Assembly (NCBI RefSeq): GCF_001956985.1
Contig: NZ_CP019082.1
Coordinates: 744,001-808,000, forward strand
Source of the DNA: Paludisphaera borealis
Lineage (GTDB): Bacteria > Planctomycetota > Planctomycetia > Isosphaerales > Isosphaeraceae
DNA length: 64,000 nt
Reading direction: 5' to 3'
Positions 1-64,000 of this stretch are shown one piece after another. Numbering within the stretch: position 1 is the first letter of the stretch; each line of letters begins with the position of its first letter. Below the pieces are notes generated by a model. The model did not search any database and had not been told where the DNA came from. It worked only from the letters and a program-made list of their open reading frames with translations. The translations under genes were made by a program, and so were the position numbers.

Positions 1-624
1 GGCTTCGACGGCGCGCGCGGCGTCGTCGTGGATGAGGTCGGGGGCGTTGGTCTTGCGCAGGCCCTCGTAGATCGAGGTCGCCGGGCCGCGCTGGCCCTGG
101 ACGACCAGAGCCTCGGCGCATCGGAACAGACCCTCGAAGGCGGCCGCCCGATCGGCTTCCTTGAGCTTCGGCAGGGCGGCTTCGAGGGCCTGCGAGGCCT
201 CGACGGTGCCGACGTAGCCGAGGGCGCGGGCCGTCGCCTGGCTGACGCCGGCCTCGGCGGCGAGCAGCTTGGGCGTCAGGATCGCGACCGCCTTGGGGTC
301 GCGACGGACGCCGAGGCTGCCGATCACGCCGATCAGGTTGCGCCCCTTCACCTTGCCGACCGCGTCGCGGAGCGCGACGTCGACCGACGGGTCGGGGATC
401 GGCTCGAGCGCGTACCGGGCCATGTGCGAGAAGTCGTCGTCGTTCAGCAACGGGGCGACGACCGGCACGCATGCCCGGCTTCCGACCCGGCCGAGCAGCC
501 GGAGGGCGTCGGCCTTGTCCTTGCGCGAGGCGTCCGACTTCTTGAGGACGTCGATCAGCTTCGACTCGTCCTCGACCGTCTTCTTCGAAGCCGCCGTCGA
601 CGAGGCCTTTTGAGCGTAGTACAT
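1..624 (-). CDS. HEAT-repeat protein, 3' end beyond window
   Basis: The reading frame is open from an ATG at 624 to the window edge, giving 208 codons with no stop, so the C-terminus is missing. The sequence is made of alternating amphipathic helices with HEAT-like units such as ALRLLGRVGSRACVPVVAPLL and AILTPKLLAAEAGVSQATARALG, typical of scaffold-like HEAT proteins. An in-frame ATG at 630 also exists, but the GGAAAGGA Shine-Dalgarno just upstream is better spaced for 624. It lies 39 bases downstream of the Gfo/Idh gene on the same strand, so the two are probably co-transcribed; this pairing is common in planctomycetes. No catalytic motif is visible. A role as a binding scaffold is inference from the fold. 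Confidence 0.8.
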   Translation of the reverse strand, partial: MYYAQKASSTAASKKTVEDESKLIDVLKKSDASRKDKADALRLLGRVGSRACVPVVAPLLNDDDFSHMARYALEPIPDPSVDVALRDAVGKVKGRNLIGVIGSLGVRRDPKAVAILTPKLLAAEAGVSQATARALGYVGTVEASQALEAALPKLKEADRAAAFEGLFRCAEALVVQGQRGPATSIYEGLRKTNAPDLIHDDAARAVEA

Positions 625-663
625 GAGCATGTTCCTTTCCGTTGAACCGGGCGTCGGCTTCAC

Positions 664-1971
664 TCAGATGATGTACGGGGCTCGCTGGGCGCGGGTGCGG
701 AGCCGATTGGCCTCGGCGTCGTTGCGGAATTCCTCGCGGACGGGGTCGTAGGCCATGTCGCGCTTCAGCCACATGCAGATGTTCGCCGCGTGCACGGTGC
801 CCATCGAGTGGTGCATGACCGAGGGGTTGGCGACGGTCTGCCGGCGGGTCTTGATGCAGTCGAAGAAGTCGCGGACGTGGTTCATCGGCCGCTTGGTCTT
901 CTCCATGTACTCGGCGACGAGCTTCTCGCCTTCGGCCAGCAGCGAGGGGGACGAGACGTCGGGCTTCGCGTAGCCGTCGGCGACGGCGACCGAGCCTTCG
1001 GTCCCCTCGAACTTCATGCCGCAGCTCCCCTTCCAGCCTTCAAGCTGGAGGACCATTTTGACACCGCTGGCGAAGGTCGCGACCATGCCGTCGCCGGTGG
1101 CGTTCTTGACGTAGGTGTATTCGACGGCCGAGGTGTCGAGGGCGTCGATGCCGGCCTGCGCTTGGGCGAAGGTGTGGGCGCCCCACTCGCCGATGCAGCT
1201 GGTGTGGAAGTCGTAGTGGCCGCGCCAGCCTCCCTTGACGTAGCTGGCGTTGTACGGCCGCCAGGGGCAAGGGCCGAGCCACATATCCCAGTCGACGACG
1301 TCCTTCGGCGGCTCGGCTTCGGCGGGGAGCCAGGCGTGGCTCATCTCGGCGGCGTCCCATGGGGCGATGTGGGCCCGCGCGGTGTGAACCTTGCCGAGCT
1401 TGCCCGAACGGGCCAGTTCGATCGCGGCGACGAACGGGGCCTCGCTGAGCCGCTGGGTGCCGGTCTGGTAGATCCGGCCGTGTCGCTTGGCGGTTTCGAC
1501 GACCGCGCGACCCTCGGCGATGGTCATGCACGAGGGTTTTTCGGAGTACACGTCCTTGCCGGCCCGCATGGCCATGGTCGCGAGCGTGGCGTGCCAGCGG
1601 TCGCCGGTGGCGATGAGGAAAGCGTCGATGTCGGGCCGGGTGGCCAGCAGTTCGCGGAAGTCGGTGAACTGGGCGCAGTCCTGGTCGCCGTTGTGCTTGT
1701 CGATGATCCCCTTGACGGCCTCGCGGCGCTCCTTGCGGACGTCGCAGATGGCGACGAACCGGACGTCGCGCTCGGGGAGCATCCAGCCCAGCACGAACTC
1801 GCCGCGCGGGCCGATCCCGACGCCCGCCATGGTGATGCGTTCGCTGGGCGCGGTCGCGCCCCCTCGGCCTAGCGCCGAAGCCGGGATGATCGTCGGAACG
1901 GCCATCGCCGCGCCGGCGACGGCCGCCGTCTTGAGGCAGTCACGTCGCGTCACGCTCACGGATTCCGTCAT
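664..1971 (-). CDS. Gfo/Idh/MocA family oxidoreductase, exported by Tat
   Basis: This 435-residue protein starts with a twin-arginine signal (TRRDCLKTAAVAGAAMAVP) followed by a Rossmann NAD(P)-binding region (MAGVGIGPRGEFVLGWM, then AICDV) and the family's EKP motif (DVYSEKPSCMTI), which carries the conserved lysine. The remainder matches the C-terminal substrate domain of the family. Such proteins oxidise or epimerise sugars and cyclitols with NAD(P) in the periplasm-like space. The ATG at 1971 is chosen because GGGAG precedes it at good spacing; the frame is open further upstream, but that stretch is low-complexity and unlike the family. The HEAT-repeat gene follows on the same strand. The substrate cannot be told from the sequence. 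Confidence 0.9.
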   Translation of the reverse strand: MTESVSVTRRDCLKTAAVAGAAMAVPTIIPASALGRGGATAPSERITMAGVGIGPRGEFVLGWMLPERDVRFVAICDVRKERREAVKGIIDKHNGDQDCAQFTDFRELLATRPDIDAFLIATGDRWHATLATMAMRAGKDVYSEKPSCMTIAEGRAVVETAKRHGRIYQTGTQRLSEAPFVAAIELARSGKLGKVHTARAHIAPWDAAEMSHAWLPAEAEPPKDVVDWDMWLGPCPWRPYNASYVKGGWRGHYDFHTSCIGEWGAHTFAQAQAGIDALDTSAVEYTYVKNATGDGMVATFASGVKMVLQLEGWKGSCGMKFEGTEGSVAVADGYAKPDVSSPSLLAEGEKLVAEYMEKTKRPMNHVRDFFDCIKTRRQTVANPSVMHHSMGTVHAANICMWLKRDMAYDPVREEFRNDAEANRLRTRAQRAPYII

Positions 1972-2200
1972 CGTGGATTCTCCCTTGGAAGGACCGTGCG
2001 GGCCTCCCTTGAAGCGTTCATCGTCCCCGCCCGAGCCGTGCTTCGCGGGCGAACCTCCGGCGGGGCGATCGATCTGTCTGAAGGAAGGCGGACCCGCGTC
2101 GCCGCGAATCTCCGGCTCATCATGCCGGTCGCCGGGGCGCGATGCAAGTACCGAGGTTGCGTTACAATGGGTGGTAGTCCCAACCAAAGGAGAACGACCA

Positions 2201-2749
2201 ATGAATGAGACCAGCGATCCAACCACGTTGGGCGAAGCGTTTGTGAGCGAGTCGCGCCGGCAGCTTGCGGAGAGCGTCGCCCTGATCCGCCACTGTCTGG
2301 GGCAGCTCGACGACGATGAGGTCTGGCGGCGGCCTCGCGACGACATGAACAGCATCGCCAACCTGCTCTTGCACCTGGCGGGGAACCTCCGTCAGCGGTT
2401 CCAGGCGGTCATCTCCGGCGATCCCGACGATCGCAACCGGTTCGGCGAATTCACCGAACGGAGCGCGATCCCCAAGGCCGACCTCCTCGGCCGGTTCGAG
2501 GATTCCGCCGGGAAGGCCGACGCGGCGCTGGCGAAGCTCGCGCCCGAACAGCTCGTCGAGACCCGGCGCTACATGCTGCTCGCCGGTTCGGAAGAGAAGT
2601 CGGTGCTGGGGATCGTGATCCAGGCCCTCACCCATCTGAACGGCCATGCCCAGGAGATCCTCCACCTGACCCGGATGCAACTCGGCGACCGTTACGCCTT
2701 CCGCCAGCCCGGCGGCGTTCCTCCCGAGATGAGAACCAACCGCGGTTGA
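2201..2749 (+). CDS. DinB/DUF1572-like four-helix protein
   Basis: This 182-residue protein resembles the DinB/YfiT superfamily, which are four-helix bundles that often bind a metal through three histidines. The N-terminal helix region (SRRQLAESVALIRHCLGQL), the segment NSIANLLLHLAGNLRQRF and the C-terminal ALTHLNGHAQEILHLTRMQ supply candidate ligands (His in LLLHLAGN, and His in LTHLNGHAQEI). The start at 2201 has a clear AAAGGAGA site. A TACAAT -10-like hexamer lies at 2163-2168. It is divergent from the Gfo/Idh gene and monocistronic. Members act in thiol-dependent transfer or detoxification, but many are uncharacterised, so no reaction is assigned. Confidence 0.8.
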   Translation: MNETSDPTTLGEAFVSESRRQLAESVALIRHCLGQLDDDEVWRRPRDDMNSIANLLLHLAGNLRQRFQAVISGDPDDRNRFGEFTERSAIPKADLLGRFEDSAGKADAALAKLAPEQLVETRRYMLLAGSEEKSVLGIVIQALTHLNGHAQEILHLTRMQLGDRYAFRQPGGVPPEMRTNRG

Positions 2750-3155
2750 AAGCTTCGAGGCTCATTGCGGGGGGAAGACGGCCCCCGCGCCGCCACGAAC
2801 CCGGCTTGAGCCGTTCGACCCTGGCACGCGAGCCGGTTCGGCTTCGACCGCCTCCTCGGAACGACGAGAGGAGCCCGCGACGGATTGGCTTCGTTTGCCC
2901 CCGGAGGCATCGGTGGATGAATGCCGAACCTGTTGTAGTGTCGTGGTTTCCGCTTTGTGGCTGTTGGCTTCGTTCGCGCTGTTTTGGGGCGTTCGCGACG
3001 GTCGTTCGCCCGCCTCCAGCAGCTTTGCGAGGTAGTCGGTCATCCCCTCGGCGACGAGGTTCTCGATCGGGTCGGACCGGTACGGCATCGGGCGAGAAGC
3101 CGGCTTCCGGGGGGCCGGCGGATTGGGTTCTTCTGAAAATCTTCCGGGCCATGTG
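2750..3155. other. intergenic, no confident gene
   Basis: About 400 bases separate the DinB-like gene from the IS110 transposase. A 108-codon minus-strand frame (3088 to 2762) begins MPYRSDPIENLVAEGMTDYL but degenerates into low-complexity Ser/Arg/Ala sequence and has no obvious ribosome-binding site. It may be a remnant of a gene or downstream IS sequence. The downstream boundary of the IS110 element must lie in or near this stretch, but no terminal repeat is evident. Confidence 0.4.
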
Positions 3156-4304
3156 TCAGGCTGCAGGGGCTGGTAGTTGGCGTTCGCGGTAGTCGGCCCC
3201 GTTCTTGAGCAGGTGCCAGATCACCACCAGGATCTTGTGCGCCACGGCGATCAGAGCCTTCTTTTTCCCGAGTCGTGGGACCCATCGACGGTAGCAGATG
3301 CTGAAGGCGGTGTTCTTGGCGTGGCTGGCCGACCACGCCGACTGCACCAGGAGCGAACGCAGCCACGGACTCCCCTTGGTCGTCTTGCCGCTGCGGCGTT
3401 TGCCGGCGCTTTGGTCGTTGCCCGGGCACAGCCCCGCCCAGGAGCAGAGGTGGCCCGCGGTCGGGAACGACTCCACGTCCGGCCCGATCTCCCCCACGAT
3501 CACCTCCGCCGCCCGATCCCCCACTCCGGGGATCCCCTGGAGCCGGCCCGCCGCCTCGTCGAACGGCCTCATGGCCTCGTCGATCCGCTCGTCCAGCCGC
3601 TCGATCAGGCGTTCCAACGCGTCGATCTGATCCGTCAGCAGCCGGAGCACGAAGCGGTGGTGGTCGGTGACCCGGCCCAACAGCGCCCGCCTCAGCTCGG
3701 GGATCTTGCCCCGGAGCCGCTGCTTGGCCAGATCGGCCAGCTTCTCCGGGTCGTCCTGGCCGTCGATGATCGCCCGGATCATGGCGCGCCCCGAGGCCCC
3801 CAGGACGTCGCTGGCCACCGACCCCAGCTTGACGTTGGCGTCCTCCAGCGTCTTCTGGAGGCGATTGGCCACCGCGGCGCGGTCGCGGACCAACTCGGTG
3901 CGCTGCCGGGTCAGGTCGCGAAGCTCGCGGATCTCCGGCTTGGGGATGAAGCTGGGCGACAGCAGGCCGTGCTGGAGCAACTGGGCGATCCACTCGGCGT
4001 CCTTGACGTCGGTCTTGCGGCCGGGGACCTGCTTGAGCCGCCCGGCGTTGACCAGCATCACGTCGAATCGCCCTTCCAGGATGTGGAAGATCGGCTTCCA
4101 GTAGACGCCCGTGCTCTCCATGGCGACCTCGCGGACGCCGTGGGCGTCGAGCCAGTCGGCCAGGGCCAGCAGGTCGGCGGTCATCGTGCCGAAGGTGTGG
4201 ACCACCGAGGCGACCGAGCCGTCGGGGTTGATGTGGCGGACGCAGGCGACGACGGTCTTCTTGTGGACGTCGAGCCCGGCGCAGCGATCGTGAACGATGT
4301 CCAT
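3156..4304 (-). CDS. IS110-family transposase (DEDD recombinase)
   Basis: This 382-residue protein has the two-part IS110 architecture. The N-terminal RuvC-like DEDD domain shows D12 in AGLDVHKKT, E63 in MESTGVYW, and D99/D102 in KTDVKDAEW. The C-terminal Tnp_IS110/transposase_20 domain shows the helix-hairpin-helix-like GIPGVGDRAAEVIVGEIG, then SWAGLCPGNDQSAGKRR, which carries the conserved serine region, and KGSPWLRSLLVQSAW. Length is normal and no frame disruption is seen, so it may be active. The ATG at 4304 has a strong GGAGGGG site. Known IS110 enzymes move a circular intermediate guided by an element-encoded bridge RNA. About 270 noncoding bases upstream (4305-4570) could hold that RNA. 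Confidence 0.93.
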   Translation of the reverse strand: MDIVHDRCAGLDVHKKTVVACVRHINPDGSVASVVHTFGTMTADLLALADWLDAHGVREVAMESTGVYWKPIFHILEGRFDVMLVNAGRLKQVPGRKTDVKDAEWIAQLLQHGLLSPSFIPKPEIRELRDLTRQRTELVRDRAAVANRLQKTLEDANVKLGSVASDVLGASGRAMIRAIIDGQDDPEKLADLAKQRLRGKIPELRRALLGRVTDHHRFVLRLLTDQIDALERLIERLDERIDEAMRPFDEAAGRLQGIPGVGDRAAEVIVGEIGPDVESFPTAGHLCSWAGLCPGNDQSAGKRRSGKTTKGSPWLRSLLVQSAWSASHAKNTAFSICYRRWVPRLGKKKALIAVAHKILVVIWHLLKNGADYRERQLPAPAA

Positions 4305-4530
4305 GACGTCCCCTCCAACTCGAGTGGTCGGAAACGAAGCAGTCCGAGCCGGTGGGACGACCTCGGGGCGTAAAGCAGTTTCTTCTACGTGCTCCCCCGC
4401 TTCCGGGGGGCGACAGGACGGGGTTCGACGTGAAGTCGAGCCGAGGCCGGGACCAAGTTCCTTCGCGGGTTCGCGACACCAAAGCCAATGACGGCCTCTC
4501 GCCCAGGGCCGGACATCCGCAGCATAACCC
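4305..4530 (-). ncRNA. candidate bridge RNA region of the IS110 element
   Basis: This stretch upstream of the transposase has no plausible coding frame and contains a GC-rich hairpin (CCCCCG, loop CTTC, CGGGGG at 4394-4409). IS110-group elements encode a structured guide (bridge RNA) in the noncoding end 5' of the transposase, so position and length fit. The call rests on location and one visible stem; the guide loops were not identified. Confidence 0.3.
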
Positions 4531-4572
4531 AACCCGACCCCATTTTCATGGGACGGGTTGAGCCAAAGGCTC
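4531..4572. repeat. tandem hairpins at IS/gene junction
   Basis: AACCCG..CCCAT, loop TTTC, ATGGG.CGGGTT (4531-4559) forms an 11-bp stem with a small bulge. It is immediately followed by GAGCC-AAA-GGCTC (4560-4572), which overlaps the TGA stop of the next minus-strand gene. There is no U-tract, so this is a weak candidate for an intrinsic terminator of the 5581-4571 gene. It could equally be a subterminal structure of the IS110 element. Confidence 0.45.
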
Positions 4573-5581
4573 ATGACCGTTCCTTCGTCGCTTTTTTCGA
4601 CGCGGCGCGGAGCTTCGCCAGCAGGTCGATGGTGCGGAGGAGTTCGCGGGTCCGGGCGGTCTGGAACCGGCGGAGCCGCTCGAAGGCGTCGCTGGCGGAG
4701 AACGAGGCTTGCTCGGCGAGTTCCCGCGCATCGTCGCCTTCGATCTCCTCGAGGTCGACGAGCAGGTCTTGAAGCCGCTCGATCTCACGTTCGGCGATTC
4801 CCAGCAGGAAGGCGACGGCCGTCTCGGGGTTTTCGGGACGCGGGACGATCTCGCGCCAGACCCGCCAGGCGCTGAAGGCGGGGTCCTCGTAGGGCGTCAT
4901 TTCCTGCATCTGGAGCCAGAACCTTGTGCCCCATTTCTCCTCGATCGTCTCCCAGGCAAGGAAGATCTCGTTCAGTTCGGGGTCGTCGATCGCCGCGAGC
5001 GGCTGTTTGCCCAGGAGCCGGACGAACTTGAACTGGTCGAGGAAGGTCCAGTTCTCGTTCGAGATGAGCAGGCAGCGCATTTCAACCCAGCGGTCGAGCA
5101 GCCATTGCGCGCCTTCCGGCGATTCCTCCAGCCGGGCGACGAAGGCCGAGGGATCGTCGGTCCACGCCGGGCCGGAGATCGGCAGCAGCCGTTTCCCCGC
5201 CATGTAGAACAGCTTACGGCCGAGGTCGCAGACTTTCTCCATCCGCTTCGCGCGTGATCGGAGCATGGCCTTGCGGACCTGTTTCGCGAGCAGCGCCGTC
5301 TCATACCGTTCGGCCCGATCGAGCGTCCACGACAGCCGCGCCGCCCGGGTGACCAGCTCGCGCTCGACGGCGTTGGCCGGCTGGTAGTCGTCGACCCATT
5401 CCTGGATCTTGGCGTCCAGCTCGGCGGGGTCCTCGTGCGGCAGGACGAAGTCGACGGTTTTGGCGCGCAGGCCGTGCTTGAGGGCGTTGAGCCTTGAGCG
5501 GGCCTTGCCGTCGTCGGATTTCGGCCCGCAGCTTTTTTTGGCGTTGGCGCGGTTGGCCTGGAGCTGGGCGTCGGTGGCCAT
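4571..5581 (-). CDS. unknown protein of the recurrent 'ANRANAKKS' type
   Basis: This 336-residue soluble protein has no signal peptide. The N-terminus (LQANRANAKKSCGPKSDDGK, then SRLNALKHGLRAKT) matches a signature I know from many uncharacterised proteins in planctomycetes and acidobacteria, often present in numerous copies per genome. The rest is helical and charged, with long amphipathic stretches near residues 80-130 and 260-330, and no catalytic motif that I recognise. The ATG at 5581 is supported by GAGGAG nine bases upstream. It sits directly beside the IS110 element in the same orientation. Function is unknown. A mobile-gene-like or DNA-associated role has no direct evidence here. Confidence 0.75.
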   Translation of the reverse strand: MATDAQLQANRANAKKSCGPKSDDGKARSRLNALKHGLRAKTVDFVLPHEDPAELDAKIQEWVDDYQPANAVERELVTRAARLSWTLDRAERYETALLAKQVRKAMLRSRAKRMEKVCDLGRKLFYMAGKRLLPISGPAWTDDPSAFVARLEESPEGAQWLLDRWVEMRCLLISNENWTFLDQFKFVRLLGKQPLAAIDDPELNEIFLAWETIEEKWGTRFWLQMQEMTPYEDPAFSAWRVWREIVPRPENPETAVAFLLGIAEREIERLQDLLVDLEEIEGDDARELAEQASFSASDAFERLRRFQTARTRELLRTIDLLAKLRAASKKATKERS

Positions 5582-5866
5582 GGCGGGGAATCTCCTCGGA
5601 GTGGGGGCGTCGGATGAAGCCTCTATAGAGAAGATGTCGCAAGATGACGCCTTTCAGAAAACATTCCGGATTGTTTCGAGGATTCCGGTTGGGCGGCCTT
5701 GGCGAGCGAGCGATCCCGACGCCGTGGGGCCGCCCGCCCTCCTGAGAATGAGAGAGCGCGTGTGCGTGGCTACGGCGTCCTTCCTGTGGCATGCCATGGT
5801 CACCGTGCCGGCGGAATATTCCCGGACGAGGAGCGAACGCCTTTCCAACAAGTGGAGGGTCCTACG

Positions 5867-6469
5867 ATGGGCTGGTTCGGGCCGAGTCAAGACGAGGTTT
5901 GGGGACGACTCAGCGAGGAGATCGGCGCTCAGTTCATGCCTGGAGGTTTCTGGAAGCGAGCCAAGGTTCAGAAGCGGGTCGACCAGTGGACGATCCTCCT
6001 CGACACGTTCACCCGCCAGCACGGTCAGCACCACCACGTCGTCTACACCCGCCTGCGCGCGCCGTTCGTCAATCCCGACGGCTTCCGGTTCACCGTTTAT
6101 CGAGCGGGCTTCCTCAGCGGCCTGGGCAAATACCTCGGGATGCAGGACGTCGAGATCGGCGACCCGGAGTTCGACGACGCGTTCGTCGTGAAGGGGAACG
6201 ACGAATCGCGCCTCGTCGATCTGTTCGCCGACCCGAAGCTCCGCGAGCTGCTCGCGTCGCTCCCACGGATGCGCGTGGAAGTCAAGGACAGCGAGGGCTG
6301 GTTCGGCCCGAGCTTCCCACCGGACGCCGACGAGCTTTACTTTACAACCCGCGGCGTGCTCAAGGACCTTGACCAGCTCAAGGGCTGCTTCGCCGTCTTC
6401 TCCGCCCTGCTCCACCGCCTCTGCGTCATCGGCGCGGCGCACAAGTACGACCCGGGCGTGAGGCTCTGA
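5867..6469 (+). CDS. hypothetical soluble protein, 200 aa
   Basis: I do not recognise this family. The 200-residue product starts MGWFGPSQDEVWGRLSEEIG and is rich in aromatic residues (GGFWKRAKVQKRVDQWTILLD). A mixed alpha/beta pattern follows, with the segment DDAFVVKGNDESRLVDLFADPKLRELL in the middle. There is no signal peptide or membrane segment. The arrangement resembles uncharacterised DUF3137-like proteins, in which a KG(N/S)D segment is followed by a helical 'L..LF..P..R' stretch; this is only a weak similarity. AGTGGAGGG precedes the ATG at good spacing. It stands alone between convergent and divergent neighbours. The 285 bases upstream (5582-5866) hold no gene. Confidence 0.75.
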   Translation: MGWFGPSQDEVWGRLSEEIGAQFMPGGFWKRAKVQKRVDQWTILLDTFTRQHGQHHHVVYTRLRAPFVNPDGFRFTVYRAGFLSGLGKYLGMQDVEIGDPEFDDAFVVKGNDESRLVDLFADPKLRELLASLPRMRVEVKDSEGWFGPSFPPDADELYFTTRGVLKDLDQLKGCFAVFSALLHRLCVIGAAHKYDPGVRL

Positions 6470-6485
6470 CGAGGGAGTTCTCCGT

Positions 6486-6803
6486 TCAACGGGCCTCGAC
6501 CGGCCTGCCGGCGTCTCCGAGTCGTTCATCGACCTTGTCCCAATCAATCACGTCGAGCAGGACTGGCATGATTTGCTTGGCTCCCCTGGTCAGGGGGACT
6601 TGGCGGAGCGCCGCGCCGACGAGCATGCCCGTGGCGAATGCGGTCACCACGGCCGGAAGCATGAAGGCCGAATAGCCGATCAGGGCGACGAGGATCGCCA
6701 GGCGGGGTAAGAGCGGTTTGAGGCGGAAGCGGAGTGTCTCCCGCCCTTCCCGAAGATCGCGATAGCGCGTCAAGAACTTCCGTTGCAGCGGCGTCAATTC
6801 CAC
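6486..6803 (-). CDS. small two-helix membrane protein
   Basis: This 105-residue protein reads VELTPLQRKFLTRYRDLREG followed by two closely spaced hydrophobic segments (LAILVALIGYSAFMLP and TAFATGMLVGAALRQV, about residues 30-65). It ends in a soluble tail (VIDWDKVDERLGDAGRPVEAR). The GTG at 6803 is preferred because GGAG lies nine bases upstream. An apparent overlap with the preceding ADP-ribosylglycohydrolase gene disappears if that gene's frameshift is real, which leaves about 160 bases between them. It is likely an inner-membrane protein of unknown role. Confidence 0.65.
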   Translation of the reverse strand: MELTPLQRKFLTRYRDLREGRETLRFRLKPLLPRLAILVALIGYSAFMLPAVVTAFATGMLVGAALRQVPLTRGAKQIMPVLLDVIDWDKVDERLGDAGRPVEAR

Positions 6804-8014
6804 GAGGAGGGCTCCGGGCGGGGGTTTGGGGCGTGTCGAAATCCACGCAGATTGTGCGCCGGCGCAAGCTGCGATGCAATCCGACGGGGCTGGCACGGCC
6901 CGAGAGCATGGTCCAGGATGTGGGCCTGGCCTCTTCCTCCTTCCTGACCGATTGCCCTGCCGGTCAGAACGGCGCGAGTCGACGAAATCCGTGTCCCAGG
7001 ACGACGGGATACAACGCCAGGTTGCGGGCCAGGGCCGCCGCCGGCGAAATACCGAGGGACGCGGCTCGACCTCCCCTCGCGACGTTCCGCCAGGCAGGCC
7101 GCGAGCGATCGCAGGTGGGTCGGACCGAACGCGCCGTCGTGGATCCGGTCGATAAGCGACTCTGGCAAGTTCGACTCGCCGTGGAGCGCCCCCAGCCACG
7201 CCCCGAGGATCGCCGCGATCGAATCGGCGTCGCCCCCCGCGCCGATCGCTTCGGTCAAGGCTCGCATCGGCTCGGCGCCGTGACTCGCGAAACAGTAGGC
7301 GGCGAACGCGACGGTGTGCACAACGAAGCCCGACGTCCCGCAAACCTGCGCGGCGTCGTGCGTGTCCGCCCCCTTCTCCGCAAGGCTCAACCCGCGATCG
7401 ATCGCCATGCCCAGTTCGAGGTCGTCCACCACACTCCGGGCCTGGACGAGCAACGCCGTACGATGCGCCCCTGGAGAACTCCCGGCGCAGCACGAGGCCG
7501 CCTCGGCGACGAACAGGGCGCCCTCGACCGCGCGAGGGTCGCGGTGCGTCACCTCCGCCAGGGCCCGCCCGAAGGTACTTCGCTCGTTCGGCCGGTCCTG
7601 AAAAAACACGCCGATCACCGCCGCCCGCATCGCCGCTCCGTTGCCGGCCGACATCACGCCGCTCGGAGAGAGTCCCAGACCCATGCGGAGGCACGAGCGG
7701 ATCGTCGCCATCCCCACGCCCCACGGGAGCCGGCAAAACCACCCCAGAAGCGAACGCTGAAAGCTCCGAACGCACGCGTCGACGTCGTCCGGGAATTTGG
7801 CGAGACTCTGGGCGATCAAGGCCGACTGCTCCGTGTCGTCGGAGACGAATCCCGTCCGTCCCAGCATCCGAAACCGATCCACCACCCCGAACCGCCGCGC
7901 GATCGCCTCGGCCGACATCCCCTCGCAAGCCAACCCCAGCGCGTCGCCCAGCGCCGTGCCCAGCAAGACCCCGGACAGCCGCCCAGCCGGCGCGTCGTCG
8001 ATCGGCCCCTTCAT
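6794..8014 (-). CDS. ADP-ribosylglycohydrolase (DraG-like), apparent 3' frameshift
   Basis: The N-terminal part is a clear ADP-ribosylglycohydrolase, an all-helical di-magnesium hydrolase that removes ADP-ribose from proteins or small molecules. Visible motifs are GDALG (residues 23-27), SDDTE (58-62, metal ligands), SAGNGAAMRA and GAGGDADSIAAI (the second metal site). From about residue 330 the continuous frame becomes non-homologous (GGGPGPQPGVVSRRPG). A one-base shift within the GC-rich run at 7034-7045 instead gives AALARNLALYPVVLGHGFRR followed by LAPF and TGA at 6966-6964, the usual DraG tail. So either the gene carries a frameshift or the sequence has one extra base. The corrected protein would be about 349 residues. 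GGAGGGGG precedes the ATG. Confidence 0.85.
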   Translation of the reverse strand: MKGPIDDAPAGRLSGVLLGTALGDALGLACEGMSAEAIARRFGVVDRFRMLGRTGFVSDDTEQSALIAQSLAKFPDDVDACVRSFQRSLLGWFCRLPWGVGMATIRSCLRMGLGLSPSGVMSAGNGAAMRAAVIGVFFQDRPNERSTFGRALAEVTHRDPRAVEGALFVAEAASCCAGSSPGAHRTALLVQARSVVDDLELGMAIDRGLSLAEKGADTHDAAQVCGTSGFVVHTVAFAAYCFASHGAEPMRALTEAIGAGGDADSIAAILGAWLGALHGESNLPESLIDRIHDGAFGPTHLRSLAACLAERREGRSSRVPRYFAGGGPGPQPGVVSRRPGTRISSTRAVLTGRAIGQEGGRGQAHILDHALGPCQPRRIASQLAPAHNLRGFRHAPNPRPEPSSWN

Positions 8015-8258
8015 GTTTCCCCCTCCTCGAGGTCGAGGACCAAACTCCCATGCGTCATCCTACGACAATTGAAAGAGGTTGTCGATCGAGGTGAGGCGGC
8101 GGATGGGGGTCTTGGCGACGCCGAAGCGGATCGGCATTGAAATTGCATCTTCATGTCTTTCGGTAAGACGATGGAGCTTTATTCAGAGGGCGGGCGTTCG
8201 ACGATCCGGACGAGCCGATTTGCATCCGGATTCCGAACGGCCGGAAGCAGGTGCAGCG

Positions 8259-9335
8259 ATGACGATGCCGATCCAGTCCTTGATCGCCTCGGGCGGCAAG
8301 GTGTGGCTTGATTCCATCGACCCGGACGAGGTGGCCCGCAATCGCGTTTGGGGGATCACGGGGGCCACGTCCAACCCGATCATCGTCACCGATCTGGTCG
8401 AGACGGGGCGGCTCGACAAGGATCTTGAACGGTTTTTCCGCGAAGGGCTCGACGACTACGAAACGGCCTGGCGAACGACCGACGTGCTCGTCAGCCAGGC
8501 CCAGGAAGCGTTCCTGCACGTCTGGGAAGCGACGCGCGGCGACGACGGCTACGTCAGCTTTGAACTCGACCCGCTCCTGGAAGATTCCGAGCCGCGCGTT
8601 TCGGCGGGAGGTCGGCCGCCAGATCGCCTTGATGCGGAACAGCGGACGCAGCACTACATCGACCTCGGCAAGCGCTGGAGCGAAGGCCGTCGCAATCGCA
8701 TGATCAAGGTTCCCGCCACGCCGAGCGGCCTGGCGGCGCTGGAGGAGCTGGCGGCGGCCGGCGTGACGGTCAATGTCACCTTGACCTTCACGCCCCGACA
8801 GTACGTCGCGGCCCGAGACGCCCTCTGGCGGGGCGCGCGGCGGCGGCGGTCGCTGGACGCGTTCAAGTCGGTCTACAGCATCTTCGTCAGCCGGGTCGAC
8901 GTGTATACGGATAAGCACGTGCCTGACCTGTCGCCGCCGGCGCAGGGCCAGGTGGGCATCGCCAATGCCAAGCGGATCTGGCGCATGAACCAGGAGTTCT
9001 GGGCCGACAAGGGACTGCCGCTGAAGCAGGAGATCGTCTTCGCCAGCACAGGCGTGAAGAAGCCCGACGATCCGCCCTGGAAGTACGTCGAGGCGTTCGC
9101 GGGCTCGGACATCGAAACGAATCCGCCGGCCACGAACGCCAAGGTTCAAGCCAGCGGCCGCACGTTCCCCCGCGCGGTGGATCGGCCGCTCCCCGACGAC
9201 GTGTCGGCGGAGATCGACGCCAAGGTCGACATGGTCCGCCTTGAGGCCGTCCTGATGGCCGAGGGCCTCAAGAAGTTCGCCGACCCTCAGGAAGCGCTGC
9301 TGGACCTAATCGCCCGGAAGCGTCGGGAATCCTAG
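8259..9335 (+). CDS. tal: transaldolase family protein
   Basis: This 358-residue protein has the transaldolase beta-barrel signatures. The first is [11 protein letters not shown], followed by [12 protein letters not shown] near residues 15-43. The Schiff-base lysine region is [19 protein letters not shown] (K150), followed by [17 protein letters not shown]. The later [21 protein letters not shown] segment also fits. Transaldolase moves a three-carbon dihydroxyacetone unit between sugar phosphates in the pentose phosphate pathway. The length is that of the longer, subfamily-type enzymes rather than the compact 220-residue form. The start at 8259 is chosen by homology, since the open frame upstream is Arg-rich and unlike the family; the Shine-Dalgarno (AGCAGG) is weak. 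No pathway partner is adjacent. Confidence 0.87.
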
Positions 9336-9404
9336 TCGATTTCGATCAACGAGAAGAGACCGTCGGCGCTTGCGGCGCCGGCCCATTTGATGGAGATCCC
9401 AGCC

Positions 9405-9662
9405 ATGAGAGAAACCCATCTGAGTCTGCCGGAACTCGCCTTGATCGCGGGCACGCGTGGAATGGCTGGCGCCGGCCTTGGCCTGCTGCTGGCGGACCGC
9501 ATGTCCGACGGCCCGCGCAAGGCCGTCGGTTGGACGCTCCTGCTCGTGGGCGTCCTGACGACCGTCCCGCTGGCGATCCAGGTCCTCGGCGCGAGCCGAT
9601 CCTCCGACTCCGCGGATTGGTCGGATTACCGACCCGATCTCTCGCACACGTATACCGGATAA
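9405..9662 (+). CDS. small two-helix membrane protein
   Basis: This 85-residue protein begins MRETHLSLPELALIAGTRGM. It has two hydrophobic helices: AGAGLGLLLADRM, and WTLLLVGVLTTVPLAIQVLG at about residues 42-62. Between them lies a short basic loop (SDGPRKAVG), and a polar, acidic tail follows. GGAG sits nine bases before the ATG. Small proteins of this kind, with the same LSLPELALI.GTR opening, are found in several phyla without known function. It lies 20 bases upstream of the alpha/beta hydrolase gene on the same strand, so the two are probably co-transcribed. Confidence 0.75.
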   Translation: MRETHLSLPELALIAGTRGMAGAGLGLLLADRMSDGPRKAVGWTLLLVGVLTTVPLAIQVLGASRSSDSADWSDYRPDLSHTYTG

Positions 9663-9682
9663 TCGATTCGGAGAATATCACA

Positions 9683-10381
9683 ATGGGCAAGACATCGGCA
9701 TTCGAGGACGTTGTGAAGCCGGTCCGGATCACGACGGGACCGGTTACGCTTGACGGCGATCTGGCCGTCCCAGAGGGCGCGCGGGGGATCGTCGTGTTCG
9801 CCCACGGCAGTGGCAGCGGCCGGCGCAGCCCGCGCAACCGATTCGTGGCCGAGACCCTGCACGAGGGGGGGCTGGCGACTCTCCTGTTCGACTTGCTCAC
9901 CGAAGATGAAGAGCGTCAGGAGCGGTTCACACGCCACCTGCGGTTCGACATCGGCCTGCTGGCCGGGCGGCTCCTCGACGCCACCGATTGGCTGGCAGGT
10001 CAGCCAGTCGCGGGCGGTCTGAAGGTCGGCTATTTCGGGGCCAGCACGGGCGGAGGCGCTGCACTGGCGGCGGCGGCCGAGCGGCCCGAAGCCGTCGCCG
10101 CCGTCGTCTCTCGCGGCGGCCGACCCGATCTGGCCGGCGAAGACGCGTTAGCCCGCGTCCGCGCTCCCACGCTCTTGATCGTCGGCGGCGACGACACGAC
10201 GGTCATCGCCTTGAACCGCCAGGCGATGGCCCGGATGTCGGCGGCGGTTTCGCTGGAGATCATCCCGGGGGCTTCGCACCTGTTCGAGGAGCGAGGCGCG
10301 CTGGAGGAAGTCGCCCGGCTGGCGCGCGATTGGTTCGAACGCTACCTGGCACCGGCCGAGACCGGATCGAGCGGGAGATAA
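9683..10381 (+). CDS. alpha/beta hydrolase, dienelactone hydrolase-like
   Basis: This 232-residue cytosolic protein has the alpha/beta hydrolase fold. The oxyanion region is VVFAHGSGSGRRSPRNRFVA (residues 38-56), the nucleophile elbow is GYFGASTGGG with S121, the acid is in IVGGDD (D170/D171), and the histidine is in IPGASHLF (H199). The same organisation occurs in small DLH-like hydrolases that are often fused to, or next to, phosphoribosyltransferases. Substrate is unknown. The ATG at 9683 follows GGAGA. It is the second gene of a two-gene unit with the small membrane protein before it. Confidence 0.87.
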   Translation: MGKTSAFEDVVKPVRITTGPVTLDGDLAVPEGARGIVVFAHGSGSGRRSPRNRFVAETLHEGGLATLLFDLLTEDEERQERFTRHLRFDIGLLAGRLLDATDWLAGQPVAGGLKVGYFGASTGGGAALAAAAERPEAVAAVVSRGGRPDLAGEDALARVRAPTLLIVGGDDTTVIALNRQAMARMSAAVSLEIIPGASHLFEERGALEEVARLARDWFERYLAPAETGSSGR

Positions 10382-10471
10382 TCAAACTCACTCGCAAAGC
10401 GAGGGAAACCACGCAACGAGACCGTCTTGACGACTCGTGATGCGCTCGGCAACCGGCAAGGGCTGGCTTTG

Positions 10472-10777
10472 TTAGCGCTTGGCCTTGGATCCGGTTGACT
10501 TGTCCTGACCGAGCGGCTCCCAACGAAGGTGAAGGAGCGCATGGCCGGTGGCAGGATCGATCTTGTCGAGATCGGAGACATCAGTCAGCGTCACGAGGAC
10601 CGAATCGCCCCCCTTGACGTAACTCGGCTCCTGACCCGCGCGAGAGCGGGAGAGCGCGAAGAGGACGGTGTCTCCGACGGAGAGCGAACCACCGGGAGCC
10701 AGCGGGACGACTGCCTCGCAACTCCGGCCACGTTCGACCTCGGAGATCCTTTGTTCGTCAGCGGGATAGGTATTCAT
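10472..10777 (-). CDS. small ASCH/PUA-like domain protein
   Basis: This 101-residue protein is basic at the C-terminus and has no signal peptide. The segment GDTVLFALSRSRAGQEPSYV, followed by GGDSVLVTLTDVSDLDKI and HALLHLRWEPL, looks like the short beta-barrel of ASCH/PUA-like proteins, which bind RNA. This is pattern-level similarity only. The ATG at 10777 gives a family-like length; a longer in-frame start at 10819 adds a Pro/Gly-rich leader with no support. The Shine-Dalgarno is weak. It is convergent with the alpha/beta hydrolase gene. Confidence 0.55.
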   Translation of the reverse strand: MNTYPADEQRISEVERGRSCEAVVPLAPGGSLSVGDTVLFALSRSRAGQEPSYVKGGDSVLVTLTDVSDLDKIDPATGHALLHLRWEPLGQDKSTGSKAKR

Positions 10778-10966
10778 CCAGGGGGGCTCACCATGTTGAG
10801 CAGGTTCCGGTCCGGGCAAAGTCGACCGACCCGCCGGTTGGGAGTTCCCGCAGGCGAAGGGCCATGTCGGCGGTAACGCCGACGCAGCCTCCCGGGACGG
10901 TAGCTTATGAGTAGGACGGAGGGCCTGCCGAGGCGAGCCCTCCGGATCCCATCGATGGGCGGATGA

Positions 10967-11287
10967 TCAATACCGGCCGCCGCCGCCGCCGTAACCACCG
11001 CTACGGCCGCCACCACCACCGCCGCCACCCGAACGGGGCTCGCGGGGCTTGGCTTCGTTGACAGTGAGGTTCCGGCCGTCGTGGTCACGACCGTCAAGCC
11101 CTTGGATGGCCGCCTGCGCTTCGGCGTCCGAGCTCATTTCCACGAAGGCGAAACCCTTCGAGCGATTGGTGTCCCGATCAACAATGATCTGGGCGCTCTG
11201 CACCGTCCCGAACGGCGTGAACAACGCCTCCAGGTCGGATTCGTTGACATTGTAGGTGAGGTTACCGACGTACAGCTTCTTGGCCAA
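10967..11287 (-). CDS. RRM RNA-binding protein with glycine-rich tail
   Basis: This 106-residue protein holds a single RNA-recognition motif. RNP2 is KLYVGNLTYNV at the start, and RNP1 is KGFAFVEMSS near residue 45. A tail of Gly, Arg, Ser and Tyr (GGGGGGGGRSGGYGGGGGRY) follows. This is the layout of bacterial and cyanobacterial Rbp-type proteins, which bind single-stranded RNA and often respond to cold or other stress. The start is taken as TTG at 11287, because GGAG lies seven bases upstream and the product then begins AKKLYVGN as in homologues. The mRNA seems to have a leader of about 160 bases with a strong hairpin. Confidence 0.87.
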   Translation of the reverse strand: MAKKLYVGNLTYNVNESDLEALFTPFGTVQSAQIIVDRDTNRSKGFAFVEMSSDAEAQAAIQGLDGRDHDGRNLTVNEAKPREPRSGGGGGGGGRSGGYGGGGGRY

Positions 11288-11395
11288 GATCGAACTCCGC
11301 GGCGAAAGAGCGACCCGCTTGGTGCTTTCCGGGTCGAGAAGAAAGGTGGACTCAGGGCGAGCCCGTCGAGTAAGAGAGACGAAGGAGAGGAAACA

Positions 11396-11454
11396 GTCGG
11401 GTCGAAAAACCCGACGGTGCCTAACGATCGTCTGACCCACCGAATCGAAGTATA
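11396..11454 (-). promoter_or_regulatory. candidate promoter and leader hairpin of the RRM gene
   Basis: On the minus strand a TATACT -10-like hexamer lies at 11454-11449, with no good -35. It is followed by a 7-bp hairpin (GTCGGGT, loop TTTTCG, ACCCGAC; 11415-11396) about 110 bases before the TTG start. A long structured leader fits genes of this class that are controlled after transcription, but no control is shown by the sequence itself. Confidence 0.4.
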
Positions 11455-11545
11455 GCAAGACTTGAAGAGCAATGATAGGGGTAATCCAGGGAATTATCTT
11501 TTCCTTTTCTGGTGGGCCGAGGAGCGCCGAGCTTCGTCGTCCGGT

Positions 11546-12622
11546 TCACCTCGCGGGCTCGCCTCGGGCGGCGTCTTGCAGCCGCCGGTTGCGGCGGACC
11601 TGGGCGTCGAGTTCCTCAAGTCCGAGCGACCGGATCATCTCGCCGATGGTCGTCTTGGGGTCGTTCGACCAGAACATGCCGAGGTCTTCCCGGGGCTCGT
11701 AATGGCCCCCCGCCCGCTCGCCGAACTTGTCGGTCAGCGCCTTGCCGTTTTCGAGCGGCTCCGACCACCCGAGCACGGCGTAGCTGAGGTCGAGCTGGTG
11801 GATCAGGATCTCGCCTGGTTTCTCGACCTGGGCGGCGACGAGGCCGGTCGGCTCGAAGACCGTGGCGTCTTCGCGAGGAGTGCTCGACACGACGAAATAG
11901 CGGTGTCGGGCGGCTCGCGACGCCGGCTGGGCCGTCGACGGCGAGGCGGTGGGCCAGGCGACGATCTCGGCGCCCTTCTCGGCCAGGGCCGCCCAGCCGT
12001 CCTCGAATTGAACATCCCAGCAGATCTGGATTCCCAACTTGCCGAAATCGCAGTCGAAGACCGGGTACGTCTTGCCCGGCGTGACGCCGGCCTCGAGCGC
12101 ATCGGTGCCGAGCACGGCCACCGGACGGACCTTGCGATAGATCCCCGCCACCTCGCCCCGGCGATCGAAGAGCACGGCGGCGTTGGAGTAGATCGTCCCC
12201 TTCGGCCCGCTCTCGGCGAGGTCCATCGGGGCGACGATGTAGGTCGCGTGCTTCCGGGCCAGGGTGGAGAAGGTCTCCCGGACCGGTCCGTCGAGCGGAA
12301 TCGCCCGCTCGGCGGCGGACCCATGGGGGGATGTCACGATCGTCTCGGGCAGGATCGCCAGGTCGAGCCCGCGACCGGGGTGTTTCTCGGACGCCTGGCG
12401 GGCCATCTCGTCGATCACCCCGCCCAGCGCCTTCAGCCGCGCGTCGAGGCCGGGGTACGCGCCGTGCCGGCTGAGGACGACGGTGGCGACGACCACCTTC
12501 CGCGGCGGCCGATCGGCCTTCGACTCGCCGCTCGACCCCGCGGCCGGTTCGAGTCCGACCATCAGCATCGCCGAGCCGGCGAGGCCGAGCGTCACGACGC
12601 ACGTCCGAATCGACCGCTTCAT
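11546..12622 (-). CDS. secreted carbon-nitrogen hydrolase (nitrilase superfamily)
   Basis: This 358-residue protein has an N-terminal signal peptide (TCVVTLGLAGSAMLMVGLEP). The nitrilase-fold Glu-Lys-Cys triad is complete: E93 in LAILPETIV, K164 in IYRKVRPV and C201 in GIQICWDVQFEDG. Enzymes of this superfamily cleave non-peptide C-N bonds in amides, nitriles or carbamoyl compounds; export from the cytoplasm is less usual. The C-terminal quarter (residues about 290-358) is family-typical but not catalytic. The gene ends 258 bases downstream of the RRM gene's start and begins 20 bases after the double-ACT gene, so it is likely transcribed with the latter. Confidence 0.88.
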   Translation of the reverse strand: MKRSIRTCVVTLGLAGSAMLMVGLEPAAGSSGESKADRPPRKVVVATVVLSRHGAYPGLDARLKALGGVIDEMARQASEKHPGRGLDLAILPETIVTSPHGSAAERAIPLDGPVRETFSTLARKHATYIVAPMDLAESGPKGTIYSNAAVLFDRRGEVAGIYRKVRPVAVLGTDALEAGVTPGKTYPVFDCDFGKLGIQICWDVQFEDGWAALAEKGAEIVAWPTASPSTAQPASRAARHRYFVVSSTPREDATVFEPTGLVAAQVEKPGEILIHQLDLSYAVLGWSEPLENGKALTDKFGERAGGHYEPREDLGMFWSNDPKTTIGEMIRSLGLEELDAQVRRNRRLQDAARGEPAR

Positions 12623-12642
12623 TTCGGGTCCTCCCGCCGGAG

Positions 12643-13176
12643 TCAGGTTTCCATTGCGATGACGTCGATCTCCAGGTTCAACCGCCAGCCGATCTCTTCG
12701 AGTCCCGTCTCCCAGCCCCGGACGGACTCGTCCGGAGGGACGAGCACCCGGGCCGACATGGCGAACACGGGGACGCCGCTGGTGGACGCGGGGGCCGATT
12801 CCGAGTCCATCTCCTCGATGCTGATGCCGTGCTGGGCGAGATGGCGGGCGACCTCGTGGATGATCCCCTCGTGGTCGGCGCCGTGGACCTCGATGACGTA
12901 GGGCAGCCAGCCGACGTGCGACTCGGCGTGGGTTCGGTCGGCGGGGGTGGTCCCCACCTTGTAACCCTGGGTCTTCAGCTCGTCGAAGGCCCCTTCCAGG
13001 TCGGCGAATCGCTCCTCCGGCATCGAGACGAGCATCAAGACGGCGAACTCGCCGCCGAGCCGCGCCATGCGGCTGGTCTCGACGTTCCCGCCTCGATCGA
13101 GCAGCAGCCCGGTCACATTCTCAACGATCCCGATCCGGTCGGGGCCGGTCAGGGTCAGGACGAATTTCTTCGGCAT
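12643..13176 (-). CDS. tandem ACT-domain protein, GcvR-like
   Basis: This 177-residue protein contains two ACT domains. The first begins KFVLTLTGPDRIGIVENVTG and reads RGGNVETSRMARLGGEFAVL; the second begins YVIEVHGADHEGIIHEVARHL and reads HGISIEEMDSE. Tandem ACT proteins of this length resemble GcvR, the glycine-cleavage repressor accessory protein, which senses amino acids and has no DNA-binding domain. Nothing nearby belongs to glycine metabolism, so the regulatory target is unknown. The start at 13176 is a normal ATG. The nitrilase gene follows after 20 bases. Confidence 0.85.
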   Translation of the reverse strand: MPKKFVLTLTGPDRIGIVENVTGLLLDRGGNVETSRMARLGGEFAVLMLVSMPEERFADLEGAFDELKTQGYKVGTTPADRTHAESHVGWLPYVIEVHGADHEGIIHEVARHLAQHGISIEEMDSESAPASTSGVPVFAMSARVLVPPDESVRGWETGLEEIGWRLNLEIDVIAMET

Positions 13177-13368
13177 GGCAGGCCGCCTCGGGAAACAAGG
13201 TGCGGAAGGTTGCGCCCGCTCATCTTATCCGCCCGGCCGGCTTCGAATCCACGAGCAACCCGACCGGTTCGGGGTGAAGCGTCGAAGATCGCCCCGCGTG
13301 TCCGCGCCGTTCTGCGGCGCGTCGCGCGGGGCGATTCGTTTTCAAGGCCGTGGGCGTCTTGGCGAGCT

Positions 13369-14304
13369 TCACTTATCGCGGTTCGTTCGCGCCCGCCGCC
13401 CCGTGTAATAGCCCTCGCTCGGGTCGCGTTGGCCGCTCGCATAGCTCTCCGACCAGACCTTCTTCTTGTCGAGGGTCACGTCGTAGGGGGCCGCTGTGAT
13501 CCGGGCGGTCGCGTAGTGCCACGTCGCCTTTTCGGGCGACGGCCCTCTCGCCTCGATCAGGAGCATGGCCTCCGGGTTCGTGCCGGTGGCGAACACGAAG
13601 ATCGCCCCGTCCACCAGATCGTTCTTCTCGTCGGCGTAGCGGGCGATCGGATGCGGCATGAGCCGGAGGACGACGGTTTCATTGCTGTCGTGTTGCTCCG
13701 TGCAAGCGAACCGATCCGCGATGGACCTGAGCTGGCGGAGGCGACCGAGCGGCTTCTTGTCGGGCGTCGGCCCGCCGGGCAGTTCCTGGAACGTGGCGGC
13801 GGCCTTTCTGGGGGCCCAGTGAAGATCGCCGTTCAGGAGCTTCGCGAACTTGGCGGCGTTGTCGGGATCGGCCCCGACGCCCGCCTCGAACTCCAGAGGG
13901 TCCGTCGTGAGCGAGATGAACTCGAACGCCCACGACGAGACGGGCGCGCCGCTCTCCGTTACGGGATAGAGTTCGAGCGCGACGACCGCGAGCGGCCTCC
14001 CGGTCTCGCCGAAAGCCCACAGCGAGGCGTCGCTGGCTCGGCGGGCCGGGTCGCTGAACCGGAGCAAGGGTTCCCCTCGCAGCTTGATCGGCTGTTTTTC
14101 GGCGCCCACGCCGCGATAGGCCGACAAGGATTCGGCGATCTGTTTCATCTCGTTGGACCGGTCGTTCCGCTCTTTGTCCGCGGCGGAACGATCGTCCTGG
14201 GCGAAGAGGTTCCGGTCGGCGACCGTGCACGACAGGGCGGCGAACAGCAGGGCGACGACCCATCGGGGGGGCGTCGTGGTCCGGAGGGAGTCGTGATGGT
14301 TCAT
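13369..14304 (-). CDS. secreted protein of the six-member 'RLRQM/DPE' family (copy 1)
   Basis: This 311-residue protein with an N-terminal signal (WVVALLFAALSCTVADRNLFA) belongs to a family repeated six times in this window. Shared blocks visible here are GEPLLRFSDPARRASDASLW, the GRPLAVVALELY strand, FEFISLTTDPL, the LRQLRSIADRF helix, RLMPHPIARY, DGAIFVFATGTNPEAMLLIE and KKVWSESY. The order and spacing are conserved among copies, suggesting a single globular extracytoplasmic domain. I know no named domain that fits, and no catalytic residues stand out. It is divergent from the blaI gene, with a BlaI-like operator in the shared 236-base gap, so it may be co-regulated. AAGGAA precedes the ATG at 14304. 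Confidence 0.8.
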   Translation of the reverse strand: MNHHDSLRTTTPPRWVVALLFAALSCTVADRNLFAQDDRSAADKERNDRSNEMKQIAESLSAYRGVGAEKQPIKLRGEPLLRFSDPARRASDASLWAFGETGRPLAVVALELYPVTESGAPVSSWAFEFISLTTDPLEFEAGVGADPDNAAKFAKLLNGDLHWAPRKAAATFQELPGGPTPDKKPLGRLRQLRSIADRFACTEQHDSNETVVLRLMPHPIARYADEKNDLVDGAIFVFATGTNPEAMLLIEARGPSPEKATWHYATARITAAPYDVTLDKKKVWSESYASGQRDPSEGYYTGRRARTNRDK

Positions 14305-14466
14305 GGGAGAGTTCCTTTCCGTCATTGACACGCCGCTCAAGACGGCCGCGCCGCCAGTTCGAGCTTCGGTCCACACTTTGAAGATCCCGGCGTCGTCGAC
14401 GACTCCGGTCGGCCCAAGGCCTGAAATCGATGCGTCGATGATTTTATCGAAGCGGTCGAATTCGAG

Positions 14467-14501
14467 TTGACACCGGAGCCCTGTCGGCGATATTTGTAGT
14501 C
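14467..14501 (+). promoter_or_regulatory. blaI promoter with BlaI-type operator over the -10
   Basis: TTGACA (14467-14472) is a perfect -35. After 16 bases comes GATATT (14489-14494) as -10. The 16-bp element GGCGATATTTGTAGTC (14486-14501) overlaps it; its right half GTAGTC fits the BlaI/MecI half-site and its left half is degenerate. The same layout recurs at 38119-38085 and 39248-39283. It lies 40 bases before the blaI start, which suggests autorepression. Confidence 0.6.
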
Positions 14502-14540
14502 GGACGACGGGAATCGTAACTCTCCGGGGGAAATCCGGCA

Positions 14541-14987
14541 ATGTCTCATGAAGCCCCCGAGCCGCTGACGGCGGCCGAGTGGAAGGTAATGAAGATCGTC
14601 TGGCGGCGAAAGAGCTGCGCCGCGAGGGACGTATACGAAGAGGCCGGGGTAGAGCACGGCTGGGCGCCGAGCACGACGAAGACGCTGTTGCGTCGGTTGA
14701 TCGACAAGGGGCATTTGACGGCGACGGCGGTCGGCACGAGCTATCTGTACCGCCCGTCTCGGCCGGCCTGGAAGTCGCTCGCCGGGGCGGCCGACAGCCT
14801 GCTGGACAAGACCCTCGAAGGGCTCGACGGCAAGCTGCTGGCCTACATGGTGCAGCGGAGTCGTTTGACGTCCGACGACCTGGCGCAGCTTCGGTCGTTG
14901 CTCGAACAGCATCCCGCCGGGGGCGACGCCGCGTCGAAGGTGGAATCGGCGGCGACATCGGAGACCGGTCCCGAGGAGGCGCCATGA
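14541..14987 (+). CDS. blaI: BlaI/MecI-family transcriptional repressor
   Basis: This 148-residue protein has the BlaI winged helix: LTAAEWKVMKIVWRRKSCAA, RDVYEE, then the recognition region APSTTKTLLRRLIDKGHLTA and the wing TAVGTSYLYRP. The dimerisation segment follows (LLDKTLEGLDGKLLAYMVQR, SSDDLAQLRSLLEQ-like), then an acidic tail. BlaI repressors bind TACA/TGTA-type dyads and are inactivated by proteolysis triggered by an M56 membrane sensor. Here the M56 gene follows with a four-base ATGA overlap, so the pair is translationally coupled. A TTGACA promoter with a dyad over its -10 lies just upstream. Beta-lactam sensing is unlikely, since the partner carries propellers in place of a penicillin-binding domain. 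Confidence 0.93.
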   Translation: MSHEAPEPLTAAEWKVMKIVWRRKSCAARDVYEEAGVEHGWAPSTTKTLLRRLIDKGHLTATAVGTSYLYRPSRPAWKSLAGAADSLLDKTLEGLDGKLLAYMVQRSRLTSDDLAQLRSLLEQHPAGGDAASKVESAATSETGPEEAP

Positions 14988-17900
14988 TTTCGATCGAGAT
15001 CCTGAACGCCTGGGGCGAGGCCTGGACCGGGGCGATGGGCCGGGCGCTCCTCGATTCCTCGGGGCTGCTGGTGGTCGTGCTGGTGGTCTGGCTCCCCTTG
15101 CGTCGGCGGATCTCGGCGCAGCTCGCTCATGGGATGTTCTGCCTGGTTCTGCTCCGTCTGGCGGTGCCGCAAGCGTTGCCCTGGCCGTCCTGGCTGCCGG
15201 CGCCTTCGGTCCGTCGCGTGGTCGAACGGACCGCGGCCTGGGCGTGGCAGCCGGGCGACAAGGTCGTCGAGCCGCCCGTGGCCACGGCGCTGATCCCGCC
15301 GCCGGTCGAGCCGACGGACTTCGAGTTGCCGACGACGGGCGACCTGGTCGCGAGCCCCACCGAAGCGCCGCCGACCGCCGTGGCGGGGGCGGTTCGAGAC
15401 GCTTCGCCGCCGGTCCGAGCGTCGTCGTCGACCCTCTCGCCGCGCGCCTGGCTGATGATCGCCTGGGGAGCGATTTCGCTGGTGCTGCTCGGTCGTTTCG
15501 GCAGGTCGGCGCTGGCGACCCGGGCTCTGATTCGGGATGCGCTGCCGGTCGATCCTGAGTGGATGCCGGTGGACGTCGGGGCGCTCGAAGCGGCGGTGGG
15601 CGTTCGCAGGCCGGTGCAGTGGGCGGTCAGTCCCCGTCTCCGCACGCCGGCCGTCGGCGGTTTGTTCCGGCCGACGGTCGTGCTCCCGCCGGATCTTGAG
15701 GACGGCCTGACCCAGCAACAGTTACGTTGGGTCTTGCTCCACGAACTCGCGCATGTTCGACGCGGCGACCTTTGGGTGGTGATGGCCCAGCGCCTCGTGC
15801 AATCGGTTTTCTTCTTTCATCCGGCCGTTCACGTGGCCAACTGGGTGATCGACCAGCTTCGCGAGTACGCGTGCGACGACGAGGCCCTGGCGGCGAGCCA
15901 GGCGCCGCGCCGCGACTGCGGCGAAGGGTTTCTGACGGTCGCCGGCCGATCGGTCGAGTCCGAGCCGGCATCCGCGTCGGTGCTCGGGCTGTTCGAGTCG
16001 CGGATGGTGATCCGTCGCCGGCTGGTGCGGATTCTCGATCCGGATCGCGAGGTCCATGCGCGGCTGTCGATCCGGTCTTCGATCGCTCTGTTCGCGGCCG
16101 CCGCGGTGGTCGTCGCCTTCGGGCGAACTCCGGAAGCCTCGGCGCGGCCGAGAGATCGGCTCGACCTGGCGTCGAACCGGCCGGGCGCGACGATCGAGCC
16201 CGAGCCCGCGGCGTACCGCCCCGGCGAGATCTGGCACCGCGAGGCTGCTCCGGCCGCCGCGAGGTCGTCGGTGCTGGCGATGGCGTACTCGGCCGACGGC
16301 TCCTTGCTGGCCACGGCGGGCGAAGGATCTCTGATCGTGCTTCGCGACGTCCGCTCGGGCCAGGTCGTCAGCCGGCTCAGCGGTCACGCCGACGCGGTCT
16401 CGTGCCTCGCGTTTTCAGCCGACGGCAAGACGCTCGCCTCGGGCGGTTACGATGCGACCGTCCGCCTCTGGGACGTCGCCGGCGGTCGCTCGCTCGCCGT
16501 TCTGAAGGGGCACGCCAACTGGATCTTCGGCCTGGCGTTCGCGCCCGACGGGGAGACGGTCGCCTCGGCGGGGCATGACAAGTCGATTCGGCTCTGGAGC
16601 GTGCCTGACGGCCGCGAACGCGCGGTGCTTCTGGGTTCCACCGGATCGGTTCGCGCCCTCGCCTTTTCCGCCGACGGCCGGACGATCGCCTCGGGGGGCG
16701 CCGACCGAATCGTGACGCTCTGGGACGTGGCCGAGGAGACCCCTCGCGGTCGCCTGGAAGGTCATCGCGGGACGATTCGCGCCCTCGCCTTCGCGCCGGG
16801 CGGTTCCGGGTCGGGCTTGAGGCTCGCCTCGGCCGGTGAGGACGGCGAGGTTCGCTTCTGGGAGGCCGAGGCGGGGCGAGTGGGACCGATCGCGACGCTG
16901 GCGGGTCATCCCGACATGGTCGTCTGCCTCGCGTTCTCGCCCGGCGGCTCGATGCTGGCGACCGGGGGGCTCGACGCGACCGTCAAACTCTGGAATCCGA
17001 CCGACGGCCGCGAGCGGGCCACGCTGCGGGGCCACCACGACGGCGTTTCGGCTCTGGCGTTCGCCCCCGGAGCCCGGCAGTTGGCAACCGCCGGATTCGA
17101 CGGCGTCGTTCGGCTCTGGGAGCCGTCGCCGCCGGCTTTCTCGCCGGCCGCCTGCTGGAACGTCGCCGGTCCGACTCGCGGTCTCGGCTTCTCCGCCGAC
17201 GGCCGCGCGCTGTCCACCCTGGGTTCCGGCGGGATCGAACATTGGGACGTCGTCACCGGCCTGGCGCGAGCTTCGTCGACCGTCTCCAAGGCGGTGCTCG
17301 ATCACCCGAACGGTCCGTTCGCCGTCTCACTCAGCGGTCGACTCGGCGCTTTCGGCGCGCTCGACGGCACGATCCGGCTCGTCGAGATCGATTCCGGCCG
17401 GTCGACGACCGAACTCAAGGGGCACAAGGGCGCGGTCGTGGCGGTTTCCTTCGCCGGCGACGAGCGCGGGCTCGCCTCGGTGGGAAGCGACGGCCGGGTG
17501 CTGCTCTGGGATTGCAAGGCCGGGCGCGGGCTACGCGAACTCGACCGGGTCGAGGGGGTGGTCTCGTCGCTCGACTTCTCGCCCGACGGCGTCCGACTCG
17601 CCGCCGGCACCGATCGCGGCGTGATCGTCTGGGGGGCCGAGGGCCGCATGACTCTCCCGCCCGACGTCGCGACGACGCGCGCCTCGGCGCTCGCTTTCGC
17701 GCCCGACGGCAAGACGCTCGCCATCGCCGGAACCGACGGCGAACTGCGCCTGATCGATTTCCCGATCGACGGCCGTCGATCTTACAAGAACGGCGTCTGC
17801 GAAACCCTGGCGTTCTCTCCCGACGGCCGGACGCTCGCATCGGCCCTGAACAACGGTGAGATCGCCTTGCGGGACGTTCGCTCCGGCCGAGAAATCGGCG

Positions 17901-18949
17901 TCCTCCGCGGTCATCAGGGGGCGGTCGCCGAGTTGGCCTACGCCCCCGACGGCCGCTCGATCGCATCGGCCGGGGTCGACGGCGCGGTGAAGATCTGGAA
18001 CCTCAACGCACGACGACTCACGGCGCGGGAATCGCTCAAGCCCGAGCCCGCGTGCCCGTGGGCCGTCGTCTATTCGGCCGACGGCTCCACGCTGGCGGTG
18101 GCCGAGGGACGCGCCGACGTCCCCGGCGTCGTGACGCTCTGGGACGTTGACGCGCGTCGCCCCCGGTTGACTCTCGAAGGCCACGCGCGAGGCGTCGTCG
18201 CCGTGGCGCTTTCTCCCGACGGCGCCACCGTCGCCTCGGGCTCGTTCGATCAGACCGTCCGGCTCTGGGACGCCCGAACGGGGGCGATTCGTTATGTGAT
18301 CGACGGCCTGGACGGCGTCGTGACCGAGCTTGCGTTCTCGCCCGACGGGTCGCTGCTGGCCACCGCCGGCGAGTCGGGCTGGGTCACGCTCTGGGCCACC
18401 GAATCGGGCGAGGAATCGGTCCGACTCGACGGCTTTCGGGGGCGGGTGCAGTCGGTCGGTTTCTCTCCCGACGGCCGCCTCGTCGCGGCGGGCGGGGGCG
18501 TCGGCGACGCAGGCCCGAACGCCCGGGGAGAGGTCAAGGTCTGGACGATCGCTGACGGGAAGGCCCTCGACGGCTTCACCGGCCACACCCGCCCGGTCGT
18601 CGCGGTCGAGTTCTCGCCGGACGGAGCGACGCTCGCCACGGGCGGCCTTGATGAAACCCTGCGTCTCTGGAAGGTCGGCGACGGCCGTTCGCGGCTGACC
18701 TTGTCGGGACTTCCCGGGCGCGTCCTTTCACTGGCGTTCGCTCCCGACGGCCGATCCTTCGGGTGGTCGGGACGGAACGACGGCCTCGTCGCCGTTCACG
18801 AGACTTCGACCGGCGCCGAGATCGCTCGCCTGGTCGGCCACTCCGCGACGGTTCGCGACCTGGCGTTCTCGCCCGACGGCTCAACCCTCGCGACCGCCGG
18901 CGCCGACCGTTCCGTGAAGTTCTGGGATGTTCCTAAACCGAGGAATTGA
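14984..18949 (+). CDS. M56 membrane metalloprotease fused to 21 WD40 repeats
   Basis: This is a 1321-residue fusion. The first about 380 residues are a BlaR1/MecR1-type M56 peptidase: membrane helices near 24-38, 44-60, 150-170 and 363-380, zinc motif HELAH at 253-257, and third-ligand region REYACDDEA near 293-301. From about residue 430 to the end are 21 WD40 units of about 42 residues, ending typically in LWD or LW. Twenty-one equals three seven-bladed propellers. By BlaR1 topology the propellers should lie outside the cytoplasmic membrane and act as the sensor. ATGA overlap with blaI shows coupling. The known pathway would be ligand sensing, M56 activation and BlaI cleavage; the ligand is unknown. 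Repeats 8, 9 and 11 are divergent. Confidence 0.92.
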   Translation: MISIEILNAWGEAWTGAMGRALLDSSGLLVVVLVVWLPLRRRISAQLAHGMFCLVLLRLAVPQALPWPSWLPAPSVRRVVERTAAWAWQPGDKVVEPPVATALIPPPVEPTDFELPTTGDLVASPTEAPPTAVAGAVRDASPPVRASSSTLSPRAWLMIAWGAISLVLLGRFGRSALATRALIRDALPVDPEWMPVDVGALEAAVGVRRPVQWAVSPRLRTPAVGGLFRPTVVLPPDLEDGLTQQQLRWVLLHELAHVRRGDLWVVMAQRLVQSVFFFHPAVHVANWVIDQLREYACDDEALAASQAPRRDCGEGFLTVAGRSVESEPASASVLGLFESRMVIRRRLVRILDPDREVHARLSIRSSIALFAAAAVVVAFGRTPEASARPRDRLDLASNRPGATIEPEPAAYRPGEIWHREAAPAAARSSVLAMAYSADGSLLATAGEGSLIVLRDVRSGQVVSRLSGHADAVSCLAFSADGKTLASGGYDATVRLWDVAGGRSLAVLKGHANWIFGLAFAPDGETVASAGHDKSIRLWSVPDGRERAVLLGSTGSVRALAFSADGRTIASGGADRIVTLWDVAEETPRGRLEGHRGTIRALAFAPGGSGSGLRLASAGEDGEVRFWEAEAGRVGPIATLAGHPDMVVCLAFSPGGSMLATGGLDATVKLWNPTDGRERATLRGHHDGVSALAFAPGARQLATAGFDGVVRLWEPSPPAFSPAACWNVAGPTRGLGFSADGRALSTLGSGGIEHWDVVTGLARASSTVSKAVLDHPNGPFAVSLSGRLGAFGALDGTIRLVEIDSGRSTTELKGHKGAVVAVSFAGDERGLASVGSDGRVLLWDCKAGRGLRELDRVEGVVSSLDFSPDGVRLAAGTDRGVIVWGAEGRMTLPPDVATTRASALAFAPDGKTLAIAGTDGELRLIDFPIDGRRSYKNGVCETLAFSPDGRTLASALNNGEIALRDVRSGREIGVLRGHQGAVAELAYAPDGRSIASAGVDGAVKIWNLNARRLTARESLKPEPACPWAVVYSADGSTLAVAEGRADVPGVVTLWDVDARRPRLTLEGHARGVVAVALSPDGATVASGSFDQTVRLWDARTGAIRYVIDGLDGVVTELAFSPDGSLLATAGESGWVTLWATESGEESVRLDGFRGRVQSVGFSPDGRLVAAGGGVGDAGPNARGEVKVWTIADGKALDGFTGHTRPVVAVEFSPDGATLATGGLDETLRLWKVGDGRSRLTLSGLPGRVLSLAFAPDGRSFGWSGRNDGLVAVHETSTGAEIARLVGHSATVRDLAFSPDGSTLATAGADRSVKFWDVPKPRN

Positions 18950-18990
18950 TGGAGTCGAGGGGCTTGGATCAAGCCACTCCGGGAGGCACC

Positions 18991-20622
18991 ATGCGGCACG
19001 GCCCGAGACTTGTGACGATCGCAGTGTGGTCGACCTTCGCCGTGGCCTGCTTCGCGTCGCTTCGCGAAGTTCCGGGGGCCGATCCGAAGCCGGCGGCCGC
19101 CAAGACCAAAGCCACGGCGTCAAGCGAACTGACCGCGGTGATCGATAAAACGTTCGAGGACGCCTGGGCCAAGGCGAACGTCCGCCCTGCCCCGTCGGCC
19201 GACGACGCTGAGTTCGTCCGCCGCGTCTACCTCGATCTCGTCGGCAAGATTCCCCGAGTCTATGAGACTCTCGCCTTTCTCGACGATCCGGCGCCGACTG
19301 CCGAGAAGCGGGCGAAGCTTGTGGAGATGCTCCTCGAAAGTCCGGCGTATCTCTCCCGAGCGACGGAAACGTACCGCGCGATGCTGCTTCCCGAAGCCGA
19401 GACCGACGCCCAGGTTCGCAACGTCCTGCCGACCTTCGAGGCCTGGCTGCGGAAGAAGGTCGTCGACAACGCCGGTTACGACAAGATCGTCCGCGAGGTT
19501 CTCACGGTCAGCCTCGGAGGTCGGGGCCGGCGCGCGGGGAATGCGCTCGACCCGAGAGCTTCGCCGTCTCCGTTGGCCTTCTACATCGCCAAGGACGCCA
19601 AGCCCGAGAACCTGGCCGCCAGCGCCTCGCGGCTGTTTCTCGGCGTGCGCATGGAGTGCGCCCAGTGCCACAACCACCCGTTCTCGCACTGGAAGCGGGA
19701 GGAGTTCTGGGGCCTCGCGGTTTTCTTCGGCGGGGTGACTCGACAGGGAGGGAATCAGGCCTTCGGCCAGATCCGCGAGAACGAGTCGCCGCGCGAGATG
19801 GTGATCCCCGGCACGACGAGGGTCGCCCGCGCGGCCTTGCCCGGCGAGGCGGAAACGAAGTGGCGTCGGGGCGCGTCGGGCCGCGAGGTTCTGGCCGACT
19901 GGATCACGGCTCCCGACAATCCGTATTTCGCCCGAGCGGCCGTCAATCGCGTCTGGGCCCGATTCTTCGGCGTCGGACTCGTCGAGCCGGTCGACGACTT
20001 GCGCGACGAGAACCCCTCGGCCCATCCCGAGCTTCACGACCGCCTGGCTCGTGAGTTTCGCGAGCACGGCTACGATCTCAAGTACCTGATCCGCGCGATC
20101 ACCGCCAGCAAGCCGTACGGGTTGACCAGCGCGGTCGGCCGTTCCGAGCTGGCCCCCCCCCAGTTGTTCGCAGCGATGCCATTGCGGAGCCTCTCTCCCG
20201 ACCAGCTTTTCGACTCGCTCTCCCAGGCCACGGGGCTTGGAACGACGGGCCAGGACATGATCGGCGGCGACGCCCGGTCTCGGTTCAGCGAGCTGTTCGC
20301 CAACCGCGATGAAAAATCGACGGAGGGGCAAGTCTCCATCCTTCAGGCGCTTTCGTTGATGAACGGCCCGTTGATCACTTCGGCGACGAGTCCCGAGACC
20401 GGGAATACGCTGGCCGCCGTCGTCGACTCGCCGTTCCTCGACACGGCGGGAAAAATCGAATCGCTCTACCTCTCGGCCCTCAGTCGTCGCCCCCGAGCCG
20501 ACGAGTCGGCCGCGATGACCGCCTTCGTGCAGCAGGGAAAGAGCGAGAGCGATCGCGCGAAAGCTCTCGGCGACGTCTTTTGGGCGCTGCTGAACAGTCC
20601 TGAGTTTCGGTTCAATCACTGA
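18991..20622 (+). CDS. DUF1549/DUF1553 (PSD1-type) protein, short form
   Basis: This 543-residue protein has an N-terminal signal (LVTIAVWSTFAVACFASL). DUF1549 begins at EFVRRVYLDLVGKIP, a haem-like or metal motif follows in CAQCHNHPFSHW, and DUF1553 follows (RAAVNRVWARFFGVGLVEP, then FREHGYDLKYLIRAI). Unlike the other two PSD1 proteins in this window, it lacks the N-terminal cytochrome c-like domain. The ATG at 18991 has GGGAGG seven bases upstream; an in-frame start at 18949 overlaps the M56 stop and has weaker support. It sits in the same transcription unit as blaI-M56 and is followed by its DUF1501 partner. The function of this family is not established; planctomycetes encode many copies. 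Confidence 0.88.
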   Translation: MRHGPRLVTIAVWSTFAVACFASLREVPGADPKPAAAKTKATASSELTAVIDKTFEDAWAKANVRPAPSADDAEFVRRVYLDLVGKIPRVYETLAFLDDPAPTAEKRAKLVEMLLESPAYLSRATETYRAMLLPEAETDAQVRNVLPTFEAWLRKKVVDNAGYDKIVREVLTVSLGGRGRRAGNALDPRASPSPLAFYIAKDAKPENLAASASRLFLGVRMECAQCHNHPFSHWKREEFWGLAVFFGGVTRQGGNQAFGQIRENESPREMVIPGTTRVARAALPGEAETKWRRGASGREVLADWITAPDNPYFARAAVNRVWARFFGVGLVEPVDDLRDENPSAHPELHDRLAREFREHGYDLKYLIRAITASKPYGLTSAVGRSELAPPQLFAAMPLRSLSPDQLFDSLSQATGLGTTGQDMIGGDARSRFSELFANRDEKSTEGQVSILQALSLMNGPLITSATSPETGNTLAAVVDSPFLDTAGKIESLYLSALSRRPRADESAAMTAFVQQGKSESDRAKALGDVFWALLNSPEFRFNH

Positions 20623-20730
20623 GTTGGAGCCTGGCTGCTCCGTGCGTTCGTCCGGCTTCGTGGGGAGGCCGAGTATCGCGCTGACAGATTGTGAGCCGGC
20701 GTCGCGCCGGAGACGAGGAGACGAGACGCC

Positions 20731-22098
20731 ATGACCTCCTTTCGATCGACGCGTAACGCCGGGGGGCTCTCCCGTCGCGCCCTGATGAGGCTCGCCGCCG
20801 CGGGCGCGGTCGGTTGTTCGGTCTCGGGCTGGATCGAGGCCCTGGCGGCGAACGCCGCCGCCGACCCGAAGCGCCGGAAGGCGTGCATTCTGCTTTGGAT
20901 GTCGGGAGGCCCGACCCAGACCGACACCTTTGATCCCAAACCGGGGCACGCCAACGGCGGCGAATTCAAGGCGATCGACACCGCCGTGGCGGGCGTCAAG
21001 ATCAGCGAGCACCTGCCGGGGCTGGCGAAGCGGATGAACGACCTGGCCCTCATCCGCTCGATGAGCACGAAAGAAGGGGACCACGGCCGGGCCACGTTCA
21101 CGATGCGGACAGGCTACCTTCCCGCCGGTCCCATCCGCTACCCGACGCTCGGCTCGCTGCTCTCGAAGGAACTCGGCGATGACGCTGCGGAGCTGCCCAA
21201 CTTCGTCAGCGTCGCGCCGGTGCGGGCGTTGAATCCGGCGGCCTTCAGCTCGGGCTTTCTCGGGCCGCAGTTCGCGCCGCTGGTTGTCGGCGAGCGCGCC
21301 GTGACGACGCCGGGAGGCGGCCGCGACGCGCGGAACTTGTCGTTCGCGGTGGAGGATTTGAACCTTCCCGCCGGCATCGATCCGCATCGATCCGACTCTC
21401 GCCTGGCCCTGCTCGATGCGATGCGCCGCGACTTCGGCGGACGTCATCCGGGGGTCTCTCCGGAGAGCCACGACGACGCCTATCAGCGCGCCGTACGGCT
21501 GATGAGGTCGTCGGCGGGGAAAGCGTTCGAGCTTGACGAGGAACCGGCGACGCTCCGCGACGCCTACGGGCGGACGCCGTTCGGTCAGGGGTGCTTGCTC
21601 GCCCGCCGGCTCGTCGAGCGCGGAGTGCCGTTCGTGGAGGTGACCTTGTCGTCGGCCCAATCGTCGGGAGGGCTCGGATGGGACACCCACGCCGGGAACT
21701 TCGACGCCGTGAAGCAGTTGAGCGGAGTCCTCGACCCGGCCTGGTCGACCTTGATCGACGACCTTCGCACCCGAGGATTGCTCGACTCGACCTTGATCGT
21801 CTGGATGGGCGAGTTCGGCCGAACCCCCAAGATCAACTCCAACGCCGGCCGGGACCACTTCCCCGACGCCTGGACCGCGGTTCTCGGCGGCGGCGGAATC
21901 AAGGGAGGCCAGTTCGTCGGCGATACGGGCGTGGACGGCATGAAGGTCACGGACAGGCCCGTGGCCGTGCCCGACTTTCTGGCCACGATCTGCAAGGCGC
22001 TCGGCGTCGACCCGATGGCCCAGAACCTGGCCGAGGCCGGGCGGCCGATTCGACTCGTCGACCCGAAAGCGAAGCCGATTCAAGAGGTGCTCGCATGA
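20731..22098 (+). CDS. DUF1501 protein with Tat-like signal
   Basis: This 455-residue protein begins with a Tat-like signal (LSRRALMRLAAAGAVGCSVS). It shows the DUF1501 landmarks: LLWMSGGPTQTDTFDPKP, then [77 protein letters not shown] and KGGQFVGDTG. The fold is alkaline-phosphatase-like (sulfatase superfamily), and the conserved Asp/His residues could bind metals. It lies 108 bases after the PSD1 gene, and the two are the usual planctomycetal pair. Its stop overlaps the next gene's ATG by four bases. The catalytic reaction is not known. Confidence 0.92.
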   Translation: MTSFRSTRNAGGLSRRALMRLAAAGAVGCSVSGWIEALAANAAADPKRRKACILLWMSGGPTQTDTFDPKPGHANGGEFKAIDTAVAGVKISEHLPGLAKRMNDLALIRSMSTKEGDHGRATFTMRTGYLPAGPIRYPTLGSLLSKELGDDAAELPNFVSVAPVRALNPAAFSSGFLGPQFAPLVVGERAVTTPGGGRDARNLSFAVEDLNLPAGIDPHRSDSRLALLDAMRRDFGGRHPGVSPESHDDAYQRAVRLMRSSAGKAFELDEEPATLRDAYGRTPFGQGCLLARRLVERGVPFVEVTLSSAQSSGGLGWDTHAGNFDAVKQLSGVLDPAWSTLIDDLRTRGLLDSTLIVWMGEFGRTPKINSNAGRDHFPDAWTAVLGGGGIKGGQFVGDTGVDGMKVTDRPVAVPDFLATICKALGVDPMAQNLAEAGRPIRLVDPKAKPIQEVLA

Positions 22099-23801
22099 TT
22101 CGCTCTGGCGCGTTCCGCCTGCTCTCGGCGACGGCTCCGGCGTTTCTGGCCGCGATCCTGGGCTCGGCTCCCTCCCGCTCGGAGGCCGACGACCGTCCCG
22201 ACCCCGCGCCTGCGAGTGATCGCGAGGGGCCCCAGGACCTCATGTTTCTCGCCGACGGCCGCCCGGTGTTCATTCGGTTGAAGTTCGACACCGGCGGCCG
22301 AGGGTTCCGCTCGGCGTGGCTCGACGCCGTGAAAGAGTTGCACGGCTATCTCGACCGCGACGGCGACGGCACGCTGACCCGCCAGGAGGCCGACCGCGGC
22401 GGCCTGCCCACGATGGTTCGCGCCGCGACCGGCAACAACGCCGCTCTGCCGACCGCCGACCTCGACGCCGATCCGCGCGACGGCAAGGTCTCGCTGGACG
22501 AGCTGGCCGCCGTGCTTCGTCCCGCGCTGGGACCGTTTCGGGTTCAGGTCGACCGCCTCGCGGTCGAGAAGACCGACGCCTTGTTCAATCAACTCGACCG
22601 TGACAAGAACGGCCGCCTCTCGCAAGCCGAGCTGCGGTCGGCGGTCGCTTCGCTTCGTCGATTCGACCTCGACGACGACGAACAGATCAGCCCCGACGAA
22701 CTCGATCCGTTCCGCAACCCGACGGCCGCGCAGTTCGAGGTCGACGACACCCGGCGCGGCCGGTTCACGGCCGTCCCTCCCGTGATCGAGCTGTCCGCCG
22801 AGGCCCCTTCGGTCCGCCCCGTCCGGATGCTCTTGCGGCGGTACGACACGGGCGCCGGCGAAGGCGCGGTCGGGGGCGACAACCGGCTTTCGCACGGCGA
22901 GTTCGGCATCGATCCCCGTGACTTCGAGGCCGCCGACGCCGACGCCGACTCGGCTCTCGACTCCGAGGAACTACGTCGCTATCTGGCCAAGGCCGCCCCG
23001 GACGTCGAACTGACCGTCAAGCTGCCCGACGACGGCAAGACGCCCGCCTCGATCGAGGTCGGCAGCTCGGGCTCCAAAGCGGTCCCGCCGGGGGTGCGGG
23101 TTCAGCGGATCTCCAGCTCCGACATCGAGGTGGCCGTCGGCGAGGTGAATCTCGAATTCCACGCCGACGCCGGCGCCCGCGGCGACGAGGCCGCGAAGTC
23201 CTACTATCAGAACCTGTTCCGCGCCGCCGACGTCGACAAGAACATGTATCTGGAAAAGTCGGAGGTGAAGGACCAGGCGCCTCTGTCCTCTTTGTTCGAT
23301 CTCCTGGATCGCGACGGCGACGGCAAGGTGGATCTCAAGGAGGTCGACGCCTTCTCCGAACGCCAGTCGCGCGTCGCGCGCAGCCAGTTGGTTCTCTCGG
23401 CGGCCGACCAGGGCCGCGCGATCTTCGCGATCGTGGATCTGAACCGCGACCGCAAGCTAGGCGAGCGCGAGGTTCGCAGCGCCGTCGACCGGGTGTCGTC
23501 CTGGGACCGCAACGGTGACGGTCAGGTGAGCGCCGATGAGATCCCTCATCACTTCCAGATGACGATCGGCCGAGGTCGGTTCAATCCCTTCCACGCGAAC
23601 CTGGCGATCGGCCACCACGTCCCCGCTCCTGTCGCGAAGCCGGCCGCCTCCGGCCCGGAGTGGTTCCGCAGGATGGATCGCAACCACGACGGCGACGTCT
23701 CCCGTCGTGAATTCCTCGGCCCGCGCGCCGACTTCGACCGGCTCGACGTCGATCGCGACGGACTCCTGAATCCCGACGAAGCCGCCGCCGCGAAGTCGTA
23801 G
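22095..23801 (+). CDS. secreted protein with about 11 EF-hand loops
   Basis: This 568-residue protein has a signal peptide (LLSATAPAFLAAILGSAPS). About eleven EF-hand-type calcium loops are visible, among them LDRDGDGTLTRQE, LDRDKNGRLSQAE, DLDDDEQISPDE, ADVDKNMYLEKSE, LDRDGDGKVDLKE, WDRNGDGQVSADE and MDRNHDGDVSRRE. A beta-rich central segment without loops (about residues 300-370) separates two groups of EF-hands. EF-hand proteins like this are abundant outside the cytoplasm in planctomycetes and probably bind calcium. The four-base ATGA overlap with the DUF1501 gene shows translational coupling. It is the last gene of the blaI unit and converges on the VWA operon. Confidence 0.88.
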   Translation: MIRSGAFRLLSATAPAFLAAILGSAPSRSEADDRPDPAPASDREGPQDLMFLADGRPVFIRLKFDTGGRGFRSAWLDAVKELHGYLDRDGDGTLTRQEADRGGLPTMVRAATGNNAALPTADLDADPRDGKVSLDELAAVLRPALGPFRVQVDRLAVEKTDALFNQLDRDKNGRLSQAELRSAVASLRRFDLDDDEQISPDELDPFRNPTAAQFEVDDTRRGRFTAVPPVIELSAEAPSVRPVRMLLRRYDTGAGEGAVGGDNRLSHGEFGIDPRDFEAADADADSALDSEELRRYLAKAAPDVELTVKLPDDGKTPASIEVGSSGSKAVPPGVRVQRISSSDIEVAVGEVNLEFHADAGARGDEAAKSYYQNLFRAADVDKNMYLEKSEVKDQAPLSSLFDLLDRDGDGKVDLKEVDAFSERQSRVARSQLVLSAADQGRAIFAIVDLNRDRKLGEREVRSAVDRVSSWDRNGDGQVSADEIPHHFQMTIGRGRFNPFHANLAIGHHVPAPVAKPAASGPEWFRRMDRNHDGDVSRREFLGPRADFDRLDVDRDGLLNPDEAAAAKS

Positions 23802-23835
23802 GGGTAGGGCGAGATCGCGGCGCGGCCGTTGCGGA

Positions 23836-26358
23836 TCAGGCGAGCCCGAGCCGCCGCCGCCAGACCCACTCGATCGTCAGCAGGGCCAGGAGCGCGAGCA
23901 GCAGCGGCCACGTGCTCCAGGCGGGAACCGTCTTGATCTCGGAAGGACCGACGATTCGCGGCAGCCCGGCGAGCATCGAGGAGAGGTCGTCGGCGGTTTT
24001 GAGCACGGTCCCGCCCGACTGCTCGGCGATCCGTCGCAGCAGGGCGTGATCGGGCAACGGATTTTGTTGTTCGGTCGGGTCGTCGAGCACCTGCACTTCG
24101 ATCGCCGTGCTGTCGACCTGCGTGTTGTCCTCGTAGGCGGTCAGCTCGATGCGCAGGCCCTGAGTCAAGGTCACGCCGGGCGGCAGAGACTTCGCGGTCG
24201 CGATATCGAGCTTGGCGTTGTACGCGGTATCGGCGGCCGACCGCGTCAGCTCGAACTCGTCGCCCCAGGGGAGGAGCGGCCCCCCGGCGGCGGTCGCCTC
24301 GGCCGATTCGCTGGGCAGGCCCGAGGGGCGTCGCAAGGGAGAGAGATCGGAGGCGGCGTCGGAGGCGCTTCTGGGCTCGATCGACACGGCGACTCGATAG
24401 CCGAGCGTCGCCGCGGCGTTCTCGTCGAACGCGTGCGCCCGCACCATGATCGGCTCGCCGGGTCGATAGAGTCGTTTATCGGTTTCGGCGAGCAGCCGTC
24501 GCCGAGCGATCGACGAATTCTCGGTCAGCCAGTAAACCACGTTGCGCCAGAATTTGTTGTAATAGCGCGCGTCGCCCTCGCCCCAGCGAAGGCTGAAGTC
24601 GTTGGCGTACCGCCGGGTGACGCCCGTCAGCATCGCCATCGTGCGTCCTCGGCCGAACGGCTGAGCGGCGATCAAGGGGGACGGCGAGGCGTCGCCGTCG
24701 GTCGCCACGGCCTCGGCCCCCGGCTTCAGCCGGCCGAGCCGGTTGTGGCCCTGGAACGCCGGCAGCGTTTTGAGCAGGTCGCGGTTCTTCACTTCGTCGG
24801 TGGAAATGTGCCAGATCGGATGCAGGCGTCCGGCGTTGGACGGTCGCAGAGTCACCGGGTCGTCGAGCCAGTCGCGGCCGACGGCAGACAACTCGACGGG
24901 AAGCATCTTCGCCACCGAGGATTCGTTCCACCGGCCCGAGGCGAACGAGTTCGGCCCCCCCGCCATGCAGAGCCCTCCCCCGCGATGGCCGATCCAGTCT
25001 TCGAGCCAGGCGAGTTGCTCGTCGCCGAGCGCTTCGCGAGGAACGTTGCTGAGGATGAGCGCGTCGAAGGCGAAAAACTCCGAAGCCGTCGACGGCAATC
25101 CTCGCAGCCGTGCGTCGGCTCGGGTGAAGAACGACACGTTTCCGGAGGCCCCGGTCAACAGCGTCACGGCCGCGCATTCAATGTCCGGGTCTTCGGTCAG
25201 CGCTTCCAGCAGCGGCGAATAAGCCCCCTTCACTTCGCCCGCGGTCGACGAATTGGCGCCGCGCCCGCCCGTCGCCCGATTGGCGACGAAGCTCTCGGTC
25301 GCCCCTTCCAGGTAGAGGACGCGGATCTTCGTATGATCGATCGACAACTCGGTCGTGAATTGGTTGTTCTCGGCTGAAACCTCGCCCGGCTGGGGATCGA
25401 TCACGGCGGCGATTTTCCGGTCCTCGTCGCCCGATGAGAAGCTAAGCGTATACGTGGCAAGGCCGTCCTGGAGCGAGATCGGAGTCCGGGCCAGCACGGC
25501 GCTGGGTTGACCGGACGGATCGAGAGCGACGATCTTCAACTCCGCTCCACGTCCCGCGTAGCCGAAGCTCCGGACGAACACCTGGCTGGCGATCTCGGAA
25601 AACTTGCGCGCCTGAGTCGGCGCGACCATGCTGACGATCGCCACGTCGCCTCCGACGTCTTCCTCGCCGACGGGGAAGACATGGACGGGAACGTTCAGCT
25701 TGCGATAGGCGCGAGCGATCGCGTCGGCCCGTTCCGGATCGCGCGCGCGGCCGTCCGAGAAAACCACGACGGCTTGCGGAGGAGTCGAGTCGAACCGCCC
25801 CGCGAGTCCTTCAAGCGAGGCGGCGAGCCGCGTGTCGGAGTCGGTCGGCTCGGGCGGTTCCTGTGAAGCCCCCGGCGCGGCGGCGAGCGCTTCTCCGGGG
25901 GCCGATCGAGGCGTCGAGTCGTCGGTTGTGGGATGGGGATTCAGCGACGCCGGATCGACGGCGGCGAGGCGGTCGCCGAAGCGAAAGACGCTCACCTGCG
26001 CGCCCGCCTTCGGGTCGTTCGACAAGCCTCGGTCTCGGATGACTCCGACGACCTGATCAAATCGCGTCCCCGCTTTGCCCAGGGCCATGCTCTGGGACGA
26101 ATCCAGCAGATAAACCACCTTCGGCCGCTCGATCGGCCCGGCCGTCTCGTCGACCCGAATGGGATTGAGGAGGATCAAGCCGAGGACCGCCAAGGTGAGC
26201 AGCCGAAGGACCAGGAGCGACCGCCGTCTCGCCGGCGCGATGGGGCGGCCGGCGGTCTTGCGCAGCAGCAGGGCCGTCGCCGCGATTCCCACAACCGCCG
26301 CCGTGACGAGGGCGATCGAAAAAGGAGGCGCCCATTGCAGGGTCGATTCAACGCTCAT
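23836..26358 (-). CDS. VWA and GATase1-like membrane protein, 840 aa
   Basis: This protein has two N-terminal membrane helices (residues about 13-32 and 47-66), then a von Willebrand A domain with MIDAS DSSQS at 86-90 and AVVVFSDGRARD as a later strand. A glutamine-amidotransferase-like segment follows (ALILSNVPREALGDEQLAWL, GGGLCMAGGPNSF), lacking an evident catalytic triad. The chain ends in a membrane helix (WPLLLALLALLTIEWVW). This architecture is common beside BatA-type proteins and MoxR ATPases, which cooperate in envelope stress or in metal insertion into VWA partners. It is the last gene of the ten-gene operon, 67 bases after the DUF4175-like gene. Confidence 0.86.
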   Translation of the reverse strand: MSVESTLQWAPPFSIALVTAAVVGIAATALLLRKTAGRPIAPARRRSLLVLRLLTLAVLGLILLNPIRVDETAGPIERPKVVYLLDSSQSMALGKAGTRFDQVVGVIRDRGLSNDPKAGAQVSVFRFGDRLAAVDPASLNPHPTTDDSTPRSAPGEALAAAPGASQEPPEPTDSDTRLAASLEGLAGRFDSTPPQAVVVFSDGRARDPERADAIARAYRKLNVPVHVFPVGEEDVGGDVAIVSMVAPTQARKFSEIASQVFVRSFGYAGRGAELKIVALDPSGQPSAVLARTPISLQDGLATYTLSFSSGDEDRKIAAVIDPQPGEVSAENNQFTTELSIDHTKIRVLYLEGATESFVANRATGGRGANSSTAGEVKGAYSPLLEALTEDPDIECAAVTLLTGASGNVSFFTRADARLRGLPSTASEFFAFDALILSNVPREALGDEQLAWLEDWIGHRGGGLCMAGGPNSFASGRWNESSVAKMLPVELSAVGRDWLDDPVTLRPSNAGRLHPIWHISTDEVKNRDLLKTLPAFQGHNRLGRLKPGAEAVATDGDASPSPLIAAQPFGRGRTMAMLTGVTRRYANDFSLRWGEGDARYYNKFWRNVVYWLTENSSIARRRLLAETDKRLYRPGEPIMVRAHAFDENAAATLGYRVAVSIEPRSASDAASDLSPLRRPSGLPSESAEATAAGGPLLPWGDEFELTRSAADTAYNAKLDIATAKSLPPGVTLTQGLRIELTAYEDNTQVDSTAIEVQVLDDPTEQQNPLPDHALLRRIAEQSGGTVLKTADDLSSMLAGLPRIVGPSEIKTVPAWSTWPLLLALLALLTIEWVWRRRLGLA

Positions 26359-26425
26359 CGGACCTCGGCTCGGATGAAAGGCTCGAATCGGGGAAGGACC
26401 AGGGCGGCGACGGCCGACCCGACGA

Positions 26426-29400
26426 TCAAGGAGTCGCCTTCGCCCCGTCGGTCGAAAGGACTTCGTAATAGCGCTCGACCAATTCGCGATATTCAGGAGG
26501 CGTCGACTCGTCTCGGGAGGCGGCGAGATCCCGGAGAATCAACTCCTGGACCCGCTCGCGGAGCTTCGCCGAGACCTTCGAGAAGGCCCCCGCGTAATCG
26601 GCCGGAGGGACGAGGTATCCGTCAGGCCCCGCGTTCCAGGGCTTGACCCCCGACCGGTCTTCCTTGAGGACGCGTTCAAGGGCCTCGGCGGCGGCGGTCA
26701 GTCCCGCTTTTTCGAGATCGCGAAGGAGGGCCTCGGATTGCCCAAGCCACTCGTCGCGCTGAGCTTCGGTCTCCAGCTTGTCCAGGCGGGACGCCAGCCG
26801 GGCGACGCGTTGGTCAAGCTCGGTGAGCCTGGCGAGTTCCGGGGCGATCATCCCCCGGTGAATTCCATCGATGCGGCGGGCGAGCCCTTCGAGCGTGCGC
26901 GCCAGGTCTCGGGCTTCGTCCGCGGCTTCCTTTTTTCGGTCGTCGAGATACAAGGCGCCCACGCGGTCGGCCTTCTCGACGATTGCGGCGGTCTCGCCTT
27001 GCTCCAGCAACTCGCGAACCTGCGAGGCGGCGTCGCCTTCGGCGTTCTGAGCGGCGCCCTTGAGCCACTCCTCCAGGGTTCTGGCCGCCTCCTTCATCTG
27101 TTCGAGCTTCTCGGCGTCGGTCATCGCCTTCCATTCGGATCGAGTGGTCGAGCCCGCGTTCGAGCCGGGCTCCGCATCCGTCTCGGGAGCTTTCTCGTTC
27201 CCGGGTTCGCCGTTCTGGTCGCGGTCGTCGCCTGTGGGGGAGGAGGTTGATGAACGACGAGCGAGGTACTCGGCGAATTCGGCCTCCTGGCGCGCGAGTT
27301 CGTCGGCGAGGTCGCGGGCCTGAGCCAGCTCGTCGGCGATCTCGGTGCTGACGTCCCCTTTGACCTGACGGGCGACCTCGTGCAGGAGGAGGGCTCCGGC
27401 GCGAGCGGCCGCGGTTCCTTCCTTGGTGTTCCCCCGCGTCAGGGCGGCGGCGGCTTTTTCGGTGACCTCGGCGGCGCTCGTCATGCGTTCCTTGGCCAGG
27501 TCGGAGGCTTGTTCGAGACGCTTGAGCCGCTCTTCGAGGGCTCTCGCCTCGTCGGCGATCGTCTCCTGACGGCCCAGCGCGTCGGCGCGGGCTTTGGTCT
27601 CGTCCTCCTTCGCCTCGTTCTCAGGGTTCAGGTTCTTCAAGGTCGCGTGGACGGAGTCTTCGGCCAGGGCGAGCTGTTCGAGTTCGAGGGCGATGCTGTC
27701 GGCCTCGGCGCTCTTGCTTCTCGGGGGGCGGAGCTTCTGGTTCATCCGCCGATCGAAGGCCCTTGCGGCGCCTGCCCGGCCGCCGCCGCCGCCGATCACG
27801 AGCCGGAACGTCCGCCGTACTTCGATGAGGTGGTGAAGGGCCTCGGTCATGCGGGTCGAAGCTTCCTCGGTGCGGCCCCTGTCGAGGGTCTCGACCGAAG
27901 CCAGCATCGCTTCCTCGGCCTGGTGCAGCGGTTCGATCCGTTCGCCGACCACGCCTTCGAGGCCCTCCGTGAATTCGCGGACGAGGCCCACGAGCGTTTC
28001 CTCGAACGTTGCGATCCGGATCGGGTCCTCGGCCGGAGTCCGGTCGTTGGGACGTCGCCGAGCATGTCGCGAGGCGCGGCTGAGGTTGAACCGCTGGCGG
28101 GCGATCAATTCGTCGAGCGACGTCGATTCACCGTCGCCTCCGCCTCCGCCGCCGCCCTCGCTGAACTGGTACTCGCGTTTGAACGGGCGGATGTCGAGGA
28201 ATCTCAGGTCGGTCTCGGTCCGGCGCGCCCCGTCGGGATGATTATCCTCGGCGAAGGCGTAATAGACGATGCTGTCGGTCGACGTCGCCTTGAATGTCTC
28301 GAGCATGAGCATTTCTTCCAACGTCGCCGTCGCGGTCAACGCGTCGGCGGAGCCGGTCGCGAACTCCTTCAGCAGCAAGGTTCGTTCCTCGCCGTCGTTC
28401 ATCCGAACCACGATCCCGGCGCGGGAGAGGCCGAAATCGTCGCTGAGCCGGATCCGATTACGGACCTCGGCCACGGGATGGACCTCGAGCGCCTCATTGG
28501 GTTCATCAAAACTGACGCGTGGGGCGCGGTCTTCATGAACGTCGATCCGATAGCGGTTCTTGGCGACGGCTCGGCCGTCGGCCGTTCGCGCCTCGATTCG
28601 ATAATGCCCGCTCTTCGCCAGTGTTGTGCTGGCGACGTACGTTCCGCTCTCGGCGCGCAACGGCAGAACCAGGGGCTTCGGTTCGGGGTCGCCTTTCTTC
28701 GGTCGGATCGAAGGATCAGTGAATACCAGTGACGCTTCGGCTGGCGCGGCGTCGAACGAGAGCCGAAACGTCGCGATCGTCCCCGCGATCGCCTGGAGGT
28801 CTCCCCCTTTCGCGATCGACGGGGCGAGGCGCGTGTACGCTGGAGCGTTCAGCCCGATTTCCAGGGTCTGGACGGCCAGAGGGTATCGAACGTCGATCTC
28901 GTAGGTCGAACTCGATTCCGGGCCGGCGTCGACCCAGTAGACCAGCGGCTCCTGGATCGCGTCGACCGTCGCAACGCGAGGGACCGCGCCCCCTTTCGCA
29001 CTCGAGCGGTCAGACGGATGCATCGGCGTCGTGGTCCAGGGATCGGTCGGCCGGTTGGCGGGACGCGTCCGCAGGGTGACATGACGACGCGGTCTACCTT
29101 TCAGTTCGACCGTGAAATCGACCGATTCCCCCTGCTCGATCCGCGTATCGCCCGGCAGGATCGCCAGGCTTGTGTAGACCGCATTACCCAGTAGGGCTCG
29201 CTTGAGGGCCGTTCGCCATTCCGGGGCGGCGGCCGCCGCGACGAGCAGGACGGCGACGGGAACCACCGACGCCGCGGCGACAAGCCAGACCTTCTCGCGA
29301 GGGACGACGCGGTTGAGCGACAACGGCTGAATATGCCCCTCGATCTCTTCGCCGAGGGCTTCGACGAGCCCCGGCGCGACGCCGGCGTCGGCGATCGCGT

Positions 29401-29755
29401 CGTCGTCGAGTCTGCCGTACTGGATGACCGTGCGGATGCGCTGGCCGAGCTGCGGAAACCGGCGTTCGATCTCGGCCGCGGTTCTCGGTCGGCTCCACCA
29501 CCGAGCCGGCGCGATCACGCGCCGGACCACCGTGGCCAGCGTGATCAGAACCGCGCAGGCCAATCCGGCCGTCCGGGCCGCGCCGGTCCACTCGAACCAG
29601 AAGTCGGCCGCCGTCAGTGCGATCAGACAGGTTCCGGCGACGAGCGCCGAAAGGCCGAGGCCGAGGCCGATTTGCGATCGCCGGAGCGAGGCGCGAAGGT
29701 CCTCGAAGCGTTCGAGAAACGGTGCTGCCGTGGGGTCGTTGATGGTGAGGCTCAC
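26426..29755 (-). CDS. DUF4175-like large membrane-anchored coiled-coil protein
   Basis: This 1109-residue protein has three or four hydrophobic helices near the N-terminus (LGLGLSALVAGTCLIALTAA, GLACAVLITLATVV, and WLVAAASVVPVAVLLVAAAA near residue 160). A long extracytoplasmic part follows, beta-rich to about residue 550 and then almost entirely charged coiled coil (residues 560-1090, Glu/Arg/Ala-rich). This matches planctomycetal and alphaproteobacterial DUF4175-type proteins encoded with MoxR/VWA operons. The GTG start at 29755 follows AAAGGAACG. It begins 19 bases after the BatA-like gene. It could act as a tether or scaffold for the neighbouring VWA proteins; that role is inferred from the coiled coil only. 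Confidence 0.82.
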   Translation of the reverse strand: MSLTINDPTAAPFLERFEDLRASLRRSQIGLGLGLSALVAGTCLIALTAADFWFEWTGAARTAGLACAVLITLATVVRRVIAPARWWSRPRTAAEIERRFPQLGQRIRTVIQYGRLDDDAIADAGVAPGLVEALGEEIEGHIQPLSLNRVVPREKVWLVAAASVVPVAVLLVAAAAAPEWRTALKRALLGNAVYTSLAILPGDTRIEQGESVDFTVELKGRPRRHVTLRTRPANRPTDPWTTTPMHPSDRSSAKGGAVPRVATVDAIQEPLVYWVDAGPESSSTYEIDVRYPLAVQTLEIGLNAPAYTRLAPSIAKGGDLQAIAGTIATFRLSFDAAPAEASLVFTDPSIRPKKGDPEPKPLVLPLRAESGTYVASTTLAKSGHYRIEARTADGRAVAKNRYRIDVHEDRAPRVSFDEPNEALEVHPVAEVRNRIRLSDDFGLSRAGIVVRMNDGEERTLLLKEFATGSADALTATATLEEMLMLETFKATSTDSIVYYAFAEDNHPDGARRTETDLRFLDIRPFKREYQFSEGGGGGGGDGESTSLDELIARQRFNLSRASRHARRRPNDRTPAEDPIRIATFEETLVGLVREFTEGLEGVVGERIEPLHQAEEAMLASVETLDRGRTEEASTRMTEALHHLIEVRRTFRLVIGGGGGRAGAARAFDRRMNQKLRPPRSKSAEADSIALELEQLALAEDSVHATLKNLNPENEAKEDETKARADALGRQETIADEARALEERLKRLEQASDLAKERMTSAAEVTEKAAAALTRGNTKEGTAAARAGALLLHEVARQVKGDVSTEIADELAQARDLADELARQEAEFAEYLARRSSTSSPTGDDRDQNGEPGNEKAPETDAEPGSNAGSTTRSEWKAMTDAEKLEQMKEAARTLEEWLKGAAQNAEGDAASQVRELLEQGETAAIVEKADRVGALYLDDRKKEAADEARDLARTLEGLARRIDGIHRGMIAPELARLTELDQRVARLASRLDKLETEAQRDEWLGQSEALLRDLEKAGLTAAAEALERVLKEDRSGVKPWNAGPDGYLVPPADYAGAFSKVSAKLRERVQELILRDLAASRDESTPPEYRELVERYYEVLSTDGAKATP

Positions 29756-29774
29756 GGTCGTTCCTTTCGACGGA

Positions 29775-31748
29775 TCAGGCAGCCGTTCGGTTGGCGAGAA
29801 ATTGTTCGAGGAGCAAGAACCCGAGCAAGGCCGCGGCGAGTTGAGGCCAGACCTCGTCTCGTCGCAGCCGCTCGTCGGGTTTGGCGGACGCGACGGCGGC
29901 GTCGGCCTCGTCGGTTGAACTCATCGCGGGCGCGTCGGGGATTCGAAACCCGAATCGCCCGGCGAACTCGCGAGGAGTCGTCCGGGCCGAGTCGGACTCG
30001 AACGGGTCGGCGTTGACGATGCGGACGATCCCATCCTGTTCACTGACGCCGGGCGCCTGGCCGTCGGCGGCCAGGAGGCGGCGGACGGGGCCGCCGTCGG
30101 CATGGCCCGAGACGTAAGAGGCCATCTGGTGGACGAGCGGGACGTAGAGCCGGCCGCGAGGCCAGTCGCCCCAATCGCGGTCGCAGGCCGATGCGAACCA
30201 GAGGACCTTCCCCTTGCCGTGGCTCGTCTCCAGCAGCGCGGGGGTTCCTCCGCGGAACGAAGCCAGAACGCGGGCCGAGGGCGACGGTTGGATCGGCGTG
30301 ATCGTCGTGAAGGCCGGGCGGTGGAGATCGCCGTGTTCAGGGTTCGCGAACGGTTGAAAGACGGTGTGCGACGTCTCCCAGCGATCGAGCCGCCACGGCA
30401 GGTCGGTCGATCGCGATGCGTCGCCGACCGCGCCGACGCCGAGGCCGACGTCGGCGAGCGCTTTCGCCGCCTTGGGCCCGAACCGATCGCCGGTGAAGAC
30501 GATCAACCCGCCTCCCGCCTCGACGAACGCGGCGAGTCGAGTCGCGTCGGCGACTTCCAGCAAGCCGATGTTCGCGAGCACGACTACTGAGACGCCTTCC
30601 AGCGGCGGAACGGCGGTTCCCCCCTCGCCCGACGCATCGGTCGTCGTCAACTCGAACGGCGACTTCGCGTACGTCTTTCCGTTCGGTGCGAGTTGAAGCG
30701 CGGCCCGCAGATAGTAAGTCTCGCCGCCGATTCCGTTTCGCCCCGGATCGCCGTCCAGTATCCGGATCGCCGCCGGAGGAGCGACGGAGACGGCGAGGTA
30801 GCGGCGATCGTCGATCGCCAGTTGGTCGCCTTCGACCTCGACTCTCACGGCGCCGCGCCAGACTCCGGCGGGAAGCTTCTTGAGATCGAAGACGACCGCC
30901 GACTCCGCTCCGCCGTCCAGGTCGATCGTCTTTTCCTGGTCGCGTTCGTCGCCGTCGAATTCAAGGTGGAGGCGAACCGGTACGCCGGCCAGAGGCAACG
31001 GCGACGCGTTCCGAACCGCCGCCGTCACCGTGGTCGAACCCCCCGGTCTCGGGGCCGAGGGGGATGCGGCCACGGCCGTCACCGCGACGTTCTTCGGAAA
31101 CGGCCGGCCGACGTCGATGATCTGAACGTCCACGTCGGCCGGCAACTCGACCCGTTCGCCTCGATCGAGCCCCGAGCGTTGCAGGTCGGTGAAGAGATGA
31201 ATCTCCTTCCGCGTTTCTCGCGAGCGAACGCAGAGGTCGCGAGCCCAGGCCAGGGCCGCCGCGTAATCCGTGCCCGTTCCCGAAGCCGGCTCAAGCCCGG
31301 CTCGAAGTTCACTGGCGGGATCTTTCATCGGGACGACTTCGCGATCGAAGACGGCGGCTTCGAGCTTCGTGTTCGGACCGAGCCGATCGACGATCCGCCG
31401 CGCCAGCTCCACGGCTTTCCCGAGGGGAGACGGGCCTGGCGTCAGGCCCATGCTCGCGGATCGGTCGATCAGCACGATCACAAGTCGATCGCCGATTTTC
31501 GGTTCGAGCGCCGGCAAGAAGGGCCGAGCGAACATCAACGCGGCCAGCGCGACGCACGCGAGCCGCAGGGCGAGAAGGAGCCAGCGCTTGACCTTCCGCT
31601 TCCGGGCGTTCTCGCGGAGCACGACGTGAAGGAACTGGAGCGTTCCGAGTTCGATCGTTCTCGGGCGGTTGCGGAAGAGAAGATGGATGACGATCGGAAT
31701 CGCCAGCGCGGCCAGGGCTCCAAGCATTCCGAACTGGACGAATTGCAT
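29775..31748 (-). CDS. BatA-like VWA membrane protein
   Basis: This 657-residue protein starts with the BatA N-terminal domain (FVQFGMLGALAALAIPIVIH, LLFRNRPRTIELGTLQFL) and a second helix (WLLLALRLACVALAALMFAR). A VWA domain follows, with MIDAS D95-R-S-A-S in LIDRSASMGL and HLFTDLQRSG. A CARDB/Ig-like beta region comes next, then a GATase1-like segment (AAFVEAGGGLIVFTGDRFGP). The chain ends in a C-terminal helix (LAAALLGFLLLEQFLA). BatA-type proteins work with MoxR ATPases at the membrane. It lies 63 bases downstream of family copy 2 and 19 bases upstream of the DUF4175-like gene, in the ten-gene operon. Confidence 0.9.
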   Translation of the reverse strand: MQFVQFGMLGALAALAIPIVIHLLFRNRPRTIELGTLQFLHVVLRENARKRKVKRWLLLALRLACVALAALMFARPFLPALEPKIGDRLVIVLIDRSASMGLTPGPSPLGKAVELARRIVDRLGPNTKLEAAVFDREVVPMKDPASELRAGLEPASGTGTDYAAALAWARDLCVRSRETRKEIHLFTDLQRSGLDRGERVELPADVDVQIIDVGRPFPKNVAVTAVAASPSAPRPGGSTTVTAAVRNASPLPLAGVPVRLHLEFDGDERDQEKTIDLDGGAESAVVFDLKKLPAGVWRGAVRVEVEGDQLAIDDRRYLAVSVAPPAAIRILDGDPGRNGIGGETYYLRAALQLAPNGKTYAKSPFELTTTDASGEGGTAVPPLEGVSVVVLANIGLLEVADATRLAAFVEAGGGLIVFTGDRFGPKAAKALADVGLGVGAVGDASRSTDLPWRLDRWETSHTVFQPFANPEHGDLHRPAFTTITPIQPSPSARVLASFRGGTPALLETSHGKGKVLWFASACDRDWGDWPRGRLYVPLVHQMASYVSGHADGGPVRRLLAADGQAPGVSEQDGIVRIVNADPFESDSARTTPREFAGRFGFRIPDAPAMSSTDEADAAVASAKPDERLRRDEVWPQLAAALLGFLLLEQFLANRTAA

Positions 31749-31811
31749 CGCTCGATCGCTCCCCGTTCGTCGTCTCTAAGGTAAGACGAACCATTCCGTT
31801 GTGCAAAACCC

Positions 31812-32726
31812 TCATCGATCGGCTTGCGGCTCGCGAGGGGCTTCGGGGTCTGGCGTCAGCACCCGATTGACGAACGTCGCGGTCGGGCTGTCGCCGAACC
31901 GGAAGCCCTCGTTCCAGACGGTTTTCCCCTGGAGCGAGGCGCGAAGCGGGTAGATGGTCATCCGCGTCAGGGCGTACTGCCATTCGAGGCCGTTCGAGCC
32001 TTTGCGGGCCTCGATCAGGAGATAAGCCTCCGGGTCGGTCGTCAGCACGAAGCAGAACAGCGCGCCGTCGACGACGGCGCCGTTGCTCTCGCCGTACCGG
32101 GCGAACGGCTTCGCCAACATCCGCAGCCGTTGCCATCCCTGGCCGCGAAACTCATCCTCGACGACGAAAAGCCGCGTGAGCGCCCGCATTTGAACGAGCC
32201 TCTGTTCGGCGGTCCCCGCCGGTTTCGGAGCGCCGGGGACCGGTCGGAATTGGACGCCGCCTTCCGTCGGTTTCCAGTCGGGAAGCCCTGCGGACTTCGC
32301 AACCAGCGTCCCCGTCGACAGCGACGTCAGCTCGTGGACCCAGGTCCCGCCGCGAAGGACCATGACCTGGGCCGCGGCCTCGGGCCGACCTCTGGCGTCG
32401 ACCCAAAGAAACACCGCGCCGTCGCGAGACGCGCCCACCGTGTTCACGAACCGCAGGGCCGGCTCGGGCTTCACCGTATAGAGAGCGTTCGAGCCGTCGG
32501 CCGGTCGGACCTCGTAGGCCGCGATCATCTTGTTCATGTACGCCAGCCGCGCCTCGGCGTCGGTCGGGGTCTTCGCCTGGGGCGACCGCGCCTCGGCGGC
32601 GGCGGCGCAGGCGACGAGAACCGCGAGCGCCGCGACGGATCGCGAGAGCGAGAGCGGCAGGCGGGACGTTCGCCTCACGGTCGACCGGCCCTGAGGATTC
32701 AAGTTGCAGCGTGCCCGGTTGGACAT
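31812..32726 (-). CDS. secreted 'RLRQM/DPE' family protein (copy 2)
   Basis: This 304-residue protein has a signal peptide (LSLSRSVAALAVLVACAAA). It shows the family blocks KPEPALRFVNTVGASRDGAV, FLWVDARGRPEAAAQVMV, ELTSLSTGTL, QFRPVPGAPKPAGT, RLVQMRALTRLF, AKPFARYGESNGAVVDGALF, TDPEAYLLIEARKGSNGLEW and LQGKTVWNEGF. It is the copy closest in sequence to copies 3 and 4, also in this operon. The ATG at 32726 is preceded by GGAG nine bases upstream; a longer frame from 32777 has no support. It lies between the single-helix protein and the BatA-like gene. Function unknown; operon position suggests a role at the envelope with the MoxR/VWA proteins. Confidence 0.82.
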   Translation of the reverse strand: MSNRARCNLNPQGRSTVRRTSRLPLSLSRSVAALAVLVACAAAAEARSPQAKTPTDAEARLAYMNKMIAAYEVRPADGSNALYTVKPEPALRFVNTVGASRDGAVFLWVDARGRPEAAAQVMVLRGGTWVHELTSLSTGTLVAKSAGLPDWKPTEGGVQFRPVPGAPKPAGTAEQRLVQMRALTRLFVVEDEFRGQGWQRLRMLAKPFARYGESNGAVVDGALFCFVLTTDPEAYLLIEARKGSNGLEWQYALTRMTIYPLRASLQGKTVWNEGFRFGDSPTATFVNRVLTPDPEAPREPQADR

Positions 32727-32773
32727 TCGGTGCGGCTCCGCTATCTGGAATTCAACCTTTTTACTTTTCGTGT

Positions 32774-33286
32774 TCAATCGATGACCGAGGGGTCGTGAAC
32801 GAGCTTTCCCGCCACGTTGACGCCGAGGCCGTCGCGGAGACCCTCGGAGCGGTTCGAGACCGTGAAACCGGAGGAGCCGCCGGGTCGAAGCTTGAGTCGA
32901 TAATCCAATCCACCGTTCGCCACCACGAAATTGTAAAACCCGTCGATCGTGGCCGAATAGCCTGGCCGAATCGGGAAGGCTTCGCCCAGGGTGACGATGA
33001 GACTGCCCGACCGGCTGTACGTCACGAGGAGCAGCTCTTTCCCCTCCTTGTCCTCCAGGATGTAATGCGAGTAGGCTTTCCCCTCGCCCACTTCGAGCGC
33101 GATCCGGGCCCTGTCGGCTCCCGAAACCGAGACGATCGACTGAGGAGTATTCTCAGGCGCGTCGACGAACGAGTCGTTCCAGTTCTTGGAAGACATCGCC
33201 ACAAGCACCGCCAGGACGATCACCACGATCCCCATATTCCACACGATGCCAAGAGCGGCGGTCACAACGGAACGGGCGTCTCTCAT
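32774..33286 (-). CDS. single-helix membrane-anchored protein, 170 aa
   Basis: This 170-residue protein has one N-terminal membrane helix (ALGIVWNMGIVVIVLAVLVA, residues about 11-30) and a beta-rich extracytoplasmic part. The segments RARIALEVGEGKAYSHYILE, LLLVTYSRSGSLIVTLGEAF, and NFVVANGGLDYRLKLRPGGS suggest a small beta-sandwich or barrel. I recognise no family. It is in the ten-gene operon, 47 bases before copy 2 and 65 bases after copy 3 of the repeated secreted family. The start at 33286 is an ATG. It may anchor or chaperone its neighbours, but the sequence offers no direct evidence. Confidence 0.72.
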   Translation of the reverse strand: MRDARSVVTAALGIVWNMGIVVIVLAVLVAMSSKNWNDSFVDAPENTPQSIVSVSGADRARIALEVGEGKAYSHYILEDKEGKELLLVTYSRSGSLIVTLGEAFPIRPGYSATIDGFYNFVVANGGLDYRLKLRPGGSSGFTVSNRSEGLRDGLGVNVAGKLVHDPSVID

Positions 33287-33351
33287 AACGCAACTCTCCC
33301 TTCGATCGGGTACGGCCCAGGGTTAATGCCTTCGTCTTCGGGCTCTCGCGG

Positions 33352-34152
33352 CTACGAGCGGGCGAACCATCCGACGTAGAAGGGCGCGTTGCGATCCAGC
33401 CAGGCTTCGCGGTAGGGGAGGCTCCAGACCTCTTTCCCGCGCACGTAGCCCTTGATGGGGGCGATGGCCGCGGGGGCGAAGGCGTAGTGCCAGGCGTAGC
33501 CGTCCTTTGTCCGCCTCGCCTCCACGAGCAGGTAGACCTCGGGATCGGTCCCGTCGACGAAGGCGAGGAGGGCGCCGTCGAGCACGCCGGTCTCGGCCTT
33601 GCCGTAGCGGGCGTACGGCTTCGTCAGTCGTCGCAGCTTGTGGAAGCTCTCGGGCGTCTTGCCCGCCTCCTTGCCCGCGCCTTCGGGCGCGTTCTCCGCC
33701 GCGCATTCGCGAGCGAGGTCGTTGATCTGTCGAAGCCGCAGCTCCGGAGTGTCCGCCGGTTTCGGCGCGCCTGGGAACGGCCGGAACTCGACCCCCGCGG
33801 GGGTGGGCCCCCAGAGCCGACCGGCCGAAAGCGGAACGTCGGAGAGCGAGCAGAATTCCTGATACCAGTTGCCGTTCTTGTTGTGATGGAACACCTGCAC
33901 GGCCGCCGCCGGCCGCCCCGATTCTCCGAGCCAGACGAAGATCGCGCCGTCCTGCACGGTCCCGACCGGATTGGTGAACCTCATCACCGGTTCCGCGCGG
34001 AGCGTGAAGGTCGCTTTCGGATCGTCGGTCGCTCGCAGGGATTCGACTTCGAGCGAGCCTCTCATGAAATCGAGCCGGCCGTCCGGAGTGTCCTTCGCGG
34101 GGCCCTGGGCGATCAGGCAGAGGATCATGTTCAGAGTGAAGGATGCGATCAT
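33352..34152 (-). CDS. secreted 'RLRQM/DPE' family protein (copy 3)
   Basis: This 266-residue protein has a short hydrophobic N-terminus (IASFTLNMILCLIAQG). Family blocks are AEPVMRFTNPVGTVQDGAIF, VWLGESGRPAAAVQVFHHN, EFCSLSDVPLSA, EFRPFPGAPKPADTPELRL, RQINDLARECAA, RRLTKPYARYGKAETGVLDG, ALLAFVDGTDPEVYLLVEAR and RGKEVWSLPYREAWL. Compared with copy 4 it carries an insert of about 14 charged residues (APEGAGKEAGKTPES) in the mid-region loop. It lies 52 bases downstream of copy 4. Two adjacent copies here suggest tandem duplication within the operon. No catalytic residues are evident. Confidence 0.8.
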   Translation of the reverse strand: MIASFTLNMILCLIAQGPAKDTPDGRLDFMRGSLEVESLRATDDPKATFTLRAEPVMRFTNPVGTVQDGAIFVWLGESGRPAAAVQVFHHNKNGNWYQEFCSLSDVPLSAGRLWGPTPAGVEFRPFPGAPKPADTPELRLRQINDLARECAAENAPEGAGKEAGKTPESFHKLRRLTKPYARYGKAETGVLDGALLAFVDGTDPEVYLLVEARRTKDGYAWHYAFAPAAIAPIKGYVRGKEVWSLPYREAWLDRNAPFYVGWFARS

Positions 34153-34204
34153 CGTCTTCGAGTCTCTCGGGGATTCTCGGTTACAGGGACCTGGGCGAGG
34201 GCGG

Positions 34205-34978
34205 TCAGGGCGTTGCGTGATAACCCCAGTCGAAGTAGGGTTCGTGGCTGAACCCGTGAATCGTCCGCGAAAACACCCAGACCATCTTGCCCTTGAACGA
34301 GCCGATCAGCGGGGCGCTCGCCTCGGGAGCGAAGGCGTACTGCCATTCGAGTCCGTTCTTTCCTTGCCGCGCTTCGAGCAGCAAGAGAACTTCAGGATCG
34401 GTCGTCAGCACGAAGCCGAAGAGCGCGCCGTCGACGGCTTCGGTACCGGCTTTGCCGTAGCGGATTAGCGGCCTGGCGAGCGGGCGGAGACGATGCCGGG
34501 TGCCTTCGAGGTCCATCTCCGCTTCGAAACCCTTGAGCAGGTCGTGCATCTGCCGCAGTCGCGCCTCGCGCGTTTCGGCCGGCCTGGGCGCTTTGGGGAC
34601 GGGCTGGAACTCGATCCCCGGCTTGTCGGGATTCCAGACGTTTCCGTTCGTCAAAGGCGCGGTCGACAGCGACGTAAACGCCTGCCGCCAGCCGGTGTCG
34701 GTCGTACGATAGACCTGCACGACGGCCACCGGCCGGTCGTCGGCGTCGAACCAACTGAACAGCGTGCCGTCCTCGACCGTCCCGACCTTGTTGTTGAACC
34801 TCAGCAAGGGCTCGGGCGCCAGCCGATAGGCGACGTCGGGAGTGTCGGCCCGGCGCAGAGGGTGCTCCGCCACGATTCGTTTCATGAATTCCAGTCGAGA
34901 GGCTGGATCGGTCGGGTTCAGGGGCCCAGGCTCATCGAGGAATCCCGATATCAGCGTCAGTGCGAACAGCGCCGTCAT
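34205..34978 (-). CDS. secreted 'RLRQM/DPE' family protein (copy 4)
   Basis: At 257 residues this is the most compact copy and defines the domain well. After a short signal (MTALFALTLISGFLDE) come the blocks APEPLLRFNNKVGTVEDGTL, RPVAVVQVYRTTDTGWRQAF, TSLSTAPLTN, EFQPVPKAPRPAETREARLR, QMHDLLKGFEAE, RPLIRYGKAGTEAVDGALFG, TTDPEVLLLLEARQGKNGLE, WQYAFAPEASAPLIG and FKGKMVWVFSR. It follows the DUF58 gene after only 18 bases, so it is translated from the same message as DUF58 and MoxR. The pattern of strands flanking a helical middle is consistent with a secreted alpha/beta domain. Function unknown. Confidence 0.82.
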   Translation of the reverse strand: MTALFALTLISGFLDEPGPLNPTDPASRLEFMKRIVAEHPLRRADTPDVAYRLAPEPLLRFNNKVGTVEDGTLFSWFDADDRPVAVVQVYRTTDTGWRQAFTSLSTAPLTNGNVWNPDKPGIEFQPVPKAPRPAETREARLRQMHDLLKGFEAEMDLEGTRHRLRPLARPLIRYGKAGTEAVDGALFGFVLTTDPEVLLLLEARQGKNGLEWQYAFAPEASAPLIGSFKGKMVWVFSRTIHGFSHEPYFDWGYHATP

Positions 34979-34996
34979 GGTTCGATCTCCCCGAGT

Positions 34997-35893
34997 TCAG
35001 AAGGTCTTCGAGCGCTTGACGAGATATTGAAGGAGCGCGCGGTCGGGCGGCTCCGTCGTGATCAACTCGACTCGGTCGACGGCCCGTTTGCGGCATTCGG
35101 TCTCCAGTTTCCGACGCCAGTCGGCGACCGCCTCCAGGTACGCTTCGCGAACCCCTTCGGCCTGGGTCGTCAGGTCGTCGCCGGTTTCGAGGTCTCGGAA
35201 CCGGATATGTCCGTCGACGGAGAGATCGCGTTCATAGGGATCGAGAATTTGAAGCACGACCACCTCGTGGTTCAGGAACCGAAGGTGGTCGAGTCCGCCG
35301 ACGATCGCCGTGAGATCGCCGAACAGGTCGCCGAGGAGAACGACCATTCCCCGGCGCCCGGTCAACGCGGCGGCCTCGTGCAGCGCGCGATCGTTGTCGG
35401 TCGCCGGCCTCGTCTCGGCTCGGGCGATGGCCGCGAGCACCGCGTCAAGCTGGTTCGGCTTCGCACGCGGGGCGATGTGCGAGACGACCCGGTCGGCGAA
35501 CAGGGTCAGGCCGACCGCGTCCCCCTGCTTCAGCGCCAGATACGCGATCGCGGCGGCGAGCGAGGCCGCGTAGTGCAGCTTGCTCCGGCCCGAATTCGCG
35601 CAGGACATCGAGGCGCTCGTATCGACCAGCAGGTGAAGGTTGAGGTTCGTCTCGGCGTCGTACTCCTTGACGTAGAGCCGGTCGTGTCGGGCGTAGAGCA
35701 ACCAGTTCAAATGCCGGAGGTCGTCGCCGGGGGCGTACTCGCGGTGGGTCGCGAATTCGACGCTCATTCCCAGGAACGGGCTGCGATGCATCCCGTGCAT
35801 CGATCCCTCGACGATCGCCCGGGCGCGCAGCTCCATCGATTCGAGTCGCGAGAAGAACGCCGGGTCGATCAGGGCGCGGGGGTCGAAGGGCAT
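34997..35893 (-). CDS. DUF58 domain protein (VWA-like, MoxR partner)
   Basis: This 298-residue cytosolic protein has the DUF58 core (MSVEFATHREYAPGDDLRHL, NWLLYARHDRLYVKEYDAET). A VWA-like strand follows with a MIDAS-type VDTSASM at about residues 92-98, then GDAVGLTLFADRV and GMVVLLGDLFGDL. DUF58 proteins pair with MoxR AAA+ ATPases and are thought to be their substrates or adaptors. The start at 35893 is an ATG, 46 bases after the MoxR stop. The gene order MoxR, DUF58, BatA-like, VWA is the classical one, here interrupted by four genes of the secreted family and the single-helix protein. Confidence 0.92.
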   Translation of the reverse strand: MPFDPRALIDPAFFSRLESMELRARAIVEGSMHGMHRSPFLGMSVEFATHREYAPGDDLRHLNWLLYARHDRLYVKEYDAETNLNLHLLVDTSASMSCANSGRSKLHYAASLAAAIAYLALKQGDAVGLTLFADRVVSHIAPRAKPNQLDAVLAAIARAETRPATDNDRALHEAAALTGRRGMVVLLGDLFGDLTAIVGGLDHLRFLNHEVVVLQILDPYERDLSVDGHIRFRDLETGDDLTTQAEGVREAYLEAVADWRRKLETECRKRAVDRVELITTEPPDRALLQYLVKRSKTF

Positions 35894-35939
35894 CGGATCG
35901 CGTCTCGCAAAAGGACGAAAGGAGGCCGGCCGGCTGCAC

Positions 35940-36977
<1,038 letters not shown>

Positions 36978-37062
36978 CAGTCAACGGTCCCTTCATGTCT
37001 GGATTGGATCGGATCGGAGTTCTGGGCTCAACCTTGCGGAGCGTGTTTCGACCGATCCGCGG

Positions 37063-38001
37063 TTACTTGGTCTTCGCCGCTTCGGGCTTCGGGCCTGGCG
37101 CGGCGGCGAACGGAGTACGCGAGGCGAGCGAGCCGTCGTCTTTCGGGCCGAACGCGCGGGGAGGGCGAGGCTTCGCGGAGCCTCCCAGTTCGGCGGGAAG
37201 ATAGGCCTGTTGCAACTCGCTGCCCCGGCCGTCGCCGTTGTCGTCGAGCCGAGCGTGCTCGGTCGGCAGGAACATGTCGTCGGCGTACCGCTTCATGACG
37301 TTGGCGACGACGGCGAGGTAAAGCTCGAACACTGAGATCGAGCCGTCCTTGTCGCGATCGATTCCTTCCGGCGGCGTCGTCAGGACGTCGACCAGGGCGA
37401 GCGGGAAGAGCGTCTCGTTCACCTCGTGATCGGCCTCCGTCGCGGTGATGACGATTCGTCCGGGCGCGGCGAGCGGCTTCATGAAGAATCCGCTCGCGGG
37501 AGTGCCGATCATGAACACTTGATCACGGGTTTTGAGCCCCTCGAACAGCTTGCCGAACTCTTGCTCGTCGAGATCGGGGCCGGGCAGGTTGAGGTGCGCG
37601 TGGCGATCATCGAAGTGCCCGTGTCCGATCGCGATCACGAAAACGGAGTCGTGGGGCTGGGCGCGGTTCCGTAGTTCGGCCGCGTCGGCCTCGATCCCGG
37701 CGCGGTCCGAGAGCCCCCGGGCCTTCTGCAACGCGGGGCCGTCGCCGGCCGTGACCGGATCGCCGAAGCGCACGAAGACGTCGGCCGCCTCGAACCCGCA
37801 ACGGGTCGTCAACGCGCTCACGATCTTCTCGACGGCTCCCGCGAAGAGCGCCCGATGCTCGTCGTCGCCGGGAATTCCACAGATGACCAGGGCTCGCTTC
37901 GTTCCCGGGCGCTTCGGGGACTCGGCCGAGAACACCGAAGCGGCGCCGGCGAGCGACAGAACCACCACGAAGTACAGCAGCGACGGTTTCCAGCGGCTCA
38001 T
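37063..38001 (-). CDS. secreted caspase-like-fold protein lacking the catalytic cysteine
   Basis: This 312-residue protein has a signal peptide (LLYFVVVLSLAGAASVFS). It has the strand order of C13/C14 clan CD peptidases: RALVICGIPGDDEHRALFAG, then VFVIAIGHGHFDD with the expected His, and MIGTPASGFFMKPL where a clan CD nucleophile would read C-x-S-G. Here no Cys is present, so peptidase activity is doubtful. A calcium-loop-like segment (DRDKDGSISVFELYLAV) and a Pro-rich tail follow. It is the first gene of the ten-gene operon, 84 bases downstream of the operator-bearing promoter. I infer the fold from motif order; a search would be needed to confirm it. Confidence 0.72.
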   Translation of the reverse strand: MSRWKPSLLYFVVVLSLAGAASVFSAESPKRPGTKRALVICGIPGDDEHRALFAGAVEKIVSALTTRCGFEAADVFVRFGDPVTAGDGPALQKARGLSDRAGIEADAAELRNRAQPHDSVFVIAIGHGHFDDRHAHLNLPGPDLDEQEFGKLFEGLKTRDQVFMIGTPASGFFMKPLAAPGRIVITATEADHEVNETLFPLALVDVLTTPPEGIDRDKDGSISVFELYLAVVANVMKRYADDMFLPTEHARLDDNGDGRGSELQQAYLPAELGGSAKPRPPRAFGPKDDGSLASRTPFAAAPGPKPEAAKTK

Positions 38002-38084
38002 TGCAGCGTGCCCCCCGTCCCGACTCGCACCTTTCGCCGATCGACCCAGGCCGCCAAGCAGGCGGATTACGAATTCAGTCGACT

Positions 38085-38119
38085 GGCTACAAATATAGTC
38101 GGTGCGGCGGTCGTGTCAA
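38085..38119 (-). promoter_or_regulatory. MoxR/VWA operon promoter with BlaI-type operator over the -10
   Basis: On the minus strand TTGACA (38119-38114) is followed after 16 bases by TATATT (38097-38092). The 16-bp dyad GACTATATTTGTAGCC (38100-38085) covers the -10. Half-sites GACTAT and GTAGCC fit the GRCTAC/GTAGYC pattern with one mismatch. It lies 84 bases before the first gene of the ten-gene operon. Confidence 0.65.
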
Positions 38120-38186
38120 CGGTTATTCTCGGAGTCCTTGATGCTTTCTTTCCTCGGTCGCTCGCCGCGGCTTCGAGGCGCGTGAT

Positions 38187-39056
38187 TCAGGGTTTCTCAG
38201 CCAAGGCGGAGAACCCCGGGGAATTTGCGTCGTGGTTCTCGAACAGGAACAAGGTATAGGGCTCGGCGTGGCCGAACACGATTTCCCAGGGCATGCTCGG
38301 CGTCGACCAGACTTCTCGGCCGCGATGTTCGACGTGCAGGGCCATGCTGTTCAGCCGCGCGATCGCGTAGTCCCAGCCGAAGGCCCCGCCTTCGCGGCGC
38401 CGGGCCTCGATGAGCAGGAGGACCTCGGGGTCGGTCCCCTCGACGAAGGCGAACAGGCCGCCGTCCCGGACCGAGGGATCGGTGCTTGCGTATCGGTGGA
38501 TCGGTTGTGTCAGCAGCCGAAAGTGGAGCGGAATTCCGCTCTCCTTCACCCCGCGGGCGCTGAACTGCTGTGCAAGATCGCGCATCTGCCGCAGGCGGGC
38601 GGAAGGAGACTCGGCGGGCGCCGGCGCACCCGGGACCGGGGCGAACGAGAGGCCGGGTTTCGTTGGGGTCCAGACGACCGCTTCGCCTCGTTCAGCGCGA
38701 ATCGGCGAAGTCGAAAGCGAATGGAATTCGAGGCCGAGGTGGAAGAACCTCGGTCCGAATAGCTTGTAGGGCGTCGCGACCATCTCGGGCCGTCCTTTTT
38801 CGGTCCAGATGAAGACCGAACCGTGGATCGAGCCGGCGACGGGATTCGACCACTGAAGCAACGACTTCGGTTCGAGGACCAGCAGCGCGGGCTGTTCGCC
38901 TTCACGGCTGAAGCGGTACTCGGCGACCGCGGCGGCGGCGATTTTCGACGCCTCGATCGCACGATCCGATTCCGTCGTCGCCGAGGGCGACTCCCCCGTT
39001 TGAGCCGAGGCCGAAGCGCATAAGCCAACCAGCAATAACACGACGTTTCGACGCAT
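38187..39056 (-). CDS. secreted 'RLRQM/DPE' family protein (copy 5)
   Basis: This 289-residue protein has a signal peptide (MRRNVVLLLVGLCASASAQ). Blocks are LEPKSLLQWSNPVAGSIHGS, VFIWTEKGRPEMVATPYKL, LEFHSLSTSPIRAE, FAPVPGAPAPAESPSARLRQ, MRDLAQQFSARG, RLLTQPIHRYASTDPSVRDG, GLFAFVEGTDPEVLLLIEAR and HRGREVWSTPSMPWE. Compared with the others the N-terminal segment is longer by about 15 residues and the C-terminus has a Phe-rich tail (YTLFLFEN). GGAGGAG precedes the ATG at 39056. It lies 86 bases upstream of the operator before the MoxR/VWA operon and may be a separate unit; a TATAAG -10 is seen at 39117-39112. Confidence 0.82.
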   Translation of the reverse strand: MRRNVVLLLVGLCASASAQTGESPSATTESDRAIEASKIAAAAVAEYRFSREGEQPALLVLEPKSLLQWSNPVAGSIHGSVFIWTEKGRPEMVATPYKLFGPRFFHLGLEFHSLSTSPIRAERGEAVVWTPTKPGLSFAPVPGAPAPAESPSARLRQMRDLAQQFSARGVKESGIPLHFRLLTQPIHRYASTDPSVRDGGLFAFVEGTDPEVLLLIEARRREGGAFGWDYAIARLNSMALHVEHRGREVWSTPSMPWEIVFGHAEPYTLFLFENHDANSPGFSALAEKP

Positions 39057-39247
39057 GGCGAGCTCTCCTCCTGAATCGAGGCCGAAAACCGACATCCGTC
39101 GGACTGCTTCGCTTATACTCGCCCTCCCAGACGAAAGGAAGCACCGATTTTCGTTTTTAGTTTTGTCGTCTTCCGTCTACAGGCGTCGTCGCGGTCGAGG
39201 CGGACACTAGGCCGATGTGCGAGGCGTCGGCGATCGAACCGACCCAC
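39057..39247. other. divergent intergenic region between copies 5 and 6
   Basis: This is the left part of a 320-base gap between divergent family copies. A TATAAG -10-like hexamer for copy 5 lies at 39117-39112 on the minus strand, with no convincing -35. A weak dyad at 39175-39190 resembles the operator but lacks promoter context. The remaining bases up to 39376 contain the copy 6 promoter and leader. No gene is seen; a minus-strand open frame spanning 39157-39438 has no family support. Confidence 0.45.
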
Positions 39248-39283
39248 TTGACGCCGCTACTGATGCCGACTACGCTTGTAGCC
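39248..39283 (+). promoter_or_regulatory. promoter of copy 6 with perfect BlaI-type operator
   Basis: TTGACG (39248-39253) is followed 14 bases later by the 16-bp dyad GACTACGCTTGTAGCC (39268-39283), whose half-sites GACTAC and GTAGCC are complete. The -10 (TACGCT, 39271-39276, spacing 17) is poor, so basal activity is probably low. It lies 93 bases upstream of the copy 6 start and shares layout with the sites at 14467 and 38119. Confidence 0.55.
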
Positions 39284-39376
39284 GAAATGGGGGCGGATTG
39301 ATTCGGCGCCTCGCCGATTCGGTTTCGCCCTCGCATGTCGGGCCGCGTCTTGCCCGGAACGCGAGGAGTCTTCACC

Positions 39377-40282
39377 ATGCGGTCATATCTCCATTGCGTG
39401 ATCCTGTTGATTTCAGTGAGTGGGGCGTTGATCGTCACGGCCGCCGCGCTCGGCCGTCGGGCGAACGGTCAGGAGGCGGCCTCTCCCGATAGCGCGGCGG
39501 AGAAAGCGAAGCGGGCGGAGCGTCTCGAAGAGATGGATCAGATCGCCGCGTCGATCCGCCTCGCATCGATCGACGGCGACGGGTCGGAGACGCCGGCCGT
39601 GATGTCGGAGCAGCCGTTGCTCCGCTGGACCGATCCGACCCGGGAATTCAGCGACGGCGGGCTGTGGGTCTGGAGGGTGTCGGGCCGACCGGTCGCCGTC
39701 GTCGGGATCGAGCTTTACTTCCAATGGTCGCTCGAATTCGTCTCGTTGTCGACCGGGTTGGTCAAGGCGGAGGAGAGCGGGGTCCGTTGGGCGCCTCGAA
39801 CGGGCGGCGTCGAGTTCAAGGAGATCCCCGATGCGCCGGCTCCCGCCGCCGATGAGTCGGGACGGCTGCGACAGATGCACCAGTTGGCCAAGCGGTTCGC
39901 CGCGCGCGAGTACTGGGTCGGCGGCAACGGCCAGCATTACGCGCTCCGGCTTCTTCCTCATCCGGTCGACCGTTACTCCGACCCCGGATCGGGCGTCGTC
40001 GACGGGGGCCTTTTCATCTTCGCTCACGGCACGAACCCCGAAGTTCTGATGATGGTCGAAGCCCGCAAGAGCGGCGCCGGCCCCGCCAGATGGTCGTTCG
40101 CCGCCGCGCCCCTCTCCCATGCCGAAGTCGCTCTCAAGATCGGCCTTCAAGACGTCTGGACGTCCCCGAGCAAAGACCCCCCGCACACGATCAGCGCCGC
40201 CGATCCCTACTTCGACGTCCTGACGCCTCGACGCGTTGTGGACCCGTCGCGGACCGGCAAGAAGCAGAAGCCCCCGAAGTGA
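39377..40282 (+). CDS. secreted 'RLRQM/DPE' family protein (copy 6)
   Basis: This 301-residue protein has a signal (HCVILLISVSGALIVTAAAL). Blocks are SEQPLLRWTDPTREFSDGGL, WVWRVSGRPVAVVGIELYF, LEFVSLSTGLVKAEES, EFKEIPDAPAPAADESGRLR, QMHQLAKRFAAREY, RLLPHPVDRYSDPGSGVVDG, GLFIFAHGTNPEVLMMVEAR and GLQDVWTSPSKDP. It is closest to copy 1 near blaI: both have the longer lead helix and GTNPE in place of GTDPE. GAGGAG precedes the ATG at 39377. It is monocistronic and divergent from copy 5, with the best BlaI-type operator of the window in its promoter. Confidence 0.82.
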   Translation: MRSYLHCVILLISVSGALIVTAAALGRRANGQEAASPDSAAEKAKRAERLEEMDQIAASIRLASIDGDGSETPAVMSEQPLLRWTDPTREFSDGGLWVWRVSGRPVAVVGIELYFQWSLEFVSLSTGLVKAEESGVRWAPRTGGVEFKEIPDAPAPAADESGRLRQMHQLAKRFAAREYWVGGNGQHYALRLLPHPVDRYSDPGSGVVDGGLFIFAHGTNPEVLMMVEARKSGAGPARWSFAAAPLSHAEVALKIGLQDVWTSPSKDPPHTISAADPYFDVLTPRRVVDPSRTGKKQKPPK

Positions 40283-40470
40283 CAACGCCTCTCAGCATAA
40301 AAAGGGGATTCGGGCATGCTTTCGCGGGATTATTTTCATGACAGCCGAGGAGGAGTTCGGAGTCGCACGGGCCGCGGTGACGGTGCTCCCCCTTGCGGAA
40401 GGGCGGCCTTCCCCTGACAATCCGGTCGATCTGATATCGACGGTTCGCCAAACGGAAAGGGGACGGGCTC

Positions 40471-42477
40471 GTGGACATCGCAGGCCGCTGCCGAATTCTT
40501 GTCACGATCTTCGCCGCCCTGACGGCCGGCCCGGCGGTTGCAGCCGACGCCGAAGGGCCTCTTGGGGCCGAGGAGCGACAGCAGATCGAGAGCGGCTTGC
40601 GCGACGCGTCGGCCCGGCTCGCGACGCTGAAGCGTGACGCGGCCGATCACTCGAAAGGGGAGCCCGACCGCATCGCCGACGCGGAGCTCTTCGCCAAGGG
40701 GGTCGCCTGGGCGCTCAAGTACGACGCGAGCTTTTCAACGGCCGATCGCGGGATCCTGAAATCGGCCGTCGATCGGTTCCGGAGCCGGGTGAATGCGCTC
40801 GAGGCGGGTGAATCGCCATGGGCGGGGAGAAAGGGCAAGGTCGTCCGTGGCTTCGTTTCGGCGGTGGACGGCTCGGTCCAGCCTTACGCCGTGGTCGTTC
40901 CGACCCGGTACGACCGGACCAGGCCCGCGCGGCTCGACGTCGTGCTCCACGGCAGCAGCAAGCCCGTGGGGATGAGCGAACTCCATTTCATTGCTCGCTT
41001 CGACGAAGGCGACGGTCCCGCCTCGGGCGCCCTGGAGCGTGATTACATCGAGCTTCACCCGCTCGGGCGGGTCGAAAACGGCTATCGCTGGGCTGGCGAA
41101 ACCGACGTCTTCGAGGCGATCGAGGCCGTCTGCCGGAACTACAACGTCGACCGCGACCGGATCGTGCTGCGCGGGATGTCGATGGGGGCCTCCGGGACCT
41201 GGCACCTGGGGCTCAAGCACCCGGACCGCTTCGTGGCCCTCGGCCCGTACTGCGGCTACGTCGACACGTACGAGTTCTCGAAGACGCCGCTGTCGAACTT
41301 CGTGAAGGTCGGCCCGCTCCCGCCGGACCAGGAAAAGATGCTTCACATGCTCGACTCGGTCGACTACGCGGCGAATGCCGGCGTGGTCCCCACTGTCGCT
41401 TGCATTGGCGATAAGGACGTCTTCTTTCAAGCTCATGAGATCATGAGCCGGGCGATGGCGAAGGAAGGCCTCGCGATGGTCAATCTCATTTCCCCAGGCA
41501 CGGGCCACGTCATCGACCCCGTCACGCACAAGGAGCAGATGCGGCGGATCGGCGAGTTCGCCACGAAGGGGCTGGATCACGCTCCAGGGCGGATCCGGTT
41601 CGTCACGTGGACGCTCAAGTACAGCCGTTGCCACTGGGTCCAGGTCCTGGGGATGGAGGAGCATTACGCCCGCGCCGAGCTGGAGGCGCGGGTTGAGATG
41701 GAAGGCGCGGTCGTGGTGGTCGAGCCGAAGAACGTCACGCGGTTCGCCATCCGTTCTCCGGTGGCCGCGACGGTGAGGACCGTCCGGATTGAGGATGAGG
41801 TCGTCTCCTTGCCGGGGCGACCGGTGGAACGGGATCGCTCCGCCATCGTCGTCGGCAAGCGGGCTGGACGGTGGGCCTTCCTGGGCGATCTCGACATCCT
41901 GAAGTTGGACGGCAAGCAGCCGGGGTTGCAGGGACCGATCGACGACGCGTTCACGACTCCATTCCTCTGTGTGCGCGGCACGGGAACGGCCTGGGACCCC
42001 GCCGTGCAGACATGGGCGGAGGCGAGCCTGAAGCGGTTTTCCCACGAGTGGAGCCGCTATTTCCGCGGCGCGCTGCCGATCAAGGACGACACGGCGGTCA
42101 CGGCGGAAGACGCCCGCCGCTACAACTTGATCCTCTTCGGCGACCCCGGGAGCAACTCGTGGATCGCCCGGGTGCTCCCCCGCCTGCCGGTGCGCTGGAC
42201 GCGGGAAGAGTGCGCGATCGGAGACGCGAAGGTCCCCGCCGCCGGCCACGCGCTGATGCTCATCCAGCCGAATCCCCTGGCCGACGGCCGCTACGTGGTC
42301 TTCAACAGTGGGCACACCTTCCATGAGAAGGAACTCGCCTCATTGAACTACCTGCTCTTTCCACGTCTGGGCGACTGGGCCGTCGTCAAGACGCCCGACG
42401 ACCCGTCCCGGCCGGAGGCTGAATCCGTCGTCCGGGGCGGTTTCTTCGACGAAGCGTGGGCCGCTCCCGTGAGATGA
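40471..42477 (+). CDS. exported prolyl-oligopeptidase-like alpha/beta hydrolase, 668 aa
   Basis: This 668-residue protein has a signal peptide (RILVTIFAALTAGPAVAADA). A helical N-terminal part is followed by an alpha/beta hydrolase domain from about residue 135 (VVVPTRYDRTRPARLDVVLH, then the nucleophile in RIVLRGMSMGASGTWHLGLK, with Ser near residue 236). The catalytic His is probably in ISPGTGHVIDPVTH. The last 300 residues are beta-rich and typical of planctomycetal esterases of this type. The GTG start at 40471 follows GGAAAGGGG. It is followed 28 bases later by another exported esterase, so the two are probably co-transcribed. Likely substrates are esters of plant or algal polymers; this is inferred from family, not shown. 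Confidence 0.82.
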   Translation: MDIAGRCRILVTIFAALTAGPAVAADAEGPLGAEERQQIESGLRDASARLATLKRDAADHSKGEPDRIADAELFAKGVAWALKYDASFSTADRGILKSAVDRFRSRVNALEAGESPWAGRKGKVVRGFVSAVDGSVQPYAVVVPTRYDRTRPARLDVVLHGSSKPVGMSELHFIARFDEGDGPASGALERDYIELHPLGRVENGYRWAGETDVFEAIEAVCRNYNVDRDRIVLRGMSMGASGTWHLGLKHPDRFVALGPYCGYVDTYEFSKTPLSNFVKVGPLPPDQEKMLHMLDSVDYAANAGVVPTVACIGDKDVFFQAHEIMSRAMAKEGLAMVNLISPGTGHVIDPVTHKEQMRRIGEFATKGLDHAPGRIRFVTWTLKYSRCHWVQVLGMEEHYARAELEARVEMEGAVVVVEPKNVTRFAIRSPVAATVRTVRIEDEVVSLPGRPVERDRSAIVVGKRAGRWAFLGDLDILKLDGKQPGLQGPIDDAFTTPFLCVRGTGTAWDPAVQTWAEASLKRFSHEWSRYFRGALPIKDDTAVTAEDARRYNLILFGDPGSNSWIARVLPRLPVRWTREECAIGDAKVPAAGHALMLIQPNPLADGRYVVFNSGHTFHEKELASLNYLLFPRLGDWAVVKTPDDPSRPEAESVVRGGFFDEAWAAPVR

Positions 42478-42505
42478 ATCCAGGCGACGCATCAGGAGAC
42501 GAGCA

Positions 42506-44269
42506 ATGCGGTCGATCGTGGCGGTGCTTCTCATTGTCGTGGGTCTGTTCACGGCGAACGCGCCGACCCGGGGGCAAGCGGACGCCTCTCCCGGGCCACG
42601 GCTTCCCAGAGTCGTGCTCGTCGGCGACTCGATCCGACTGGGCTACGCCCCCCGCGTCGCCGAGCGGCTCTCGGGCAAGGCCGTCGTCGTCAGTTCTCCG
42701 GAGAATGGCGGCGACAGCGCGAACGTGCTCGCCCATCTCGACGAGTGGGTCGTTCGCCAAAAGCCCGACGTCGTGCATCTGAACTGCGGCTTGCACGACC
42801 TGAAGCGGGCCAAGCAGGACGGACGTCATCAGGTGGAGATCAATGGATACATAGACAATCTCCGCAAGATCGTCGCTCGCATCCGCGAAGCGACGGACGC
42901 GGCGCTGGTCTTCGCCGACACGACTCCGATCCTTGACGAGCGGCACGCGCGGAGGGGTGGAGACTTCGACCGGATCGAGGCCGACGTAAAGCGGTACAAC
43001 TCCGCGGCGATCACGGCGATGCGTGACCTCGGCGTGCCCGTCCACGACCTGCACTGGGTGGTCGAGCAGGGAGCCCCGGAGACGATGCTCGGACCCGATG
43101 GGACCCATTACACGCCCGCCGGCTCCGATCGGCTCTCCGAGGCGGTCGCTGACTGCGTGCTTCGGCAGGTGACGGTTCACCGCTATCGGCCCCTGCCCCG
43201 TCCGGCGTCCGGGCCCGAGGCCGCCGTGGAATACCGCAAGACGGAAGCCCAACGCGATGCGCTGGTGCCCGAGGCCTATCGTCGGCTCAAGTTCGGCGAG
43301 TTCCGCATCCCGGCGGACGCCGGCGCCTGGAAGGAGCAGCGGCCGAAGATCCTTCAAACCGTCGTCGATTCGCTCGGCGACCTGCCACCCCGTCCCTCGC
43401 CCCCGCGAGCCCGGATCATCTCCCGAGAACTCCGCCCGGGCTACACGCTCGAAAAAATCGCACTCAGCAACGGCGTCGACGGCGAGGTGTCGGCCCTGAT
43501 GCTCGTCCCGGAGGGCCGAAAAGCGTCGATGCCCGCCATCCTCTGGCTCCATTCCTCGACCCCCGACAAGACGCAGGTGATCATCCCCGGGACCAACGGC
43601 GGCGCCGAGTCGCTGGGCGAGACCTTCGTGCGGGCGGGCTACGCCGTGCTCTCACCCGACGCCTACTGGCACGGCGACCGCGCCGGGACCGGGCCGTCGG
43701 GCACGGCGGAATCGGGCCGGACCGAGCAGGAGGACCTGTTCAAGCTCAACCTGTGGCTCGGCCGCACCCTCTGGGGCATGTTCGTGCGCGACGATCAGGT
43801 CGCGCTCGACTATCTTTGCAGCCGCCCGGAAGTGGACGTGTCTCGGATCGGCGCCACCGGCATAAGCATGGGGAGCACGCGAGCCTGGTGGCTCGCGGCG
43901 GTCGACGAGCGGGTCGCGGCCGTGGTGGCCGTGGCCTGCCTCACCCGCTACCAGAACCTCATCGCCCACGGCGAACTCCGCGCTCACGGCGTCTACTACT
44001 TCGCGAATGGCCTGCTCAGGCACTTCGATAGCGAAGGTGTCCTCGCGCTGATCGCGCCCCGGCCGTTCCTGGCGCTGACCGGGGATCTGGACGCCGGCTC
44101 GCCCGCCGACGGGGTCCGCGCTCTCGAGCGGTCCGTCGGGGGCGCCTATAAGGCGCTGGGGATGGGTGATCGCTTCCGCAGCATCCTCTATCCGGAGGTC
44201 GGCCACGTCTACACGCCGGAGATGCGGGCCGAGATGCTTGCCTGGTTCGAGCGCTGGCTGCGACCGTGA
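42506..44269 (+). CDS. exported fusion of SGNH hydrolase and alpha/beta hydrolase
   Basis: This 587-residue protein has a signal peptide (SIVAVLLIVVGLFTANAPT) and two esterase modules. The first (residues about 30-225) is an SGNH/GDSL hydrolase with block I RVVLVGDSIRLGY, block III variant HLNCGLHDLK in place of GxND, and block V GPDGTHYTPAG with the Asp-His pair. The second (about 235-587) is an acetyl-xylan-esterase/dienelactone-type alpha/beta hydrolase with GATGISMGSTRAWWLAA (nucleophile Ser), a catalytic Asp in ALTGDLDAGSP and His in YPEVGHVYTPE. Both modules appear complete. Two esterases on one chain suggest removal of different acyl groups from a polysaccharide. The start at 42506 has AGGAG. 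Confidence 0.87.
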   Translation: MRSIVAVLLIVVGLFTANAPTRGQADASPGPRLPRVVLVGDSIRLGYAPRVAERLSGKAVVVSSPENGGDSANVLAHLDEWVVRQKPDVVHLNCGLHDLKRAKQDGRHQVEINGYIDNLRKIVARIREATDAALVFADTTPILDERHARRGGDFDRIEADVKRYNSAAITAMRDLGVPVHDLHWVVEQGAPETMLGPDGTHYTPAGSDRLSEAVADCVLRQVTVHRYRPLPRPASGPEAAVEYRKTEAQRDALVPEAYRRLKFGEFRIPADAGAWKEQRPKILQTVVDSLGDLPPRPSPPRARIISRELRPGYTLEKIALSNGVDGEVSALMLVPEGRKASMPAILWLHSSTPDKTQVIIPGTNGGAESLGETFVRAGYAVLSPDAYWHGDRAGTGPSGTAESGRTEQEDLFKLNLWLGRTLWGMFVRDDQVALDYLCSRPEVDVSRIGATGISMGSTRAWWLAAVDERVAAVVAVACLTRYQNLIAHGELRAHGVYYFANGLLRHFDSEGVLALIAPRPFLALTGDLDAGSPADGVRALERSVGGAYKALGMGDRFRSILYPEVGHVYTPEMRAEMLAWFERWLRP

Positions 44270-44289
44270 ATTGGCCGCGCCGGTATTTT

Positions 44290-45468
44290 TCACCAGTCGC
44301 CGACGCTGCCGTCTCGGTAGAAGCTCCGGAGCAGGACTTCCTGTTCGAAAGGGTGTTTCTTGATGGCTTCTTCGTCGATTTCGATCCCCAGGCCAGGGAG
44401 CGTGTTGGGAAGGACGATGCGCCCCTCGGGCACGATGGTGAAGCCTTCGCGGACGACTTCCGAGCGCCAGGGGACGTCGTCGAGGACGGCTTCGCAGATG
44501 ATGTAGGAAGGCGTGGCGAAGCCGAATTCGAGCGAGGCGGCCGTGCTGACGGGCCCCTGAGGGTTATGCGGGGCGAGGGCCACGCGGTACGCCTCGGCCA
44601 TCGCGGCGATCCGCCGGGCCTCGGAGAGGCCGCCGCAGTGGGTGATGTCGGGTTGGAGGACGCTGCAGGCTCGACGTTCCAGGAGTTCGCGGAAGGCGTG
44701 CTGCGAGACGAGGCGTTCGCCGGTCGCGATCGGCGTCGAGACGGAACGCTGGATGAGGGCGATGTCCTCGATCGTCTCGGGCCAGCAGGGTTCCTCGAAG
44801 AAGTAGAGGCCGTAAGGCTCAAGGACCTTGGCGAACCGCAGCCCCATCCGGGGTGAGGGGCGGGCGTGGCAGTCGACCATGATGTCGATGTCGTCGCCGA
44901 CCGCGTCGCGCATCGCCTTGACGCAGGCTTCGGCGTATTTCAGAGGGCGCAGCCCTTCGAGCGGCATGGTTTCGGGGACGGCCATCGACTTGAATGCGGT
45001 GAAGCCCTGCGCGACCGCGCGTTGGGCTAGGTCGCCGAAGCGGCGGGCGTCGGTGGGGTCGGTCTGATAGAAGTCCTCCATCCGGCCTCCGCCAAGGTGG
45101 CAGTAGAGCCGGATGTGGTCTCGGACGGCCCCTCCCCAGAGCTTGTGGCAGGGAACCCCGTGGATCTTGCCGACGATGTCCCAGAGGGCCAGGTCGATGC
45201 CGCTGATGGCCGTCCCGCGCACGATGCCGTTGCCGTGCCAGAAATGCTGGCGATACATCATCTGCCAGAGATGTTCAACCCGCGTTGGGTCTTCGCCGAT
45301 CAGCAGTTGCGAGATGTCCTCGATCGCCCCCACCACGGCGCGGGTGTGCCACTCCAGGGTGGCCTCGCCCCAGCCGTAGAGTCCAGCCTGGTCGGTATGG
45401 ACCTTGACGAAGATCCAGTTCCGCATCCGCGCATTGCAGACGAATGTTTCGATCTTGGTAATCTTCAT
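44290..45468 (-). CDS. enolase-superfamily sugar-acid dehydratase, galactonate dehydratase-like
   Basis: This 392-residue protein belongs to the mandelate racemase group. Metal ligands are D199 (DIMVDCHAR), E225 ([10 protein letters not shown]) and E251 ([11 protein letters not shown]). H201 and H301 ([12 protein letters not shown]) match the His pair of D-galactonate dehydratase, which removes water from a sugar acid to give a 2-keto-3-deoxy product. The N-terminal capping region ([20 protein letters not shown]) is also DgoD-like. Exact substrate is uncertain among galactonate, gluconate-like and related acids. It is the last gene of the minus-strand operon behind the LacI regulator. Forty bases separate it from the aminotransferase gene. 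Confidence 0.87.
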
Positions 45469-45507
45469 GGCATGCCTCTTTGATTCGTATCGCCCTGATC
45501 AGTCGAC

Positions 45508-46830
45508 TCAGATCCCGTCGCGGAGAACGGCGTCGGTCGCCTCCAGGGTGGCGTCGATATCGGCTTCGGTGTGCGCGGTGGAGATGCTCCCCTGCTTGGT
45601 GGGCAAGGGGAAGTGATAGACGCCGCGGGCGATCAGGGCTTTGCGATAGCGGACGTCGCGCGCCATGTCGTTGTTCGAGGCCAGGTCGTGCCAGTTCTTG
45701 GGGGCGTGGTCCATGAAGTAGACGCAGAAGGCCGATCCCTGGCGAGCGACGGTGACCGTGACGCCGTGACGGTCGAAGAGGGCTTCAAGCCCTTGCTGCA
45801 TCCGGGCGCCGAGCGCCTCCAGCTTGGGATAAATGGCCGCCTGGTCGCGTTTGAGGATCTCCATCGTGGCGATGGCGGCGGCGACCGGGGCCGGGTGGCC
45901 GTTGAACGTGCCGGCGATCAGCACGCGGCGGTCGGCGTCGGGGTGGCTGAAGAGGTCCATGATCTCGGCCTTGCCGCCGATCGCTCCCAGCGGGTAGCCG
46001 TTGGCGATCGCCTTGCCGAAGGTGGAGAGATCCGGCCGGACGCCGACCAGCGATTGATATCCACCGAGGGCGTGCCGGAAGCCGGTCTTCACCTCGTCGA
46101 AAACCAGGACGACGCCGTATCGGTCGCAGAGGTCGCGCAACCCTTGCAAATAGCCGGCGCGGGGTTTCACGATGCCGATGTTCTGGAGGATCGGCTCGGT
46201 GACGAGGCAAGCGACCTCGTAGTTCCGGAAGCACCATTCGACGGCTTCCAGGTCGTTGAACTCGATCACATGAACCCGTGACGCGACGTTCGACGGCATT
46301 CCGGCGGAGAGGGGGACGAACGGATTCTCTCTCCCCTCGGAACGCGGCCCCAGCTTCTCCAGCGGGGTCATGACGTTGCAGGCGACCTCGTCGTGCCAGC
46401 CGTTGTAGCCTCCCTGCATCACGACGATGTGATCGCGCCCGGTGTGCGCCCGAGAGAGCCTGAGGGCGTGGTATGTGGCCTCGGAGCCGGTCGTGGTGAG
46501 CTGCACGCGGTCGAGCGACGCGACGGATTCGCAAAGTAGTTCGGCCGCCCGCCCTTCCCAGGGCGTGGTCCCCGAACCCATCAAGGTCCAGCCCTCCTCG
46601 ACCGACCGAACGACGGCCGCCTGGACCTCGGGATGGCTGTGGCCGAGGAGGTAGGGGGCGAACCCGGCGTGGTAGTCGAGGTACGCGTTGCCGTCGGCGT
46701 CCCAGACCCGGGGGCCGCACCCGCGCACGAAGGCGATTTCGGGATCGACCAGCCGGTTGAGCGAGACCACGCCGCCAGGGATCAGGCGACGGTTGCGGGC
46801 GAACAAGGCCTTGGATTGCGCGAATTCCAT
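45508..46830 (-). CDS. class III aminotransferase, GSA-aminomutase-like
   Basis: This 440-residue PLP enzyme shows the class III signatures. Substrate entry is YLDYHAGFAPYLLGHSHPEV, then LTTTGSEATYHALRLSRAHT (phosphate binding), VVLVFDEVKTGFR (D245) and DLSTFGKAIANGYPLGAIGG with the Schiff-base K273. Overall it resembles glutamate-1-semialdehyde aminomutase, but the operon context is catabolic, so a role in amino-sugar or amino-acid conversion is more likely than haem synthesis. The gene sits between the dehydratase and the ceramidase-like gene on the same strand. Substrate is not determined from sequence. Confidence 0.87.
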   Translation of the reverse strand: MEFAQSKALFARNRRLIPGGVVSLNRLVDPEIAFVRGCGPRVWDADGNAYLDYHAGFAPYLLGHSHPEVQAAVVRSVEEGWTLMGSGTTPWEGRAAELLCESVASLDRVQLTTTGSEATYHALRLSRAHTGRDHIVVMQGGYNGWHDEVACNVMTPLEKLGPRSEGRENPFVPLSAGMPSNVASRVHVIEFNDLEAVEWCFRNYEVACLVTEPILQNIGIVKPRAGYLQGLRDLCDRYGVVLVFDEVKTGFRHALGGYQSLVGVRPDLSTFGKAIANGYPLGAIGGKAEIMDLFSHPDADRRVLIAGTFNGHPAPVAAAIATMEILKRDQAAIYPKLEALGARMQQGLEALFDRHGVTVTVARQGSAFCVYFMDHAPKNWHDLASNNDMARDVRYRKALIARGVYHFPLPTKQGSISTAHTEADIDATLEATDAVLRDGI

Positions 46831-46911
46831 GGAATCTCTCGAAATGGACGTGATCGCCGGAGGGAACGGCGAATCATGATTAAGTATGAAGCAGGTGTAG
46901 GCGGTCGCCCC

Positions 46912-48357
46912 TCAAGCGGGGAACCACTCGGCGATCCGGGCGGCGACGTCGTCGGTCAGCGACTCCAACGAGCCGGCGGCCAGAACGGCCACGTCGGCTT
47001 GATAGATCCCGCGACCATAGGAGGACGCGGTCGGCAAATAGCCGGGTTGCCAACCGTTGACGAGAGTCAGCACCACGATCGGCACGTCGGGGGCGCGGCG
47101 TCGGAGTTCGACCTGGAGGTGCTGGTAATGTTCGCCCTTCACGGCCAGCCAGGCGGCGCCGCCGGTCTTCCAGAGCAAGACGTCGAACGGAAAGTCAGGC
47201 CCGGGAGGGATGTCGCCGATCCGGACGAGTTGTCGGTCCATGCGTTCAACAAACGCCCGGCACTCGGCGGCGCGGGCTCGGTCGTCGCGCTTCAAGGCGG
47301 CTTGCTCCTCGCGCTCCCAGCGAGCGCGGTCTTGCCTTGTGGCTTCGGCGGTGGGGAGGTCGGAGCGGTAGGGAAGCTCGACGGTCCATCGCTTCAACTC
47401 CCAGGCTTCCAGGTCGCGAAGCCGATCGGCGTCAAGCGGGGTGTGACGCCAGGGGCCGAGAACCGCCCCCGACTCGACGGGGCCGGCGTACTCGAACCGG
47501 GTCTTCGGCGGCGGCATCCCTTCGAGGGCCGAGAGCGCGGCGTAACCGAGTTGTCGGCCGTTGCGGTCGGCGACGGCCGGGTCGCCGACGAAACCCTCAC
47601 GCGGGCCGAGTTCCCCCGAAGCCCCCTGCAAAAAGAGGCAGGGAACGCCGGTGGCTTGCTCGACGACCTCGCGCATCGCCCCCGGGAAGTCGGGGCTGAT
47701 GAGCGTGTTCTCCCAGGCGAGGGTGGTCGGGTGGCACGCGTAATTGACCATCGTGGCGAGCGTGCGGCCGTCGGCGCCGGTGGCGCGGACGATCATGGCG
47801 GTATCGTCGGCGGGGCCGCCGGGATTGAACCCGCAGACGAATCGACCGCAGGCCTCATCGAAGAGGTCGCGATGCGCCGCGAGATCGCACCGACCTTTCG
47901 CGTAGCAGAGCGTGGCCGGTTCCGCATGGGCCCTGGCCTCGGCGACGAGGCCGGCCAGCCGCTCGGCGAGATCCGCCATGTAAGGGGCGATGAGATCGCC
48001 CCCGGGACGGTCGGCGCGTCGAGAGTCCATCAGGCCGGCCGCGTGCGTGTGCGAGAATGCGACGAGCAGTTGCTCCCGCGCGACGCCGGATTTCGCCGCC
48101 ACGGAGTCCAGGAGCTGCTGGGTTTCAAGGTCCCAGAAGAGGCAGTGATCGAGGGCCAACAGCACAAGGCCCTCCGACGGACGGCCCGGAGGGGCGATGA
48201 AGGCCGCGGTGGCCGTGAGAGGCCGATGGACCCCGGTGGAGCGCTCATGGGAGGCGGCGCCCCACATCCGGTGATAAATCCCCACCGGCGGAGTGACGTC
48301 GCCACGGGCCACGCCGAACGAACAGAGGCTTTGCGGTGTTTCCAGGGGAGTCGGCAT
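46912..48357 (-). CDS. ceramidase-like (neutral ceramidase N-terminal domain) hydrolase
   Basis: This 481-residue protein resembles the N-terminal domain of neutral/alkaline ceramidase, a zinc amidase. It has the strand pattern SFGVARGDVTPPVGI at the start, a His-rich LVAFSHTHAAGLMDS (zinc ligands) and TMVNYACHPTTLAWENTLIS with another His. PDFPGAMREVVEQATGVPCL and FLQGASGELGPREGF follow. In planctomycetes such domains are frequent and probably act on other amides or are broadly hydrolytic. No signal peptide is present with the ATG at 48357, which follows the MFS gene by 16 bases; the longer frame from 48450 overlaps that gene. A second protein of this family lies at 60500-61879. Confidence 0.8.
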   Translation of the reverse strand: MPTPLETPQSLCSFGVARGDVTPPVGIYHRMWGAASHERSTGVHRPLTATAAFIAPPGRPSEGLVLLALDHCLFWDLETQQLLDSVAAKSGVAREQLLVAFSHTHAAGLMDSRRADRPGGDLIAPYMADLAERLAGLVAEARAHAEPATLCYAKGRCDLAAHRDLFDEACGRFVCGFNPGGPADDTAMIVRATGADGRTLATMVNYACHPTTLAWENTLISPDFPGAMREVVEQATGVPCLFLQGASGELGPREGFVGDPAVADRNGRQLGYAALSALEGMPPPKTRFEYAGPVESGAVLGPWRHTPLDADRLRDLEAWELKRWTVELPYRSDLPTAEATRQDRARWEREEQAALKRDDRARAAECRAFVERMDRQLVRIGDIPPGPDFPFDVLLWKTGGAAWLAVKGEHYQHLQVELRRRAPDVPIVVLTLVNGWQPGYLPTASSYGRGIYQADVAVLAAGSLESLTDDVAARIAEWFPA

Positions 48358-48373
48358 GATCGGTCCGTTGAAA

Positions 48374-49687
48374 TCAGATGGCGTCGCGGTCGGCGTCGAA
48401 GAGGAGCCAGCACGCGCCAGCCACGATATGGATTGCAGCGAAGAAAGCAAGCACGGCGTCCCAGGACCCCGTCAGTGCGACGAGTTTGGGGACGAGGATG
48501 GGGAAGAGGATCGATCCAACGGCTCCGGCCGTGTTCATGATCCCGAAGACCTGCGGGGTGTTGCGTCCCCCCAGGTCCATCGTCAGTGCATAGGCGCAGG
48601 GGCCGGCCAACGCCGCGCAGAACGCTCCGATGCTCAGGATGAATACGGCCAATCGGGCGTCGGAAATTGGGTAGGCCAGGCCGATCGAGACGGTCGCCGC
48701 CAGCATGCTCGCCACGGCGACCCCCTGGCGAGCAAGCCGGAGCTTCCCCGTCGTCGCCAGGACGCGATCCGAGAGCCAGCCTCCGGCCAGGCAGCCGAGC
48801 ATGGTCGTCCAGTGCGGCAGGCTCGTGAGCAGCCCCGCTTCCCAGACTCCGACGCCTCTGGTCTCGTGCAAGTAGGTCGGGAACCAACTCAGGTAGAAGA
48901 TCGCCGCCGCCGCGCGGAAGAACTGCTGCAAGGCCAGGCCGAGAACCGCCCGATTGGTCGCGAGGGCGCGCCAGGCGATCGGACCCGGCGCCTGGTGATC
49001 CACTGGTTTCGCCCCTTCGGAGATGAGCGCAAGTTCCGCCGCGTTGACCGAGGCATGTTGGCGGGGCGTGTTGCGGAACCAGAACGCGAAACCCAGCGCC
49101 CAGATCAACCCTGGAACGGCGTAAAGCATGAACATCCAACGCCAAGAAACATAGACGAGGATGGTCCCCGTCAAGGCCGCGCCGACGGCCCCTCCGACGC
49201 CCATGAAACTGGTCAGGACCCCGCTGACCCAGGCGCGTCGCGACACCGGATACCAGCGGCTCAGGACGCCCGTTGAAGCGGGGAAGATGCCCGCTTCCGC
49301 CGCGCCCATCGAGAAGCGAGCCAGGAGCAGGAGAGCGACTCCGTTCGTGGCGCCGCAGATCCCGGTGGCCACTGACCAGGAGGCGGAAAAGAAAGGGAGT
49401 GCGCGCCTGGAACCCCAAACATGGTCCAACCAGGCGGCGGGCATCTGGAAGAGCGCATAGGCCAGGAAAAAGGCGCTCATCACCAGGCCCATCTGCGACT
49501 CGGTCAGCCCGAGATCGGCGCGGATCAACTTCTCGGCGACGCTCAGACAGCCGCGATCGATGTAGGCGATGGTCGTGGCGATGCAGAGCCAGACCAGGAC
49601 GGTATGTCGAACCCGCGACGCGCCGGCGTAGGCGGGCCGATCGAGGAGGGGGAACGACTCGTCCGTTGCGAGGCTCGCGGCATCCAT
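48374..49687 (-). CDS. MFS transporter, ACS/phthalate-permease-like
   Basis: This 437-residue integral membrane protein has about 12 helices. The first is VWLCIATTIAYIDRGCLSVA with the conserved Asp-Arg. The MFS signature of the loop after helix 2 appears as FQMPAAWLDHVWGSRRALPF. The sequence matches the anion:cation symporter (ACS) family, which imports sugar acids such as galactonate or glucarate. That fits the dehydratase in the same operon. ATG at 49687 is used; a TTG at 49717 with a G-rich upstream site would add ten residues and cannot be excluded. It lies 55 bases after the DUF1501 gene and 16 before the ceramidase-like gene. Confidence 0.9.
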   Translation of the reverse strand: MDAASLATDESFPLLDRPAYAGASRVRHTVLVWLCIATTIAYIDRGCLSVAEKLIRADLGLTESQMGLVMSAFFLAYALFQMPAAWLDHVWGSRRALPFFSASWSVATGICGATNGVALLLLARFSMGAAEAGIFPASTGVLSRWYPVSRRAWVSGVLTSFMGVGGAVGAALTGTILVYVSWRWMFMLYAVPGLIWALGFAFWFRNTPRQHASVNAAELALISEGAKPVDHQAPGPIAWRALATNRAVLGLALQQFFRAAAAIFYLSWFPTYLHETRGVGVWEAGLLTSLPHWTTMLGCLAGGWLSDRVLATTGKLRLARQGVAVASMLAATVSIGLAYPISDARLAVFILSIGAFCAALAGPCAYALTMDLGGRNTPQVFGIMNTAGAVGSILFPILVPKLVALTGSWDAVLAFFAAIHIVAGACWLLFDADRDAI

Positions 49688-49742
49688 CGCCAGATTGATG
49701 TTTACGTCTTGCTTCAAACCAGCCCCCGTGTCGACGTCCTGA

Positions 49743-51218
49743 TCACGCCATGATTTCGCGAATGGGCGTTCCGTGGTCGATCTCCAGACGCTTGCGTCCG
49801 GGGATCTCCAGCTTGCGGCTGTCCAGGCCCAGAAGGTGGAGGATGGTCGCGTGGACGTCGGTGACGTAGTGGCGATTCTCTTCGGCGTGGAAGCCGATCT
49901 CGTCGGTCGCGCCGTGGACCACGCCCCCCTTGATCCCGCCGCCGGCCATCCAGACCGAGAAGCCGTAGATGTGGTGGTCGCGACCGTCGCTCCCCTGCGA
50001 GCCGGGGGTTCTGCCGAATTCGGTCCCGAAGACCACGAGGGTCTCGTCGAGCAATCCGCGGCGTTTCAGGTCGGTCAGGAGCCCGGCGATCGGTTTGTCG
50101 ATCCGCCGACAGTTTCCGGCATGGTTGGCCCTCAGGCCGCCGTGAGCGTCCCAGGCCCCTGCCCCGCCGCCGCCGTCCTGCACCTGGACGAACCGGACCC
50201 CTCGCTCGACCAGCCGCCGGCAGGCCAGCATCTGCGCGCCGAAGTCCTTCGTCGCCGGGTCGTCGAGGCCGTAGAGCCGTTGGGACTCCTCGGTCTCGTC
50301 GCGGAAGTCGATCACCTCGGGAAGCGATCCCTGCATCCGGTAGGCCAGCTCATAGGCCTTGATCCGAGCCGTCAGAGTCGGGTCGTCGGGATACTCGACG
50401 GCGCGGAGACGATTCAGGCGATCGACCAGGCCGAAGCCGAGCTTCTGCTCGGCGTCGCCGAGCTCCATCTCGGGGCGGCCGTAATCGAGTGGGTTCGCCG
50501 GATCGATCCGGATCGGGATCGCGTCGTGCGCCGGCCCGAGGTAATGGCCGTCGGTCTTGTTCCAGTACTCCCGGACGCCCATCGAGATGTACTGAGGTAA
50601 ATTGTCGTTGAGCGAGCCGAGGCCGTAGTGCGCCCACGCCCCGATGTTGGGATACTCGCCGTCGAGCATGTGGCGGCCCGAGTGAAACTGCGTCTGCGCG
50701 CCGTGGTTGTTGTCCGTCGTGTACATCGAACGAACAACGGCGACGTCGTCGATGCATCCGCCGATATGCGGCAGCCAGTCGCTGACCTCGATCCCGCTCT
50801 GGCCGTACTTCTTGAAACCGATCTGAAGCGGATAAAGCTGCGTGCGCGCCTGGCCGTTGGCGTCGTTCACGACGACGACGCGGGCCAGGGCGAGCTTCTT
50901 CGGGTCCTGGGTCCCCTGGTAAGGGGTCTCGGCGATGGTCTTTCCCGCGTACTTGGTCAGTTCGGGCTTCGGGTCGAAGGTCTCCATGTGGCTGACGCCG
51001 CCGTTCATGAAGAGCCAGATGACCGACTTGGCCTTGGGCGCGAAATGGGGACGACCGTTGGGAGGCGTCCAGATCCCGTCGGAGGCTCGGGCGACGCCGT
51101 CGCGATGGAGCATGGCCCCCAGAGCGAGGCCGGTGAAGCCCATTCCCATATCGGCCAGAAAGCGGCGTCGGTGACCGCCGGGGCAACAGCCACTGCCTTG
51201 GTGAATCGGGGTGGGCAT
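49743..51218 (-). CDS. DUF1501 protein with Tat signal
   Basis: This 491-residue protein has a Tat signal ([20 protein letters not shown]). DUF1501 landmarks are [115 protein letters not shown] and [20 protein letters not shown]. It is alkaline-phosphatase-like in fold with conserved Asp/His. The start at 51218 follows GAGGGAAC. It is the second gene of the operon, 17 bases behind its PSD1 partner, and precedes the MFS gene. Reaction unknown. Confidence 0.93.
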
Positions 51219-51235
51219 GGTTCCCTCGTCCGTGG

Positions 51236-54514
<3,279 letters not shown>

Positions 54515-54853
54515 TCTGGTGAAGCTCCAACGTTTCCCGCCAACCGAATGCGATGAGCGGAGGGGCGAGCGGTCGGGGAGTGGAAAATCTCCGTCGGATG
54601 ACAGCCGTATTCAGAATCCTGGATCGGCAGGCAGGGGCGCCAGGACGCCGTTAATCGTGAATCACTGCGGGGGAGTCCGGCCGCTGACCGGTTTCTTGCT
54701 GAGCTTTATCGTTAAAGAGAAGCTATAAGGCAAATCCTTGTCCGTCAAGCTTCGTGTTGGAAAATTATCTGATCTTCTCGTCGCGAGGTCGATCTCGAAG
54801 CCTCATGCTCGACGGGGTTAAGAAGCTGAGCGTGTTATGGGGGTGTCGTCGCG
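54515..54853. other. intergenic region upstream of the sugar-acid operon
   Basis: These 339 bases separate the LacI gene from the operon's first gene. They are markedly more AT-rich than the surroundings between about 54695 and 54780 and should hold the operon promoter. No gene is apparent. Confidence 0.6.
54704..54717. promoter_or_regulatory. candidate LacI-type operator
   Basis: CTTTA-TCGT-TAAAG is a perfect 5-bp inverted repeat around a central CG-containing core. This is the shape typical of LacI-family operators. It lies about 190 bases upstream of the PSD1 gene's start and downstream of the LacI gene. No repeat of it was seen elsewhere, so the call is tentative. Confidence 0.4.
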
Positions 54854-55867
54854 TCAAGCACTGCCGCGACGGATCAACTTGGTTGGGAAGACGACTTCTG
54901 GGGCGTCGAACTTGCCGTTTTGGATGTAGGCGAGGAGGAGTTCGGCGGCGCGTCCTCCCATCTCGACGCCGGGCAAGGCCACGGTCGTCAGGGGGGGATC
55001 GAGGTGCTGGGCGATGTCGTTGTCGCCGAAGCCGATGATGGACAGGCTCGTTGGGACTTTGCGTCCAAGCTGCTTGGCCGCCTGGATCGCACCGACGGCG
55101 AGTACGTCGTTGGCGCAGAGGATGGCGGTGACGGCGGGGTCGTCGCGGAGGATGGCTTCGACCCTGCTGCGCGCCCCCTCGACGGTCTCGCGGTCGACTC
55201 CCCAGACCTGGCTCCAACGGCCTCCGCTCGTGCGGATCGCCTCTTCGTAACCGGTGATCCGCTTCTCGACGGCGGGCCAGAGGCGGTCGGTCGCGAGGAA
55301 CCCGATCTGCTGATGTCCCTCGGCCTGGAGCAATGCGACAGCGGCGGCGGCCCCCCCTCGGTTGTCGGCCAGAACGCAAGCGGCGGTGGAAGCCTCCGCG
55401 CGATCCTCGATCAGGACGAAAGGGCAACCGGTGCTCTTCAGTTCCTCAATGTGCTCCGACCGCCGATCCGGCGAACCGGAGAGGTGGACGACCGCGCCGT
55501 CAAAGCGGCGCTGATGCACCAGACGTCGGAACCCCCCGCCGGCCTGGTCGGGATGGAACCCCTGGACCAGGAGCCCATAATCCTGCTGTCGAAGAGTGTC
55601 GACCATGCCGCTCAGGATGGCGACGTGGAACGGGTCGGAGAGGAACCGGACCGCCGGGTCGATGGTGAGAAAGGCCATGGTCTTGGTGCATTGCAGCCGC
55701 AAGCCCCGCGCCTGCACATTGGGCTGATAGTTCAGGTCGCGAATCGATTGCAAAATGCGTAGACGCGTCTCTTCCCGCATCTGCGAGGTCCGACCGTTCA
55801 GGACGTTCGAGACGCTCTGGAGCGAAACTCCAGACCGTTTCGCCACCTCACGCATTGTCACTCTCAT
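54854..55867 (-). CDS. LacI-family transcriptional regulator
   Basis: This 337-residue regulator has the LacI helix-turn-helix and hinge helix at its N-terminus (MREVAKRSGVSLQSVSNVLN, then LRILQSIRDLNYQPNVQARG). A periplasmic-binding-like sensor domain follows (AFLTIDPAVRFLSDPFHVAI and onwards), with VTAILCANDVLAVGAIQAAK and STSLSIIGFGDNDIAQ-like endings. It likely senses a sugar or sugar acid and represses the operon immediately downstream. The ATG at 55867 gives a family-like N-terminus; a TTG two codons earlier is possible. A palindrome 83 bases upstream of the start could be its own operator. Confidence 0.92.
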   Translation of the reverse strand: MRVTMREVAKRSGVSLQSVSNVLNGRTSQMREETRLRILQSIRDLNYQPNVQARGLRLQCTKTMAFLTIDPAVRFLSDPFHVAILSGMVDTLRQQDYGLLVQGFHPDQAGGGFRRLVHQRRFDGAVVHLSGSPDRRSEHIEELKSTGCPFVLIEDRAEASTAACVLADNRGGAAAAVALLQAEGHQQIGFLATDRLWPAVEKRITGYEEAIRTSGGRWSQVWGVDRETVEGARSRVEAILRDDPAVTAILCANDVLAVGAIQAAKQLGRKVPTSLSIIGFGDNDIAQHLDPPLTTVALPGVEMGGRAAELLLAYIQNGKFDAPEVVFPTKLIRRGSA

Positions 55868-56200
55868 GACCAACCGTACCTTGTCATTCTACCGGAGCCT
55901 TGCCCGAGGACGGACCTTCCTCCACGTCTCGTGGGCGCTTTGGAGGAGACTGGTATAATACCAAGTCCCCATCCGGCCGTGGCGGTGCGATCCGTGCGGT
56001 TGGGGACAGGAAGGCGAGGCGTCGACGAAGTTGACCGTCGCGCCGGTCGGCCGGCCCATGGTGTGGTGAATCGACAAGAGCCGCAGGCCAAGCCGGAGGC
56101 GTCGAAGAAGCAGAGGCTTGAAAATGGTTCCCATCCCGTGCTGGCGGCGACGGGTGGACCAGTGGTTGGGCAGCCAAGGAAGTGATTCGTCGTAAATTAA
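55868..56200. other. intergenic region between LacI gene and tRNA-Gly
   Basis: This 333-base stretch holds no credible gene. It contains a hairpin CCACG-TCT-CGTGG at 55922-55934 and a palindrome at 55950-55965. Confidence 0.5.
55950..55965. promoter_or_regulatory. palindrome CTGGTATAATACCAAG upstream of LacI gene
   Basis: The arms GGTAT and ATACC are perfect around a single A, and the flanks CT/AAG extend the symmetry with one mismatch. It lies 83 bases before the LacI gene's ATG on the minus strand. It may be an autoregulatory operator. Its core also resembles a -10 (TATAAT), but no -35 is seen. Confidence 0.4.
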
Positions 56201-56272
<72 letters not shown>

Positions 56273-56456
56273 GGTGAGATGGCGAGTCGCCATGCACGAA
56301 AGTCATCTTAGCGACTCGCGACGGCCAGGGCAACCGCCTAGAGGGGGGGATGGGCTTGCTTTTGACGGCGGGTGTAACAATGATTTAACATCGACGTCGC
56401 GGGCCGCGCGGAGAGTGCGGTCGTGAGTTCGGGTGGATTTACGGAGTTCAACGGAC

Positions 56457-59033
56457 ATGGCTCAGGTCCGTTCGGCGGTGGTTCTCGGCGCGCTGACGAT
56501 GGCGTCGGCGTTCGGGACGCACGGGGCGCGGGGGGAGGAGCGGCTCACGTTCGAGAAGGACGTGCGACCGATCTTCAAGGCGTATTGCCTCGATTGCCAC
56601 GGTGGCGAAGCGACCAAGGGCAAGCTCGACCTGCGGCTCAAACGGTTCGCCGAGAAGGGCGGAGAGAGCGGCCCGGCGATCGTGGCGGGGAACCTCGACG
56701 AGAGCTACCTGCTGACGCGGCTGCGCGAGGGCGAGATGCCGCCGGGCGACAAGAAGGTGCCGGCCGAGCAGATCGCGATCGTCGAACGCTGGATCGCGTC
56801 CGGCGCGGCGACGCTCCACGACGAGCCGGAGAAGCTCTCGCCGGGGATCGGCGTCACGACCGAGGATCGCGCGTACTGGGCTTTCCAGCCGGTTCGCAAG
56901 CCCGCGCCTCCGGCCGCCGCGAACGGCGATCGCGCGCGGACGGCGATCGACGGGTTCGTGGTGGCGAAGCTCCGCGAGCGCGGGCTGGCGTTCGCCCCCG
57001 AGGCCGACCGGCGGACCTTGATCCGCCGCGCGAGCGTCGATCTGACCGGGCTGCCTCCTTCGCATGATGAGATCGAGGGCTTTCTCGCCGACTCGCGTGA
57101 AGACGCCTACGAGCGATTGATCGATCGACTGCTGGCCTCGCCGCACTACGGAGAGCGCTGGGGGCGGCACTGGTTGGACGTCGCGGGTTACGCCGATTCG
57201 GACGGCGACGGGGCCGACGACACGACGCGGCCCTACGCGTATAAATATCGCGATTACGTCATCCGATCGCTGAACGCCGACAAGCCGCTCGATCGGTTTA
57301 TCGTCGAGCAGCTCGCGGGCGACGAGCTGACGCCCCGGCCGTGGAAGGATCTGAAGCCCGAGCAGGTCGAGGCGCTGGCGGCGACGGGATACCTCCGCAT
57401 GGTCGCCGACGGCACGTCGAACGGCGGCGGCGACCTCGCGCTCGAGTCGAACCAGATGGTGGCCGACACGCTGAAGGTCGTCGGCTCGACGTTTCTGGGC
57501 CTGTCGGTCGGATGCGCCCAGTGCCACGACCACCGCTACGACCCGATCCCGCAGGACGATTACTACCGCCTCCGCGCCGTGTTCGAGCCGGCTCTCGATC
57601 CGTCGCATTGGCGACGGCCGGGGCAGCGGCTGGTCTCGCTTCAGTCGGACGCCGAGCGGGCCAAGGCCGCCGCGCTCGAGGCCGAGGCGCAGGCGATTCA
57701 GAAGGAGATCGACGCCAAGACGAACACGTATATCGCGGCGGCGGTCGAGGTCGAGCTTCAGAAGTTCCCCGAGCCGCTACGCGGCAAGCTCCGCGAGGCC
57801 CGCGACACGCCGGAAGCCAAGCGGACCGAGGAGCAGAAGACGCTCATGGCCCATAATCCCAGCCTGAACATCTCGGCGGGGGTGCTCTACCAGTACAATC
57901 AGAAGGCGGCCGACGAGCTGAAGAAGGAGCAAGAACGCGTCACCGCCAAGCGGGGCGAGAAGCCGGTCGAGGACTTCGTCAGCGTGCTCGACGAGGCGGC
58001 CGGCGTGCGGCCCGAGACGCACCTCTTCCATCGCGGCGACTACCGCCAGCCGACCAAGGCGGTCGCTCCCGGCGACCTGACCATCGCGGCGCCCGAGGGG
58101 TCGCGGTTCGACATCGCCGACGCCGACCCCAAGGCTCCCAGCAGCGGCCGGCGGCTGGCTTACGCCCGGCACCTGACGAGCGGGACGCACCCGCTGGTCG
58201 GCCGGGTGCTGGTCAACCGGGTTTGGTCGCACCACTTCGGCCGGGGACTCGTCGACACGCCGGGCGACTTCGGGGCGCTCAGCATCCCGCCGAGCCATCC
58301 CGAGCTGCTCGACTGGCTGGCCGCCGAGCTGGTCGACTCGGGCTGGAGCCTCAAGACGATGCATCGGTTGATCATGACGTCGACCGTTTATCGGCAATCG
58401 TCCCGCCGCGATCCGGCGAAGGACCAGGTCGATTCCGAGAACCTGCTGCTGGGCCGCTACCCGGTGCGTCGGCTCGACGCCGAGTCGCTGCGTGACGCGA
58501 TCCTGGCGGTCAGCGGCCGTCTCGACGCGCGGCTCCACGGCCCGGCGGTGGCGGTGGCCGAGGACGCCGTCGGCCTGGTGTCGCCGGCCGACGACGCGCC
58601 GAGGCGGAGCGTGTATCTTCAGATGAGGCGGACGCGGCCGGTGTCGTTCCTGTCGGCCTTCGATGCGCCGGTGATGAGCGTGAACTGCGACCGGAGGACC
58701 GACAGCACCTCGGCGCCGCAGTCGCTCATGCTCATGAACAGCGACTTTCTTCTGAACCATTCGGCGAAGATCGCCGCGCGGGCTCAGGCCGAGACGCCCG
58801 AGGGCTTCTACGACGCCTCGAAGCCGATGCAGGAGCGACGGATCGCCTACGCCTGGCGGCTGATCTACGAGCGGCCGATCAGCGCCGAGGAGATGGAGTG
58901 GGCGCGTGGGTTCGCCGCCGAGCAGCGGGGATTGCTCGACCGCGAGAACGCAAAGGGGGATCGCGACCAGACCGTGCTGGCGCACTTGTGTCAGCAACTC
59001 CTCAATTCCAACGAGTTTCTCTATGTGGATTGA
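56457..59033 (+). CDS. PSD1 protein with cytochrome c-like domain
   Basis: This 858-residue protein has a short signal (VLGALTMASAFGTHGARG). The planctomycete cytochrome c-like motif CLDCHGG is near residue 43, DUF1549 starts with LIRRASVDLTGLPPSHDEIE, and a second CxxCH is at VGCAQCHDHRYDPI. A charged coiled-coil stretch is near residues 405-490, and DUF1553 follows (GRVLVNRVWSHHFGRGLVDT, then ELVDSGWSLKTMHRLIMTST). The ATG at 56457 has GGAG eleven bases upstream; a GTG at 56433 is possible. It overlaps the following DUF1501 gene by 11 bases, so the two are translated together. Family function is not established. Confidence 0.9.
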   Translation: MAQVRSAVVLGALTMASAFGTHGARGEERLTFEKDVRPIFKAYCLDCHGGEATKGKLDLRLKRFAEKGGESGPAIVAGNLDESYLLTRLREGEMPPGDKKVPAEQIAIVERWIASGAATLHDEPEKLSPGIGVTTEDRAYWAFQPVRKPAPPAAANGDRARTAIDGFVVAKLRERGLAFAPEADRRTLIRRASVDLTGLPPSHDEIEGFLADSREDAYERLIDRLLASPHYGERWGRHWLDVAGYADSDGDGADDTTRPYAYKYRDYVIRSLNADKPLDRFIVEQLAGDELTPRPWKDLKPEQVEALAATGYLRMVADGTSNGGGDLALESNQMVADTLKVVGSTFLGLSVGCAQCHDHRYDPIPQDDYYRLRAVFEPALDPSHWRRPGQRLVSLQSDAERAKAAALEAEAQAIQKEIDAKTNTYIAAAVEVELQKFPEPLRGKLREARDTPEAKRTEEQKTLMAHNPSLNISAGVLYQYNQKAADELKKEQERVTAKRGEKPVEDFVSVLDEAAGVRPETHLFHRGDYRQPTKAVAPGDLTIAAPEGSRFDIADADPKAPSSGRRLAYARHLTSGTHPLVGRVLVNRVWSHHFGRGLVDTPGDFGALSIPPSHPELLDWLAAELVDSGWSLKTMHRLIMTSTVYRQSSRRDPAKDQVDSENLLLGRYPVRRLDAESLRDAILAVSGRLDARLHGPAVAVAEDAVGLVSPADDAPRRSVYLQMRRTRPVSFLSAFDAPVMSVNCDRRTDSTSAPQSLMLMNSDFLLNHSAKIAARAQAETPEGFYDASKPMQERRIAYAWRLIYERPISAEEMEWARGFAAEQRGLLDRENAKGDRDQTVLAHLCQQLLNSNEFLYVD

Positions 59034-60474
59034 CGAACGTTACGCGACCCGGCGGTCGTTCTTGTCGCAGACGGCGTTTGGCGTCGGCTCGGCGGCCCTG
59101 GCCCATCTCCTGATGGAAGACGGGTTGCTGGCCAATCCGGGCAACACCATCGCCGAGAACCTACCGCTGAACCTGAACGCGCGAAAGCCGCACTTCGCGC
59201 CCAAGGCGAAGGCGATGATCTCGCTGTTCATGCACGGCGGGCCGTCGCACGTCGACCTATTCGACCCCAAGCCCGACCTGTGGCGGATGAACGGGACCGA
59301 CTACGCCGGCGAGGTCGGCTTCAGCTTCGTCAACCGGGCGAGCAAGAAGCTGTTCGGCAGTCCCTGGAAGTTCGCCAAGCACGGCCAGAGCGGCACCCCG
59401 ATCTCCGAGCTTCTGCCCGAGACGGCGAAGTGCGTCGACGACCTCTGCGTGATCCGGTCGATGCACACCGGGCACAACGGCCACGAGGTCTCGATCCGCT
59501 ACTTCCACGGCGGCATACCGGCGGTGGCGGGGCGGCCGACGATGGGGAGCTGGCTGGTCTACGGCCTGGGGAGCGAGGCCCGCGAACTGCCCGCCTACAT
59601 GGTCCTTTCCGACCCCGGCGGACACCCCGTCGACGGCACGATCAACTGGTCGAGCGGGTTCATGCCGGCGCTCTACCAGGGGACCGTCCTGCGCCCGCAG
59701 GAGCCGCGCATCCTCAACCTCGACCCGCCGCCGCAGATCAAGGGGACCGTCCAGCAGCAGAACCTCGCGCTGCTCGACCGCCTCAACCGGCGGCACCTGG
59801 CGATGCACCCCGGCGAGGCCGATCTGGAGTCGCGCATCCAGAGCTACGAGCTGGCCGCCGGCATGCAGACCGCCGCCAAAGAGGCGCTCGACGTCTCGAA
59901 CGAGCCCGCGTACATCCAGCGCATGTACGGACTCGACGAGGACGCGACCCGCGACTACGGCGCCCGCTGCCTGATCGCCCGCCGGCTGGTCGAGCGCGGC
60001 GTCCGGTTCGTCCAGCTTTTCCTCGGCGGTCAGCCGTGGGACAACCACACCGCGATCCGCAGTGGGCTCGCCGACATCTGCCGGCGCACCGACAAGCCCT
60101 CCGCGGCGCTCGTGAAGGACCTCAAGCAGCGCGGGTTGCTCGACACGACTCTCGTCCACTGGGGGGGCGAGATCGGCCGTCTGCCGGTCGTCGAAGGCGC
60201 GCTCGACGCCAACGCGGGCCGCGACCACAACGGCCAGGGGTTCAGCATCTGGATGGCCGGCGGCGGCGTCAAAGGCGGGATGACCTTCGGAGCGACCGAC
60301 GAGGTGGGCCACAAGGCGGTCGAGAACGTCGTCACGCCGAACGACTTCCAGGCCACGGTGCTCCACCTGTTCGGCCTCGATCACGCCAAGCTCGCGTATC
60401 AGGCCAACGGCCGCCTGCAACACCTCGCCGACGGCCGCAAGGCCCGCGTCGTCAATGAGATCCTCAACGCTTGA
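59023..60474 (+). CDS. DUF1501 protein with Tat signal
   Basis: This 483-residue protein opens with a Tat signal (YATRRSFLSQTAFGVGSAAL). DUF1501 landmarks are [100 protein letters not shown] and KGGMTFGATDEVGHKAVENV. The start at 59023 overlaps the PSD1 stop by 11 bases. The next gene, ceramidase-like, follows after 25 bases. The same PSD1, DUF1501, ceramidase-like set occurs in the LacI operon, with an MFS gene inserted. Confidence 0.93.
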   Translation: MWIDERYATRRSFLSQTAFGVGSAALAHLLMEDGLLANPGNTIAENLPLNLNARKPHFAPKAKAMISLFMHGGPSHVDLFDPKPDLWRMNGTDYAGEVGFSFVNRASKKLFGSPWKFAKHGQSGTPISELLPETAKCVDDLCVIRSMHTGHNGHEVSIRYFHGGIPAVAGRPTMGSWLVYGLGSEARELPAYMVLSDPGGHPVDGTINWSSGFMPALYQGTVLRPQEPRILNLDPPPQIKGTVQQQNLALLDRLNRRHLAMHPGEADLESRIQSYELAAGMQTAAKEALDVSNEPAYIQRMYGLDEDATRDYGARCLIARRLVERGVRFVQLFLGGQPWDNHTAIRSGLADICRRTDKPSAALVKDLKQRGLLDTTLVHWGGEIGRLPVVEGALDANAGRDHNGQGFSIWMAGGGVKGGMTFGATDEVGHKAVENVVTPNDFQATVLHLFGLDHAKLAYQANGRLQHLADGRKARVVNEILNA

Positions 60475-60499
60475 TGTAATAGAGTAAGGACGATCTGAT

Positions 60500-61879
60500 A
60501 TGTCGCGATGGTTGCCCGTGATCGTGGCGGTTCCGGCGTTGTGCGCGGCGTTCGTCTTCTCGGGGGCGGCCTTCGGCGACGAGGCTCCGCCGTTGCGGGC
60601 GGGGGTCTTCGCGGTCGACGCCTCGCCGCCGGTCGGCAGTCCGTTGGCCTACGACCCGACCAAGGGGACCGTGCACCCGCTGAGCTGCAAGGGGGTCGTG
60701 CTGATCGGCGAGGGGACGCCGATCGTGCTCTGCGCGCTCGACTGGATCGGCGTCGGCAACGACGGCCAGCGCGAGTTCCGCGCGAAGCTGGCCGAGGCGG
60801 CGGGGACGACCGTCGAGCGGATCGAGGTTCACACGCTGCATCAGCACGACGCGCCGGTGTGCGACTTCTCGACCGACCGGCTGCTCGCCGAATACGGGAT
60901 CAATCGCGAATTCTATGATTCGGACCTGGCCCGCGACGTGATCGCGAGGACGGCCGCTGCGGTGAAGAAGGCGGTCGCCGAGGCGAAGCCGGTGACGCAT
61001 CTGGGTCTGGGCCGGGCGGAGATCGAGAAAGTCGCGTCCAACCGCCGCATCCTCGGCCCCGACGGCAAGGTCGAGCACGTCCGCTACACGGCCTGCAAAG
61101 ACCCCGAGGTCCGCGATCGGCCGGTCGGCGTGATCGATCCGTCGCTCCGGATGGTCAGCTTCTGGGCGGGCGACAAGCCGATCGTCGCGATCTCGTACTA
61201 CGCCACGCACCCGCAGAGCTATTACCGCACCGGGCTGGCGAACCCCGACTTCCCCGGCATGGCCCGCGACCAGCGCCAGCAGGCGACGGGCGTGCCGCAC
61301 ATCCACTTCAACGGCGCGGGGGGTAACATCGGGGCGGGCAAGTACAACGACGGCGCGCCCGAGAACCGTCAGGTGCTCGCCGACCGCGTGGCCGACGGCA
61401 TGTCGAAGGCGTGGGAGGCGACGGTCAAGACGCCGATCGCCGCCGCCGACCTGGGGTGGGAGACCGTCCGCGTGGCGCTCCCCCCTGCCCCGCACCTCGA
61501 CGAGAAAACGCTGCTGGCGATCGTCGCCGACAAGTCGAAGCCGATCCGCGAACGTGGGACGGCCGCCAGCGAACTGGTCTGGCTGCGACGCTGCCACGAC
61601 GGCGCCACGATCGACGTTTCTTGCCTGAAGCTGGGCAAGAAGGCTCGGCTCCTGCACCTGCCCGGCGAGCTGTTCGTCGAGTACCAGCTCGCGGCCCAGG
61701 AGCTTCGGCCCGACCTGTTCGTGGCGACGGCCGCTTACGGCGACTACGGGCCCGGCTACATCGGCACCGCCGAAGCCTATCCCCAAGGGGGCTATGAGAC
61801 CAGCCCTCACGCCTCGCTCGTCGCCCCCGAGGTCGAGCCGGTCCTGATGGACGCGATCAAGCGGCTGCTCCGCGACTGA
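60500..61879 (+). CDS. secreted ceramidase-like hydrolase
   Basis: This 459-residue protein has a signal peptide (LPVIVAVPALCAAFVFSGAA) and a neutral ceramidase N-terminal-like domain. Landmarks are RAGVFAVDASPPVGSPLAYD, VEVHTLHQHDAP (in IEVHTLHQHDAPVCDFSTDR, probable zinc ligands), VAISYYATHPQSYYRTGLAN and PDFPGMARDQRQQATGVPHI, HFNGAGGNIGAGKYNDG. The catalytic zinc site appears intact. Unlike its relative at 46912-48357 it carries a clear export signal. A short gap from the DUF1501 gene indicates one transcript with the PSD1/DUF1501 pair. The amide substrate is unknown. Confidence 0.85.
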   Translation: MSRWLPVIVAVPALCAAFVFSGAAFGDEAPPLRAGVFAVDASPPVGSPLAYDPTKGTVHPLSCKGVVLIGEGTPIVLCALDWIGVGNDGQREFRAKLAEAAGTTVERIEVHTLHQHDAPVCDFSTDRLLAEYGINREFYDSDLARDVIARTAAAVKKAVAEAKPVTHLGLGRAEIEKVASNRRILGPDGKVEHVRYTACKDPEVRDRPVGVIDPSLRMVSFWAGDKPIVAISYYATHPQSYYRTGLANPDFPGMARDQRQQATGVPHIHFNGAGGNIGAGKYNDGAPENRQVLADRVADGMSKAWEATVKTPIAAADLGWETVRVALPPAPHLDEKTLLAIVADKSKPIRERGTAASELVWLRRCHDGATIDVSCLKLGKKARLLHLPGELFVEYQLAAQELRPDLFVATAAYGDYGPGYIGTAEAYPQGGYETSPHASLVAPEVEPVLMDAIKRLLRD

Positions 61880-61909
61880 GTCGACAAGGAGCCGATTCCC
61901 GAGACGCCG

Positions 61910-62323
61910 TCAGACGGTGATCTTGGCGCAGAACTCGGCTCCGCACCAGCAACAGCACTCCGCCGTCTCTTGGTCGCCGCGGCAAGCCGATTCCTCCTGC
62001 TCTGGACCGCTTTTGGCTGGATCCTTCGACTCGACGCCAAGCGGGATGTCAAAATCTTCATCGTAGAGCCGTTGGTTGAGTCGGTCGGCATTGAGGGACC
62101 GACTTGCGGCGTGGCACGCGACGAAGCGGGCTTGAAGGCTTCCCAGTCCGGCCCGCCAACCCTCGTGGGCGAAGATGTTCCGAGCGAACTCCGAGCAGGA
62201 TTCGCCCCCATGCTTCACCCGGTGGGCGCAGGAATAACCCTTGCGCGGCGACAAGTGACGCTGATAGCCGCGAATCAAGACGACCATGAAACGGCCAAGC
62301 GCGACGTCAATCGATCCGGTCAT
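61910..62323 (-). CDS. yidD: YidD membrane insertion factor with cysteine-rich tail
   Basis: This 137-residue protein contains the YidD core: VLIRGYQRHLSPRKGYSCAH, GGESCSEFARNIFAHEGW and GLGSLQARFVACHAA, including the usual cysteines. YidD assists insertion of inner-membrane proteins with YidC and lies at the membrane. Here a C-terminal extension of about 50 residues is present. It is acidic (EDFDIPLGVESKDPAKSGPE) and ends in a cysteine cluster (ECCCWCGAEFC), which is unusual. The ATG at 62323 is favoured by GAGG upstream; a GTG at 62341 is possible. YidC and RnpA genes are not adjacent. Confidence 0.85.
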   Translation of the reverse strand: MTGSIDVALGRFMVVLIRGYQRHLSPRKGYSCAHRVKHGGESCSEFARNIFAHEGWRAGLGSLQARFVACHAASRSLNADRLNQRLYDEDFDIPLGVESKDPAKSGPEQEESACRGDQETAECCCWCGAEFCAKITV

Positions 62324-62491
62324 CTCTGCGATCCTCGTCACCCTCGACGTGAGTCCGAGAACACCGTATCAAAAGCCAACCCGCCGATCCACTCATGCAG
62401 ATCGCGGGCCCCGCCGGTCTCGGCTCGCATCGGCGGGGTGAGGACGCTAGAATCCAGCCTGACTTGACGTTTTCAGGGAGGCTGTCGGTTC

Positions 62492-63076
62492 ATGAATTCG
62501 GAAATCACCATCGTCTCGGGCCTGCCGCGCTCGGGCACGTCGCTCATGATGCAGATGCTCGCGCAGGGGGGCGTCGAGGTCGTCACCGACAACCTCCGGA
62601 CGTCCGACATCGACAACCCGCGCGGGTATTACGAGTTCGAGCAGGTCAAGAAGATCAAGGAAGACGCCTCCTGGCTGCCCGACACCCGGGGCAAGGGCTT
62701 CAAGATGGTCTCGCAGCTCCTGTACGAGCTGCCGCCGTCCGAGACGTACCGCATCGTTTTCATGCGCCGCGAGTTCGAGGAGATGCTGGCTTCCCAGGAG
62801 AAGATGCTCGAACGCCTGGGCCGGCCCGCCGCTCCCCGCGACGAGATCCAGCGCGCGTTCACCGCGCATCTCGACCGGCTGTTCGCCTGGCTCAAGGAGC
62901 AGCCGAACATGAACGTGCTGTTCGTCCGCTATCAAGACCTCGTCGCCAACCCTCGCGAACAGGCCGAGCAGGTCAACGCGTTCTTCGGCGGCCGGCTCGA
63001 CGTCGACAAGATGGCCGCCGCCGTCGATCCCTCGCTCTACCGCAACCGGAAGGCCGACGACGCGACGAGCCCTTGA
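62492..63076 (+). CDS. short sulfotransferase-family protein
   Basis: This 194-residue protein has the PAPS-binding phosphosulfate loop near the N-terminus (TIVSGLPRSGTSLMMQML) and the second PAPS-binding region (YRIVFMRREFEEMLASQEKM). LFVRYQDLVANPREQAEQV is the conserved strand with the late motif. It is shorter than most sulfotransferases (about 250-300 residues), lacking much of the acceptor-side domain, but the short form recurs in planctomycetes. The start follows AGGGAGG. It ends just before a strong bidirectional terminator, and is transcribed alone. Acceptor unknown. Confidence 0.85.
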   Translation: MNSEITIVSGLPRSGTSLMMQMLAQGGVEVVTDNLRTSDIDNPRGYYEFEQVKKIKEDASWLPDTRGKGFKMVSQLLYELPPSETYRIVFMRREFEEMLASQEKMLERLGRPAAPRDEIQRAFTAHLDRLFAWLKEQPNMNVLFVRYQDLVANPREQAEQVNAFFGGRLDVDKMAAAVDPSLYRNRKADDATSP

Positions 63077-63117
63077 CTCGTCGTGGGACCGGCTGCAAGG
63101 CGGAAATCCGCTCTTCG

Positions 63118-63178
63118 AAAAAACGAAACGGGATGGAACCCAGGGCCGTCGCCGAGAGTTCCTGTCCCGTTTCTTTTT
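63118..63178. terminator. bidirectional intrinsic terminator
   Basis: GAAACGGGA (63125-63133) pairs with TCCCGTTTC (63165-63173), and inner GGAAC/GTTCC extend the stem. TTTTT follows on the plus strand (63174-63178), and AAAAAA precedes it (63118-63123), giving a U-run on the minus strand too. It separates the convergent sulfotransferase and YTV-repeat genes and suits both. Confidence 0.8.
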
Positions 63179-63221
63179 GCGGTCAGGATCGAGTCGGAGT
63201 CGAGTCGACTCGATCATCAGT

Positions 63222-64000
63222 TCAGATCTGTTTCGAGGGGGCGATCTGGCTGGTCGGAGCGGCCTGGATCGACGGGGCGACGGCCTGCGGGGCGGCGTAC
63301 TCGACCGGGGCGGCGTAGGTCACCGGGACGACCCGCTTGACCGGCTTGTAGCAGGTGACGGCGACCTGCTCGCAGACCTTGTGGGGGACCTGCTTGGTCA
63401 CGGTGCGGGGCTCGCACGTCCACGTCACGACCGGAACGCGCTCGGTGACCACTTCCTGAACCTGGCGGCGTTGCGTGACCTTCTGGACCTCGTTGACCAC
63501 TTCCTGGACGTAACGGGTGCGGGTCACAGGAACCTGGCGGGTCTGGGTTTCCTGGACCATCTGGGTCACGACCACGTCCTTCACCACCGGGACCGGCGTG
63601 AAGGTCGTCTGAACGACCGTCTTGCACTCGCCGCAGGCCGGCTTGTGGTGGAAGAGGCACTTCTTCTGAGTGACGGGGACCGTCACGAGCTGGGTCGACG
63701 GCTGCATGCAGTACTGCGTCACCTGCTGGGTCGTCTGGACCGGCTTGCAGACCGTGAAGTTCTGCGTGACGTAGTCGGTTTCGTGGATCGGCTTGCAGAC
63801 CACGCGCTGACGGGGGACGTCGACCGTGTCGCAGACCGTCTTGCAAACCACGCGCTGACGCTCGACGTAGTTCGTCACCGGAACCCGCGTCATCACCGTC
63901 TTGCTGACCGTCTCGTACTCGGTCCGCCACTGCTTCTTATAGACCGTGTACGGAACCATTTCCGTCACGCACTGGTAGGCGGGCTGAGGCGCAACCGCCA
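63222..64000 (-). CDS. YTV-repeat surface protein, N-terminus beyond window
   Basis: The frame is open to the window edge, so the 5' end is missing; about 259 codons are visible. The sequence is built of short Val/Thr/Gln-rich repeats (YTVYKKQWRTEYETV, VTRVPVTNYVERQRVV, VPVTRTRYVQEVVNEV) with regular Cys (VCKTVCD, VCKPIHE, VCKPVQT). It ends in a Pro/Ala/Gln tail. This matches the planctomycetal YTV repeat, found in secreted or cell-wall proteins, where the cysteines could cross-link. It faces the terminator at 63118-63178. Confidence 0.85.
   Translation of the reverse strand, partial: AVAPQPAYQCVTEMVPYTVYKKQWRTEYETVSKTVMTRVPVTNYVERQRVVCKTVCDTVDVPRQRVVCKPIHETDYVTQNFTVCKPVQTTQQVTQYCMQPSTQLVTVPVTQKKCLFHHKPACGECKTVVQTTFTPVPVVKDVVVTQMVQETQTRQVPVTRTRYVQEVVNEVQKVTQRRQVQEVVTERVPVVTWTCEPRTVTKQVPHKVCEQVAVTCYKPVKRVVPVTYAAPVEYAAPQAVAPSIQAAPTSQIAPSKQI

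Follow-up and report, generated by a model that had tools for sequence, protein, structure and literature searches.

BlaR1-type switches are known chiefly from beta-lactam resistance. In the 64,000-nucleotide stretch of the Paludisphaera borealis genome that was analysed (the window), a BlaI-type repressor gene is followed by a gene for an M56 protease that carries WD40 repeats at the position of the BlaR1 sensor, which raises the question of what this pair controls and what the repeats may read. The protease gene is a single open frame whose start ATG overlaps the stop codon of the repressor gene, and the two genes head a row whose order is kept in the window genome and three others. The genes of the row are probably co-transcribed. 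The fusion is not described in the titles and abstract openings of the open-access literature that was searched, a scope outside which subscription papers mostly lie. The features of this row are:

14466–14519, + strand: promoter stretch of the BlaI operon and candidate BlaI operator, composed of GTTGACA, 13 bases, GGCGATATTTGTAGTCGNNCGAC and then a TCGTAA word, conserved upstream of BlaI in 4/4 full loci
14541–14987, + strand: BlaI/MecI-type repressor, 148 aa (Penicillinase_R PF03965, E 7.7e-28)
14984–18949, + strand: M56-WD40 fusion, 1321 aa (PF05569, PF00400, hydropathy, zinc site H253/H257/E294)
16253–18946, + strand: 21 WD40 units of the fusion, residues 424–1321 (core-motif spacing, AlphaFold2 models)
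18991–20622, + strand: PSCyt2/PSD1 protein (DUF1549/DUF1553; Pfam, conserved order), start codon uncertain
20731–22098, + strand: DUF1501 protein with a twin-arginine-like leader, judged by eye (Pfam E 4.1e-112, conserved order)
22089–23801, + strand: EF-hand protein (Pfam, conserved order)

The Pfam M56 domain (PF05569) matched residues 144–347 of the fusion (E 1.7e-35, 123.1 bits, cut-off 31), the WD40 profile (PF00400) matched the same protein with E 1.4e-140 (452 bits, cut-off 27), and a profile search gave a match to the BlaR1 structures 8exp and 8exs (E 2e-4). Together with the BlaI domain of the adjacent protein, these matches bear out the first-pass annotation, which had proposed an M56 protease with WD40 repeats at the sensor position beside BlaI. 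The NCBIfam model blaR1_generic scored 74.6 bits (cut-off 400) over profile positions 152–326 of 585 only. The zinc motif and third-ligand region, claimed to be intact, are indeed present as HELAH at residues 253–257 (H253/H257), Asp262 and E294xxxD298, and do not differ between the window protein and its three orthologues. The column presumed to correspond to Tyr261 of BlaR1, a residue termed near strictly conserved in the part of PMC9834060 available to us, is occupied by Cys312. This column was assigned by spacing because a PDB sequence search with paralogue L017 retrieved no chain (E up to 0.01); BlaR1 itself is absent from the M56 alignment. Tyr is found there in 60 of the 83 M56 rows, Cys in 15 and Ser in 4, the last two mostly in the clade of the fusion. 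These replacements would fit a weakened or inactive protease that binds BlaI instead of cutting it, but the fusion has kept every zinc ligand, the general-base Glu and Asp262, and HExxH with Asp262 occurs in 83/83 rows (which had been selected for HExxH); we regard loss of proteolysis as improbable.

Hydropathy analysis indicated four hydrophobic helices, near residues 22–39, 46–63, 154–172 and 363–380. BlaR1 also has four helices and is N-out and C-out according to the section of PMC9834060 that was used. By analogy with this order of helices, the M56 domain would be embedded in the membrane, its zinc site facing the cytoplasm, and the WD40 tail would be outside. Positive charge is found on both flanks of the last helix with no clear bias, so these charges are indecisive; this is the point in favour of cytoplasmic repeats, against which stand the BlaR1-like order of helices and the WD40 arrays on planctomycete kinases, which are predicted to be mostly periplasmic in the portion of PMC11032199 at hand. 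The tail of paralogue L023, which ends in an AhpC/TSA domain, is compatible with either side. We consider a cytoplasmic location very improbable. The signal may be a protein or polymer outside the membrane, much as the first-pass annotation had supposed.

The closest known systems are BlaR1/BlaI and MecR1/MecI of Staphylococcus (MEROPS M56; PDB 8exp, 8exs), with which the window pair shares the HExxH...ExxxD protease, the hydrophobic helices, the adjacent Penicillinase_R repressor and the C-terminal position of the presumed sensor. Unlike these proteins, the fusion has a WD40 array and lacks the penicillin-binding sensor, has Cys in the presumed Tyr261 column and adjoins envelope-type genes. 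Planctomycete Ser/Thr kinases of the membrane, which bear WD40 or TPR arrays in the periplasm, likewise are signalling proteins for which a long periplasmic WD40 array (of up to 19 repeats) is predicted, whereas the window system consists of a protease and a repressor. In certain ECF sigma factors of planctomycetes, WD40 repeats are also coupled to a transcription switch, with a different output protein (both groups as given in the same portion of PMC11032199).

Beyond the last hydrophobic helix, the tail comprises ∼941 residues, of which ∼43 form a linker, and the WD40 units span residues ∼424–1321 (898 residues); the length of 892 residues after the last membrane helix, proposed earlier, needs correction accordingly. 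The count of 21 units held, as it is obtained from core-motif spacing in the window protein. In the alignment, two of the three full-length orthologues retain all 21 units and the third, L078, has 20, unit 12 being absent; the repeat profile counted 21 units in L077, 20 in L078 and 20 in L079. The AlphaFold2 model of the tail (pLDDT 77.9, pTM 0.45) partly agrees with the suggestion that the units form three complete seven-bladed propellers. Units 15–21 are modelled as a closed seven-bladed propeller and, among the matches listed, align with seven-bladed structures, but units 1–8 align with eight-bladed ones, and units 1–7 close as a seven-blade when the model is cut after unit 7. The matches listed come from two domains, and the middle units are not among them. 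We take Rsa4, ODA16, TBL1XR1 and Fbw7 to be eight-bladed, and Tako8 is eight-bladed according to its title. In these models the first propeller thus has seven or eight blades depending on the cut, and three closed propellers are not established. Mean pairwise identity among four sequences is 58% for units 1–7, 40% for units 8–14 and 55% for units 15–21, with unit 8 the least conserved (28%), a distribution that may speak for blocks of seven; units that lie 7 and 14 positions apart show, taken together, no significant similarity (permutation p 0.26), which counts against such blocks. In a separate model of residues 1–722, residues 1–409 had pLDDT below 50, so this model is uninformative on the M56 fold.

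The row is accompanied by a second group of genes:

38087–38120, − strand: second copy of the promoter stretch, before the C13-like cluster (2 mismatches)
37063–38001, − strand: C13-like protein with a signal-peptide-like leader, judged by eye (weak PF01650 match, E 0.00091, 19.3 bits, below the cut-off of 22.8)
35940–36977, − strand: MoxR-type AAA ATPase (PF07726, E 1.8e-60)
34997–35893, − strand: DUF58/vWA protein (PF01882, E 5.1e-45)
34205–34978, − strand: F family member (F-family alignment only)
33352–34152, − strand: F family member (F-family alignment; no Pfam/NCBIfam match)
31812–32777, − strand: F family member (F-family alignment; no Pfam/NCBIfam match)
29775–31748, − strand: BatA-type vWA membrane protein (PF07584, E 2.9e-16; TIGR02226, E 3.5e-17)
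26426–29755, − strand: x1109, a protein of 1109 aa (no Pfam match at E 0.01), in the cluster elsewhere too
23836–26358, − strand: x840, a GATase1-like/vWA protein of 840 aa (PF07090, E 4.9e-11), in the cluster elsewhere too
13369–14304, − strand: F family member, divergent from the BlaI gene (F-family alignment; no Pfam/NCBIfam match)
38187–39095, − strand: F family member (F-family alignment; no Pfam/NCBIfam match)
39335–40282, + strand: F family member (F-family alignment; no NCBIfam match)

The F family comprises unnamed, exported-looking proteins of ∼300 aa, and three further F genes (L272–L274) lie elsewhere in the window genome. A sequence search of the PDB with the C13-like protein returned no relative (E up to 0.1). 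Assignment to a known defence system was unsupported by PADLOC, which returned a single weak match among nine proteins (DolB to the MoxR protein, E 1.2e-4). The MoxR-vWA-centric ternary conflict systems also have a MoxR ATPase and vWA proteins near a propeller protein (PMC7159879, in part), whereas in the window the partners are DUF58 and BatA, the propeller is on the regulator, and the MoxR protein is far closer to AAA_3 (203 bits) than to Pfam bpMoxR (40.2 bits, cut-off 27). None of the terms M56, BlaI and DUF58 appears in the main text of that paper.

The two groups of genes are linked by the repeated promoter stretch; neither this repeat nor the linked cluster figures in the first-pass annotation. 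A first pattern, built from the four BlaI sites alone, matched 13 places in the four genomes when up to 3 mismatches were allowed (the four BlaI sites, five others at ≤2 mismatches and four at 3 mismatches), and the reversed pattern matched 4. Each of the five non-BlaI matches at ≤2 mismatches precedes an F gene; of the matches at 3 mismatches, one of four was inspected, and no cluster gene was present there. A second pattern, shortened after the 38087 site was known, was run on 45 genomes of the family and yielded 11 matches in five genomes, 9 of them at ≤2 mismatches, with 4 for the reversed pattern. These nine sites are all in the four genomes with an intact M56-WD40 gene, before BlaI (4), C13-like (1) and F (4) genes, and the remaining 41 family genomes have no match to this pattern at ≤2 mismatches. 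The two matches at 3 mismatches are in G010 (C152) and G033. The four BlaI sites, including that at 14466–14499 with 0 mismatches, fit both patterns by construction. G009 has the cluster and no site at up to 3 mismatches, yet the BlaI region is missing from its assembly; in G009, five stretches that contain F genes, among them one with an upstream start of an F operon, have no site at up to 4 mismatches. No site was found in the stretches of L272–L274 in the window genome.

On sequence grounds, the repeated stretch may well hold the BlaI operator. It also resembles a strong sigma70-type promoter, with TTGACA, 16 bases and then GATATT or TATATT, and its dyads are imperfect; its conservation may therefore not stem from BlaI. 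The stretch could then be a mere strong housekeeping-type promoter of co-expressed envelope genes, with BlaI using another site and the cluster not among its targets, and its absence before some F genes of the same genomes would agree with this. However, the conserved bases extend beyond the promoter hexamers (TTTGTAGTC..CGAC....TTCGTAA), close copies of the stretch (≤2 mismatches) are restricted to four of the family genomes as described above, and 2 of the 14 other BlaI upstream regions inspected in the window genome (of 16) have repeated TGTAG or CTACA words. We regard a promoter shared for its strength as somewhat unlikely.

The reading that we moderately favour is a BlaR1-like switch in which BlaI would repress two promoters that share one operator, that of its own operon (BlaI, M56-WD40, PSCyt2/PSD1, DUF1501 and EF-hand) and that of the C13-like/MoxR/DUF58/F-family/BatA cluster. 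Binding of an outside ligand to the WD40 tail would cause the protease to cut BlaI and so free both promoters, as modelled on the BlaR1 mechanism in the parts of PMC9834060 and PMC7593790 that were available. We would guess that the cluster itself encodes the ligand as an exported product, for instance a member of the F family, through which the cell could sense the state of its envelope assembly. Position and the recurrence of the promoter stretch tie the M56-WD40 switch to an envelope-type cluster that is conserved and uncharacterised.

The relatives of the locus bear on what the tail may do. The fusion was found beside BlaI elsewhere, as the first-pass annotation had proposed to check: within the family, the top 16 M56-matching stretches inspected yielded three complete orthologues, and a C-terminal fragment is present in G009, whose contig ends within the tail. 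The F family is present in 5/45 family genomes, namely the four with intact M56-WD40 and G009. In other planctomycete families, the same cluster occurs with a BlaI/M56 pair in which the M56 protein is of a different lineage and has a short propeller-like tail. A profile of this short-tailed M56, of which the best 25 matches beyond the two query genomes were taken (some lower ones also reach the tail), matched full-length at 25 loci, of which 17 have C13-like, F, x840, x1109 or BatA in the fetched stretch and 8 have no cluster marker; where M56 proteins match in the M56 part only, a marker is present in 0/15 loci. The WD40 repeat profile gave no match in five intact f5-family tails, and these tails are called WD40-type on account of Pfam propeller matches in their relative G068, all under cut-offs, and of the alignment of the tails. 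A single clade of WD40-tailed M56 proteins was rejected (AU p 2e-96) in a quick tree with SH-aLRT support only, from which six rows without HExxH by the search pattern, duplicates and short rows had been dropped. A single clade of their BlaI proteins was rejected as well (p 1e-70).

WD40 arrays are binding platforms in general, and the tail could be a docking platform for exported cluster proteins and not a sensor, in which case the trigger would lie elsewhere, for example in membrane stress or in the loop that joins helices 2 and 3. Tails of other kinds are found on the remaining 15 M56 proteins of the genome (CarboxypepD_reg in 8/15, WD40 in 0/15), and tails may therefore set location. The presence of WD40-type tails beside one and the same cluster in two M56 lineages fits a cluster-specific input, and it fits docking too; we hold a purely docking role to be unlikely. 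For a sensing tail, this recurrence of one kind of tail hints at what may be read and makes the question of the ligand approachable. Tentatively, the WD40-type propellers could read the assembly state of a structure built by MoxR, DUF58 and BatA with F-family proteins, two M56/BlaI lineages having acquired the same kind of tail for one cluster and the 21 units having arisen by growth in the family of the window; we rate this as possible. In the tree of BlaI proteins, built from 80 rows and 132 columns with a long-branch warning and with L375 scored as 'other' in the grouping, the BlaI proteins of the short-tailed loci need 4 changes and do not form one group. In the second lineage, AGAC-type dyads precede BlaI in 11/12 loci, on a pattern drawn for the most part from these very sequences and thus not independent; control loci (393 kb) contained 2 matches.

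The BlaI-type repressor gene and the gene for an M56 protease with a WD40 tail are adjacent in the window, with the BlaI stop codon overlapping the M56-WD40 ATG, and a further site lies at higher coordinates on the opposite strand:

14541-14987, + strand: BlaI-type repressor, 148 residues
14984-18949, + strand: M56-WD40 fusion, open frame, 1321 residues
38087-38120, - strand: second promoter-stretch site, preceding a run of cluster genes

The Peptidase_M56 match spans residues 144–347 (123 bits). The zinc site, described as intact in the first-pass annotation, is indeed present, with HELAH at residues 253–257 followed by Asp262, and the third zinc ligand provided by E294xxxD298; by motif, these correspond to H201, H205, Asp210, and E242 of BlaR1 (PMC9834060). 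A profile of the window protein and its three orthologues retrieved BlaR1 structures at E 2e-4, and the four hydrophobic helices (near residues 22–39, 46–63, 154–172, and 363–380) follow the BlaR1 order. Cys312 occupies a column in which 60 of 83 M56 rows contain Tyr. The 7.65 Mb genome contains 16 M56 and 17 BlaI matches. None of the 15 other M56 proteins has a WD40 match (Pfam, E 0.001), and eight carry CarboxypepD_reg domains, one of them together with an AhpC/TSA domain. M56 tails vary widely: locus L023 of the same genome has an AhpC/TSA domain, and L195 from genome G280 reads by eye as HlyD-type adaptor-like.

The earlier count of 21 WD40 units behind the M56 part was confirmed; the units start at residue 424. 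In an AlphaFold2 model of residues 401–1321 (four sequences; pLDDT 77.9, pTM 0.45), units 15–21 align to seven-bladed WD40 domains (5yzv: 290 residues, 1.5 Å, Z 43.2), and units 1–8 align over 308–327 residues at 1.6–1.9 Å (Z up to 46.1) to Rsa4, ODA16, TBL1XR1, and Fbw7, whose structures we take to be eight-bladed, and to Tako8, eight-bladed according to its title. A further model whose chain ends after unit 7 closes units 1–7 as a seven-bladed propeller with a strand at 411–417 (5yzv: 290 residues, 1.3 Å, Z 45.5), so the boundary of the first propeller depends on the cut. The conservation pattern in the four sequences favours a division into blocks of seven: identity is 58% for units 1–7, 40% for units 8–14, and 55% for units 15–21, and is lowest (28%) for unit 8. 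Unit 12 is missing in the orthologue at L078. Of the three complete seven-bladed propellers proposed earlier, the model supports the one at units 15–21, and the first has seven or eight blades depending on the cut; three times seven blades is the probable arrangement of the tail. Two further WD40 proteins of this genome, L201 and L203 (G000 C1, near 1205540-1208510 and 5726100-5728890), are not fused to M56; their frames of 990 and 930 codons contain ~20 units each and have leader-like N termini by eye.

Full orthologues of the fusion, each beside BlaI as the first-pass annotation had suggested looking for, were found among 45 family genomes in G043, G027, and G010 (identity 54–57% in the M56 part, 49–50% in the tail). 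These were the only three of 16 opened stretches with WD40 on the M56 protein (12 M56 without WD40, one BlaI only). Among 397 class genomes searched by profile, 16 matched at E 1e-45, and the six from outside the family had no WD40. A wider scan covered 84,980 species genomes within the limits of its two peptide patterns; it retained 80 of 161 loci and found WD40 on the M56 protein only in the same three genomes. The row BlaI, M56-WD40, PSCyt2/PSD1, DUF1501, EF-hand is the same in all four loci; a fifth genome, G009, has PSCyt2/PSD1, DUF1501, and EF-hand, and its contig ends inside the orthologue's tail. Two more PSD1/DUF1501-type pairs lie in the window at 49746-54610 and 56427-60471.

The sequence preceding BlaI is kept at each of the four loci and reads GTTGACA, 13 bases, GGCGATA(T/G)TTGTAGTCGNNCGAC, then a TCGTAA word. 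The 16-base spacing of TTGACA and GATATT gives the stretch the look of a promoter, and the part beyond the hexamers is a candidate BlaI operator. The second site, at 38087-38120, precedes genes for a C13-like protein, MoxR ATPase, DUF58, three members of a family termed F, BatA, and proteins of 1109 and 840 residues. F proteins have ~300 residues and, by eye, signal-peptide-like starts, and gave no match in Pfam (four members scanned) or NCBIfam (five members). They occur in five of the 45 family genomes (the four with the intact fusion gene and G009) and, in a phylum-level sample of 392 genomes (the window's genome included), in seven.

A pattern built from the four BlaI sites (GGCGATANTTGTAGTCGNNCGAC, up to three mismatches) matched 13 times across the four genomes (four times when reversed): the BlaI sites themselves, five others with at most two mismatches, each before an F gene, and four with three mismatches; the one of these that was opened (L225) has no cluster genes beside it. 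After the weaker site at 38087 was seen, the pattern was shortened so that this site passes (GTTGACA-N13-GGCGATATTTGTAG, up to three mismatches), and in 45 genomes it gave 11 matches (G000 2, G010 3, G027 2, G043 3, G033 1) and four when reversed. The nine matches with at most two mismatches all lie within the four intact-gene genomes, directly upstream of BlaI (four), the C13-like gene (one), and F genes (four). The pattern had no match in G009 at up to three mismatches, and no site was found near the F genes that the window's genome carries at other places (L272-L274). The stretch may be a promoter only, and some F genes lack it.

In two genomes picked for having F (G119 and G068), the M56 gene (~630–730 codons) is surrounded by DUF1501, EF-hand, MoxR, DUF58, BatA, F, C13-like, and BlaI genes and those of the 1109- and 840-residue proteins; PSD1 was seen in G068 only. 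Pfam identifies the G119 tail as WD40 (67 bits against a cut-off of 27); in the G068 tail, its propeller matches all stay under the cut-offs. Searching 397 class genomes with a profile of the two M56 proteins gave matches in 82 (E 1e-60), some with the tail and others lacking it. Loci were fetched for the best 25 beyond the two queries, all matching into the tail, and for 15 lower matches to the M56 part (one extending slightly beyond). C13-like, F, BatA, or the 840- or 1109-residue protein was present in 17 of the 25 stretches versus 0 of the 15; one of the eight marker-free loci, L339, sits at a contig end. With the WD40 profile, the M56 protein was matched at 19 of the 25 loci versus 0 of the 15; the six misses are five loci in family f5 and one broken gene. 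The latter (L348, G200 C2) is a cluster-type short-tailed M56 gene with three internal stop codons, near BlaI, C13-like, F, and 840-residue-protein genes.

A tree built from 83 M56 domains places the four 21-unit proteins together (SH-aLRT 96) within a group of 20 (98), whose 16 other members have no WD40 match. The short-tailed proteins (n = 20, SH-aLRT 97) and f5 (n = 6, 99) fall in a separate group of 45 (98). A single clade of WD40-tailed M56 was rejected (lnL 203 lower, p-AU 2e-96), as was one of the matching BlaI (p 1e-70, with few columns and long branches). Two histories would explain this: replacement of the BlaI/M56 half with the tail retained, or two gains of WD40-type tails. Each suggests a tail fitted to the cluster.

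By analogy with BlaR1 (PMC9834060, PMC7593790), the tail would sense something outside, the protease would then cut BlaI, and both promoters would open. The BlaR1 order of the helices would place the tail outside; the likeliest ligand would be an exported cluster product. The M56, BlaI, and WD40 parts are each ordinary and the M56-WD40 finding is real; what is unusual is that they are combined, that the tail is so long, and that it is linked to one gene cluster, in the window's family by the repeated promoter stretch and across two M56 lineages by position. No description of an M56-WD40 switch was found in the open-access literature searched; planctomycete kinases with predicted periplasmic WD40, described in PMC11032199, are a related theme.

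Upstream of BlaI, 11 of 12 short-tail loci (L337-L341, L343, L345, L349, L351, L352, and that of G119) contain the dyad AGAC(A/G)-N3-(T/C)GTCTnTA, so the pre-BlaI stretches differ between the lineages; the dyad is likely the BlaI operator of the second one. In the window's own genome, AGACAGGTTGTCTTACAA upstream of the L018 BlaI resembles this dyad. The BlaI genes of L022 and L021 are preceded by TGTAGG/TGTAGA words ~22 bases apart and by paired CTACAAAGCGTAG/CTACAAGACGTAG, respectively, which are possible operators of other BlaI paralogues.
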